Assembly (NCBI GenBank): GCA_037903475.1 | Contig: JBAJFG010000357.1 | Coordinates: 1-64,000, forward strand | DNA from: Ancylostoma caninum | Lineage: Eukaryota > Nematoda > Chromadorea > Rhabditida > Ancylostomatidae | Length of the DNA: 64,000 bases | Direction of reading: 5' to 3' | Part shown: positions 1-64,000 of the stretch, piece after piece | Numbering within the stretch: position 1 is the first letter of the stretch | How the letters are laid out: every line of letters starts with the position of its first letter | Program-made: the position numbers and the translations under genes | The notes under the pieces: generated by a model | What the model was told of the DNA's origin: nothing | Databases searched by the model: none | What the model saw: the letters and a program-made list of their open reading frames with translations, nothing else

Positions 1-591
1 TAAATACAAGCGGTTTCAAAGCATTGCGGAAGCGGAAGCACTCGAGGGGAATGCGGTAAAAGACTTCGGCTGTATTTATATTTCATCGTCGCCCAGTTGT
101 CGCGTGCATGCAAACTGTTCGAAAGCGGCTCGTTCCATATGAAGGGATACGCATACTGCAGTTGTTGTGATAATTGGTGGTTATCTTCGCGGCCCGACGT
201 CGCGTATCACGCCGTGTGCTGTTTATGCTTTTTCACTAAAATAATGCAAGTGGTTGAAATCACGTTGCATCTGCTAGCAGGCACGATGCAATGATTTTGT
301 GAACGTTGTAGATTGGGCTTTGCCCACGTCTCCTACCTCCCTTCATCTGTTCCAGCTCACAACCTACCTAGATACGTTACCCGTCCTATCGCGCATGCTG
401 TGGCAGTCGGCGCAACGGTGCCACCTCGTGAGGAAGTATAAACACAGCTTTTGCTGTATGTGATTAAGCCTGCTAAGTCCCTTTATGCATCTTCGAGTCA
501 CGTTCATTATCTACCAATTAAATCGAGCGAGAACGTACTTTTTTTAGTAACTTAAAAAATAAACGTAAATTACTTTAACGCCTCAGATTTA
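1..591. other. Unassigned sequence before the first mariner
   Basis: No recognisable gene was found. Short open frames occur on both strands without a domain, splice pattern or signal peptide that I recognise. The stretch ends at the TA dinucleotide (590-591) that is the left target-site duplicate of the adjoining mariner. Confidence 0.5.
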
Positions 592-666
592 TTGGGTTGT
601 TCGGAAAGTAATTGGGATTTTTAGGGGTTTCAGAAAAAAGTTTATTTTCTCACAATGAAAAAACAT

Positions 667-1698
667 TAGTCAATGATATATTTTCCGTTTTGTTCGATTG
701 TCTTTCGCCATCTTTCTGGCAATTTCATAATTCCCCTCTCATAGAACTTCTGGTCTTTTTCGGCAAAAAAAACTGGGCTAGATGAGATTTGATATCCTGA
801 TCATCGCTAAATGTTTTCCCATTCAAATAGTTCTGCAACGATCTAAACAAATGGTAATCGGATGGCGCGAGATCAGGGCTATATGGTGGATGCAACATCA
901 ATTCCCAATCAAGCTCCAATAATTTTTGCCGAGACGCCAAAGATGTATGAGGTCTTGCATTGTCTTAGTGGAAAACTACTCCTTTGCGATTCGCTAATTC
1001 TGGCCGGTTTTTTTTGATTGCCTCATCTAATTTCATCAGTTGCTGACAGTAGTTGACATTCTGGTTTCTTGGGAGCACCTCAAAATATATTACACCTTTG
1101 TAGTCCCACCAAACTGATAGCATAACCTTTTGATGGAGATGAGCTTTGGACATCGTTTGAGCAGGTTCATCCGGTCTTGACCATGATCGTTTGCGAGTAG
1201 CATTATTGTAGACAATCCATTTTTCATCACCAGTTACTATTCGCTTCAAAAATGGGTCGTCTTCATTGCGTTTCAAGTGCAAATCACAGATACTAACTCG
1301 CTGCGTCAAGTGAATTTCCTTCAACTCATGTGGCACCCAAACATCTAGCTTTTTTACTAGTCCAAGTTTTTTGACATGCTCGTGAACTGTTCCAATGGAT
1401 GCGTTGGTCTTCTCAGCAAGCTCTCGTACGGTTACATGACGGTTGGCTTCGATTAATGCCATCAACTGATCATCATCAACGCCTACTGGCCGACCAGAAC
1501 GTTGTTCATCTTGAAGTGAAAAATTGCCGGAACGGAATTTTGCGAACCAATTGTCACATGTGCTCTGTGATAAGGCATTAACACCGTATGTTTTACATAT
1601 ATCGTGGAAAGCATCAGCAGCTCTTTTGCCACTATGGAAGTAAAAAAGCAAAATGTGCCGAAATGCTCCTTCTGACACTCCATGTTCAAATTGATCAT
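667..1698 (-). pseudogene. Mariner transposase pseudogene (D34D type)
   Basis: Encodes a cut-and-paste transposase with an N-terminal paired-type helix-turn-helix region (WFAKFRSGNFSL, RSGRP) and the DDE-type catalytic core. The first catalytic Asp is in VTGDEKW. The second is in DNARPH, and the third is 34 residues later in the SPDLAPSD block, the D34D spacing of mariners. The likely start is the ATG at 1698. Lesions visible: a frameshift near 1660 just after the start, an in-frame TAA at 965-967 directly before the second catalytic Asp, and a frameshift in a homopolymer run near 770. The frame after that run reads to a stop at 667-669, giving the usual length of about 340 residues. It is therefore inactive. 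The Helitron sits in the 5' untranslated part, not in the coding region. Confidence 0.9.
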
Positions 1699-1775
1699 AA
1701 AAATGCAAATGGAAATGAAATCTGCGCACTTTCTCCAAACAGAAACACAAATACGTCCTCCTAATATATATCGAA

Positions 1776-4091
1776 TCTATTAAACAAAGCGCCGTAAGGG
1801 GGCTAGAGCGGTTAGAGATACGGGGCGGCACTCATAGACACCGCAATCTTGAGGCGCAGACTGTGTGGCGAAATGGCCGATTTCCATGGACGCAGACACG
1901 TTCGCTTCGGGACCAGCAATTTCGTCACTGCTGGCTCTCCCGCATGCACGGGATGGTGATTTCATCACCTTCGCCGGCGGTCTCACCACATAGGAGTGAG
2001 GGAGTGTTTACGAGCTTTCAGGCTGCACAATGTACGCAGCAGGAAAACCAGCCTTTCACTGTTGCAACGCTGTGTGCACTTTCAGGAAGAAATGGACGGG
2101 TGTTAAGAGAGCTGCAGCGTCTCGGAAGCTTCGGTGAGGCTGGACCTACGCGGTCGCCTCGTCTGATGGATGCTATACTCGCATCCCCTGCTGAATTCTC
2201 GCGATTGTGTAGTCACGACATCCGTTCGTTTCGAGAAAGCTTCTGCATTAACAAAGAGTAAAAGCCTCTGAATATGAAGGCGTGTATCCAATCAACTATG
2301 TACGGATACGGGTACAGCGATGAGAAAGGGCCCGCCGTGGCCCAATGGTGCAGCGGACGCCGAAATACGGGTCCACCGATGGAGAAAGGGCCCACCGTGG
2401 CCCAGGGCTGTTGGGAACGCCAAGATACGGGTCCACCGATGGAGAAAGGGCGCGCCGTGGCCCAGTGGTGTGGGGAACGCCATGACACGGGTCCAGCGAT
2501 GGAGAAAAGGCCCGCCAGGGCCCAATGGTGCGGGGGACGCCAGGATACGGGTCCACCGATGGAGAAAAGGCCCGCCGTGGTCCATTGGTGCGGGGGAGAC
2601 CGAGATACAGGTCCACCGATGAAGAAAGGGTCCGCTGTGACCCAGTTGTGTGAAGGACGTCAGAACGGGCCCACCGATAGAGAAAGGGCCCGCCATGGTC
2701 CAGTGCTGTGGGGAACGCCATGACACGGGTCCACCGATGGAGAAAAGGCCCGCCAAGGCCCAATGGTGCGGAGGACGCCAGGATGCGGGTCCACCGATAA
2801 GGAAAGCCAGTGGTGTGGGGGACGCCAGAACACGGGTCCACCGATGGAGAAAAGGCCCCCCGTGGCCCAGTGGCGTGGGGGACGCCAGGATACGGGTCCA
2901 CCGATGGAGAAAAGGCCCGCCGTGGTCTAGTGGTGCGGGGGAGACCGAGATACAGGTCCACCGATGAAGAAAGGGCCCGCTGTGACCCAGTTGTGTGAAG
3001 GACGTCAGAACGGGTCCACCGATGGAGAAAGGGCCCGCCATGGCCCAGTGCTGTGGGGAACGCCATGACACGCGTCCAGCGATGGAGAAAAGGTCCGCCA
3101 AGGCCCAATGGTGCGGAGCACGCCAGAACACGGGTCCAGCGATGGAGAAAGGGCCCGCCATGGCCCAGTGCTGTGGGGAACGCCATGACACGGGTCCACC
3201 GATGGAGAAAAGGCCCGCTGCGGCCCAATGGTGCGGGGGACACCGAGATACAGGTCTACCGATGGAGAAAGGGCCCACTGTGACCCAGTTGTGTGAAGGA
3301 CGTCAGAACGGGCCCACCGATAGAGAAAGGGCTTGCCATGGCCCAGTGCTGTGGGGAACGCCATGACACGGGTCCAGCAATGGAGAAAAGGCCCGCCAAG
3401 GCCCAATGGTGCGGAGGACGCCAGGATGCGGGTCCACCGATAAAGAAAGCCAGTGGTGTGGGGGACGCCAGAACACGGGTCCACCGATGGAGAAAAGGCC
3501 CCCGTGGCCCAGTGGTGTGGGGGACGCCAGGATACGGGTCCACCGATGGAGAAAGGGCCCGCCGTGGCCCAGTGGTGTGGGGGACGCCAGGATACGGGTC
3601 CACCGATGGAGGAAGGACCCGTCGTAGCAGAATGGTGTGGAGAACGTCATACGGGTTCACTTAAGTCCAATAGTGTTGAGAATGCCAGGATGCGAACCCG
3701 CCCCTAGAGAACGGATCCGGCTTGCCATAACTGTGAGGAAGGCGCCAGAATACGGGCGCTCTGAGGGCCCGCTGCGGCAAAGTAGTCTGGAAAACACTTG
3801 GATACGATTTCGCCTTGTCCAATAGTGTGGGGAACGGCAGGATACAGTTCTGCCGATGGAGAACGCGTCTGCGTTAGCCCGGTAGTGAGCAATACGCACG
3901 AATACGCCATACAATGGAGAACGAACTTCTCATGTTCATACTCAACTCATAAGAAGGACTTCATATTTGGGCCCATTGGAAGATTGGTTCTGCTTTTTAT
4001 CAATTTTCTAGAGATTTGGCAAGTGTGAACGTTTGCACATGTCCCAAGTGGCTGCCCCACCCCACTTTCTAGCGTCCCGAAGGGGCGCTAG
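1776..4091 (+). mobile_element. Non-autonomous Helitron, family A copy 1
   Basis: Rolling-circle transposon of 2,316 bp. It begins with TC (TCTATTAAACAAAGCGCCGT) directly after host A1775 and ends with CTAG directly before host T4092, the A/T insertion rule of Helitrons, with no target-site duplication. The 3' end is a hairpin at 4069-4091, CTAGCGTCCC and GGGGCGCTAG around a GAA loop. A second copy at 19404-21842 has the same two ends. The first 540 bp are unique sequence, followed by a 60-bp tandem array and a 3' region shared with copy 2. No Rep or helicase domain is present, so it depends on an autonomous partner elsewhere. Confidence 0.88.
2316..3660 (+). repeat. 60-bp tandem array inside Helitron A1
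   Basis: About 22 copies of a GC-rich 60-bp unit recognisable by GGGTCCACCGATGGAGAAA followed by a GGGCCCGCC block and GTGGGGAACGCC. Unit starts at 2368, 2428 and so on show the exact period. Some units are shortened (near 2800 and 3440). A higher-order pattern exists: the variant with GACCCAGTTGTGTGAAGGAC recurs near 2638, 2984 and 3281. Because 60 is divisible by three, long ORFs appear in several frames on both strands. They are not considered genes. Confidence 0.93.
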
Positions 4092-4183
4092 TGAAAACAA
4101 ATAATAACAGCAAAAACCTTCCAATGCTAGCGTTTGAAAAAATTGTTTTCGAAAAGCCCAATTACTTTCCTAACAACCCAATA

Positions 4184-5670
4184 TTTCAGAAAACGTGCTG
4201 CAGGCTTAGGAAAAGCTCATACCAGGAAGTCTGAGTACCATCCCTTACCTAAAATATTGGTTATTTTTTGTTATTTGAGAATTCTCGGTGGTGCTACCAC
4301 CCTAGTTCCGGAGTGATTCAAATAAGATGATTTTTCCTGAAGCTGATGATGATTTTGCATCGTAAATGTCACAAGTGGCCGCATTTTTCTACGTGACCCT
4401 GCCGTACACTATATTCACCTTCAAATTTCCAAACTTAGGCGCAGAATGTGGATCGTGCGCATAGCGTCAATTGACCCGTATTTTCTTGACATGGGTTGAT
4501 TTTCTGTATAATTTTATAATAAGATTGAAGTTCATTTATTGCTTCGCTGAACATTGCTATTCCAATGATCGCTTCACGATCCATACTTTCTCGAAGTGAT
4601 ATAGTGCATTACAACTAAAGCAAAAGTCTAATGTCTTTTTGTGACGCGAACACCGAAAAATATTCCCGAGTAAAAAACATGGACCTTTATTTCAATGCAA
4701 GTGAGCAGAAAAAAAACGCCATATACGGCCAGTCGCTGCCAAAAAGATTAATCAGCGTCATTTCGACAAGAGGATTTTTTGCTACAACTCACTTCTGGAT
4801 TGAGCTGTACAGATGAAATTTGGATATGTGCTGAAGCTTTACGGGTGTTTTCTGCCAGCAGCCCATCTGGACAGGAACTCAATGTTGGTGCATTTATTAA
4901 GCCTAAATATCAATTTTCTCGGCTCCCTTTGATTCCGTCTAATATCTTCACTGACGCATTCCGAGAAATATGAAGAGTGGGTATAGATCCGGCAAATAAA
5001 TGGCTATTTTCCCCACCATATGTCATTGCTGCACTTTCCTTTGCTGCTCAAATGCATGGACTGAAATAATTGATCAAATATAACAAAAATCCGTTTTATC
5101 ATATCTAAAGAATATTGACCGCGTTACAGTTCCGATCACAATGTCAGAATAGTTGTTAGCAGTGGACATCAAAAGAAAATCCTCCGTTCGGATCGATTGC
5201 CTCTTGTTCGAGATTTTGGGAAGCTCTTTTTTTCTCATTTCTTGGTAATCCCACTTCTTCATGTAAAGAGAAGAGCTACAGAACACGACTATTACAGCAA
5301 ATTACCCACTCAAGCCACGATTTAGAATAACTCCTCTGCGAATTGAAATGAGCCGATACAAACGAGGAACCATCATATTAGTGAAAGTGGTGAATTTGGA
5401 CTTGGAGCGCGATAGTTCTGTTTGAAAGCAATTTGTATCAATGTTATGCAGCGCAATGAAAGAGTACTTCGATCCTCATCGTATCCTAAAATTTCGGCCA
5501 AATAGCTCAATCCCAAGTTAAGTTATAATGAAAAGATCCGTCTTCAATATGTCACTGGTCATATCTTTTTGACCGCAACTGTTTCTGTGCTAGCCAGGCA
5601 CGTTCTTCCTCCAGGAATCGGACATATACCATAAAGGACACAGATAATTTGATTATTTGTGTTGTTTTAG
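4184..5670. other. Unassigned sequence between mariner 1 and receptor exons
   Basis: No gene recognised. If the receptor gene that ends at 6099 is complete, its earlier exons should lie here or further upstream. I could not find membrane-spanning exons with consistent splice sites in this interval. The nearest candidate is a hydrophobic open stretch around 5565-5640, too weak to annotate. Confidence 0.4.
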
Positions 5671-6099
5671 CGAAAATCTTCATGCACAAGAATAAGAATG
5701 CTTGCTATCGCAATAAACATCGCAAGACAATGCGTACGATATCCGTGCTGATTGTGGTCTACATATGTACATGGGTAATGTCGATCGCTCTTACAAATGT
5801 TGTAATCGACTTTATCGACAATGGAATGTGGAAGAGATGGATGCGAATGCTGGCGGTAAGTAATTGATACCAGTGACAATCCACTTCCAAAAAATGCTCA
5901 TTGTTTTCAGAATATTCTGCAAATGTTGTGTTTCGTACAAACGTTCTACGTTTGCTACCAACGGAGCTCCGAATACCGTAATATTTTCAGACGAATATTC
6001 AAGTCCTTTAAAATTTCTGAAGAGGTCAAAAGCCAGCTGAAGCGTGCATGTGCTAAGGAACAGATTCATGTGAAATGTGTTTCATTAGTGGCGGCTTAA
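5671..6099 (+). CDS. C-terminal exons of a nematode serpentine (GPCR) chemoreceptor
   Basis: Two exons, 5671-5855 and 5911-6099, joined across a 55-bp intron with a GTAAGT donor and TTTTCAG acceptor. The upstream exon follows a TTTTAG acceptor at 5665-5670. The spliced reading encodes a basic cytoplasmic loop (HKNKNACYRNKHRKTMR), a hydrophobic helix (ISVLIVVYICTWVMSIAL), a second helix ending FVQTFYVCYQRSSEYRNIF, and a short basic tail to a TAA at 6097-6099. This is the arrangement of transmembrane helices 6 and 7 and the tail of worm chemoreceptors; the YxRSSEYRxxF junction is typical of the srsx/srv-like families. An AATAAA follows at 6171. No start or helices 1-5 were found, so it is either the end of a longer-intron gene or a truncated copy. 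The family call is moderate. Confidence 0.6.
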
Positions 6100-6170
6100 C
6101 GTTCCGATAAACAGTCGAGGTGTCTTTCTGCTTCAGTGCTCATGTGCAACTATTTCCAAATATCGTTTAC

Positions 6171-6176
6171 AATAAA
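6171..6176 (+). promoter_or_regulatory. Polyadenylation signal AATAAA
   Basis: AATAAA lies 72 bp after the stop codon of the receptor exons, a normal distance for a nematode 3' untranslated region. Confidence 0.45.
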
Positions 6177-6430
6177 GGATTGCTCAGTATAAGCTTTTTG
6201 TGAGAGATTTAAGAACATCTCCTCCCATTCCTTCGTGTAGCACATAAAGCATGAGGAGGTGTGCTCAGAACTATAAGGTACATGAAGGAAGCTCTAGTGA
6301 ATCTGATGCGTCCAGTCGGAACATCTCGCGAAGCACTCACTTGGGATTTGTCTTGAATCCCGATAAAGGGCGAGACTTTCGGTGTTTCGTGCCAATAGAC
6401 GCGAAAATCCTAAAGAACGTGTATAAGGAT

Positions 6431-6720
6431 AAAGGATAAAGGATAAAGTGGTCGGCGTTAATCAATCCCGTCACGAGGGATGCGCCACGCATTCGACTTC
6501 ATCTGAGCATCGTAGAGGCGTTGAATGCGTATGTGCCCTGTACAATGATGTTGCGGGGGGCACCCGATGTACCAAGTCAGTGCTTCATCCTCCCAGATTC
6601 CTCTGGTACCAATTTACCGACCCCGGAGGGATGGAAGGCTTGGTTGGCCTCGGGCGGGATCGAACCATCGATCGTGTGCGTGCGCAGCGAGCCTCTTACC
6701 ACTGCGCCACACGCGCCCTT
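6431..6720 (-). mobile_element. tRNA-derived SINE
   Basis: Short interspersed element of 290 bp on the minus strand. The 5' head carries RNA polymerase III promoter boxes: A box TGGCGCAGTGGTAAGAGG at 6692-6709 and B box GGTTCGATCCCG at 6655-6666. The element ends in a short tandem tail, (TTTATCC)n on the minus strand, at 6431-6447. Identical flanking direct repeats GTATAAGGAT at 6421-6430 and 6721-6730 are target-site duplicates from target-primed reverse transcription. The tRNA-like part does not fold into a full acceptor stem, so it is not a functional tRNA gene. Confidence 0.85.
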
Positions 6721-6730
6721 GTATAAGGAT

Positions 6731-6765
6731 GTATACTATACTATATACTATACTATACTGTATAT
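6731..6765. repeat. TATAC-type microsatellite
   Basis: Short run of ACTAT/ATACT units just downstream of the SINE target-site duplicate. Confidence 0.7.
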
Positions 6766-7715
6766 TGAAGAATTAGCTGCCTCCATGTACATCACAAAAC
6801 GGCGCCTGCGTCCTACAATAGAACGGAGCTACTGCTCATTAAATCGACAACCACCTAGGATTAGGGCTTTGCCAACTTGCCTGACCTCACATTCAATCGA
6901 GCAGTTCTATGCAATCGCTCGTTGTTCTGCCTTGAGTACATATAATTGGTGATGAGATGTCATTAGAGAAAAGGCCCAAATACACGGCTTCGATCTACTT
7001 AGGGGATATAATTAACTCCAACATGATGAAAAGGAAAACTGAGCTACAAGAAGAAGCTACAAGGTTTCGAGAACGAACTTCGGCGACATTGGTTGAAAGG
7101 TGTTGATTGCTTTTCAAACGTTCTCAGATCCAGTAATGTTCACGTGTTTTTTTAGCATAATGTATCGAGAGAGCAATATTCCTCCGCATTCGGTAGGCTG
7201 ATCATGTCACGTGACTCTTCACAGAGGGCTCCGCACCGAAGAAAGGAAACGGGTTTGAGATTACCATCACAAACTGCATATGACAGTATATGTTTCGTTA
7301 CAGTTGTCGGACCCCCTAGTATTCGCCAATGGTTAGCAGGCATGAAAGAACCCCTGTTTTCTCCTCTAATTCATGGCTTTCCGTTAAATGTTTTGTTTTC
7401 TTCTTGCCAAGGGCTGGGATTCATGAAACAACCCCCAAACAAACTCTTTTGTTCAATCATGGTGGGCGTGTTTAGTCATGGTTGGCGTGATTTGTTATCG
7501 TAGAGCCTACGTAGTGCTAGAAGACGCAGGAAGCGAAAATATGTTTGCCTGACTGGTTTCGTCTGGTTATGCATCCATGTATCTCCGCCCAGACAAAACA
7601 TGAAACTTTAGTAGAACTCGTGATATTTAATATACCTCGTCACTCTAAGGAAGTAATGGACTAGCGCGTTAATGCGTAACAGCCATTTTTCCGTAACGTA
7701 ACGTAACGTAACGGA
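6766..7715. other. Unassigned sequence; small repeats
   Basis: No gene recognised. At about 7411-7430 there is one copy of the terminal sequence (GGGCTGGGATTCATGAAAC) of the MITE found complete at 37672-37823, without a partner that I could define. A (CGTAA)4 microsatellite lies at about 7691-7712. Confidence 0.45.
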
Positions 7716-7818
7716 TCCTCTTATATGAATCATGGTTATACAACAAAATTTCTAGAGCGCAGACACATGGGAGGACCAGCACGTGATCGCATGCGCTCGC
7801 TGCGAGGCTCAATTAAAT
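7716..7818 (+). mobile_element. 5' end fragment of a family-B Helitron
   Basis: About 103 bp matching the first bases of the family-B Helitrons at 35744 and 46666 (minus). It starts TCCTCTTATATGAATCATGG directly after A7715, as expected for a Helitron 5' terminus. The match stops where the mariner at 7821 begins and does not resume after it. Confidence 0.72.
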
Positions 7819-7820
7819 TA

Positions 7821-9086
7821 GGCTGTCCCATAAATAATGGCCGTTTTGGAGGTGCGCATTCCAAGGTGCGTTACTTAGCTCAAATTTGAGATTTTCCCTT
7901 GGAATAAAAAGAATTATCGTCAGGATTTCCTGCACATTTCACAATAGAGTGAAACCTATGTAAGGAAAAAAGCCTAAATCACAGGAGTCAACGAAGTGCG
8001 AAAGGACAATTTTCACTACACATTGATTGGCATGAATTTTCTAGCCGAAAAGTGGATCCACCGCAAGCTCGAAAAGATACCCTATTAGGCAAAGGTCTGG
8101 CCAACACAATATTACAAGGAGAGAACCAACGCCTCACTCAGTGAAATTTTTCTTCATAGGATGTGAACCTGTGTGGATTTGCCTGCCCCGCCAGTGGACA
8201 TGGACTTCTTCGGATTACCAAAACTGAGGCCTTTTCAACCGAATCTCGAAGCAATGTCCAAAATGGCAGCAGGCGAGGCACTTAGTAAATTCCGCTCGTA
8301 GCCTGGTCTAGCTACTGTTGAACACCTTGAGCAGTATTTCATCTATCAGAAAAAATCACCTTTTCCTGAGATGTCGAGGTTTGTTAAATTTATCCAGATC
8401 TCCCTCAGCGATACGAACAGAATAAAATTCCATTTTAATAAGCAATGTCTACCCTACACTAAAAGTGGCCCACTTTTCCGAAAAATTTCGCAACAGTGTT
8501 TATTAGAGAGATTAAAGTAAATGGTGTCGCAGGTGAAGCACTGGCCGGCAATGCTTCTGTTCAAAATCCACTTTGCCCATTTTTTGCCATGTTTGGCTAC
8601 CAAGAAGGCAGGGCGACCAGTGATTTAGTTGCGTCCAACCTAGCTGCTAACATTTTTACAGACTGTTTCAGAATTCTCATCTCGCCGCCAGAACTATGCT
8701 TTCATGTCTGAGAGGTTTCATGACCATCATCTGGTCAAGTTTGAGAACTCGTATCGTTCTGGAAGTGTTTCTCTGGTCATAGCTTCTGAGACAACACGAC
8801 TATCTGGCCAAATGCAAAGCTAATACCAAACCTGGTTTTTGTCCTTACTGAGCGAAAAAATAGTCTAAAAATTGGGAGAGCACAAAAACCATGTTTTGCC
8901 TCATCGTACAATTTCGTCTGCAGGAACCATAGAAAGGATAACTGAGGAAGCCTTTTTCGGGTACGGATAGAGCAGGTCTTGCTCTTCATAAAGATCCAAA
9001 GCTTGTCTATCCAGCTTCTGTACTAACGGATTTATGAACTTCCAAAAATTCATCACTAGATTGCGGCCATTTATTATGGGACAACC
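7821..9086. mobile_element. Mariner 2, degraded
   Basis: 1,266-bp element with inverted termini GGCTGTCCCATAAATAATGG (from 7821) and a close reverse complement ending at 9086, flanked by TA at 7819-7820 and 9087-9088. Length and TA target agree with Tc1/mariner elements. No transposase motif survives in any frame that I could read, so strand and subfamily are undetermined. Confidence 0.72.
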
Positions 9087-9088
9087 TA

Positions 9089-9745
9089 ATATATCACTGC
9101 TCCTATCAATTACATCAGCTCTAGCACGTCCAGTGGCTCAGAGATCTAGATCAACAGAAGATCAAAATTTGTTGCGCAGATTCTGACAGCCGGAAGGCTC
9201 AACCCGCCGATAATCAAAACACTCTCCCAAGTCATTCGCTCTCCTACGGCTCACGGAAGACACACGTCTTTCGTCCTATTCCTCATCATTCCGAAACCAT
9301 CACCCTGCTTCCGTCTTGCGGTGTCACTAGTACCCCCAGGACGTAAAACCCTTGAACGTTCGCCACTAAAGCGACCGCTTCCAAACACCCTGCTGAGGGC
9401 CACTAGTGCACCGCAGCGGTTTTTTGCTGAACTTGCGGCTCTTTCCTTTTTTTGTGCTCCGTCACACCATCGATTACCTACACTTGTGGGAAGAGGTGCG
9501 ACAGGGTCTCTTGCAGGGTGTTTTTCCGGGAGTAAAGATCGGTGCAATTGCGGACCCACGTGCGAATTGCTGGAACCTCCGCTCTCACGTGGTCTTTCGA
9601 CTGAGAATTTGATCTATTGGAATGGATCAGATCGCGCGCGATGTTCACTCCCGGAAAAACACACTGTATTGACGACATACCATGAGCGTCACTATTGCCA
9701 TTTCCTGTGACGGTAAATTCATGGCTAATTTCTCCTTTTCCGGAT
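9089..9745. other. Possible 5' region of the DIRS-like element
   Basis: No gene identified. An inverted pair, GTGTTTTTCCGGGAGT at about 9518 and its complement at about 9645, lies before the gag-like ORF. It may belong to the leader of the retroelement that follows, but the left boundary of that element could not be fixed. Confidence 0.35.
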
Positions 9746-10357
9746 ATGCCGTCGTCCCTCAGTGGTGACGAGTTGGCACGACTCGAGCGAGAGCTCCTCG
9801 GCAATCAGAACAAACACGACAAGCCAGGAGACGAGGAAACACCAAGCAAGCCGTCCGAATCTCAAAAGAGGTGTTGTCGGGAACCAACGTCTTTGGGCTC
9901 GTCCTCGGACTCCAGCTCCGAATCAGCGACGTCATCGGATTACTCTAGTAAATCCGAGGTAGAGGACGACATAAAAAGACGCGGCGCAGAGGAGCGAGAA
10001 AAAAAGTTTTTCCCACTCTCCCCGCCGGAGGAAAATCCCCGTATACCGAAAAGGATTGACTTTGCCGGAGCGGTCAAAGTCGCACCAGAGGTCGCTAGAA
10101 TTGAGTTCAAGAAGCTACGCACTCGTGTAGACGCTAGAATCGAGTTCAAGAAGCTACGCACTCGTGTAGACATCGACTCAAAATTTCTCGAACACTCTAA
10201 CAAGTGTGCGGCGGGAATATATGCAGCCAAGGAAAATACGTTGGGTTTCTTTGACCGCCTCCTGCTGGTTTCTTCCGGCCTTGCTGCCCCTCCCGTCCTC
10301 GATGAGGGCTTGCCGAAGAAGTCCTTCAGGGAAGAGGTCTCTTTTCAATTACCTTGA
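9746..10357 (+). CDS. Gag-like ORF of the DIRS/PAT-like element
   Basis: Open frame from the ATG at 9746 to a TGA at 10355-10357, about 203 residues. The N-terminal half is acidic and Ser-rich (SSSDSSSESATSSDYSS), the rest charged with a Lys/Arg-rich centre. A perfect 13-residue tandem duplication, ARIEFKKLRTRVD twice, is encoded at about 10096-10173 by a 39-bp repeat. I do not recognise a domain. Its role as the first ORF of a retroelement is inferred from position before the RT. A following open frame at about 10380-10569 (ADLYIEQAIEVLVFGVEA) may be its continuation after a frame change or small intron. Confidence 0.42.
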   Translation: MPSSLSGDELARLERELLGNQNKHDKPGDEETPSKPSESQKRCCREPTSLGSSSDSSSESATSSDYSSKSEVEDDIKRRGAEEREKKFFPLSPPEENPRIPKRIDFAGAVKVAPEVARIEFKKLRTRVDARIEFKKLRTRVDIDSKFLEHSNKCAAGIYAAKENTLGFFDRLLLVSSGLAAPPVLDEGLPKKSFREEVSFQLP

Positions 10358-11590
10358 ACGATATTCCCACACTCCATTTCAGGATTCAGGTGGATGAGGC
10401 ATCGCTCCTAGTGGACGCGGAAGTGCTCCTGAACGCACTGAACCTGATGGCCATCTCGCGGAACGAGGGCCGCCACGAGCGCGCGGACTTGTACATAGAG
10501 CAGGCGATAGAAGTTTTGGTCTTTGGCGTGGAGGCCGTCACCAGGCGTCGCGAACGGTTTTCAAGGTAAGAGTTACCAGGCGTCGCGAACGGTTCTTAAA
10601 GGCAGTGTGTCACCTTGTTTCGTGAGCTGAAAATACCAGCAGACTCTAGACCTCCTCGTCACGCTAATTCCAAAGATGTATGTCAAAGCTCATAAAAGTG
10701 ACGAAAACCCCATTTTCGGAGGGTTCGAAAGTGCAGTTCACGGACCACTCGGGCGGAGCGGTCCGTGAATGTGCTGGCTGCCCGCCACGTCTGCAGTGTT
10801 GGCCAACACGTCTAGAGGTGTCCGATCGATGAGATCAACGGCTTCACGCGTCCACTCGGACAAACTATTACAAATCTGGACAAACTGTTACAAATCTCGT
10901 CCCGAAAAATGTTTAAAAGTAGGATTTAAAGACCTTTTTGTAAAACTTTAGGTATACCCTTGGATTCAGTGTGTCGAGGAGATTCAGAATCTGGTAGAAG
11001 CTCAGACACGAAAACGAGGCGACACAATGCCTTTAAGGTAAGAGTTTACGGTCCATGAACTGCTCTCAGAGGTAAAAACCCCCTCTTACTCAGGTCCATC
11101 GGTGTTGAGCCCTTGAAAGTTGTGCCGAACTTTCAAGGAGGAACTTCTCAGTGAGCTCAGCGGATCTTCCGTGGAATGAAGTCTGTCCCACCCTCATGGG
11201 GACAAAGTTGAGCACGGAGATCGTAGAGAAGTCGCAGTGCCGCAAGCTCACGGAAGCCTTGGTGAAAGAAGCTAAGTCCAAGAGGCGGGAGCCACATATG
11301 GGTGAGAAGAAGCGTCCGCCTTCTAGCCGCAGGTGATCTATTCTAATTAAACCAAAATTTTTAGCGAGGAAAATCACATCGCACCCCCGAGAAATGCATT
11401 TAGAGGCGGGAAGACTGGCCCTATTTACCAGAAATTGGGCAAGAATAACCAATGACCAATGAGTCGTGGAAGCGGTGCAGGGCTACCAGTTGCAGTTTGT
11501 GGGGAACCCCCCCCCTCCCACTTCGATCCAGGTCCCCGCATCCGACCAGCCCCTCCTCGCATTCTTGCAGTCCCCTAGAAAGACGGACGT

Positions 11591-11938
11591 TTGAAAACGG
11601 TAATCAACCTTAGGCCACTAAACGTCTACATTAAGCATAACCATTTGAAATTGGAATCCTTAGGAATGGTTAGGGGCTTACTGGAAAGAGACGACTTTAT
11701 GGTCAAAATAGACATGAAAGATGCCTATTTCGCCGTCCCAATCCATAAAGAACATAGACGGTTAAATGTCTTTCAGTACGGAGGGAACCTGTTTTGGTCC
11801 ACTGCCCTACCCTTCGGGCTTTCTTCTGCGCCCTACGTGTATACTAGGATTATGAAAGCGGCAGCCGCAGCCTCAAGGAGGCACGGAATACGACTCCTAG
11901 TGCATTTGGAGGACTGGATTCTTTCTCGGCAATAGTGC
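11591..11938 (+). pseudogene. DIRS-type reverse transcriptase fragment
   Basis: The frame reads fingers and palm motifs of a DIRS-like RT: VINLRPLN, FMVKIDMKDAYFAVPI, a LPFGLSSAP block, and the catalytic-box region where the usual YLDD-like motif reads HLED. The Asp-to-Glu change and the stop soon after (11936-11938) indicate decay. RT sequence continues in other frames through about 12230 (RFVGKVTS). The LPFGLSSAP motif and the His-rich preceding segment separate it from LINE and Ty3-type RTs also present in nematodes. Product role: cDNA synthesis for retrotransposition. Confidence 0.78.
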
Positions 11939-12379
11939 AGAATCCGTTTTAGAAGACGTCAATAAAGCCCTGGATCTATTTTCCAAACTGGGTCTAACGG
12001 TTAACTACGAAAAATCTCAGCTTGTTCCAACAAGGTAGTAGAATTTCTTGGCCTATAATCGACTCGCACAACCTTTTGTTCTTAATACTAGAGCAGGAAA
12101 CCGAGTTGATAGTAAAGCAGGCTAGGTCTCTGCTGGATAGGGAGACAGTACCCCTCTACTGCATCTTTCGGTTTGTAGGAAAAGTAACCTCGATTTCAAT
12201 GGCGTCAGGGATATCCATACTATTCTAACGGACCTAGCAGTCGTGGCTGCTAAGAGGATTCAAACTCACCTGCTCAGAAGATTATGAGGCCATACACCCC
12301 CTTCCGGACGGTGGAAACGGTCAGAGCGGAGTTGGCACATAAACCAGAAAGAGATGTTTGCTTGCTAATTCAGTCTTAG

Positions 12380-12930
12380 GTGCCTCGGAAACGACCTGAC
12401 AAACTGTACCGTTCGCCTCGAAACGGATAATACTACCAGCGTTTGGTACATAAATAAAAAAGGTGGGACTCGTAGCTCGCGCCTCAACGCCTTAACCAGA
12501 GAAATCTGGTTATGGGCTAAAAGGTGAAATCTCCATCTTCTAGCTTGCTTCAGACCTGGAACTCTCGACAGTGAAGCGGACTGGCTTTCCAGAAATTTTA
12601 CAGATGCCTCCGATTTTCCGCTCGACCCCATTGTGGCCGTCTTCTTTTTCGCAAGATGGGGAGTTCCAGAAATCGACTTGTTTGCTTCACGTGCAAATCG
12701 AAAGTGCAGAAGATTTTATTCATTCCTTCCAGATCCAGGGGCTTGGGCGGGTAGACGCTTTCGCGCAAGACTGGTTGGGGACCTTTGGGAACGCATTTCC
12801 ACCATTCAACATGGTCGGTCGCGTTATCAGAAAGGCGGTGAGACAACACGCACGCATCATACTGGCAGACGCCCGGGCGGCGTAAATTTTGGAAACGAAA
12901 CTGATTGGAGCAAAGAGGAAAATTCTGGAA
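12380..12930 (+). pseudogene. RNase H and downstream part of DIRS-like pol
   Basis: The frame reads ETDNTTSVWYINKKGGTRSS, then after a stop PGTLDSEADWLSRNF and WGVPEIDLFASRANRK, then PDPGAWAGRRFRARL. These are the RNase H Asp motif (TDN), the ADxLSR block and the WGxPxIDLFASRxN block that follow the RT in DIRS-type elements. An internal in-frame stop lies near 12523. It belongs with the RT at 11591 and has no independent function. Confidence 0.72.
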
Positions 12931-13201
12931 AATAAGGCTAAGGGGCGATAAAAGTAATGCATGGAAAGAATTCCAACGATCGAGGAAATAACAGCAATAG
13001 AAAACTCCTGGTAATTAGTGGGAGTGACAATGTTCAGAGGAGAAAAGTTCAGGAAAATAATTCAATGGAAATCGGAAACGAAACTTTTTGGAGAAAAGAG
13101 GAAAATTTTCCAAAATGAGGTCAAAGGAGCGATGAAGAAAATTCATGGAAAGAATTCCAAAGATCGAGGAACTGACAGGAATCGACAGCTTTTAGTAGTT
13201 T
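12890..13201. repeat. Imperfect tandem duplication, about 182-bp period
   Basis: The stretch 12890-13017 (GGAAACGAAACTGATTGGAG and following) is repeated at 13073-13201 with about 80 percent identity. It abuts the end of the DIRS-like pol and could be part of its 3' region. Confidence 0.6.
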
Positions 13202-14233
<1,032 letters not shown>

Positions 14234-14267
14234 ATTGGGTGGGCGACCGACTGGGCCCACTGACCCA

Positions 14268-15960
14268 TCGATTCGCAACAGATGGGGGGATAACTGCCAA
14301 TGTTCTGCGGGTTTCCTTTCTTGCACAGCAGCACGGTCCTGCTGGTCTTCCATTGGTTAGGTACCTTGCATTCCGAAAGGTAGCGCGTGAAAAACCTAGC
14401 CAAGGTGGTGATAGAAACTGAGGAAAGGTTCTTCAGATCTTCTAGTCGAATCCTTTCGAGGCTCGGTGCTGTACGATTCTTCACCGACGTGATGGCATGT
14501 CGGACTCCGGAAGCGAGAACTTATGGGACAACATACCATCTTCCCTAAAATGACATTGAGGGAGGTGGATCGTGGCTATCGAAAAGAGAAGTCGTGGATG
14601 ACATTCTCCATCACACGCCTTGATGAAGAAGTTGTTTGGTCTGGGCGCCGGAGGGCGGTCATACTGGTCTCACGATTGACGAAATCACGGCGGGCGTTGC
14701 GACTGCTTCTCCCTGCCTCTGCTGCTTCAGCCAATACTGCTGTTTCTCTCTCCTTTAGGTCTTCTTTTATCGCTTCTCTGCACTGGTTTGCGAGCTCGGA
14801 CGTTAGCTGGTAGTTCCCTGCGGCTCTCGCGACTCCACACTGGAGAATCAGCTCGAGGGTCTCGTAGGACAGGCGCCTCTTGGTGGCTCTTGAACCCTCG
14901 GCGCTCTTTGCGCAATCGCGCTGAACAAGCTGATCGTACTCTTCGTCGATGTTGTCGACAACCGCATCTTCCCAAAAGCCGGCTAGCGAAGTGAAGAGCT
15001 CCTCTTAAACTTCGCTTCTTTCTCTCCTCTGCGCAAGAAGAACAATCTTGCACGAAGGAGGCGATGGTCTGGTCTGGTGTAGAACTTTGGCACATCACCG
15101 ACGTAGGTCAGGCACCACCTTCGATTGACGATGATGTGGTCAATTTCATTATCATACTCTCCACCGGGTGACTCCCACGTCCAGCGTAGGGAGGTTGGTT
15201 CTGAAAATGTGAGTTATCGTGGATGGTCTCCGTCTCATGATGAAATCAGAGAACCTCTCTCCCTCTTTGTTCCACTTTAGGCCGTGGGTACCGTTGTGAA
15301 GTTCCTCAGGCGTTCTCCTAGGGCCAATCTTGGCGTTGAAGTTGCCAACGATAACCTCATAGAAAGTGTTTTCTTCCCTGTATAACTTCTCCAAGTTCAT
15401 GTAGAAGGCCTTGATCTCCTCATCGTCGTAACTGGATGTTGGAGCGTAGGCGACGAAGATTGTCAAGGCAGGTATTGATCCACATCTTCTCAGTCGTAAA
15501 CGTCCGATTCGGGTTGTAAGCTGTTCGAACCATGATGTTCATGACCGTGTTCGTGTTGACGAGGACACCGACTCCACCAACTCCTCTACTGGTTGCAGGT
15601 TCCAAGGAACAGTTTTTTGTTCAAGATGGTGTTCAGTGGTCGGTGTCCCTCGTCTCGGTCAGTCCGATGACGTCGTACCTGATTTTCCTGGCCTGCATCA
15701 TCAGATCCTCGATAGAAGCCTCTGATGCAAGGGTGAGGCATTGAAGGTACGAACCGCCATCATAGTCCTTGTGGTTTTAGGCAGCTCAGATAACCCCTCG
15801 GAACTCGTCCTCACTGGCGCTGCTGTACCAGCGACTCTTCCGAGACCAGGGGAACACTCTCTATTATTGCTGTGTGTAGCTTGTGAAGATATGTCACCCG
15901 CGCAGGAAATAGCTTGCTGGGCTCCATTCTCCCACGGGGAGCTGAGGTAAGATTTCACTG
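14268..15960 (-). mobile_element. RTE-type non-LTR retrotransposon, 3'-truncated
   Basis: Minus-strand fragment with the apurinic-type endonuclease and the first part of the reverse transcriptase. Endonuclease segments: MAVRTFNA near 15750, SRGVGGVGVLVNTNTVMNI near 15570, IFVAYAPTSSYDDEE and VGNFNAKIGPRRTPEE in 15152-15466. The RT start reads KNRTAPSLERIRLEDLKNL with CKVPNQWKTSRTVLL and breaks off in the NIGSYxPIC block at about 14280, close to the TG run. Several frameshifts and stops show it is dead. This protein wording is characteristic of the RTE elements abundant in strongylid genomes, which supports the taxonomic placement. The 5' limit near 15960 is approximate. Confidence 0.85.
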
Positions 15961-16254
15961 GGAAGTTAGCTGGGTGAACGATGAAGCTTTTTTGTTGGAG
16001 GCAACTTCGAACCTCCTCCCTTGTTCTTCCCAGTCACTTGAATGCAGGGCTTTTGGTCGGATAGATGTGTAGCATACAATCTGCAGACGCGCATACACAC
16101 CCACGTACACATGCATCAACATACTCATGAGCTGAAAGAAGGTATGGATCGTTCCGACACTGCAGAGACAGGGATTCCATCCCCTGAATACACTCGCGTC
16201 TCAGGGCAGGCGCAAGGCCGCGGCAGGGACAAGATCGCGTTTGGTCCGCGATTA

Positions 16255-18250
16255 GGGAGAATAAAAAATGAGTAAATATTGCCAGAACGCTACAGGGGTA
16301 TGAAAAAGTTTCCGGCCTGAACCACTTGCAGAATAGCTGCCGCAGTGAAATTTTAGAGTAAATAAATATGCATCCATCGAAGACCAAAACACTCTTCATT
16401 TTGTCATTTTATTGAACTTACCCAATTTTATAAGAATTTTTATCAGCCGAACATAAACACCCAACGCAGACTCTTTTTCGTTATTTGTTTCGTTACGGTG
16501 AAGTGCCGTTTCAGATTTTCTCACGGATTCTAGTACCTAGTCCCTGGACTGCCTCTACAAACTGGCCGAATTAGCGAAATGCATTCGCATTGTCATGAAG
16601 CAATACAATTTTGTGGAAAGTGATGTCTCATTGAAGAGCCTGACTTCCGGGGTTGAATTTCTGCCGTCATTTTTCTTGATTCGTTTCCCAAAAGTGTGGA
16701 TCAAAGTAGCGTTGTAGCAATCCACTTCGTTGAGGTTTATATGCAGGTGGTAAGGTGACAAAATCTTTTCTCTATCGCACAGAACTTTGGGCAAGACATT
16801 TTCACCCCCGCTTCCGTGTTCGATCGCACTGTTCTCAGAGATCTGCCCATCCTGACCCAGTACTCCACATTTGGGACTTCAAATCTTTGCTGTGAATTTG
16901 CCACTTATTGGCAGTCAATATACTACAGAATGTCCTTTCCGTTTTCTACAAAACTCCCAAAAATCTTCTCTGAATATTCAACTGGAATTTTCTTGTTGAA
17001 CGCCGAAAAGGTTTTAAAGACTCAATGTTCTGCGAAGGTTAAAATTCTTAGATGGTAGCCTAAAAAATTTCCGAAGGAAGTTTTGAATAGCTTAGGTCCT
17101 TGCGCGCTTACTGCACCTAAAGCCTGTCTGCGACGCTCAGTGATTTTTTCTACAGCGACAGTAATCTGTCTTCGTCTTGTCTCTGCTCGTTGATCAGAGG
17201 TCGCTCTGTTTCTGACCGATTGTCATTCCACTAAAAATATTGAGCAGTTGAGTTCCGAAATTTTATGTGGGAATGCTAGAAGACTTCCTCTTCGTTCAGA
17301 ATTCAGGGGCGGATTTAGATTTTGTTCGATAAATTTCGTTTACAAAACAAAAATTCGTCGGTTGCTCCTCGCTGGATACACATTTTTTGAGCGATAACCA
17401 TACCTTGGCTTGAATAAAACGTTCTTATTCCTGGGAAGTTTAACGAAATCTCATGAAACTTTGTAAATTAACATGAAAGGCTCCACCCTACATGGCGCTC
17501 TCAAAGCAGTACAGGAATATGGAACAGGCAAGCGGAGGCCGGAAACTTTTTGATACCCCTGTAAAAGTGGAGCAGGTTCACTCACGTCCTGTCTCATAAA
17601 CAGATTAGTAAATTGTTAAAAACTTGATATTCGTGTAAGAAGTAGCGCAGTTCTCAATCTCCAGGTGCCGCACGAAGTTCACCGCCCTGTTTGCAATCCT
17701 GTTCGCGTATTCACCAAAAAGCATCTACGTTTTACAGATAATAAACATATACAGATAATTTCTTCACATTTTTATTTCTCATCCTAGTGATGCTCTAAGG
17801 ACACATGTGTTTGCTACTGCAGTGGATCACACTATTACAGCACTACCATACTCCTGCCACAGACTCTGCGGAATGACGACCTGGTTTAGCAAAACATAGA
17901 GGTGGGAAAGCTAGTGGAAAAACTTCTCAACATATGCGCAGTCCTGCTTCTCGTACAGAGACCTAGCTCCATCTACACGAATTATGCAATCTAGAAATGG
18001 TTCGTTACGGGCGAAAAATTAAATTAGGAAAGATGTCACAACATGTTAGGCGCTGGCATCAGTCAGATCTTAGGGTGCTCAAAACAAACAAAGATTACCA
18101 AAGATTTCCGATATACGGTGGTAGAGTTTGAAATCACTAACCATTATCACTCAAAATCGCCTCCGCTAGCAAAAAAATTTAAGCACCATTCGAAAGAGGA
18201 AAAGTCGTGCCATTGGATCATAGAAGATGACTTCAAGTTACACGATTGGG
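16255..18250. repeat. Dispersed repeat, copy 1, interrupted by mariner 3
   Basis: Segments 16255-16292 and 17562-18250 together match 62545-63250 at roughly 80-85 percent, including the blocks GTAAGAAGTAGCGCAG and TTTAGCAAAACATAGAGGTG. The second copy lacks the mariner, so it serves as an empty-site comparison. The repeat has no recognised coding capacity and its class is unknown. Confidence 0.75.
16293..17561. mobile_element. Mariner 3, degraded
   Basis: 1,269-bp element. Inverted termini CAGGGGTATGAAAAAGTTTC at 16293 and the near-exact complement ending at 17561, flanked by TA (16291-16292, 17562-17563). Transposase coding capacity is lost. The termini share the AAAAAGTTTCCG core with mariner 5 (25443-26738), suggesting related families. 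Confidence 0.82.
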
Positions 18251-20008
18251 CATAATAGGAATGTTTAATTGTGATGAATTTCATTTCATTTATTTCGTCA
18301 ATGCAGTAAAGACAGATAGTGTAGAGAGAAAGGTAATGTGCGATTAATTGACAGGAAAAACTATAGAAGGAGGAATCAAAAAAGGCATTTCTGCTGACAA
18401 CGCTGTGCAGCGCGCCGTGATGGGCCCCCCAAAAGAAAATGTGAGAAACCAGCGAGCCTACGGGCGGAGGCTAGCTGGCTATAACCCTCAGAGTAACGAT
18501 TACCTGACGCGCTCCAAGGTGTTTCAGTCACCAGACCAGACAGCTGTAAATAGCATCAGCGCATACACCTTCAGGGTGTGAGAATAATTATCGCTTTTTG
18601 AGTCAGAAGAATTCAGATTTAAAACAGGCAGTCAAATTTAAAAAAGAAGTCAAATTTAAAAGGATAGGCAGCAAAGAGAGTCCTTCTGCTTATGTAACAA
18701 CATCTTAGTAGATCACTGAATAAGTTGTTGAGCCTTGAGGAAGCGGATCAGATGTAGCTGAAAGGCTGAACAGTCCCTGTACCTGAACATCGTGACATCT
18801 AAGCTATTCCATAATGTTTGAACTCTGTAAAGAAAAGAACTTCTGTAAGCACTAGTACGTGCATATTCAGGACGAACTTTGAAAGAATGACCCCCAGTTA
18901 AATTGTTAACTGGGGACATCTCAAAAAGATCAGAAATTTTAAGATACATTTCACCATTTATCAATTTATACATGAGCGTGATATCCGCTACCAGTCTACT
19001 GTCTTTCAGCGACAGAGCTCCTAACTTTTTCAATCTATCCTCGTACGAAATTCTAAGCATTCCTTTTCTGGCAAAACATCTGTAAGTGAAAGACTTTTGC
19101 ACTTTTTCAACTTCGTCTATCAAAAATTGCTGAACAGTATTCTAACATGGGTCTGACGTATGTTATGAAAAGCTTAAAAAGTATGGCAGGATTTCTCGTC
19201 CTAAAGGCCTTTAGGATAAAATTAGATCGACATCGGGCCTTGTAAACTGTGTCAGTGATGTAACTGCTAAAGTCCAGCGTGTTGCTGTAGACCAGCCCTA
19301 GATCGCGAACTTCATCTACATGAGCTAGCTCCATTCCATCTAAGAAAAAGGTTTTACTGGGATGGTTTTTCCCAAGAGCCATGGTCAGTGTCTTTTCCTT
19401 AGATCTATTAAACAAAGCGCCGTGAGGGGGCTAGAGCGGCTAGAGATACGCGGCGGCACTCATAGACACCGCAATCTTGAGGCGCAGACTGTGTGGCAAA
19501 ATGGCCGATTTCCATGGACGCAGACACGTTCGTTTCGGGACTCGCAATTACGTCACGGCTGGCTCTCCCGCATGCACGGGATGGTGATTTCATCACCTTC
19601 GCTGGCGGTCTCGCCGCATAGGAGTGAGGGAGTGTTTACGAGCTTTCAGGCTGCACAATGTACGCAGCAGGAAAACCAGCCTTCCACTGTTGTGACGCTG
19701 TCTCCACTTGTACGAAGAAACGGACGGGTGCTATGAGAGCTGCAGCGTCTCGGAAGCTTCGGGAAGGCTGGATCTACGCGGTCGCCTCATCTGGTGGATG
19801 CCATTGCCACATCCCCTGCTGAATTCTCGCGGCGATTGTGTAGTCACGACATCCGTTCGTTTCGAGAAAGCTTCTGCACTAAGAAAGAGTAAAAGCCTCT
19901 AAATAAGAATGCATGACATTGTATATCCAATCAACTATATATGGATACGGGTCCGCCGATGGAGAAACAAAGAGTAAAAGCCTCTAAATAGGAATGCATG
20001 ACATTGTA

Positions 20009-20793
20009 TTAGGGTGGTAAGAAAGTCTTGAGCCGTTTTAGACTTTTTTGTGCTTTATTTTATTACTCAGCACACAGTGGAATTTGCTCAGCAATATAAT
20101 AGCCATAGTTAGTCACTGCAGTGTCCCACCTAATGGGCAGGTCGGCGGTCCCCTTTTCCCAGGAATGGGAAGACTGGGAGCCAAAGAAATCGCTGACCTC
20201 CCTTCCAACATGGTCAACTTTGGCGGATTTTTTCTTGACTTGAAATGCCTTGAAAGAGCAAAATAAGTGGTAATCGGAAGGGGCAACGTCAGGAGAATAG
20301 GGTGAGTGAGAAACCGTAACCCAGCCCAGCTCCGCAAATTTTTCACCGGTCTCTTTAGCTATTTGGGGCCTACCCTCATCATAGCGTAGGTGTACAAGAA
20401 ACTCGTTTCGACCGTTTTTCTCAAACAGCATCCGCGGCTCTCTGGAGCTGATTGGCGTATGTGTTACCGGTGACCGTGTGTGTTTGCGGGAGCCGCTCAT
20501 AATACAATATCTCTAGCGAATTCCAGAAGTAGCAAAGGAGACAGATGTTTGGGTGGGGGTGCGATTTGGCCGATCTTCTCCTTGACGGAACCACATGGCA
20601 CGGTGCGTTTTAAAATCATAGAGGACCCCACTCCCATCTCCAATAATTAGGTATTCTAGAAACTCCTTTCGATGTGGACAGAGCAGGAAAAACCGATTTT
20701 GGCTAGGGGGACCTCTCGTGGAACTGACATCGCAATAAGCAAAAGTTCTGGAACTTTTGTAAAAATCGGCTCAAGACTTTCTTACCACCCTAA
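20009..20793 (-). mobile_element. Mariner 4, internally deleted, nested in Helitron A2
   Basis: 785-bp element with inverted termini TTAGGGTGGTAAGAAAGTCT and complement ending at 20793, flanked by TA at 20007-20008 and 20794-20795. On the minus strand 20063-20500 reads the C-terminal catalytic part of a mariner transposase: LRYDEGRPQIAK, then 34 residues later the final Asp in SPDVAPSDYHLF. The N-terminal DNA-binding half is missing, so this is a deletion derivative that needed transposase from another copy. The same family is found at 40702-45640. Confidence 0.87.
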
Positions 20794-20810
20794 TATATCC
20801 AATCAACCAT

Positions 20811-21240
20811 ATACGGATACGGGTCCACCGATGGAGAAAGGGCCCGCATGGTCCAGTGCTGTGGGGAACGCCAAGATACGGGTCCACCAATGGAGAAAAG
20901 GCCCGCCAGGGCCCAATAGTGCGGGGGACGCCGAGACACGGGTCCACCGATGGAGAAAGGGCCCGCCGTGGCCCAGTGCTGTGGGGAACACCATGACGTA
21001 GGTCCAACTATGGAGAAAACGCCCGCCAGGGCCCAGTGGTGCGGGGGACGCCGAGACACGGGTCCAGTGATGGAGAAAGGGCCCGCCGTGGCCCAATGGT
21101 GCGGCGGACGCCGAGATACGGGTCCACCGATTGAGAAAGGGCCCGCCGTGGCCCAGTGCTGTGGGGAACGCCAAGATACGGGTCCACCGATGGAGAAAAG
21201 GCCCGCCGTGGCCCAATTGTGTGGAGAACGTCAGGATACG
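20811..21240 (+). repeat. 60-bp tandem array inside Helitron A2
   Basis: About seven good copies of the same 60-bp unit as in Helitron A1, followed by progressively diverged units to about 21650. Copy number differs threefold from A1 while unit sequence is almost the same. Confidence 0.9.
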
Positions 21241-23977
21241 GGTTCATTTCAGTCCGATAGTGTTGAGAATGCCAGGATGCGAACCCGCCCCTGGAGAACG
21301 TGTCCGGCTTGCGCTAACTGTGAGGAAGGCGCCGGAATGCGGGCGGTCTGATGGAGGAAGGGCCGTCGTTGCTCAGTAGTATGGATAACACCAGGATACG
21401 GGTCCGCCAATATAGGATTGGTCCGCTGTGACTCAGTGAAGTGGAGAATACCAGGATGCGGTTCAGGCCTAATAGTGAAGATGGCGCCACAATACGGGTC
21501 CAACGATGGAGGAAAGTCCGCTGCAGCCCAGTAGTGCGGAAAACACTCGGATACGATTTCGCTTTATCCAGTAGTGTGGGGAACGGCAGGATACAGTTCC
21601 GCCGATGGAGAACGCGCCTGCGTTGGCCCGATAGTGAGGAATACGCACGAATACGCCATACGATGGAGAACAAACTTCTCATTCTCATACTCAACTCATA
21701 AGAAGGACTTCATGTTTGGCCCCATTGGAAGATTGATTCTGCTTCTTTATCAATTTTCTAGAGATTTGGCAAGTGTGAAGCGTTAGCACATGTCCCAAGT
21801 GGCTGCCCCACCCCACTTTCTAGCGTCCCGAAGGGGCGCTAGTATGTTTAAATTCCACTTTTTGGACCATACGACTACAGAATCGATGGCCACTTGCAAA
21901 AGCTCGGCATCATTTACGGTGTAAATTTTGCAGTCGTCCGCGTAAATCGAGCAGAAAGCGCTAGGAGGTAGCACTTTAGGGAGATCGTTAATGTACATAA
22001 GAAATAGTAAAGGTCCTAGGCATGTCCCCTGAGGAACACCACTAGTAGTGGGGTAGCTGCAGGATTTGGCCCTGTTAATAATGACGGTTTGACTTCTGCA
22101 GCTGAGAAACGCGCGAAGAAAACGATGCAAGCACCCAGTTATACCAAGAGCTCGAGCTTTCTCTAGAAGTAGAGGTATGGAAACGGAGTCAAAAGCCTTC
22201 CGATAATCCAGAAATCAGATTGAGATGAAATTCCCCTTATCTAACTCCCTCTGCCAAACCGGAACCGTTGAAAGGAGGGCTGATGTTGAGGATCGTTTCG
22301 ATAAAAATCCATGCTGGAGTTCAGAAAGCACTCCACTCTCAGTAAGAAATTTGGTTAAGCAACGGCAAATGATCCGCTCCATAACCTTGCTTGTGGAGCA
22401 TGTCAAGCAAATTGGGCGATAGTTTTCAACTCTATTTTTTGCACCCTTTTTATGGATCGGTCGAACTACTCCTAACCTCCATATGCTTGGAGTTTCACCA
22501 AGTAGCAAAAATTTGTTGAAAAACAGTGTAAGAGGAGTAACCAAACCTAGAGCGGCTCTTTTAAGGAAGGAATATGGAATCTCATCTGGAGAGGTAGAAT
22601 TTCTATCCGGAAGCTCGCGCAATATACCGTAGACGGTCTGGCTAGATATATCAATCCAATCTAGCGAGTGCTCATTCTGTCTACCTACGCCGGCAGTCAT
22701 ATCCTCGGCAGGCTTGTAAACACTTCTGAAGTAATCGGCGAAAAGATTGACTTTTTCATCATCACCATCCACAATGGTGTCTTCGTTAATTGAAGGTGGG
22801 ATGCCGCATTGTAATTTTAATTTACTGTTACAATGCTGAAAGATCCTCTTCGGATTGCGCGATTTAGCAATATTTTCTTCCGTACATGCAGCTAGACTAG
22901 CAAGTTTGGCTTTAAGTTTACGAGCGTATTCGTTGTACAAAGAGCTTCCGTATTTATGAATATTTCGGTACAAATAGTTCACCTTAACTCTGAGATGAAG
23001 CAGATTCCTAGGCAACTTTGCGTCGACAGTCTTAGGACGGAGAAGTGGAACGTATTTTTCAATAAGGTCATGGCAGATTGAAACAAAGTTGCTGTAACTT
23101 TCATCAGCGGTCTTCGAGGAGTTGATGATACTAACCCAGTCAATGCGTGTTAATACGGAAACAATTTGGTCATACTTGGCTTTAGTGAAATTTCGAGACG
23201 CGATGGGGAATTCAGGAGATTTTTTACACTTGCCATCGATGTAGAAGGACACGCAATTATGGTCAGAGGTACTGAACGGAGGCAGAATTTCGATATTCCT
23301 AATAGAAAGTGGGTTGGTGACTAATATTATTTCAATTGTGTTGTGACCATGCGTGGGTTTGTCAACGATTTCAGTGAGATTGTTTTCTCTAGCAAATCGC
23401 AGGAATCTGTTTGAGCTTGTTGTAGAAATGTTTTCGCGGTGTGCCATCTTATTCCAATCAATCGTTGGGAAATTAAAATCTCCTAAAAGGATAGCGCTAG
23501 AAGGCCAGTCCGCAAGAAGTTCGTCGACGAAATCTATGAAAGTTATAAAAGAAGGGGCGCTGCAAGAAGGACTCCTATATCTGCAATCATGAGAAAGTTG
23601 TCGCTTTCTGTATTGACTTCAACCACAACAGCTTGGCAAAATTCGGAAAAGTTCTTAACAGCTACCAAAGTATGGCAGGTTAGGTTGTGAATTAAGGCAG
23701 CAACTCCGCCACCAGGACGGTTACCATCCCTATCGCATCGATAAACGGTGTGAATATTATTGAAGCTTAACGACGCATCATGTATTAAGTGCTGCTTACA
23801 CCAGGTTTTGGTAACAAATACACATGCAGGATTTTGGGACAAGATTAAATTCAAATCGGGTAATTTATCTACTATAGAGCGAGCGTCAAAAAGAAGGAAT
23901 CGATCTTTTATATCAAAACATGATGTAAAGTTAGGGGTACCGCACACGGAGCCATGTGTGGTATCCCGGCACTCATC

Positions 23978-24913
23978 CTAGCGTTCTGATGACGGTTGCT
24001 GCTGCTTTGAGACTGGGTTTGAAGATGGGCAATGAGAAATTGGCAGAGGGCTATCCAAAATGGAAGGTTGGCTTGTTTTTATACCAGCAGGAGTTTGAGA
24101 GGCATTTACGTAGCACAGCGAAGAGTTGGGGGATGGAGCGTGAGACTGGCTTGGAGATATAGAGGAGTGAATGCTAATATTTTTGTTAGAAGGAGCACTA
24201 GGGAGCGCACGGGGTTGTTTGAGTTTATGGATTGACAGGTCGCGTACGACATACATGAGCCTCCCTGCTTGTTGGTTTAGCATCCCTGCTTTTCTGCGCA
24301 AAGCCCTGTCAAACTCAAGCTCTTCTTTAGTGTAGTCGTTGCGTGCGTATGAATGGATGCAGTGCTTGGTGAGCGATAGCCTTCCCCTTCTCATGCAAGC
24401 CAGAAGTTTATCCCCTAGCTCTTCAGTGCGTAGCGTAATCGGATACGCGGACGGCGACTGGGAGACCCATTACGTATTGGTGGGTGTCGATGAACATCGA
24501 CGCGGCGGCTCTGCCATTCCGACAGAAGTTCCTCATCTCCAGAGGCCTCTATGACCTCCTTGACTGCCTCTCTGTCGAATACAGTGGTAGCCGCGTTATC
24601 GACCTGCTCCTCGACACCCACGTAATCCGACAGGACTTTTCGGCGACGGTTTTAGAGTCGGCCCTGAATTTTACTAGAATACTATAAAGGGCAGACCCAT
24701 TGCTATCGTACTGACAAGGGGGGGGGGGCAGCTCTGCTCTTCCAAAATTCTTAGCTTGTTGAGGATTAGGTTCTGGGTCGACTGTATTTGAGCAAGGAAA
24801 TCAAAAAACCTATCGAACTTTGAGAAGTAGTTGTCCCACCTTACAAGCATCTGCTCGAGCCACGCAGGAGTCTCTGTTGGTGTGGTTTCGGTCTTCGCTT
24901 TCCTTGGAGCCAT
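23978..24913 (-). pseudogene. ORF1 of CR1-like LINE 1
   Basis: Starts at the ATG at 24913 (MAPRKAKTETTPTETPAWLE), followed by an amphipathic segment (FLAQIQSTQNLILNKLRILEE) likely to form a coiled coil, then after a frame change EWQSRRVDVHRHPP with SPSRRPRIRL, and after another MRRGRLSLTKHCIHSYARND with RALRRKAGMLNQQAGRLMYV. The same order is seen in LINE 3 (46725-47324), which supports reading the three frames as one former ORF. ORF1 proteins of this group bind RNA and act as chaperones in the retrotransposition particle. At least two frameshifts are present. Confidence 0.65.
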
Positions 24914-24956
24914 CGTTAGCAGAGCGAGAATAGGGTTGGAAGACAGCCGCACGCCA

Positions 24957-25068
24957 GGAGTGATTAGGAGTGGAGTGATGATCAAGAGTGGAGTGATCAG
25001 GAGTGGAGCGATCAGGAGTGGAGTGATCAGGAGTGGAGTGATCAGGAGTGGAGTGATCAGGAGTGGAT
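24957..25068. repeat. 15-bp minisatellite at the 5' end of LINE 1
   Basis: Repeated GGAGTGATCA-containing 15-bp unit, about seven copies with small variants. It precedes ORF1 of the LINE (minus strand). In one frame it reads a Thr-Pro-Leu-Leu-Ile repeat, but a continuing frame into ORF1 is probably accidental because the period is divisible by three. Confidence 0.85.
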
Positions 25069-25130
25069 TGTGCGTACTGCGAACCGGCAATTGTCAGGCT
25101 GAAATTACACCCAGTCAATGAATTCATTTC

Positions 25131-25442
25131 TGCTATCTTGGACTAATCAGTTATTTCGAACAGATTCTGCTAGTTTAGCTCATCCTTAACACTTTGCATC
25201 TTTTTGAAACTTCCTTGGGAACTACTGATGAAAGGGTCATGTACCCAAGTGGGCAATTGAGTCACACAACCGGTCTAGTTACTAGCCCCGAAACCGGAAA
25301 GCGTGAAAATCTCTCATACATAACTCTTCTTCTCCACTATTCGGACTTGTCTTATCAGTAGGATGGTATTCTAGTGCCTTAGAATCTCACTGAGGTAATG
25401 GGGTGCTGACAAGATTCTTATAACTTCTACTCTATAATATAA
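25131..25442. other. Unassigned spacer
   Basis: About 310 bp between the LINE 5' end and mariner 5; nothing recognised. Confidence 0.5.
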
Positions 25443-26738
25443 GGTATGTGAAAAAGTTTCCGCCCTTTTTAAAGCGAAATTGAGTGTTTTTTTTTTCAAA
25501 ATAGAAAAGAAACAGATAGATCAATCGAAGTAGTGGCCATCGTTAGCTATAACCTTTGCCCATCTTTGTGGGAAGAGAAGGATGCCGCGGCGGTAGAAGG
25601 CCTCGTCCTTCGACTCGATCCATTCCCTCACCCATTTTCCGACGTCTCCGAAAGACTGGAAGTGCTGCTCGGAAAGCCCATGAGCCATCGACCGAAACAA
25701 ATAGTAGTCTGACGGAGCACAGTCTGGTGAATAAGCCGCATGTGGTAGCACATCCCAGCGAAGTGCTTCAAGCGTCTCCTTCACTGCTTTTGTAACATGT
25801 GGATGAGCATTGTCATACAGCAAAATGACTTTGTGCTGCCTTGTCTCGTGTTCTGGCCGTTTCTGGTGCAATGCTCTGCTCAAACGAATCGTTTGGTCTT
25901 TATAGAGATCGCCCGTGATCGTCTGGCCTGGTTTAAGCAGATCATGATAGATGACTCCCTTCTGGTCCCACCAGATACACAGCATTGCCTTCTTCCCATG
26001 GATATTGCGCTTTGGCGTCGATTGTGATGGTTGGCCACGGTCGCAAATGGCTTTCCGGCTCTTCGGATTATCGAAATAGATCCACTCTTCGTCTTCAGTA
26101 ACGATACGATGCAGAAATCCCTTCCTTTTTTGTTTGTCAAGCAACATTTCACAGATGGTTTTTCTTCTTTCCATGTCGCGTTCTGTCAAGTCGTATGGTA
26201 CTCATCTGCCTTCCTTATAAACCTTTCCCATGGCTTTGAGACGCTTGGAAATGTTGAATCTATCAACATTTAGAGAGTTCATTTAGAGAGGCAATCTCTT
26301 CTTGTGTTTGGCGTGGATATTCATCAATTAATGATTGAAGTTCTTTGTCTTCAAAAACTTTTGGCCTTCCACTGCGTTGCTTGTCTCCAACATCGAAATC
26401 ACCACTATTAAAGCGTCGGAACCATTCTTTGCATGTTGTTTCTGATGGAGCATGGTCCCCATAAGCTTCCATGAGCATTCGGCAAGATTCGGCAGCAGTT
26501 TTCTTCAAATTGAAGCAGAAGAGAAGTGCTTTGCGCAAATGACGCTTACTTGGCTTAAATATCGGCATGATTATCGCCATAAAACACAATAATGTTGATA
26601 TAAATCGGAACAAATATGTACTAAATATTATTGACAGATATCAAAGCAACAAAACGAAGTAGGATTTACAGAGTATTTGCAAGGATAGCTAACGATATAA
26701 CCACTCATCGCTAGAGGGCGGAAACTTTTTCACATACC
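25443..26738 (-). mobile_element. Mariner 5, near-complete
   Basis: 1,296-bp element with perfect inverted termini of at least 22 bp, starting GGTATGTGAAAAAGTTTCCG, and the complement ending at 26738. TA follows the right end; the left flank reads TAA, so one duplicate may have changed by a base. The transposase pseudogene fills the minus strand. Of all DNA transposons here this copy has the best preserved coding region. Confidence 0.92.
25521..26568 (-). pseudogene. Mariner transposase, nearly intact
   Basis: From the ATG at 26568 to the stop at 25521, about 349 codons, the normal family length. The N-terminal part has two helix-turn-helix-type segments (LRKALLFCFNLKKTAAES; TCKEWFRRFNSGDFDVGD). 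The catalytic core has VTEDEEWIYFDN with the first Asp, LLYDNAHPHVTK with the second, and the third 34 residues on in SPDCAPSDYYLF: a complete D34D triad. Only two lesions were noticed: a frame change near 26265-26290 in the linker between the DNA-binding and catalytic parts, and a TGA near 26207 where related proteins have Trp. It is probably recently inactivated. Confidence 0.9.
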
Positions 26739-27265
26739 TAATCTGAGGGGAATACATCATAATGAAGGTGTTATGACTGTGCTTGTAATACTACAGATGC
26801 CGGTATTTGGCAAAAAATTTTCGAAACTTACGGAAATTTTTGAAATCAAATTTTCCATACTTGCGGAATTTTTTGAATTCGCATTTTTAAGGAGGAAGAA
26901 TGCGTCATTATAAACTGTTCCGACATTTTCTGAATTCAGTTGTGCAAATGATCAAACTTTCTAAATATTTCCTAACTTTCTCCCATTACTTTTGAGATTT
27001 ACAGAGAATGCGGGTGCATTGATGACGGACAGATGTGCCGGGGTCCAGTGCCCGTAGTAATCCCCCCCTCAGCCCAGCTGAGCTGGGATGACCCAGTCGA
27101 CTGCCAAAAAACTCGTCCAAAGGCAGCCCAGCTGCCTTCCCATGTTGTAGAATAGGCAGCCGAGGGGTAAGCCGAGCGTGATCGGATGCCTATTTCCCAT
27201 CCCAGCTTAGCTGAGGCCCAGCCCAGCTCGGCTTCCGGCTCGGCTGCCAAAGAAAGGAAGAAATA

Positions 27266-27546
27266 GTGGGTCAGCCGAGTAGGCACGCGTACAGTCTGTT
27301 CCCTGAAACGTACACTGCCATCCTCGCCCCGATTGGACAAAGCGGCGCGCGCACGTTTAATCGGGGCGCGAAGCTGCAACAGCCGATCAGCCTCTCCCCG
27401 CGCCCTGATCGATTCCTTCGCGCCCCAATCGAACAAAGCGCACGCGCCGCTTTGTTCGATTGGGGCGAGGGTGGCAGTGTACGTTTCAGGGAACAGACTG
27501 TAAGTTGCTCGTGAGCAACTTACGTGACTCTCCTCGGCTGACCCAC
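27266..27546. mobile_element. Palindromic MITE with TA target
   Basis: 281-bp element, termini GTGGGTCAGCCGAG and complement, flanked by TA at 27264-27265 and 27547-27548. Both arms contain ACAGTCTGTTCCCTGAAACG and its complement, so most of the element folds back on itself. No coding capacity. An additional inner palindrome TAAGTTGCTCGTGAGCAACTTA lies at about 27501. Confidence 0.75.
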
Positions 27547-27898
27547 TATTTCGGTCAGCCCGTGTAAAATTGCGTAGTGTGGGCTCACAACATTTAGGCG
27601 TGAAAATTCCGTTTGGACGAGTTTTCCGCGCAAGAAAATTTGGGCTGATGATGCAATCCATTGGCCTAAATTTTTACTTACTAGAGATTTCCTTTGGCCT
27701 AGTACACTGTTATTTTCATAAATAGACTGTTACTTTTGTATTTATGATGTGCTTATTTTATTTGTCTTGTTGTTTAGTGCAAGTGATCATTCGGTTGTCC
27801 CATACATGTAAAAAATAGGAGTCATATGTATGCTGCCGTAGGCATCAGCATGTACACATTGCCCATCCCGTCGTTAATAAATTTTTATTGCCTTCTAG

Positions 27899-30800
27899 GT
27901 TGTATCAAAATACCCCTGCTGTGCAGGCAACCAGTAATGGACAAGATGCTTTCATTGTAATGTGGGAGCAAATCAAGAATGTTCCTTTGAGTAACATCAC
28001 GCAAAGGTTAGCAATTGCATACTTTTAATTATTGAACAGTAACTGTTGTTGCGGTCTCCGCATGTCAGAGTTAAACTAGTAGAGCTTGAGTTTTTTGGTG
28101 TTCTTTTTTTTTTGGTTTGAATTGCATTTCTTATAGTTGAAATTATTCGCTTGTGTACATTTTACATACATTTTGGTGTGAACCACGTTCATTGTCGGTA
28201 TCTGATCTTGGCGATCAGTACGTGGGAACATCTGTGGATTTCTCAGTTTAACGAAATTAAGTCTCACTTTCTTCAGGGATTCTTGCAAGATGGTGAGCCT
28301 TAATAGATAGTTTTTGTGTCACTTAACACTGAATTTGTCCGTAAATATACGCAATTTCCTCGAACTCATACGCTCTTTTTACAACATCGGAAGTAGTTCC
28401 ATCATGCTTTGCTTTTCTTTTTCTACTTCAGCAGCCCTACAGCTGCAATATGTACTTCCACAATCATCTTTCTATAAATGTACATACGTATTGGTTCAAG
28501 AATTTCAATGATGACCATTTCAATGTTTATAGCATGTCTGGCTCCCAATTAAGATCGATTGTGAAGTGCTGGGCGGGGGAGGGGGGGGGGTGTACTTGAT
28601 AGCTATGTTTTCACCAACGCACTCCTTAGCCAGCAGTCTAGCATACACGCAAAGCACTTTAGGGCGGTGACTCGCTGCAATGTGAAAAGGAAAAACTGAG
28701 ATCGTGTGATCTGAATTGACGACCCATAAAAGATTGAAGCAATATATGGAAGATTTTATGATTATCTTCAACGAAGGGCTTGATTCAGAAACACCATCGC
28801 AAGCAACGAAAAGTGCTCCTCTAATAGGAAATTGTTGTCAGTTTTCCCAGCAGATGAACAAGAGTCAAAAAATGGGGCTCTGTAGTAAGACCCGATATTC
28901 ACCTAAACTTGTTTTACATATGCACTTCTGGAAACGTGCCCTTGTGATGAGAATGGAAATAAATGATTGTATTGGATATATAAATATTATAATAAATCGA
29001 GATCAAGTTGAGTACGGTATAAATTGAAATAAAACAAATGTGCTTCTTTCACAGGGAACATATTTACAGGAGCGAGTCACCACAGCCTATTATTCCTACT
29101 CGACCGGCGTTTGAGTCTCTTCCAGCAGCAACACCGTCGACTTCGTCTTCAGCACTGCCGACAAATCCTGAGCAAACCTCAGGAGGCAGCTTTGGTTCGA
29201 ACTTTTTTTGAGATCCATGTTCTATGAAAACAGATTTAATTATTGTTTTCAGCTACTCAGAGACTTGCAACCGCCAAGCCATCATTTGCCGCTGGTGCTC
29301 CTGTGCCAGCCGCTTCGAGTTTTCCTTTGTATAGAATGCCACCGCAGTACGCTGTTGTACCCGGTAGCAATCCACTCTCTCCTACACAAGCTTCTACATC
29401 TGGAAATGGTAAGTCATCGAAAATCGTGATAAGCCTTAGGCAAAGGGTGCGATGAAAAATTAGTATTGTTGCCCCGCACTTTTTGAGAATGAGTTTTTTC
29501 TACAGAAACTGTTCAATATTTTTGGAAAGTTTCGTTGTCTGAGGAATTCGCAGCCTCTTCTGAGCAGTTTTCATCACCAACATGAAAGTTTCAGCTTAAT
29601 CTCTAAGCTTTGATCTTACTTTGATCTCTTGAATGTGGCTGATATAGTTAGCATTTTATTTTTATTTTCATTCCGTGGGTGCTGTCGTAAAATCTTTTTT
29701 TTTTGTTCCGTCCCATTCCGGTATGGGTCATAGTGAGGCGGGACAGGTCGGGTCATGTTTGTGTGTTGTCGCCTCTTTTGTAGGATCCAATTGCAGGACC
29801 CGTCACTTTTTGTAAATTTGATTCGTAGACCTACATCTGGTACAACATTCTGGTCATAAGTTAATCAGGAGCATATGAAAAACGTGGAATTTCTACACGC
29901 GATTGAACCGAATTTCCTACGTGAGCCGTTGCTCCTTTCTTCATGCTACAACAGTTTTATTGGCTGCATAATTGGAACTTCCTGTCGCAGCTACAGTGTT
30001 GAGGTAGCCGCTTTTTTAAATTAAAACTCTCACTTCATCTATGTATTTGATGCTGATTTCGATCATTTTTAGTCTACCCTGTTCTTTATGAAGAGCCTCC
30101 TGTGGAGTCAGTGCTTCCGAATATTCCTGCTCACGATGTTCCTCCGACTGAGAATGGAAGATTACCCTCGGTACGTACATTTATGAAAACTATCGAACTA
30201 CCAAACCAATGTGGGGGCTGTGTTTCAATGAACCCTTTCGGATTCAGAAGTAAATACTTAATTGTTCGACTCATTGGATAGTTTTATGAATCTAATTTAT
30301 ACAGAGGAATGGCTTCACTGGAATGATAACGAAATAAGGTTGTCTATCACAATTGACTTACGTGACTTTAACAAGTGTTGATTACCGTATCCAAAATTCG
30401 AGGCTTTTTGTGTTTCATATCAAACGGCTGATATTCAGTACAAAAATTTCCAGATTGGGAAGATGATGGCCCAATTCGATTTCAAACCAGTGGGCCCGAA
30501 TCAACTTGAAATAACTGCAGGTGTGTAGGGAGAAGCGGAGTTCTTGAGAAGGGCTCCTAGTCGGACGGGATCATAAGCGTTTTAAAGCTCGAACTTGCTT
30601 AAAAGGAGTTTTCGAAATAGCAGTAGGAGAATGCTGTTGAAAATAAACAAATGCACAAATTTCTTTTTGTGTAATTTTCAAAATTTCTGAATCCTTTCTT
30701 GAGGGTTGGTCGTTCTGAAAAAACGTATCATTCCGACAAAGAACATCTTGAATAATTGACTGCAATGCTGAGGGTCCCCATTATGTTTTCTTTAGAATAT

Positions 30801-32024
30801 ATGCACGGTCTTTTTGCTGACTTGCGCATCTGACCCACTTGGGTAATGTTGCGTCGGTGCTATGAAAGTCTTTGAATATTTCTAGCTTTAGATATGTGAA
30901 TGAGACTTCTATCCATAGTTCTAATGTCTATTCTGCTTTTCAGTTCCTCTATGTTCAAGGAGAGGTGTCGTTTTAGAGGAAAATACTACTATCGAGGGTG
31001 TTATGGATTTCGAGTTCGCAAAGATCCCATCGTCCCGTGCTGAGGTAGAGATAAAATTCTTGCTTCATGGATTGCTCACCACGTGCAGAGTATTTTAGTT
31101 ATTGTTTTTACTTGTGTTTAAATGACACCTTTGCACCGAACATTGGAATATTCCACTGAGTCGTTCATACCTAAGGAAATTTGCTGTTATTGCTTCCGAT
31201 TTTTTTATGTTACAGCCAAATTATTCTCGTACTACAAAAGATGCTGCAGTTAGCAGAGATGCTGGTGGATCCGTAAAAACGGTTGGTGGTAAATTGTGTT
31301 TGGACGAAGACGACTTCCGCGATGCCTCCCATCAGCTGTGAGTCTCTAAATTGAGTGGTAGATTATGTGAGGACAGGTTCTTCCGTTCTCATGGGTGCAT
31401 AGGGTGAAGTGTCGCTTATAATAAAACCCTAGCTAAGTTCATATCATATTGTTCTGCATTTCTTTCTAAAATTTTAATTTCATTTCGATTCCCTCCATAA
31501 TCCATCACGGTTTATCTGGCTTAGCGTCGCTCATCTGCTAGCATAATCACTTTGCCCCTGAGCACTCTGAGAGTACTGCTGAAGTGTACGCATTGCAGAC
31601 TTGCTGAGCTCTCTCTTTGAAACGTAGAGCAAGTCTACGATCTACTATTCCATTAACTGAACAATCCAAAAACTGAAATGATGAGCAGAATGCGACATTC
31701 CACGCGACGAACATGCTTAACAAGGCCATCCTATTACAAAGATAGAGGATCTGCATAGAGTCCTAGATCAAGTGATGAGATAGAAATGGCAGGAACTTTT
31801 CCTGTCTTATATCCACGGTTATTTTGTACATCGCCAGTCTAGTCTCTCCCTTCTAGTCGTTTTGACTGCTATACAAAAACAGCAACAATATTGGGGCCTT
31901 CTTTTAATCGCAGGCCATGCAAAGAGGCTTCCGAGAAAAAGGATACTGACCATTCTCCTTCTGAACCAGATGTTTGTGCTCCAGATAGCGAGATGTTGGT
32001 TTCAAGCGAGCGGAGTTCGGATCA
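27899..32024 (+). CDS. Multi-exon gene of unknown function, partial
   Basis: Eight exons with consistent phases: 27899-28006, 29055-29194, 29253-29408, 30073-30170, 30454-30520, 30944-31044, 31216-31337 and 31914 to about 32024. All follow AG acceptors, mostly pyrimidine-rich, and end at GT donors; the second donor (GTTCGA) is weak. The spliced frame stays open for about 300 codons. The protein is Pro/Ser/Ala-rich (TRPAFESLPAATPSTSSS; GAPVPAASSFPLYRMPPQYA) with a MAQFDFKPVGPNQLEITA segment that resembles the first strands of an SH3 domain, but the rest of such a domain does not follow. The last exon is acidic (KKDTDHSPSEPDVCAPDSEM) and runs into a MITE at 32026 that brings in a stop. The 5' end is not in view. 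I do not recognise the family. Confidence 0.65.
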
Positions 32025-32025
32025 A

Positions 32026-32166
32026 AATACCGGATGCGTGCAACCGACGCGCGTGCTTCTATAGGATGAAGAATAGGACCCGGACGCAGCCCAGAGTCAC
32101 ACGTTTGCGAAATCTTGCGTCTATGCGCGTCTGGCGCACGTCAATCGTACGCATCCGGTATAAATT
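32026..32166. mobile_element. Palindromic MITE in the last exon of the gene
   Basis: About 140 bp with inverted ends ATACCGGATGCGT and complement. Internal CGACGCGCGTG and AGGATGAAGAATAGGACCC blocks are shared with 33394-33640. It starts directly after the acidic coding exon of the upstream gene, and the frame meets a stop (TAG near 32060) within it. Confidence 0.68.
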
Positions 32167-32262
32167 GTCCATGGGACTTCTGCGTTCAAACCGAAATGCA
32201 CTCCATTACTGGTCTACTTCTTTACAAAACTTCATTGTTCTCTACTATTATATTTGTTCCAG

Positions 32263-32894
32263 TGATGCGAAACTTATTCGCGATATGACTACACTGAAGT
32301 CGAAGGGATACGGTTTTGTGTTATGGTTGTACCCAAAACATGAGGTACGAACGTATTTTAATCCCGTTATGATAGTTGCTTCCAACAGAACTCTAGATGT
32401 GGCGTACGTCAGTAGTTTTTTCAGAAGAAGACATTCGAGAGGCGTTTGGACAGTTTGGCCGCATCCTTGAAGTGCGAATTTTCAAAGTGCAAGGCTACGC
32501 TTTCGTGAAATTCGGCTCAAAGAAGTGTGCTTGTCGAGCGATTCTAAGGATGAACGGTGGTGATCTTGCAATACTATCCATTGCTCATGGGGAAAGACGA
32601 GTGATGTAAGTTAGATAGGAGTGCTCGTATTCATGCTTTTAATTCACGTATTGTTTCAGTCGGAGAAACGTGCTGCTGCTGCTCAAGGTCAACAACAGTA
32701 TTACAATTACTATGCACAGTACTACATCAATCCACAGGTTATGTAGCAGTGGGCGAAGTAAGATTGTTACCTACATTTCAGTTCGTACATCGTGTTTGTG
32801 TAGCTGTTTGACAATTAATTGATTCAGCTTCTGGCAGCAACAACAAAGAGGCGCTGGTCAGCCTGGCACCAAGGCTGCGAATGGCAACCGCTGA
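32263..32894 (+). pseudogene. TIA-1/TIAR-like RNA-binding protein, decayed fragment
   Basis: TIA-1/TIAR proteins carry three RNA-recognition motifs and act in splicing and stress-granule translation control. Four exons remain. 32263-32344 reads SDAKLIRDMTTLKSKGYGFV (RNP1 of RRM2). 32389-32605 reads the third RRM, FSEEDIREAFGQFGRILEVR and FKVQGYAFVKFGSKKCACRA. 32660-32757 and 32828-32894 read a Gln/Tyr-rich tail (QQQYYNYYAQYY; FWQQQQRGAGQPG). Introns are kept, so it is not a processed copy. Defects: the remainder of RRM2 is missing between the first two exons, a frameshift in a T-run near 32418, a TAG near 32745, and extra bases after GYGFV. RRM1 is absent. Confidence 0.8.
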
Positions 32895-33393
32895 TCTGAA
32901 GTACGACAGCTATACTCACAAGGGGTGCATGTAGACATTCTGTTCTTGTTTTTGGTTATGTTTATCTTAATCTTTGCTTCTTACAAATGATCTATTTATA
33001 TTGGATACGAGTCAGTTATCATTGTTTTTTTGGCATACATACCCAGTTACAGTTAGTGTTGAAGTTTTCGTTAAGTAGGTGTCGTTGGAACTTTGTGTTT
33101 GCTTCTGCAGTTTTCTCTTTCGGATGTCCTTGCGTGTTGACTGTTGTGAATTTATCATGAAGTGAAATTATGATGAAATCAACGGATTTGTTCCACATGA
33201 TACACGTCATATTCATCATCACATTGCACTTCGGCTCAGTAGCAGCAACAACATGGAAGACTGGGTAATGTTTGGAATTCGTAGACATTCGTTGTAGGGC
33301 AGAACTACAGAAGCGAAGCTTTGCGAGCGTACGATGACAATGAATGTGCTTCGGTCGACCTGCCTCAGGAAATGGAAGCGCAGCAAATAAAGG

Positions 33394-33640
33394 CAATTTA
33401 TACTGGATGCGTGCGACTGACGCGCGTGCGTCTATATGATGAAGAATAGGACCCAGTCGCATCACAGTCGTATCGCAGTCGCAGCTCAGACGCACGCATT
33501 TACGGCCTCGCGGCGGCCGCGTGTTCTTTTCATTGAAGATGTACATGCCGCGTTGACCGGTCTTCATAGAAAATCCCTTGCAAATGGATGCGTGCGACTG
33601 ATGCGCGACTAACGCACGCAGCTAGTATAAATTGCCCAAT
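33394..33640. mobile_element. Second copy of the GGATGCGTGCGAC palindromic MITE
   Basis: Related to 32026-32166. Left end GCAATTTATACTGGATGCGT, right end inverted as GTATAAATTGCCC. The interior has GATGAAGAATAGGACCC in common. It lies in a minus-strand open frame (33019-33567) that has no other support as a gene. Confidence 0.65.
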
Positions 33641-34017
33641 ATGTACAAAAACAAAAAAAATCAGTGTTCTGATTGAATGAACAATTGAAAATCTTTTATA
33701 TCTGAAGTGACTTAGAGGAAAGTAGAGTGCTGGATTAGGATGCCAAAATCAATTTAATACCAATAAAAGTAGCAGTGATTCGACCTCCCGTTTAGGGTTC
33801 ACTGCTTTGTCACATATAAACGATCCTCGCTGGATAGATAACGTGACTACCGTAAATTCTGACACACCTGCAGGAGGGAATTATTGCATTTTACTATATG
33901 CATCACTAATTGTCTTCAACCCCTTTGCAACACAGTATGAGACATCCAAGGGGTGATATGTGAGTTTGCGAAGCAAATGCAGCAGGAAAACGGCATTGCA
34001 AAAGCGCATCCTTCAAG

Positions 34018-34073
34018 GGGATTCGAACCTCCGTTGTTTGCTTCACAGCACCACTGCACTATCCAGTCGGCCA
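34018..34073 (-). repeat. tRNA-like sequence (SINE head or tRNA relic)
   Basis: On the minus strand an A-box-like TGGCCGACTGGAT (34061-34073) is followed by a B box GGTTCGAATCCC (34018-34029) with tRNA-like spacing. The ends do not pair as an acceptor stem, so a functional tRNA gene is not claimed. No SINE tail or target duplicates were recognised. Confidence 0.5.
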
Positions 34074-34125
34074 CAGTGTTCACAACTGCGAGCAGCCGTT
34101 TCCTTCACAGCAATGTGCCATGATA

Positions 34126-34181
34126 CATCGATTGCACAGGCAGCGATCTACAGCGCAGCCCAGCTGCCTGTGCAATCGATG
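34126..34181. repeat. Perfect 19-bp inverted repeat
   Basis: CATCGATTGCACAGGCAGC at 34126-34144 and its exact complement at 34163-34181 with an 18-bp loop. It is probably part of the repeat-rich right end of the 7.2-kb segment. Confidence 0.85.
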
Positions 34182-35211
34182 CTATCGGCTGCCGCTCGGC
34201 TGGGTCCGCCCTGATCCCAGCTCGGTTGGGATGCCAGCCAACCGAGTTCGGCTGGGCTGAGGGGGGGATTACTACGGGCACAGAAGTTCAGAAAAACATC
34301 GGTATTGGTGGATTGAGGTACCCCGATCGAGAAAGATTCCACCGTGGCGCAATAGGGGAAAACGGCAGCATACGGATCCATCGATGGAAAAGGGTCCGCC
34401 GTGGCCCAATAATGGGAAGAACGCAATACAGATCTACGAAAGGAGAATGGGTCTACCCCGACCCATTAGTGGGGAAAACGCCATGATGCGCGTCTGCCGG
34501 TGGAATATTGGCATCTTCTTCCTAACTGTATATTGAAGCAGAAGCTCATCAGTTGGATTATCTCAGTAACGTGAAACTTAAGTCATTTCGGGTGTTTATT
34601 CGCACGGCATTGGTTACACTGTATTGTTCACAAGTACTAAAGCCATGTGAAAGATGCTCTTATGCGGAGTTGGAAGTGGCCGCCCATAGGCACGTGAGAA
34701 ATGTGACTAAAAAGAGTATGTAGTATCATTGCATCGGAAATTAGCTTTATTTACACGTGGATGCGTGATTAAGATTTTGCAAGCAAGGCTAGGATCGCGA
34801 GAAGACTCGAATCCCAACGTTGTGAGGCGGCCAGACCCGTAGGACATACGCAACTCATGAGGAGGATTTCGTATTTGAGTTCAGTTAATGATTAGTTCTG
34901 CTTATTTTCTAACCAGTCTGGCCGTGTGGCTGACGCCGGACTTCCAGACTTCTTCGAATACTCGCTTCGCTTCCATTAACTCGTCTCATATCCCTATTCC
35001 TATCCGAGGTCCCCAATGGAAAACCAACTCAGAATATTGCTTATATCATATTGCTATTGCATCATACTGCTTTCTTCTGTTGTCTTTACTCTGGTCCAGT
35101 GGACCCTGTATAGGTATAACCACTATTGGGATGTGATACCGCTCTCACTTGGCGGAAAACTTGTCTTGTAGTGTTTCATCGGTAATTGGCGCGGGCACAC
35201 TCCTGCAGCAA

Positions 35212-35405
35212 CACCCCCCCCCCACTTTTGGCCTTCCTCCACTTCTTAGCGCTTGCGCACCCTTATCACAACGGTTGAGCCCTCTCCCCCACTTCTGGGC
35301 GCTATCACAGCAGTGAACACGGGTCCAGGCCTTCCCCCACTTCTAGGCGCCGGCGCATCCTTATCACCGTGGGTGGACCCAGCTCCCCCGTTCTTGGGCG
35401 CCAGC
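35212..35405. repeat. Tandem CCCCCACTTCTNGGCGC units, about 60-70 bp period
   Basis: Three to four diverged copies of a unit beginning CCCCCACTTCT and containing GCGCATCCTTATCAC lie inside the 745-bp insertion. Confidence 0.65.
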
Positions 35406-35409
35406 GCAT

Positions 35410-35454
35410 CCGTTGAACTGTTGGATCTATTGTATAGCTCCAACAGTTCAACGG
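35410..35454. repeat. Perfect 16-bp hairpin
   Basis: CCGTTGAACTGTTGGA at 35410-35425 and the exact complement at 35439-35454 around a 13-nt loop, immediately after the tandem units. Confidence 0.9.
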
Positions 35455-35743
35455 GTTTCATCATCCAACCTTCCGCTCAACCTCCTCTCCACCCCACTCC
35501 ACCATACCACACCCGATCGTAGCCTTTTATATGATCTTGCAATCACCACACAATCACGATCACTGACCAATTGTAGAATATCGTAACGATCTGACACACA
35601 ACAAATACATACTGACACACATGTAAACAGACTAAGCCCGTTATTATAAGTCATGATTTTCTCAGCATTTCGCACGTGTGAAACTTCTTCACATACTTCA
35701 AGTTGCTGCCCCACTAAACTTTCTAGAGGGGGCTTGTCGAACA

Positions 35744-37485
35744 TCCTCTTATATAAATCATGGTAGTGCAACAAAATTTTCTAGAGCGCAGACGTAGGGG
35801 GACTAGCACGTGATTGCATGCGCGCTCCGTGAGACTCAGTTATAGACTGTGCCTCGCGAGGATGCGAAGCTGATGGGGCATTCGGCCGATGTTTCGTCAT
35901 AGGTGCATAGACGTAGTGGAAGTCGGGTGCATTCGGGATTTCGCGGTGGGACCACCGTCTAGCAGTCTCGAGCCCTCCAGGCGAGACAATGTTTACAACG
36001 ATTTGACGATGCATAGCAGCAATGTACGGAGCAGAGTCGCCCCTCGGCGGAGCTTTGTTGTTGATTTCACTCAGCTTTGGAACAGTGGACGATAACCGCT
36101 TCGAGAAGAAGTGTGCATGGATGTATCGAAGGATTCACTCGGTGTCCTCACTTGGGATATGATCCTTGCGCACCTCTCTTTGAGGTCCTTTGGGGATTAT
36201 GCAGACTGAGGATCCGTCTGTTTTTAAAAAATACAATCAAATATACAGGATGAAGAACGCGTCACCATAAGCTGTTGTGACATTCTCTGAAACCATTTGT
36301 GCAACTTGTGCAGTTGATCAAACTTTCTAAATATTTCCTAGCTTTGTTCCATCACTTTCGAGATTTGCAAAGAATGCGGCTGAAGTGATGACGGACAGAT
36401 GAGCCGGGGCCCCGTAGTCCAGAAAAACATCATGATAAGTGTCCACCAGTGGCGGACGCAGGGGGGGGGGGGGCGGGAAGGGGGCGCCCTCCCCCTAGAA
36501 TGGGTCGCCAAATTTTCGAAATTACTTTATAATACAAACAAAAATCTTGTATTACATTATTATTATGTAGTTTGCTTTTACTTGTTTATTTTTAATATTA
36601 TTTCTAATATAATTTTTATTAATTATTTATTATTATAATTAATATTTTTATTAGTTTTATTCTCCGTCTGGATCCCCAAAACGGTGGAGACCGCACTTTC
36701 TTTCCCACGTCCCTCCCCCCTCCCGCCCACTTTCTGCGTCCGCCACTGGTGTCCACCGATCGAGAAAGAGTCCGCCATGGTCCAATAGTATGAAGACGGC
36801 AAGATACGGGTCCATCGATGGAGAAAGAATTCGCAGTGGCCCAGGAGTGGGGGAAACGCCAGGATACGGGTCCATCGATGAAGATTGGGTCTGCAGAAGC
36901 CCATTAACGGGGAAATGCCAGGCGACGAGTCCACGGATGGGGATTGGGTCTGCGCTGGCCCAGTAGTGGGAATAACGCGAGGATACAGATCCACAAATGG
37001 AGGATGGGTCTGAACTGGCCCAATAATGGGATAAGCAGCAGGATACGGGTGTAGTGATGGAGAATGGGACCGCCGTGGCCCAATAGTGGGGAAAACGCCA
37101 AGATGCACGTCTGCCGGTGGAGTAGGGGCACACTACGCGCTCATTCGTGTCTCAGCAGACCACCGCTTTTTCCTCTCTGTTGGCTGTTCATGTGACAAAA
37201 AGACTAGGTAGTATCATTGTATCGGAAATCAGCGTTACATGTAAATGCGTGATTAGGAGTTTGCAGGCAAGGCTAGGATGGCGAGAAGACTCGAAGCCCG
37301 ACGTTGGCGAGGCGGCCAGACCCGTAGAGTATATGCAACTCATAGGGAAAATTTCGTATTTGAGTTCAGCTAATGATTAGTTTTCTATTTTGCTGATTTT
37401 CTAAGCATTTCACACGTGTGGAGCTTTTGCACATACCTCAAGTGGCTGCCCCACCCCACTTTCTAGCGTCCCGAAGGGGCGCTAG
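35744..37485 (+). mobile_element. Non-autonomous Helitron, family B copy 2 (complete)
   Basis: 1,742 bp from TCCTCTTATATAAATCATGG after A35743 to CTAG before T37486. The 3' hairpin (37463-37485) is identical to family A, but the 5' 500 bp are unrelated to family A. The interior has diverged 60-bp-type units between about 36757 and 37120. It carries a hAT-type MITE (36447-36748). It begins only about 10 bp after the decayed 3' end of copy 1, so two copies lie head to tail. Confidence 0.87.
36447..36748. mobile_element. hAT-type MITE
   Basis: 302-bp element with inverted termini CAGTGGCGGACGCAG and complement, flanked by perfect 8-bp target duplicates GTGTCCAC at 36439-36446 and 36749-36756. 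An 8-bp duplicate with CAGTG-type ends is the hAT superfamily signature. The interior has a G-run after the left terminus and an AT-rich centre with no coding capacity. Confidence 0.9.
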
Positions 37486-37671
37486 TAAACATTAGTTTTA
37501 GCAGTGTAATACAAGTAATCTAGTCGACAGTCATATTTAAGTACATATATGTCAACTTCATACACTTCTATTTGGTTGGCAGTAAACCTCATACATTCGA
37601 GATAGATGTCCAGGTACTCGCGAAGTGCCTTTTTGCATAGACAAAGTTTCACTGGCACTAAAATGCTATCT
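37486..37671 (-). mobile_element. 3' fragment of a CR1-like LINE
   Basis: The minus-strand reading LCLCKKALREYLDIYLE and the adjacent non-coding bases match 40850-41000, the 3' end of LINE 2. It is a short truncated copy into which Helitron B copy 2 inserted or beside which it lies. Confidence 0.7.
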
Positions 37672-37823
37672 GGGCTGGGATTCATGAAACGATAACCAAG
37701 CAAACCACCGATGGCTAACGTGACTGGGTTTCGTACAGGCTGCATGAAACTAGGAGAGGCAGGCCGTAAAAGTTGGTTTGCTAGCCTGATTTGGCCTGGT
37801 TATCATTTCATGAATCCCAGCCC
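37672..37823. mobile_element. Palindromic MITE, GGGCTGGGATTCATGAAA ends
   Basis: 152-bp element with 27-bp inverted termini, one mismatch. A single terminus of the same family occurs near 7411. Target duplicates are unclear. It lies within or at the edge of the LINE fragment. Confidence 0.75.
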
Positions 37824-40699
37824 TGAGTGACTCCCTGAGAGTGCTCCTGAATATTCATGAACTTTTTTATTTAAATTTTGAGAACAAAGGCCGTATTGTC
37901 TTTGTCAGTTATTTGAAAAAGTCACTGTCATCTGTATGAAGCGCACCTCCACCGCGGTTTGCGGCAATTAGATCTAATTCCGAATATCACTCGGTATCGA
38001 TATAGGGCCTTCGGATTCACCAGGTAGGTGTTGCCTGCGGCACGCAAGTAGTGGTCACTATCATTCTCGAGTTTATGTGAAAGCTCCTTCAAGCCCATCA
38101 ACGCCAATATTTGATCGATATCATTCATTTGATCTTGAAATAGCCCAAATAGAGTGATCCGGTGTACGGAGGCCGAAGGAGTTGGTAGGCCATCGACTGA
38201 ATTCTACGATTCGAAAGGTTTTGCTGGCACCATTCACAGACCTTCTTGTGGGCTTCACGACCATGTGATACTGGTTCTCATTCTCTATTTAATTGTGTCC
38301 TCCCAGATTTCCTTATTGATAGCTCGATAATGTTCGTTTCACGAGAGATTTGGTGGAATCGGCTCATCGCCATTCATCGGCTACACCCAGTTTTTTTTTT
38401 GCGATTTTGGTACAAATTCTTGAGGGATGGCATTTTCCGTGGGTGAAACTGATGCCTCCTTCTGCAAGCACTTTGACACGTTGTAACACTCTGTGGGTAA
38501 CGTTCCTGCATAAGTTTGAAAGGCTACAACTCTTGCGTGTCTAAATGTTGTTGTGGTGCTAAGTGATAGTGATACAAAGATGGGTCTATAATGGTACGTT
38601 GATTGAAATCGACAGATGTGATGAAATGAGCAGAAACTTGCAGATTTGGACTACAGAAAAAATTTAGAAAATCTTAGAAGAACCTTGAAGCTTGCTAATG
38701 CTTGAGCAAATTCTCATCGCGCAATGTGACATAGGTAGTAGACGTGTCAAGCTACTCCAGCACACAAGTCTTTGTAGGATATCACAAGCGCAAGGAGCAA
38801 AATGGCGTTAAATGATGGACTACCACCAAATGCGCCGAAATTTTTGCACACACCCAAAACACAGACAGGGATTCTGAATCATCTTGTGAGTAAAAAGCAG
38901 CCTTGACTCTCAGGGAAGAGCGCAGCGAATTTGTCGTTTAACACCTTGCGTGGGTCGTCATAAGCACCCGTCACAGTGATGTCATTCCCATGAAAAACCG
39001 GCAATTCTGGGTTTTTTGAAGGCAGCAACGTGGAGGCCTAACAGAATGTGCAATTTCGAAATCCATCACGTCATTCGTTCAACCCATTCAACGGCTCAAG
39101 CGCTGAACAATATTGATTTGCTTCAACAGTTCAGAGTACTGGACAATTCCAAAATGCGCCAACAAGGGGTTACTATTATCGAATGAATTGGGTCAGGAAT
39201 CAATCAAAGGCTGAATCACAGTAGGTAGTTCCCAAGAAAATGCACCAATTTGTAAAGTGTGTAGCTGTTTATTCGCAAAGGGATGCCGTCACATCACACC
39301 TCTAGAGGTCAGAAGGTCAATCCTGATAAACAGCTCCATAGTGGAGATATTTATCAGGATTCTTATCCTGTTAAGTTGTCACATGAATTTTCTGCTATTG
39401 AATTTTTATTTTTGCCATAGATTTCGGGATTGACCTTGAGCTTTCTATTCAAAACTTATATAAAGGTTGGCTAATAGTCTACTTATACGACTATGGCTGA
39501 TAAAAAAAACTGTCATTAGCTCCAACTAAGTTTGACAATTTTTGCTTCATGAACTCACGGCAGACACAAACGCTTTTAACTTTTCCATAGATTTTTGCTG
39601 AGACCGACAACCTGGTCACCAGAGTGGAAAACGGGCTCCTAGGCCAACTACTGCTAGTGGATCGAACTTGCAAACGAAACTGAAAACTTGGATTCCTCTG
39701 CCAAAACCAAAACTTCCTTCTCACAATCAAAAGGCAATGCTCAGTGTGTCACGGAACCGCAGAGGAACAACTCACTAAGAGCTGCTGTCAACAAATTCAG
39801 CTGGCACCTCGAACCTCTAATTAAGAATGACCATCAGTCTGTTCGCGTTTGTAAGCAAGCAGGTCCAAAGGATCAAGGAGAACCATAAACTCTTGGACTG
39901 AGGGAATGCAACATCCTAATGTAAAACCCTTATAACACGCATCACTCGGGTTTACAACAACTCGCGGCTAAGGACACCATTTCTGAGCAGTTTGGGAGAA
40001 AGCTCCCACTGGAAGGAGGTATGTATGCAACACCAGTTTTGAAGAGTGATCGCTTTGCAAATTAGATTTACTTAAAGGCAGTATTCGACAGAAGTTTCGA
40101 CTGGGAGATAAGCATAAGTGAAAACACTGGCAACATATCATAATTGTGAAAAACGAACACAGATAATGACGATACCAATCCAAAGCCCCGCTTCGCGGCA
40201 CTTTGACTTAGACCTGTACGCCACAATATCTCTGTCAACTATTTGAAAAAGTCACTGTCATCTGTACGAAGCGCACCTTCGCCGCGCTTCGCGGCAGTGA
40301 TTTTCAGCGAAGTCGCATGACTCTTGACCGCCTGCGAGATTAACGCCTGTCGTGTTCGGAAATGGGTATCCAGCACGAGTATCGGCAGCTACATAGATCT
40401 TTTTATGGTTGACTCGTTATCAGTTGAGTGAGACTAAAACTATCTCCATTGGTAATGCTTGCACGAATATTTGTCTGATCAGAGGAGTGGCGGGGGTAAA
40501 AGAGAAGGAGGTGCGTGAAGCAAAGGAAGCATTATCAGCGTTACCTTTCATCGCTCTTTCTGAAGAGCAAGATATATAGAGCAGGATCATGGATGCATCG
40601 ATGGACAAGGTCACCATTGGCATAATTTGTTTTCAAGTGAATATGTCGTGCTAATTACCGTCGAGAAAATACATGAGGCAAATCCTACAATAAAAAAAA
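37824..40699. other. Unassigned sequence with repeat fragments
   Basis: No gene recognised. GTTATTTGAAAAAGTCACTG at about 37909 and CTATTTGAAAAAGTCACTG at about 40238 mark an 80-bp repeat present twice. The segment at about 38795-38875 resembles the right end of mariner 7 (CCGAAATTTTTGCACACACC) without a left partner. A 12-bp hairpin, AATCCTGATAAA, is at about 39324-39362. Confidence 0.45.
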
Positions 40700-40747
40700 T
40701 ATTAAGGTGGTAAGAAGGTCTTGCGCCGTTTGACACTTTTTCTGCTT

Positions 40748-40755
40748 TATTATAT

Positions 40756-40786
<31 letters not shown>

Positions 40787-40788
40787 TT
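40748..40788. repeat. (TTTA)n tail of LINE 2
   Basis: About ten TTTA units on the plus strand, equivalent to an (AAAT)n 3' tail on the LINE coding strand. Confidence 0.85.
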
Positions 40789-40944
40789 ACATAGTATGTC
40801 CATGTGATTACAATGTACAGGTTCGAACACAAGTATAGGTATTAGTAGTACAGTACAAGTAATCTAGTCGACAGTCGTATTTAAGAACATATATGTTAAC
40901 ATTAAAACTACAATTTGGTGAGCAGTAAACCACATATGTTCGAG

Positions 40945-43790
40945 CTAGGTGTCCAGGTACTCGCCAACTGCCTTTTTGTATAGAGAAAATTTCACTGGCA
41001 CACTTTTGTTTTTGGTGAACTTCAAATATTCAGAAAGCGCTCTATGAGTAAAGAAATTCTGACGTATTATTGTTTTTGCCGCAGATATATGTGGCTTTAA
41101 TGTTCCACCTCTTGTGATAGATTTACGCAAAACGAAAAAATCAGAACTTTTTAATTCACAGAGATTATGTAGGATCTTATACATCATGAGAAGAACGTTC
41201 CGTCTTCTCCTTTTCTGTAATGACTTAAGCGGTACAATTTGTTCCTACTGTTAGGCGGTAGCATTTTTTGATATGAGAAGTTTGAGAGACCTACAGTTCT
41301 AATCATAAGCTTTCTTGTGAAATTGTTTTGAATTTTTTCAATCATGTTAATTAAGCATTTCTTGTAAGGATTGAGTATAGTGGTTCCGTACTCCATTATT
41401 GGTCTAACATATGTTTTGTATGGATTAATCATCACCGTTGTATTTTTGCTTCGGAGGGCTTTGAAAAGATAGTGGATCTGTCTTGTTGCTTTTGCCCTGA
41501 TTTTTCTGACGTAATTGCCAAAGGAGAGGTTCTCATCTATGAGGTAGTCAAGGTCAGTGACTTCTGATGCTTCAGAGACAGGCTCTAAACAAAGGTTGTA
41601 TGTTAGTTTGGGGTTGTTCCGACCTACACGTAGTACTTTGGTTTTTTGTTTCGACAATGGAAGTTTCCATTCATTGGACCAAGATGCAACAGCATCTATA
41701 GCATTTTGTAGGCGAATACTGTCACTTGCTGTGACTACGGGGCTGTATATTTTCAAATCATCAGCAAATGCGATACATCCTATATCTCTTTCTGTGATAA
41801 TATCTGGAAGTTCGCAGGTGTATACATATATTGAATAGAATCGGGGATAACACTACTACTCCACTAGAAATCCGTCGTATGGAGGAAAGAGTATCATTAA
41901 TGCAAACTTGAAACGTCCTTTCTGTTAGGAAGCATTTTAGCCAAGATATAATACGTTCATGTATGCCTATTTTCATTAGTTTCAGAAGAAGAAGTTCATA
42001 TGGAACTTTGTCGAATGCTTTGGCAAAGTCAAAATAAACAACATCTAGCGGTTTTTTATCATCGAGAGTAGAAGTCCACTGATTAAGTGCGGTTAGCATC
42101 GCTGTTTCAGTGGATTTGCCTTTTTGAAATCCATGCTGAGAAGGAGAAATAATTTTCTGTGTCTCGAGGTGGTTGACTATCTTTTCTTTCAAAACTTTCT
42201 CAAATAGTCTCGAGAAAATGGATGTTATACTTATGGGTCTATAGTTGTCTACAAGATCGAAGAGAGGCTTCTTTGGTATTGGTGTGACGAGTGCATGCTT
42301 CCACTTTACGGGTATTTCACATCTCATGAAGCTCAATTTGAAGATAAATTCGAGAGGACCCACAATTGCTCCTCGAATCGAACGAATAAAAAGAAAGGGA
42401 ATATCATCGGGGGTCCTTGAATACGATGTTGGCCATCTGGATATGAGAGCGTATAATTTGTCACGGTGGAACCAAACCGAATCTTGCATAGATGGCTTCT
42501 GCTCAAAATTTATACATGGAGTTTCTTCACAATTGCTATCATCATAGACTTTTTCAAATGAGTCGGCAAAAAGCTCTACTTTCTCACGATTATTTCTGAT
42601 GAGATTTCCGTTGTTGTCCTTTAGAGCACCAATCGATTCTCTGCGAGATAGTCTGGAGCGGAGAAGTTTGTAGAAAGCGGGCTTATTTTTTGACTCAATG
42701 ATTTTCTTCTCAATGGAGCAGTTATATTTATATAGCTTCCGATGGAATTTGTTATCAAAAACGCGAAACTTTTCCCAAAGTTCAGGCGTGTTGTCTTTGT
42801 TACCCTGCTCCCAGGCTCTAGAACGGACGCGATACAGGGAGTTCAGGTATGAGGGTAGGTTTGGTAGACTTGGGTGAATCTTTTCTACAGGGACAAATAG
42901 TTCGGTGGAATGTTTGAGAATGCTGGGAAACATCTCATATTTCTCGTTAACGGTGTCCACTGTGTTAAAGGAACCATACCAGTCCACTGAATACAAATAA
43001 CTTCGAATCTCATCGTAGTCAGCGCTCTTGTAGTTTCGTCTTAATACGAAAGAAGGAGTTTCATGTGAGATTGCAAGTTCGAAGGATACAGTTGAATGAT
43101 AACTGCTACCAATGGGAGGCTCAATACTCAAGGAGTTCACAAGATTTGCCTGATTACATAGTACTAAATCTAATATATTCGAGAGATGGGTGGGACTATT
43201 AACAGTTTGGTAAAAATTGTGGTCATTGCAAAAACTGATGAATGAATTTGAATTCTTGGATTTCGCACTAGGCGTATCACCCCATTGAATATCAGGGAAG
43301 TTAAAGTCGCCCATGAGTAAGCATGGTGTTGTACAGGTTGAAATATCACTGAGTACTCTGAGCAAGTATTCCGTCATTTTTGACGAGCAGATGGGTGTCC
43401 TGTATAGTGCTAATACACGTAGACCAGAACCATTTGAGATGATGTCAACAACGAGTATCTCGTATGAATCAGGCATACTTTCGTTGTAGATAAGAACGGG
43501 ATATAAGGAGTGTTTGATAAGAAGCATAACACTACCTCCACTTTTTCCCACGCGATTTTCCTCACATCTAATCGGTTCACATTTAGTGAGCGATTCACCC
43601 AAAAGCGGTGCTAGTTCCATTGACGATGACAGCCAGGTTTCGTTTATGTTAATAATGTCATGATTAAATCGTTTCATGAGGTAGACTAGAGCCATATAGT
43701 TCTTTGGAAGGGAACGTATGTTTGAGAGAAGACATTTGATGCGAGTACATAGAGTCCGAGGAGTTATTAGAGGTTTTCCGGCCCACTTTG
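40945..43790 (-). pseudogene. ORF2 (endonuclease and reverse transcriptase) of LINE 2
   Basis: The frame overlaps the end of ORF1 and enters the endonuclease at CLLSNIRSLPKN before the first ATG (43695). Endonuclease motifs: ININETWLSSSMELAP with the catalytic Glu, LLMGDFNFPDIQWGD with the Asp. The RT follows: VTPIPKKPLFDLVDNYRPIS, SQHGFQKGKSTETAML, YFDFAKAFDKVP, then SGVVVLSPILFNI, where four residues usual in the SGVPQGS block appear missing. A frame change near 41835 leads into FADDLKIY with the catalytic Asp pair (41758-41769), and another near 41187 into the C-terminal part. The protein nicks target DNA and copies the element RNA. The large open part (645 codons) suggests recent decay. 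Confidence 0.87.
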
Positions 43791-44555
43791 GCGAGTAAGT
43801 GACAATCTGCTACCAACATAATTTGAAGTTGCATCAGAAGGTGCATTATTTCGCGAAGATAGTGTCGATGAGTCATTAGAATTTATGCGGGGAAGAGTCC
43901 TTTCATAACGTATTCGCTCCCTCTCTGCTTTAGACAGTGAGGGGCGAATAAATATACCTCTAACGTAAAAAGATTTCAGCCAATGGGCTCGTCTCAGCAT
44001 TTGCACTTGGAAAAAGGATGCGGGTAGAACTATCTTCACTAATCTAGGTCTATTTGACATGGGTTTCCTCATGCGATAGACTGACAATGGGTTATACTCA
44101 ATAGACAGGTGATCTAAAATCTCATGTACAGTCATATGATCCTCATGAGCTCTCGCAGTAGAGTTTTCCGCCTTACTTTCTGCCATACCAGAAATGACAA
44201 TACTACGATTTCGTTTGATTTCCTCATAGGTAGTTTTTGTCTCTACAGATTTGTCGTTACTAGAAGGATCATTGGAAACAATGGCGTTTTTGAGGCTAAT
44301 GATTTCACTCCTGAATGAAGAGATTTCCGCAACGAGTTTACGATTAAAATCGTTCGCCGCATTCAAAAGAGCGCTCAGCCTGTCATGACAACCAGGCAGA
44401 TAGACAATGACACTTTTAAGGTGGGGTTGTACGGTGTCATCAAGCAGTAACAAGTTGATTGCCCGTTTGAAATTCTTCTTGTCGTCTTCATTCTCTTCAA
44501 GATTAGAGTGAATTTGGTCCGGAGTTCCATGAACGATAGCCATTGAAGATTCCAT
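43767..44555 (-). CDS. ORF1 protein of LINE 2
   Basis: Intact 262-residue frame from the ATG at 44555 to the stop at 43767. A central segment (LLNAANDFNRKLVAEISSFR and following) has heptad-like spacing compatible with a coiled coil. The second half resembles the RRM-like fold of LINE ORF1 proteins: RNRSIVISGMAESKAENS, VYRMRKPMSNRPRLVKIVLP, LRRAHWLKSFYVRGIFIRPS. The C-terminus is Ser/Asn-rich. No zinc knuckles were seen. Expected role: RNA chaperone coating the element transcript. The fold assignment is inference from the pattern. Confidence 0.72.
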   Translation of the reverse strand: MESSMAIVHGTPDQIHSNLEENEDDKKNFKRAINLLLLDDTVQPHLKSVIVYLPGCHDRLSALLNAANDFNRKLVAEISSFRSEIISLKNAIVSNDPSSNDKSVETKTTYEEIKRNRSIVISGMAESKAENSTARAHEDHMTVHEILDHLSIEYNPLSVYRMRKPMSNRPRLVKIVLPASFFQVQMLRRAHWLKSFYVRGIFIRPSLSKAERERIRYERTLPRINSNDSSTLSSRNNAPSDATSNYVGSRLSLTRQSGPENL

Positions 44556-44823
44556 TGGTTTCCAGAATACAGTGAGAACACGAGATCAGCTCCACAATAT
44601 ATCGTAAAATAAGCTTTTTTACCTGGTATAGTGGCTTTCAATATTCTTCTTTAAATCTCCGCCACAAGGGAATCAGCTCAGTTTCCAAGTATATAGATAA
44701 ATTGAGCACAATAAGTGTAGTGATGAACAAGTAGGTTGCCGGAGAACACAAGTGATAAAACAGCCGGCCGTTCGCCACTCAGCATACAATGGAATTTACT
44801 CAACGATACAGTCACCGTGTCCC

Positions 44824-45034
44824 GGGTGTGGGTCATGATGAGGCAAAATGGGGCGGCGCCATCCCGCTCTTTGGCGTCGACTCGTCCCCACTCACGCTCA
44901 GGTTTGCATGGGCAAGTATGATGAAATCGCGCGCGAATCAGTGCTACTAGGTCCTGAAGGGCGGCGCGAGGGTTTCATCGAACCAATCGCAGGCACATCG
45001 CCCACCCACTTTTGCCTCATCATGATCCACACCC
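44824..45034. mobile_element. Mutator-type MITE in mariner 6
   Basis: 211-bp element with inverted termini GGGTGTGGGTCATGATGAGG and near-exact complement, flanked by perfect 9-bp target duplicates CCGTGTCCC at 44815-44823 and 45035-45043. A 9-bp duplicate is the signature of Mutator-like elements. The empty site is seen in mariner 4 near 20130 (GTGTCCCACCTAATG). Confidence 0.88.
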
Positions 45035-45815
45035 CCGTGTCCCACCTAATGCGCAGATCGACGGCCCCCTTTTCCTGGAATTAAGAAGACCGGAATTCGT
45101 AGAAATCGCTGACCGCCCTTTCAACATCTTCAAGTTTGGTGAATTTTTTCTTAGCTCGGAATACCTTAATGGAAAGAAATAGGTGGTAGTCCGAGGGGGC
45201 AACGTCAGGAGAATTGGAGGGTGGGGAACAGTGACCCAGCCCAGCTCCTCCTCCTTTACGGGTCGCTTTAGCTATATAGGGCCTAGCGTTATCTTGGAAT
45301 AGGTGTACAGAAGCTCGTCTCAGCCACTTTTCTTGAAAAGCATCCGCGAGTTCCCGGAGCCGACTGGCGTAAACGTTACTGGTTACTGTGTGTCCTTGCA
45401 AGAGATGCTCTTAAAACAACAGTCCTAGCGAGTCTCAGAAGTAGCCAGGGAGACACTTGTTTGGGTGAAGATAAGGTGGTTTGGGTGACGATACATACGT
45501 CTTCTCCTCCAGGTAGACGTGCGGCGCGGTGCACCTTAGAATCGCAGAGGATCTTCAGTGATCTCTCATCTCCAGTGACCAGTGCCTTCTAGAAGCTTAT
45601 TTCGGTGCGGGCTGAGAAGGAAAAGCAGATTGTGGCTCAGAGGTGCTCGGAATTGACGGTTTTATTCCCCGATCTAACACCCATTCCGGACGGTCGCCCT
45701 CTGCGCTTCTGCTATCCCAATCAATTTTTCTTATATTCTCCACCTTACAATGGCCTCGCAGGAAACTCACTAATGATGAAGCAGGACAAGATATGCCGTT
45801 GTGGGCAAGTGCATT

Positions 45816-46666
45816 TATTAGTAGGTTGCGGACCCAGTCTCCATCTGTGGACCCGTATTCTGGCGCTTTCTCCGGTATAGGGCCAGAGCAGAACCACTTC
45901 TCCATCGACAGACCCGTATCCTGTCGTTTTTCCACTACATATTGGGCCACGGCGGACCCTTCTCGATCGGTGGACACCAATCCTGATGTTTTCCTGAACT
46001 ACGGGCTCATCTGTCCGTCATCACTGCAGCTGCACTCTTTGCAAATCTCGAAAGTGATGGAACAAAGTTAGGAAATCTTTAGAAAGTTGGATCAACTGCA
46101 CGAGTTGCACAACTGGTTTCAGAAAACGTTACAATAGCTTATGATGACGCGTTCTTCATCCTGTATAATTGATTGTACTTCTTGAAACAGACGGATCCTC
46201 AAGCTGCATTATCCCAAAGGAACCTCAATAAAGGGTGCGCAAGGAGCATATCCCAAGGGAGGACACCGAGTGAATCTTTCGATACATCATCCATGGTATG
46301 CACACTTCTCTTCGAAGTGGTTATCGCCCACTGTTCCAAAGTTGAGTGAAGTCAGCAACAAAGCCGCAGAAGAGAGGCGACTCTGCTTCGCACATTGCTG
46401 CTCGTCAAATCGTTGTAAACACTGTCTCGCCTGGAGAGCACGAGACTGCTAGCCGCTGGTCCCGCCGCGGAATCGCGAATGCACCCGACTTCCACTACGT
46501 CTATGCATCTATGACGAAACATCGGCCGAATGTCCCATCAGCTTCGCATCCTCGCGAGGCACAGTCTATAACTGAGCCTTACGGCGAGCGCATGCGATCG
46601 CGTGCTAGTTCCCTACGTCTGCGCTCTAGAAAATTTTGATGCACTACCATCATTTATATAGGAGGA
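45816..46666 (-). mobile_element. Family-B Helitron fragment, minus strand
   Basis: The 5' end TCCTCCTATATAAATGATGG starts at 46666 on the minus strand, with A in the expected host position. It follows family-B copy 2 through the AAACTTTCTAAA region into a few 60-bp-type units and breaks off near 45816. The 3' hairpin end is absent. Confidence 0.78.
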
Positions 46667-46724
46667 TTTGATAATTAATCGTCAATCATTGAAGGTTCTC
46701 TAACCCAAACTTTTGACTGCCTCT

Positions 46725-47324
46725 GACTTCACCCAGATTTCTGCTCTTCTAATAACTCAGGATGCGATTCTTGAACGTCTCAGCTCGAAAATAAAACTGC
46801 TCTAAGTAATGATTGTTCTGTTTCTCAGCAAAATTCTCTGCACTCAGCTATGGTGAAGGTTCGTGCCGACTCTTCGAAAATTGATGGAAAAATGGGGACG
46901 ATCACTTGGGTCGGGATCGATGAGAAGTCCGACGACGAGAACACCCGTCGCTAGATTATCGGAGAAGTTGTTCACACGTCAGGTAACGAAGATTTAATAA
47001 GAGAATTAGATGCTGGTCGCATAACCTCCCATCGACACCCCCATGGCAAACTCTGGGGCTCTTCTGGACGCGGGCGAATCATCAAGATCCGTATCGCCAG
47101 CCAAGAGCTCAGGGATGCCTTACTTTCCCACATGAGAACTGGTCGCCAGAGCCTCACGAGCAATTTGTCCAGTTTGAGCGACTATACAGCTGAAGTGTTA
47201 AATTTGGACCGGACTTTACGCAAACGTGCTCGCGACCTCAACGCCTTGGAAGGTAAGTCAGCCTACATTGTCAGGGACTTTGACATTTTCAAACGGAAGT
47301 GTCCACGCGAGTTCTCTAACTAAC
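46725..47324 (+). pseudogene. ORF1 of CR1-like LINE 3
   Basis: Begins in an amphipathic segment, SALLITQDAILERLSSKIKL, matching the coiled-coil part of LINE 1 ORF1. After a frame change it reads VRADSSKIDGKMGTITWVGI, a stop (TAG near 46953), RELDAGRITSHRHPHGKLWG and RTGRQSLTSNLSSLSDYTAE to a stop after REFSN at about 47324. The order is the same as in LINE 1 ORF1 (HRHPP, RRGRLSLTK). It is the nucleic-acid-binding protein of the element, now inactive. Confidence 0.7.
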
Positions 47325-47358
47325 TCCTTTAACCGCTCATGTTCGTCGAATTGTGCCG

Positions 47359-47649
47359 TGTCAGGATTAGACTGATTATGTCTTTCCTGATATGACGGGA
47401 GTTCAGGATGTGACGATAGACTTTGATTATTAATGTTTATTATATAAGAAGATAACGATATGATAAGGATGGAAAGGGGAGGGTTACCATGATCACCGCA
47501 TGGTAGAGGGGATGGAGGAGATGAGCTCCCGTTGCTCTCTCCAGTGTCTTTTTATACGGCTCACGTCCGTCTCCGCATGTTACACGCGGATGCGTGGTAC
47601 ACGTGGCATTACAGCATCCTCACGTGGTATCAACGCCTACGTCCTGACA
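47359..47649 (-). repeat. 3' LTR of the 7.9-kb element
   Basis: 291 bp. The minus-strand TATA box lies at about 47547-47556 and AATAAA at 47436-47441. The adjoining interior (47650-47830) contains two CTCGAGGACGAGC blocks typical of 3' interior ends of Ty3-like elements. Confidence 0.85.
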
Positions 47650-47949
47650 TCTCCATTCCTAGTAAAAGCTCGTCCTCGAGCTTTGAGAAAAAGCGAAGGC
47701 ATTGATTGGCTGATTTGTAGTCTTTCGGTCTGCTCCAGAGGAAAGCCGCTTCGGTGAATCACGACACGTGATTACTACCTACAACTGCACTCTCCCCAAA
47801 GTGTGGAGCTCGTCCTCGAGCGTAGACGAAACGGAGTGAAGTTGTCATTGAATTGGCTCAGTAGTGTTGAGACAGGATTTCTGTGAGCAGCTGAGTCTCG
47901 CTGTGGCAGTGATTAAGCGGAGGGGGGTGGGGGGAAGGGGTGAGTAGTT

Positions 47950-50900
47950 AGAAAATGTTAATACAGACATTTCAACTCTAAGCTATGGGTCTCACAAATG
48001 GCATTCTGCTGTCAATGTTTCGAAGATACGATACAGGTGAAAACAAACGAAAAAAATACAACGAACAAAACATAAAATCTCGCATAATTTCACGTTCTAT
48101 GTCAGCGAAAGTTTCCTACAATGATTATTTGACAATACTAGATCTTCTGACTGTAGCTTAGAGTAAACTGACTGATGTTTAGAAAACAAAATACAGCGAT
48201 TTGCACACGCTGAATTGAGCACTGCACACCGGTTTTCATTCAGCATATGGGCGAATCAATCAAAAAAAGGATTGTTTTCCACTACTGATTTTCTTTGAAC
48301 CGCCAATTCAAAGAGCCTTTCCTTTATCAACGAGATTTGACGAAACTTACCCAAAGGTATTATTGTATTACCTTCGTTTTTGCAAATATTGCAGAAGTTA
48401 CTGATCCATTCCTGTAAAAACAAGGGCGCTGAAAATGTCTCGTCTATTTAGAAGAGAACTAGGAATCTTGCTGACTGCCCCACATATTCTGACAGATTGT
48501 GATTTCCTCAGTGTATGTGTTAGATTTTGGCTGATTTTGGATGGAAATGTTCAAATACGTGGGACCTGCGCAACAAAATTTCTCTCTTACTTCATGACAT
48601 CTAAGGTCTGAGGGCCCCAACAATTTTAATGTAAGGATAAAGCACTTGTTGCCTAAATGAAACTTTCCATCGGCTCGAAGTTGTGTGCGAACAGCTTCGT
48701 TCCTTAGCAAAAACCGAGCCTCTAACATAAGTATCCTCTGAAAATACTATGCTGGAAGTAGTAAACTGGTTTATGGCCCGTTGTTTTCATTGCGATCTAC
48801 CTTTCTAAGTTGAATTTTGAGAGACTACATCGTGAGCTTTAACAGAGCCATTATTATGAGCAAACACAACAGGCGTTAAGAAATCATATCAAAAACCTTC
48901 ACATTAACAACATAGCGAATCTCTCACTACTTCAACTAAGCTTCTGGGATGCTCATTCTGTTCATGTTTTAGCTGGTGATGAATTTGAGTTGAACCCTCA
49001 ACCACAGCTGATTTTATTTGGCAAAAATTTGGGAATTAATTTGGTTTTTTTTTTCAGAACCAGACTTAGAAATTATAAACTTTGTTTGAAATTATCGATC
49101 GTTTTGTTAAAGAAAGAGATGTACAACTTACAGATGCATAAAGCACAGAAAGTTATTGAAACAAATTTATAGCTACGGTTAGATTGTGAGGAAACTAATT
49201 AAATCAGAATGCATTCTCTCAAAAGTTCGCAAAGGTTCAGGGAAGGAACTCAACTCTCCGCGAATGTTCTTGGGAGGTATTTTTGTCTTTCCGGTAAATA
49301 GAACATGTTTTTGAGTTTCCGGATTATGGATCCGATGACAAAACTACTAAGGGAGACTGATTTCTACATCTTTCAAAATGAGATCCACCTAGAGGATTAT
49401 CACAAAAAACAACGGTATCTGTTTGCATGTTTTGTTAGATGCATTGTTGCTTTCTCTACGCGAAATAGAATGCTAAAAATGTGGAAGAGTGCGTGACTAT
49501 CGAGCTGTTCAGGAAATCTCGGATTTTGCTAAAAAAATTTTCTTTCTCTATCAGAAGAGAGTAAGGCTGCTATTTTACGATTGTGACTGACTTTCTTAGA
49601 TTACTTGTCAGTTGGGTAGCAAACTGATTTGTTGGAGTCGAGCTTCACCACTGGACAGCAGCTAAAAAAATCACAAAATGTATTGCGGCTTTCAGGGCGA
49701 GTTGAATTAGCTTTCAGACCGTGCGCTTGAGTCATTTGATACTTACCTAGTTGCTTTACCATGTCTGATTAGCGTATAGGGAATTTAAGAAGTGTATGAT
49801 CAGTATCTACTGATATGGAAACGGTTACCTCATTTGGCAGAAATGTTCCAACGCAGATACTTTGGGAGAGGCTCCTAGTTTTGTGACAGCGCAGTTTTTC
49901 CCATGCTTTGTTAATAATTGGCTACAGTAAGCCATTGGAAGTTTGACTCCACTTTAGGATCCTTCTAGTGTAGACATTTGTCAATAAATATTGTGCACAG
50001 GTGGCATTAGAAGTGGTGCTTGGAATTTAGTGCATTATGACAAACGTTGGAAAAAACGTTAAAAGCCCGTTTTGCACTCCTCTGTCCAACGAGTTGAGCT
50101 TTTTTTTTTCACTGATTTTTCAGACGAGATGGGAATGTCTTACGAAATGACAAAAGTACAATGCTGCTCCTAAAAATGATTTTGCAGTGTTAGCATCATT
50201 GGAATAATATGTTTACATTGCTGGATGTACTCCCTCACGGGTGGAGGTGTTTTCCATTTTCGCTTAGCAACATACCTAAGTAGCTCACTTCGGTTTGGAA
50301 TAGTATTTCGGCCTTCAATTATATTCCAAAATTGAGATATTAGACGAAATCTTACTGCAAGCCACGGAAGTGTCCCTGTATGTGTTGGCTCATATTTGTT
50401 TACATACCCAAAACAATAAGCCTTCAATTCGCGTAGAATGACCTACGCTACTTTTGAAAGGAATTCCATGTGCTGCCTCGAGACCTTATCTCATAGCTGC
50501 AAAGTGGTTTATTGCGAGAAAGGAAAAGAACGCTGTGCGTTGCTCATACACTTTTAAAAGTGATGTTTGAAAATTCACTTTTAAACAGAAAAAGTGGGAT
50601 ATGATTCCTTTCTGCTGTCAAGATGTGTAACATCCTGCATGTTGTTGTTTTCCATGACTGATTTTTTTAAATAATTGATTGTAAAGCGCCGATAATGGTT
50701 ATTTTAACCATATCAAACCAGAACTAAGCAAACTCACTGGTGTTTGGCGGCATTATGCGCATACGTATCAATTCTTTAGATCGATTTCGCTCTGAAGGTA
50801 CCTGTTAAAGTATAGGTGTTTTGAGGAGGTAAAATCTAATTTTCTGACTACGGAACTAGTGAACGCATTTTGAATCACTACCGTTCTTCTCAAAATTTTG

Positions 50901-51560
50901 TTGATTTCCAGTAAGTGGGTCAAAGTAATAGGGCAGGCTGTTCGAGAGTAGTAGCTGTCGAGCTGTCGATTTGATGCGATTTATCAATGGAATTGGATTG
51001 GCAGTTGAAAAAATATTTTGGATGACTTCTAAAGCGTGAAAAAAATCCTGTGTAGCGTTGAAACTTATAATATGAAAGCATTTATTCAGATTGAAATGAA
51101 TTTGGGAGGTTAGAAGAAAAAAATGGTGGCCTTTCCACTTTTTCAATCTAAGAAATTCGATAGATTAAAACTATACCTTTATGTAAATTTTTTCAAATGT
51201 GTCCTTTCTAAGTTGGGAAAAATCACATTACTGAATCGGAGCACTACTGCTTTGTTTAGCCAGAGTGGCAGTAACACTATTAACTTGACAAAATAATTGT
51301 ATTCTCATGTTATTGATTGCTATGAGAGTAAGAAGTTCTCCCACATAAAAAGATGGTGAATAGAATGATTCCTACCTACTGGTTAATACTAATCTCCTGG
51401 TATTACTTGAAGAATTTGTTTGCAAATCGGCATACTGTTTTTCTACAAGAGCGAGCGACCAGGTGAACAGTGACCATTCTCTGCGATGAACGCAGGGTTC
51501 TTTATTGAACTCATGCCAAATTTAAGTGCAAAGTGCATGTGCCCTACCAACAGAAAAAGT
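47950..51560. other. Interior of the LTR-bounded element, left part
   Basis: AT-rich sequence with only short open frames on either strand. No retroelement or host domain was recognised. A G-rich run at about 47921-47940 marks the change from LTR-element-like to unrelated sequence. Confidence 0.5.
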
Positions 51561-51561
51561 A

Positions 51562-52829
51562 TTAGGTGCGTGCAAAAGTTCCGGGGCAGTTTCACTTTGT
51601 TTTTTGAAACGCCATAAGTCGGTTCAGAGTAAACATTTTTGATCAAATCAAATAGCATTGGCACCAATGCAGTGTTGCCAACGCAGCACATAAAGATTTT
51701 TCCAGAAGCCTTGAATTTGACAGGTTTACACTTGAAAAAGCGGCACAGATCGTTTTTGAGTAGGGTCTGTTCATTAAAAGTTTCACAGCGGATGAGACGA
51801 TTCAGAAGCTTGAAAGAGGGACATTTTGTTGGGGACAGGTCCAGAGATTATAAGGAACGCAAGAGAATTTCAAAGCCCGAGTGGTCCATTTTTTACACGG
51901 TTGACACTGTAGCATGCCGATATCCGTATTCCCGCAGCAGGAGCTGCCCACATATGCTTGCCTGTGTTGGCCTCATATTTGAGAGTTTTCCCATGATTAC
52001 TCTCGACAAAAGAGCGTATTAATCAACAATAATGGTACATCTGTTTCGAAAAAAATCATTGCGGATTACTCAAATTGCTGACAAGAAAAGGACAAAAAAA
52101 AATCCAAAAGAGTTGCGGTGGTTTTGTCTCCTTTTTGGGTAGGTCGATGATATCTAGATCCTGAAAGGACCCCTTCCTGTTAACGTACATGACCCACATT
52201 GCATTACTAATAAGAATCCGCCCAAGAAACAGCTTGCTAGAAAATTAGTAGATCAAATATATGCAGTCGTCCAGGTGGCAACACTGGTGTTCTTCGCTCA
52301 GCTCACACGAAATCCGTTCACTCATCTTTCTCTTCTTACCGATTTTCTTCAAGTGACGGAACATATTTTGATAATTACCTCATAATGTTCTGCACACCTT
52401 GTACTGGGTCTGCTTCAACGTGGCCCTTTCAATCGCCTCTTTGAAGATCAAGTTACTGAGTAGCTCGTAGTGCATTTTCCATACTCTCCCTTCCGTCTAG
52501 ATTTCACAACAGCCCACGAGTCCCTGGCATTTTGGAGAAGATACCCTGCATGAACGAAAGGTTGACACTATGGATTGCTCCCGAATCGCCCGAATTTGAA
52601 TTCATGAAGCAAAATTCCACAAATTCGCTGACTGTGCCTAACATTAGTATTAGGGCTAAAATACGGCAACGCTGTGATCTAGATCCGAGCCAAAAGTGCC
52701 GTAGGTAGAAGAGGTTGCAGGTTACCTGTACCTATAATAAAGGCTGCAAGATATGGAAACCGTAAGGAGCAAAACAACATCAAACGATGAAATACCACCA
52801 ACTGCCCCGGAACTTTTGCACGCACCTAA
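51562..52829 (+). mobile_element. Mariner 7, degraded
   Basis: 1,268-bp element with 30-bp inverted termini beginning TTAGGTGCGTGCAAAAGTTC, flanked by TA at 51560-51561 and 52830-52831. One plus-strand frame near 52590 reads LLPNRPNLNS, resembling the final catalytic block of maT-type transposases (xxNSPDLNP) with Asp replaced by Asn. No other transposase part is readable. A fragment of the same right end lies at about 38795. Confidence 0.85.
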
Positions 52830-52831
52830 TA

Positions 52832-53970
52832 CTTCCAGGTTTAACACCTTTGACGTATGGGACGAGTTTCAAACCTTTTTTTCAGTCGCTAGCATGTCAT
52901 TTTAAAATCATGATGGTATAACAGGGTTTTAAAATATTTGGTAGAAAACAGCCCAACAATAAGTGAGGTCGAAGTTTTTTTTTTTGAAGTGGAGATAGGC
53001 TGGTCAAAAAGTTGCTGTTTAGGCGTTTGAGCTTGCTTCTTCTTGTAATATTTGCTAAAAAGCGGAGTTCCAAAATGTTTGCTTGTTTGAGTCAGATAAA
53101 ACTATTTGAGAGGACAATGTGAATCTATTGAATGGGTGTAATTTTTTTTTGTAACCATTTAACTACATTGCTGTTATTAGCATTTTACTATGTTACTTTG
53201 AAATGATGTGATGTTTATATTAGAGCAACTATTATGTCAAAAAAAATTATATAAGATAGGAAATGGGAAAAAATAAGAGAATGCAAGCCTCAAAAGAGCG
53301 GCGTTCCTTTTTTTCTCTTTTCGAGTTTGTGATATATTTCTAGCGCTCAACGAATTCTGTGCTCTATAGTACACATTTCACTGTTCAGATTACTTAGTGA
53401 TAAGATCGAAATGTCTCATGCTGTTTTTATTCGAATTACAAAATTATCTCGATTTTTTCCTTTAATTATACCTCTGCGAAAAATTCCTACAAAATTTGAG
53501 TGACATAGAAAAGAAAAAAGAGAAAATAGTGGACTAAAAAATGAGAGAAATTTTTTTTTGAAAAAAAAGTTGGAAATTACGCGGTTGCATGATTTATGTG
53601 TTCGTATTCTGAACAAGACTTACTGCGTTTTGTACCATCATTAGATGTTCCATTATGAACTTGCTCAATGTGTTATCGAGTTTCAAAAACATTCGAACTC
53701 TTAATTCTGGGACAGAACTTATTGACTCAACAGAGTATTTACTTAGATAGGCTTCCCTACCACGGTATATCTAACCATCATTAGAGTATGAATCATACAG
53801 AATATCTAACATGCTATGTAGTAAAAGGATTTTTTTGTTGCGAAACCTCGGCCAGGATAGGTGGATGATGTCTTCAAAGTGAGCGCGGATGGGTTGTAAA
53901 AGCGTCTGCTGATTATTCAATGGCGTTTTGGATCTAGTCTTGGATAGACAGTTGCTTACGTTTCGCAAGC
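52832..53970. other. Interior of the LTR-bounded element, right part
   Basis: AT-rich; nothing recognised apart from homopolymer runs. Confidence 0.45.
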
Positions 53971-54004
53971 GTTGGCGGGAAACGTTTGCTTTCGCCTTTT
54001 ATTA

Positions 54005-54082
54005 ATGACAGCTATTTTGCTCGGGGCGAAGTCCACGGCAGCTGTTTATTGCGAAACTTGTGAGAAATCTATTTCTGAGCAG
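54005..54082 (+). CDS. Possible first exon of a saposin-like secreted protein (damaged)
   Basis: The open frame reads FRLLLMTAILLGAKSTAAVYCETCEKSISEQ (given here as 53990-54082 in outline) up to a GTATCT donor at 54083. A hydrophobic leader ending in Ala-rich sequence followed by a CxxC pair is the start of nematode saposin-like (SapB) proteins. The first ATG in frame (54005) leaves a short leader. The longer leader would begin at a TTG at 53972, which suggests that the original ATG was lost. No second exon was found. If translation reads through instead, it stops at about 54157, with AATAAA at 54242. Its position inside the LTR-bounded interior is unusual. Confidence 0.35.
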
Positions 54083-54962
54083 GTATCTGTCGAGTTTAAA
54101 GGAGATCCAACTATGCGAATGCGAGCACGCATCTGTTTCTCTCTGGATCTTAATTAATTGCTAGCTTTATGTTGGCCAAAAAATTATGCATGCGTAACGG
54201 CGACTGAGTCCATTGCTTGAAAATGTTTTATAACCTCAAAGAAATAAAATACTACAGAAGTATTATTTAATTGTGCATCCACAATTTAGTGGACTGCACG
54301 AATTAACGGTTTACAAAAGTACGTAAACAAACTGACAGCGAGAAAATCGGAACGAATCACAAATTTTCTGCTAAAATTTCGAATAAATCCTCTCCCATAT
54401 ATTTTCAGTCGGCTACTAAGTGCATATGAAACAAAACTACGCAAGCTAAGTCCATATGCAAAGCCACTGAATCAAGCGAAAGAAATTCTTATTTGAGTAG
54501 ACAATAATTTCATTTGTATTAAGGAAAAACATATATTCCACAATGTTCTTCATCATTATAAGCTGGGCACTCGTCGCCAGGGCTCTATTTTTTCGACAAT
54601 TTTACATTTTTCCTAAAATTTCAGAATTCGACAATTTTTCTACTAATTCTCAGTATACGAAGCATTTGCAGACGTTACTGCAATGTTATTTGAGCATATG
54701 AATCACAGCAAACATGTTAGTTCAGTATTTATGAAAAAAATACTCACTTTCGTTCGATCCGTGCGTCCACGGTTGGAAGAAGCTCAGAATTGGGATGGAG
54801 GGGGAATTTTGAACCAAGAAAGTCCATTTAATTATAAAAAATGTTGAAAAAGAAAAGTCTTATAGTGGATTTTCCAAAGACTACTTCAAAGAAGGGAAAA
54901 GAACTTTGGTTTCGGCTTTTCTCGGGGTTAATATTTAAATAAAAATCTCTCCGGGATCTCCA

Positions 54963-55254
54963 TGTCAGGATTAGACTGATTAGGTCTTTCCTCATATGAC
55001 GGGAGTTCAGGATGTGATGATAGACTTTGATCATTAATGTTTATTATATAAGAAGATAACGATATGATAAGGATGGAAAGGGGAAGGTTACCATGATCAC
55101 CGCATGGTAGGGGAGATGGAGGAGATGAGCTCCCGTTGCTCTCTCCAGTGTCTTTTTATACGGCTCACGTCCGCCTCCGCATGTTACACGCGGATGCGTG
55201 GTACACGTGGCATTACAGCATCCTCGACGTGGTATCAACGCCTACGTCCTGACA
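54963..55254 (-). repeat. 5' LTR of the 7.9-kb element
   Basis: 292 bp, about 96 percent identical to the 3' copy. The extra base is a G in CCTCGACGTGG. GCCG follows at 55255-55258. Confidence 0.85.
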
Positions 55255-55459
55255 GCCGGAGTGACCACCAGATCACAGCCTCCGCCTCACATGGTGAGAC
55301 AGCCATGAACGAGGCGTTATCATCCCAGTTATTTTTAAGTCAGCCACCATGATCGTCTTCCTATCACGCTTAGGAACTCACGTCCTCCAATCGTTGGAAT
55401 GCGCTCCGCAACCTCAATCGTACAAAATATCAAATTAATAATTTTGACTTAACTCAGAC

Positions 55460-56285
55460 TGAATCCAGCGGTCTTATTTACATGTTTAACGCGCGGTCTG
55501 TTTGCAATAAACTCCCGGAATTGCAACTCCTTTTTGCATCTAACCCGCTGATGGTATTTATTACCGAAACTTGGTGTAAACCAGATATTATTCACGACTC
55601 CACCATATCGCAAGGTTTCGATTACGATACCTATATATGTGACAGGGTTAACGGCATCGCAGGAGGTGGTACACTAGCATTAGTAAGTAAAGATGTTCGT
55701 CACCAACTCCTTTCATCTATCAGCATAACTCCATGCTGTCAATGCCTGGCACTAAACGTTGCTCACTTGCGAAATACTATTCGAGTCTTTCTCGCCTATT
55801 GAAGTCCCTCATGTGAACCAGTTGCTTTTAAAAAGGCCCTCGAGTTCATGAACGAATTCACTTCTGATAGCTCCGATATTTTGCTCCTCGGCGATTTCAG
55901 CTTTCCTTCTATCATTTGGTCTAACAACATCTCCACAAACAACGGCTGCTTTTCACCTAAAGATTTTCTGCATTTTTGTGACGAACATTCGCTGCAGCAA
56001 CTAGTGTCAGCTCCTACACATGGTCGGAATATCTTGGATCTCATACTTACCAATAACTGTGAAATCATACATGAAATTAAAGTCCTTCCCCCTTTCTCTA
56101 CGTTTGATCACACCCACATTTCATTTGAACTCAACGCCTCCTATACACATCCAACATAATCAGCCTACTATTTGGACTTCCGCAAGAAAACTACTCTGCC
56201 ATTATTAAAGATCTCAAGATCTCTTGAAAATCAACTGGCGTGATCTCCTTTTTTCCGCTGCTACTGCTGATGAGTGCTATAACAT
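55460..56285 (+). pseudogene. Endonuclease domain of CR1-like LINE 3
   Basis: Apurinic-type endonuclease motifs in order: MFNARSVCNKLPELQLLF, FITETWCKPDIIHDS with the catalytic Glu, GGGTLALVSKDV, LLLGDFSFPSIIWSN with the Asp, APTHGRNILDLILTNN, and PPFSTFDHTHISF, where the usual Ser of SDH is Phe. A TGA at about 55801 and a frame change after 56160 disrupt it. The end reads TADECYNIYL and continues, after removal of the foldback, at 58773 as HFCNEIISHHVPITY. This aligns with SYSNFVSICHDLIEKYVPLL in LINE 1. Confidence 0.83.
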
Positions 56286-56292
56286 CTACCTA

Positions 56293-58772
56293 CAATACTG
56301 CTCATGGGATCGCGAAAACCGACGGTCGCTCCGCGGAGTCACCGTCGCGCACCGTCGCTTCGCTATAACGTGCTTAGAACTGCCCCAATCAAAGCGTTTT
56401 GGTCACCAATCGATTTGTCTCGTCGAGATCTTTCGAATGACCTACCGAATATGGGGGTATGCCTTCTGCTTACTGGTTTTCGCCAAGTAATCGATATATC
56501 GATCGATGCAGTGTAATGGATCGAATCTGTAGTAGCAGAAATACGCGCGAAGAGTCGGAACTGAAGCTCGATTTCGATGATTTTCTCTAAACAAGGGCAA
56601 AAACTTCCAAAATCACGCACGAAGGCGCAGAAGTGGGCAAACTCTACATGATTTCAAAGACATCCGATTTTCGACGAGGTTGCTGATGGAGCGCACCGTT
56701 TCATCGCAACTAGGTAACCTGAATGGGGAATGATAGCAGGTTGGGAATAACTCTTTATGCACTAGAAGTCCTGCGAGTGGCTTTGCCGCTGGTCTGCTAA
56801 TCTCGATGTTACTCTCGCTCAAAGTGCGAACTTTTGCTGTCCCCTGTGAAAACCTCGATGTTGAGGAAGCTACAACTCCTCAATGGGATGAGCTACCGAC
56901 CTATCTAAGGAAAGGTGATCAAGAACAATGAGTGCTCTTCCAGAAATTGTAGTTGCGATGGTTCCAGCCGCCCTCGCTTGTCACCTAGGACCGCGTTAAT
57001 TTTGCTAGAAATTAAGGCGCATTCCTGTATCTGTCTCTAACAGCCCTGGAAGAGCGGTTGGACAATGGGAGCCTATGCACTCTTGAAGAACTCGTAAGTG
57101 AGCACATTCTATGTGAAAAGGGTAAGTTTTCCAGAGATTCGATTTTCCAGCACTATGTATTAACTCATGCAAAGCTTCCCTTTGGAAGCGAGGGTCCCAC
57201 AACGACGCGTTTGTGGTGGGTTCCAGGTTCAATGCCCACCCGCTGAATCCGCTGAATTTGCAAAATGCTAGAAAAGATGAAAAAACTCCGTATGAGGGGT
57301 TTCTAAAGGCGGTTGCGGTTTTTTTTCATTGATTTTCGCATGGCGCAGTGGCTAAGCGTCTTGTCTGGCGAGCAACAGGTGGAGGGTTCGATGCCCGAGT
57401 TTGACAAAGTTTTGCAAAATGTTCCTTTATGAAGATTGATGTGCCGAACACTTTCATAACGGAACTCCGGACCCTTCTTCATTCAAAAAAAAAACTATCC
57501 AAAACAGTCATCTATGGAACACAACGAGTTAGCATATCATGTATCGTTCTCATCCAGCGTTCGCCAGACAAGACGCTTAGCCACTGCGCCATGCGAAAAT
57601 CAATACATTCAGGTCATTTAAACATTGACTTAACGTGAAGGAACATTTTGCAAAACTTTGTCAAACTCGGGCATCGAACCCTCCACCTGTTGCTCGCCAG
57701 ACAAGACGCTTAGCCACTGCGCCATGCGAAAATCAATGAAGAAAAACCGCAACCGCCTTTAGAAACCCCTCATACGGAGTTTTTTCATCTTTTCTAGCAT
57801 TTTGCAAATTCAGCGGATTCAGCGGGTGGGCATTGAACCTGGGACCCACCACAAACGCATCGTTGTGGGACCCTCGCTTCCAAAGGGAAGCTTTGCATGA
57901 GTTAATACATAGTGCTGGAAAATCGGATCTCTGGAAAACTTACCCTTTTCACATAGAATGTGCTCACTTACGAGTTCTTCAAGAGTGCATAGGCTCCCAT
58001 TGTCCAACCGCTCTTCCAGGGCTGTTAGAGACAGATACAGGAATGCGCCTTAATTTCTAGCAAAATTAACGCGGTCCTAGGTGACAAGCGAGGGCGGCTG
58101 GAACCATCGCAACTACAATTTCTGGAAGAGCACTCATTGTTCTTGATCACCTTTCCTTAGATAGGTCGGTAGCTCATCCCATTGAGGAGTTGTAGCTTCC
58201 TCAACATCGAGGTTTTCACAGGGGACAGCAAAAGTTCGCACTTTGAGCGAGAGTAACATCGAGATTAGCAGACCAGCGGCAAAGCCACTTGCAGGACTTC
58301 TAGTGCATAAAGAGTTATTCCCAACCTGCTATCATTCCCCATTCAGGTTACCTAGTTGCGATGAAACGGTGCGCTCCATCAGCAACCTCGTCGAAAATCG
58401 GATGTCTTTGAAATCATGTAGAGTTTGCCCACTTCTGCGCCTTCGTGCGTGATTTTGGAAGTTTTTGCCCTTGTTTAGAGAAAATCATCGAAATCGAGCT
58501 TCAGTTCCGACTCTTCGCGCGTATTTCTGCTACTACAGATTCGATCCATTACACTGCATCGATCGATATATCGATTACTTGGCGAAAACCAGTAAGCAGA
58601 AGGCACACCCCCATATTCGGTAGGTCATTCGAAAGATCTCGACGAGACAAATCGATTGGTGACCAAAACGCTTTGATTGGAGCAGTTCTAAGCACGTTAT
58701 AGCGAAGCGACGGTGCGCGACGGTGACTCCGTGGAGCGACCGTCGGTTTTCGCGATCCCATGAGCAGTATTG
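56293..58772. mobile_element. 2.5-kb palindromic foldback element
   Basis: Two arms of about 1,135 bp, 56293-57427 and 57638-58772, are inverted copies of each other with over 99 percent identity around a 210-bp spacer. Ends are CAATACTGCTCATGGGATCG and complement, flanked by TA (56291-56292 and 58773-58774). The empty site, reconstructed by removal, restores the LINE 3 reading. There is no transposase. Long-arm, TA-target foldbacks are known in worms (Tc4/Tc6-type). Each arm contains a tRNA-like promoter pair, and the spacer holds a third partial copy of that region (57556-57605). Confidence 0.9.
57341..57396 (+). repeat. tRNA-like A and B boxes in the left foldback arm
   Basis: A box TGGCGCAGTGGCTAAG (57341-57356) and B box GGGTTCGATGCCC (57384-57396) with tRNA-like spacing. 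A mirror copy is at 57669-57724 on the minus strand. Acceptor-stem pairing is absent, so this is a SINE or tRNA relic carried by the foldback. Confidence 0.6.
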
Positions 58773-58890
58773 TACACTTTTGTAACGAAATTATATCACA
58801 TCATGTCCCTATCACATATCAACAAGGCAAAAGTACCCCATCACAATTCGCAAAAAAGTTCGCTTCCTTGACCGAGTATTTCAGACGTTC

Positions 58891-60109
58891 CGTCCAGCTT
58901 TTCAGCCGTTGGATGGTTCGTGGCGCCTACTAGGAGATCATGAGTGCTTCCCACCTCCAGAGAGCTGAACAACTTCAGACATCAGGTGGCATGCTGCTGG
59001 TCCCAGCAGCCCGACCAATTTCGTCGCCATTGAAGCGCTGCTGCTGAGTTAGCGAGGATCATGAGTCAGGCGAACAACAGACTGGTTCAATTCTGCGTCT
59101 GATACAATCCTACGTGTATTTTCGCATATTGCGCTGCTTGTACGCTGGGTATGAGCTCTACGTACTGCATAGCGTCGAGTTCCGGCAAAACCTCGAACTT
59201 GAAGACTTTCACAGGTGCCAGCTTTTTATTTCTTAACGTTTCCTTTCTATTCATTTCCTGTCAAATCACCCTTCTCACCGGCGCTTGAGCTAGCCTATTT
59301 CGTCTACCACCTACCCTGTTTGGCACTCGTTATGACTCCGAGCTCATCACTTGTCCCTAAAATCTGACCTAATCCATCCAACAATGGTCTCTCCGGACTG
59401 CAACGTTTCGAAATTGTCCAACACCTGCCGCTGTTAGAGCAGGGGTGTTGATCGGAGTTTGAGCTGTGGAATGAACGATGTGCTGTATTGCGAAACTGCC
59501 CTCTCATTAGTCACGTTTCCGCTTTGCGACATTATCATGGACGGGCGCATATACAACACAGTGAAAGAAGATGAGAATGCACGACAATATTTTCATTCAG
59601 ATAGAATCACCATTGCTCTTTTTTTAATATGTCCAACAGCGACGGACATGATAGGCGGAGAAACCAGTATCAACAAGACACATAGGCCATCCCACACATG
59701 TAATGAGCGTGATGTCTGTGGCTTATATAAAGGAACAGCAACATGGTACGTCGTCTTCACAATCTCTCGTATCTTATATTTAAACGGATATTTGATTTTT
59801 CAGTGTTCCTATAACGTTAATAAATTGGTCGAAGCTACCTCCAATATCACTTAGTACTTGGTTTTTTTATAGTTTTGTTCCGAAATATTCCGAATTCTCA
59901 ATACGAGACTATGCAATGTATTTTTGCTGCCCACAAATTTTTCAAAGATGAAAACGACATTATTTAGGCTATATGAATTGTTTTTCAGTTTGAGGGTGTA
60001 TCCATAATATACTAACACTCTAAAAAACGTAGCACAATTCCGCGCCATTTCACCCCCCCCCCCCGATTAGTAAAGTGTTGAGGAAGTTTTCTTGTGTGAT
60101 TTCAGAAGG
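58891..60109. other. Unassigned sequence
   Basis: No recognised gene. A plus-strand frame at about 59539-59755 with a GTACGT donor and a TTTTTCAG acceptor at about 59804 could be part of a small cysteine-containing gene (HRPSHTCNERDVCGLYKG), but there is no family match I can name. A C-run at 60054-60064 precedes the next gene. Confidence 0.4.
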
Positions 60110-60421
60110 ATGAGAGCGTTCCTACTGTTGCTTGCCATTACCGTTGCCGTCGCATTATCTGCAGTGGGAGATCTTGATCACACCTCAGACTGCTTCATAT
60201 GTAGGCGCGTTCTTGTAGCTGCACTTTGGGCTCCAGGAGCCAGTTCTTACGAAGAAGTAAGCCTTGCCCACTTTTGACAACCTCTATGAAGCGAAGCGAG
60301 AAATTTGCAGAGGTTCGACCGAGCCTGCAATCACTATAAATCATTCGTGAAGAAGAGACCGATCTGCAACCAGATTGCATCTGAATTCTTGGCGAGCAGC
60401 TGCTTGAGGGACAAATTCAAA
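60110..60421 (+). CDS. Secreted saposin-like (SapB) protein, first two exons
   Basis: Exon 1 (60110-60256) starts MRAFLLLLAITVAVALSA, a clear signal peptide, then DCFICRRVLVAALW. Exon 2 (60311-60421) reads RFDRACNHYKSFVKKRPICN and FLASSCLRDKFK. The splice is GTAAGC to TTTGCAG and is in phase. The CxxC pair, then single Cys residues at SapB-like spacing (five of the usual six), suggest a saposin-fold membrane-interacting protein of the kind nematodes secrete in the gut. The acceptor TGATTTCAG lies four bases before the ATG, as at trans-spliced worm genes. A strong donor (AAAGTGAGC) follows exon 2. A third exon from about 60471 (after CGACAG) stays open to about 60735 but looks unlike the family, so the end is uncertain. 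Confidence 0.6.
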
Positions 60422-62544
60422 GTGAGCATATACTAATTGAAAGAATTCTCATTTATTAACTCCTTCGACAGAAGCAAGGGGTAGTCCGATGGAGAGGTCA
60501 ACACTCTCATCACACTCCTCTTAGTAATTTTGTGTTAAACTATGGAGCCTCGTTGTGTAGCATAAATTTGCCGCTATGCATTCTGGCACATTCTGGGGCC
60601 GAATTCCACATTGGCCTCGGCCAGTCACCTTTAGCCGGCCAGATTTGGCCGCCGACACGTCCTCTATCTTTTTTGTGTGGTTACGTGATGTATACTGTGG
60701 GCACATTTCTCATAGAATTCCTTCTAAGTTCGCAGGTAGGGGCTATCCAATATGTCAAACGTGTTTAGCGGTCAAGAAAAGCGGCCACGTTGCTTGCCTC
60801 TTGAAAGGCTTCCAAATGTGGCTGGAATCTTCAAAAAAGTTGAAAGGAACTTCGCATAGGGGGTTTACAGTAGAATTCAGTCAGTGAACACATGATCAGT
60901 TTAAACAATCGCTAGCTACCATGCCAACCTTTTTTACGTTTCCGAAATCAGAATACACATCATTTACGACTCCTTACATCAGATTTTTCACTTTTAATTT
61001 TACAAAGCGGTACCTATGTGAGCGGAGAGCTGCATTATAAATGGAACAGGAAACATTAGTTGAACTGCAGTTATTATAAAGGGTTGTTGCTCAAATGAGA
61101 AAAACCAAGAAGACGACGCAACTGTTTGTTTACATCTTTGCCTTTTTCTCAGACATTCCATGAATTGGACAAGCAATCATCTGCGTTCCTATTCGTGAAG
61201 TAGGCGCATTATGCCATTTGCTTTGCTAAACGGTCCCTATTCAGTTGATTCGTGACTGATCATCGGGTGCAAAAGAGTATGTACTAGCATATCAGCCGAA
61301 CAGTAACCATGTAGCAAATAAATGGCAAGCATTCATCTACATTTATTTTAGGAATAGGAGCGCAGACTACATGCCGCTTCAATCCTCTGAAAGTCTCAGT
61401 ACGTTACTGGATATATTATGGTTAACAAGATTAACAATAAGTTTGATTTAGTGTACGCGTTTGTGACATTCCAAAGATCTGTCAACAATTACACCCAAAT
61501 CACGAAAGATGAAGAAAGTTTCTTGTCATCGATGAAACTTAATAGGAATGGAGGTTTCTCTCCATTTCCTTTGCGACTAGCGGTTTTTTCTAGTCAGAAA
61601 ATCAGCACATTTCTCTTAGACACTGGTAGTACAGGGTTCCGAAGAAAAACAATATCGTGGGCCGTCAAACATTCTTAGAGGTGCGGCGCGTATTCGGGAA
61701 ACATCTGGAGAATATAATGTATAAGACGAAACTCAGATACTATTTTGCCTTTAGCGGAAGAGAAGAAACACATAATGGCAGAATATAATTGCTCGAAACT
61801 TAGACATTCACATCGGTTATTTCAGGGTCGCTCTACACTTGATGTGCGAGAAGCATTAAGCATTACACATTTGTGAATTTGACTTCCCGCATGTATATTG
61901 CCCAGATGGAAAATGGATCGACTTCGATTAAACTATAGACATGAGATAAATCTTTTCAGCTTTTACTGCTTCTGCTTGTCTTGTTAAGGCACACACGCGA
62001 TGTGTGATCAAATTACGTGAAATTTCTCTAAACAGCTATGGAACACACATTACATTGCCCTTCCGCATGCCTTACTTGCGAGAGGAAGACAAGATACTCA
62101 GACGAATCCAATTCTCCACAGAAGCGCTTCCTTGACAATTTGGAATTATTGAACCGCACATGTGAGTGGAGTTAGATGAGTGGGACTGGGAACTCCGCAC
62201 TAGGGAGCAATAAAGGTATTTTTTCTCTGTCTCGTACTCCGTCGTGCGAAGTAGATGTCGGTCTAGAACATGAAATTCCTGAGTGAACTGAACCGGACTT
62301 AACATGAAGTAAACTCAAATGATTTTTTGAGCAATAAGTAGATCACCTAATACCTCCGTAGCCACACATGGATAGCGCAATATCCCGTTCAAAATGGCTT
62401 TTTGCTGTCACATCAAAACCATAGGCTTTCAGTTTACAAATTGGTTATCAGTCAAATGAGCATCCGTCCTTTCATTTTGACGTGCCTGTCATAAACTACG
62501 CACCGTAGTGACTTTGTAAAAGAGACAGTATCCGAAAAATATAA
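60422..62544. other. Unassigned sequence
   Basis: Possible third exon of the saposin-like gene at about 60471-60735; otherwise nothing recognised. Short frames only, AT-rich. Confidence 0.4.
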
Positions 62545-63250
62545 TGCCAGGAGAGAATATAAAATAAATAAATATTGCCGGAGCGCCAAAAGTGGAGTCG
62601 TTCACGTTCTCTGTCATGGACAGATCAGTCGATTGTCAAAAACTCCATATTCGTATAAGAAGTAGCGCAGGTCTCAAACTCCAGATGCCGCACGAAGTTC
62701 ACGCCCTGTTTGCAATCCTACAATCCCAAAAAGCATCTAGGTTTCACAGATAATTACAGATATACAGATAATTTCTCCATATTCTCATTTCTTATCCTAG
62801 TAGTGCTCTAAGGACATATGTATTCACTAATGCAGTGGATCACAGTATTACAGCACCATCATACTCCTGCCACAACCTCCCCGGAGAGACGATCTGGTTT
62901 AGCAAAACATAGAGGTGGGAAACCTTCTCAACCTACATGTGCGCACTTGTGCTTCCTGTCATCGTGGAGAAACCTAGCTCTATCTACAGGGATTATGCAA
63001 TCTAGAAATGGTTCGTTTTGGAACGAAATTTAAGTTAGAAAGGATGTCACAACGTGAGGCGCCGGCATCATTCAGAACATGGGGTGCTCAAAACAAATGC
63101 AGGATTACTGGACACCTCCGGTACAGAGTGGTCGAGTTTGAAGTTATTAACCATTATCACTCGGAATCGCTTCCGCTTACCGTTTTTTTTGCGACTTCCG
63201 AAAGACCTGCAGGAGATATCTAGCAGAGAAATTTAAGCAGCATTTGAAGG
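62545..63250. repeat. Dispersed repeat, copy 2 (no mariner)
   Basis: Matches 16255-16292 joined to 17562-18250. At the position of the mariner target it reads GAGCGCCAAAAGTGG, where copy 1 has GAACGCTA and TAAAAGTGG on either side. Confidence 0.75.
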
Positions 63251-64000
63251 AAGAGGACCTTACTCCGACCTCTCTGCCCGCGGTGAATCCGCGGTCCGCT
63301 CGAGGTGGGGAGTCGGTTCGCCACCGCGGGGAGCGTGCAAATGGAAGGAAAGCCTCTTCCACCTTATGCTCAGACAATCGAGGAGCTCTTCCCTCGGTGG
63401 GCAAGACCTGTTCCGCCCCTGGTCGGCCCCCAGCAGCACAAATGGAACAGTGCTGTGGCGAGCAGCACAAAATGAAACTAGTTCGACGGCCCCTTCTCAG
63501 ACAACTTAGAAGCTCTTCCCTCCACCGATATCGGCTCTCCTCGATCGACAATTGACAGAGAACTGATTTTGCGATCTAGTTGGCATTTTAGCTAAGGGGA
63601 TTATAGGGGTCTTTTCCCCTCACAATGAGGCTAGAACTATAGGGGGATTGTCGTATAGAGAAGGATGGAGGGGAAAATCGCGCCCGCGGGCCAGTGGGGG
63701 CCGCGGGCCAGGCTGGCTGCAGGGGCTGCCGCTGCCGGCCAGCCGGCCGTGGACAGCCCGGTCACGAAATGAAAACACACAATATGTAGTAAAATAGTTT
63801 ATTATGGTAATAAAACGTTACAAGACTATTACTTCAAGTACCAGTGATGGCAGAGGTGAAATGTAAATACTGGTGATGTAAAAGATAAAACAAAATCAAC
63901 GAAATATACAATATGTACACAAAAAAGCGGTGGCAAATATAATGTAACGAAAAAAGAAACATTCACGATCACAGTAAAAAAAAAAACTTCTCACCTCAAT
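63251..64000. other. Unassigned GC-rich then AT-rich sequence
   Basis: 63251-63550 is GC-rich with an open frame on either strand but no recognised domain (one reading contains PYAQTIEELFPRWARPVPPL). 63660-63760 is very GC-rich. TTTATT at 63798 would be an AATAAA on the minus strand, so a minus-strand gene may end here, but no coding exon was found. Confidence 0.35.

Follow-up and report, generated by a model that had tools for sequence, protein, structure and literature searches.

Dispersed palindromic Foldback-type transposons with Tc1-type remnants in Ancylostoma caninum and evidence for homogenization of their arms within copies

In Caenorhabditis elegans, the repeat names PALTA and PALTTTAAA denote a palindromic structure, Dreyfus and Emmons reportedly described a palindromic, transposon-related repeat of this nematode in 1991, and Tc5 duplicates a TNA target upon insertion. 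The available text on C. elegans palindromic repeats uses both names (PMC6873666) and links such repeats to DNA transposons (PMC6873666, PMC3212995), and that on Tc4 presents a fold-back DNA transposon which likewise duplicates TNA, at CTNAG (PMC11071193, PMC6829131). Tm1 of Meloidogyne, a Mutator/Foldback element, has composite inverted repeats and 9-bp target duplications according to the accessible part of its description (PMC3169594). In Drosophila, Galileo is presented, in the portions of its literature at hand, as a Foldback-like member of the P superfamily with long inverted arms and 7-bp target duplications (PMC2775673, PMC4168063); Tetris from Drosophila virilis, again according to the available text, has terminal inverted repeats that reach 1,735 bp and include tandem repeats of about 220 bp, duplicates 8–10 bp of target, lacks a coding copy that could be found, and is assigned to Mutator by its authors (PMC4079207). 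For GalileoN, high identity of the two arms within a copy, as opposed to divergence between copies, has already been published (PMC2775673, Table 2, in the part available). Ancylostoma caninum itself harbors the mariner bandit, which duplicates TA and for which the accessible text gives a length of 1,285 bp, inverted repeats of 32 bp, and a transposase of 342 aa, without long arms (PMC2041818). Long-armed Foldback elements without a coding copy, and arm identity within copies, are already known.

The palindrome analyzed here lies within a window of 64,000 nucleotides (bases 1–64000 of contig C253) of the hookworm genome, which was searched as 638 contigs comprising 347,937,819 bases. It is a member of a family that is scattered through the genome and united by common ends; several members carry a remnant of a Tc1-type transposase gene between the arms together with tandem 133-bp units. 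Very probably this is a nonautonomous Foldback-type family of Tc1/mariner, which we infer to be moved in trans and whose arms exchange sequence. The build is that of Foldback elements (arms of 1135 in 2480 bp, tandem units of 133 bp elsewhere in the family, and a middle and arms that vary in length), and a MITE, i.e., a short noncoding element of less than about 600 bp, is a poor description of the window copy with its 2480 bp; only two pairs of ends, spanning 629 and 638 bp, come near that size. Long inverted arms are shared with Galileo, arms with tandem repeats and the lack of a known coding copy with Tetris, a fold-back structure in a nematode with Tc4 and Tm1, and both TA duplication and host with bandit; the likeness to the C. 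elegans palindromic repeats is one of description. In contrast to the 8–10-bp duplications of Mutator-type Foldback elements, to the 9 bp of Tm1, and to the 7 bp of Galileo, TA was found in 16/16 elements with facing ends, and the window copy is flanked by CTA on the left and TAC on the right, unlike the TNA duplication of Tc4. Furthermore, its tandem units measure 133 bp rather than the about 220 bp of Tetris, its long arms set it apart from bandit, and its remnant is Tc1-type whereas Galileo belongs to the P superfamily; a tRNA-like array goes unmentioned in the available text on Galileo (PMC2775673, PMC4168063). No paper on this family appeared among the best-ranked papers (at most 20 per search) of the open literature. 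The combination of a tRNA-like tandem array with TA/Tc1-type ancestry looks new, and the number of copies showing sister arms is a further distinction.

An earlier note on this stretch had placed a near-perfect 2.5-kb palindrome at 56293–58772, with arms more than 99% identical across 1.1 kb, and these coordinates proved exact: the element proper comprises 2480 bp, and its two 1135-bp arms differ at eight positions (0.7% divergence) and are separated by a 210-nt spacer (Table 1). With TA included, the inverted repeat was called as 56291–57427 versus 57638–58774 (1137 nt per arm, 99% complementary). The arm mismatches are transitions in 8/8 cases. Coding capacity of the window copy was considered and rejected: the longest stop-free frame of the left arm plus spacer encodes 106 aa, a length matched in 49/200 shuffles, and Pfam returned nothing for nine read-through translations (three at E 0.001, six at E 0.1). 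Protein database searches with two element frames as queries yielded zero candidates. Pattern scans gave no match for a 22-mer in a collection of genome contigs or for a 23-mer in viral contigs; a 17-mer pattern match in viral contig L001 was taken as chance after its surroundings had been read.

Table 1. Features of the palindrome and its insertion site (positions in the window).
Feature	Position	Strand	Remark
Decayed LINE left of insertion (stretch read, not full extent)	55500..56292	+	LINE reading
Left TA target-site duplicate	56291..56292	.	precedes 56293
Left arm, 1135 bp	56293..57427	+	8 mismatches vs right arm
Terminal 16 bp CAATACTGCTCATGGG, left end	56293..56308	+	62 exact genome copies
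Subterminal near-palindrome	56320..56347	.	two overlapping 17-nt arms, 88% complementary
tRNA-like unit, left arm	57328..57400	+	A box 57341, B box 57385
Spacer part downstream of transposase stop codon	57428..57536	-	97–99% alike in 7 other copies
Last transposase codons, TLDENDT + stop	57537..57560	-	matches family copies
Cut-off 133-bp tRNA-like unit	57561..57637	-	44 bp identical to arm units
Right arm, 1135 bp	57638..58772	-	inverted-repeat match
tRNA-like unit, right arm	57665..57737	-	A box 57724, B box 57680
Terminal 16 bp, right end	58757..58772	-	match to left terminus
Right TA target-site duplicate	58773..58774	.	follows 58772
LINE reading resumed right of insertion, end approximate	58775..58926	+	LINE reading

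The terminal 16 bp (CAATACTGCTCATGGG) matched the genome exactly at 62 sites (28 forward and 34 reverse), as opposed to none for the reversed control, so the absence of a second copy of the terminus, which the earlier note had named as a possible refutation, is not what is found. Among these matches are 16 facing pairs of exact ends (window copy included) spanning 629–4626 bp. The other 15 pairs were fetched with 500-bp flanks, which had played no part in their selection, and all of them (15/15), as well as the window copy, are bordered by TA on both sides. Their aligned pieces are mostly ∼91–98% identical to the window copy. Two of them, L016 and L023, agree at 99.4% of positions throughout their 1904/1906 bp and have an internal deletion in common, while their 500-bp flanks are without similarity and neither contains a transposase match. 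The common deletion at unrelated sites shows that a shortened element, itself without detectable transposase, has transposed. Unpaired exact ends numbered 30; among the 20 that were fetched, 17 are adjacent to TA (the exceptions being L028, L030, and L041). Seven of the 20 (L026, L031, L032, L035, L036, L041, and L042) have the exact terminus but an interior only 67–79% alike, as would suit older or sister subfamilies; within the 8 kb fetched, no TA-flanked second terminus (≤4 mismatches) was found for them, and tblastn gave no transposase match. A genome search with the outer 200 bp produced 41 matches from the 40 scored of 337 first-look candidates; given this fraction, the family is probably larger. 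Further TA elements inside the window have termini unlike those of the palindrome and are hence not its partners. The window also holds a mariner-type copy (25439–26742; 28-bp inverted ends, 96%; 226-aa Transposase_1 frame), two TA-flanked elements with perfect inverted ends of 30 and 27 bp starting TTAGG (51562–52829 and 20009–20793, respectively; Pfam was blank for six read-through frames of the former), and a TA-flanked 209-bp hairpin element (27292–27500) with ends CAGTCTGTTCCC. A 288-aa frame with Mos1-type HTH and Transposase_1 was observed at 965–1831 (minus), where surrounding inverted ends were not found. Three places (2247–3650, 20758–21464, and 36728–37101) have 60-bp minisatellite units in common; two of them lie in similar stretches (around 1775–3998 and 19403–21747).

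The earlier note had also proposed a search for a transposase-bearing relative; remnants of such a gene were found in 7/15 fetched complete copies (L010, L011, L014, L015, L019, L021, and L022), and nothing beyond remnants. Of 149 genome matches to DDE_3, two lie inside family members (L010 on C5, E = 1e-10; L015 on C80, E = 5.9e-11), and these two frames are 93% identical to each other. The best PDB match of the L010 frame is the Sleeping Beauty transposase (5.2e-10). TA duplication and the DDE_3 remnants, which were recovered without the first catalytic residue, support a place for the family within Tc1/mariner. On the minus strand, positions 1–77 of the window spacer are the cut-off 133-bp unit, and positions 75–210 comprise TLDENDT-stop followed by sequence from downstream of the gene. 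This 3′ part matches 7/7 copies compared (97–99% alike); the match covers the last codons in L010, L014, L015, L019, L021, and L022, and starts after them in L011. A cut unit joined to the tail of the transposase gene means that the window copy most likely arose by deletion of that gene, the junction most likely being located at 57560/57561. Neither this gene tail in the spacer nor the tRNA-like units had been recognized in the earlier note.

An 84-aa DDE fragment was also compared with the genome, and 150 of 1279 candidates were scored. Among these, only L010 and L015 retain the whole fragment at ≥93%, L019 and L014 retain its tail, and matches outside the family with at least 50% identity contain no open frame longer than 168 aa, many of them being interrupted by stops. 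Neither an intact transposase of the palindrome's clade nor a full-length autonomous copy was found among the 150 scored. Stop-free frames of 340–380 aa at ∼38–49% identity belong to other Tc1/mariner-type genes, one of which could act in trans. In the mechanism we propose, the common ancestor of the family would have carried a transposase gene, which the window copy would have lost by deletion, and transposase supplied in trans would bind the ends of the element (the subterminal near-palindrome being a putative binding site), cut it out, and paste it elsewhere. Gene conversion from arm to arm, helped by pairing of the inverted arms, would then keep each copy nearly symmetrical.

How the arms relate to each other was examined for the 12 of 24 copies in which both could be aligned along the outer 430 bp (in one case from position 59 onward; the rest were dropped). 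In the maximum-likelihood tree, left and right arms were sisters in 12/12 copies, 10 of these groupings being starred; the tree was otherwise star-like and its bootstrap not settled. Arm sisters were likewise obtained in 5/5 copies (2 starred) with the inner segment (431–1000). With the outer 280 bp they were obtained in 10/11 (5 starred, about half having lower support), L022 being the exception. Both arms of one copy have changes that are absent from all other copies compared: 46 private states were common to the two arms of a copy, whereas random pairing of arms gave 2.1 on average and never more than 14. Plain distances were weaker evidence, partly because some arms are near-ancestral and hence close to all others. 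Over 430 bp, divergence within the copy was below the mean divergence to other copies in 12/12 cases; relative to the nearest other arm, it was lower in 7/12; in 3 copies the two values coincided at the printed precision, and in L019 and L027 the within-copy value was the higher one. The corresponding values for the outer 150 bp were 13/16 (mean) and 2/16 (nearest arm), and for the inner segment 5/5 and 2/5. Within-copy divergence ranged between 0.7 and 2.8%, and some short-armed copies had lower arm identity (90–91% in L017 and L024, about 93% in L012, and 95% in L018). Mere inheritance of palindromes predicts that arms of the same side group together, which is not seen in the trees, and thus indicates that arms have been homogenized within copies.

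Two further palindromes were observed among the distant relatives. L047 (C505:185800–195500) contains, at 1505–8211, a different palindrome with 2961-bp arms that are 99.9% identical, TA at both ends, and pieces of a Tc1-type transposase within both arms. L046 (C26:2043200–2046400) is a 91% palindrome over nearly the whole fetched stretch (14–3161), with transposase pieces on both sides. L045 and L046 showed no similarity to the arm plus spacer of the window copy. The palindromes in L047 and L046, which were picked for inverted-looking matches, hint at recurrent palindrome formation in the Tc1-type clade but, being just two, are too few to establish it.

Instead of exchange in place, symmetry may be remade at transposition or repair by copying of one arm, a possible but clearly less likely explanation. 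Sister arms in every copy are what such repeated palindromization would also produce, and the palindromes on C505, a different element, and on C26, with their transposase pieces in both halves, are in line with it. However, the asymmetric spacer, present in 11/24 copies examined, favors inheritance as palindromes, and arm divergence of 0.7–2.8% is equally consistent with continuing conversion. Much less probable is that the likeness of the arms merely reflects youth of the palindrome. The divergence of just 0.7% in the window copy would fit, as would the outer arms of L016 and L023, which group with the other copy rather than with their own partner (0.000 versus 0.007), as expected for a recent move but not for a sister pair. 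Without exchange, however, an arm should resemble the same-side arms of other copies more than its own partner, in conflict with sister arms in 12/12 copies and with private changes on both arms. Arm-to-arm exchange within copies is therefore favored, and of the earlier alternatives "young or kept homogeneous" the second is the one that the evidence favors: as a consequence of homogenization, arm identity cannot date the insertion.

The window copy was inserted, with duplication of TA, into a pre-existing LINE. When 2482 bp (element plus one TA) were excised, a single LINE frame was obtained across the site, whereas after excision of 2480, 2483, or 2484 bp one side or the other fell out of the LINE reading. 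Over 35 residues spanning the junction, the restored reading gave a gapless alignment with a further LINE in the window (22215–23618; E = 8e-08), and it matched the more distant LINE protein P0002 weakly (E = 0.015). The best match of a separate LINE frame of the window (41761–43809) comes from Ancylostoma ceylanicum; it is a hypothetical protein, 84% identical across 76% of the query. The restored frame at the insertion, TA on both sides of 16/16 facing-end elements, and the deletion-sharing pair at unrelated sites support the view, already taken in the earlier note, that true transposition and not an inversion in assembly is responsible. Although long inverted repeats are classically troublesome for assembly, it is hardly conceivable that such an artifact of assembly or library, be it an inverted chimera or a collapsed repeat, has produced the palindrome, in view of its asymmetric spacer, the eight differences between its arms, the TA duplicates with restored LINE frame, and the 15 other facing pairs with TA flanks of their own.

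Both arms of the window copy contain an A and a B box matching 18/18 consensus positions at a spacing of 44, whereas no such pair occurred in 3.84 Mb of simulated control (both strands). The internal unit, taken by itself, has A and B boxes at tRNA spacing, as tRNA-derived SINEs do. Scanning of 25 copies and partial copies revealed at least one unit in 20 and at least one perfect A+B pair in 13. In other members the 133-bp units are arrayed in tandem (4.9 copies in L034, 97% matches; 3.8 copies in L019, 96%), which gives the family a classic Foldback build. Neither Rfam nor ARAGORN at default settings reported anything within the window, and ARAGORN at a lowered threshold was uninformative (370 window matches), so that the tRNA-like assignment rests on the box scan and the simulated controls. 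That the element is a retrotransposed array of tRNA-derived SINEs and not a DNA transposon, a reading for which the perfect boxes in both arms and another A/B-box sequence at 6709 might speak, can practically be dismissed in view of the inverted termini with their TA duplicates and of the remnants of transposase. The A/B-box sequence at 6709 belongs to a SINE-like stretch at 6420–6720 (minus; A box 6709, B box 6666) which ends with repeated TTTATCC. RNA of 57325–57790 is predicted to fold with −247.9 kcal/mol (z = −22.6 versus shuffles), as expected of a palindrome. Pol III terminates at T runs; it may meet early stops where four T occur in a row (57410, plus; 57655, minus), and ten T at 57494 in the spacer would be a stop for a putative minus-strand Pol III transcript. 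Judged from these motifs, transcription by Pol III may be driven by the A and B boxes and yield double-stranded RNA when the transcripts fold back on themselves.

Extending these observations, Tc1-type elements of this clade might repeatedly become giant palindromes, some with transposase inside both arms, the arms serving as template for each other and an axis-near Pol III array possibly being a source of hairpin double-stranded RNA; we regard this wider scenario as rather doubtful. The family itself shows, repeatedly and copy by copy, that the two arms of a dispersed palindromic transposon evolve in concert, and palindromes also occur among other Tc1-type elements of this genome. The family also carries a warning, as high arm identity is unusable for dating such insertions. 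Every insertion is in effect a separate natural experiment on gene conversion between arms, and the Pol III signals that are intact in some arms could supply hairpin RNA to the small-RNA system.
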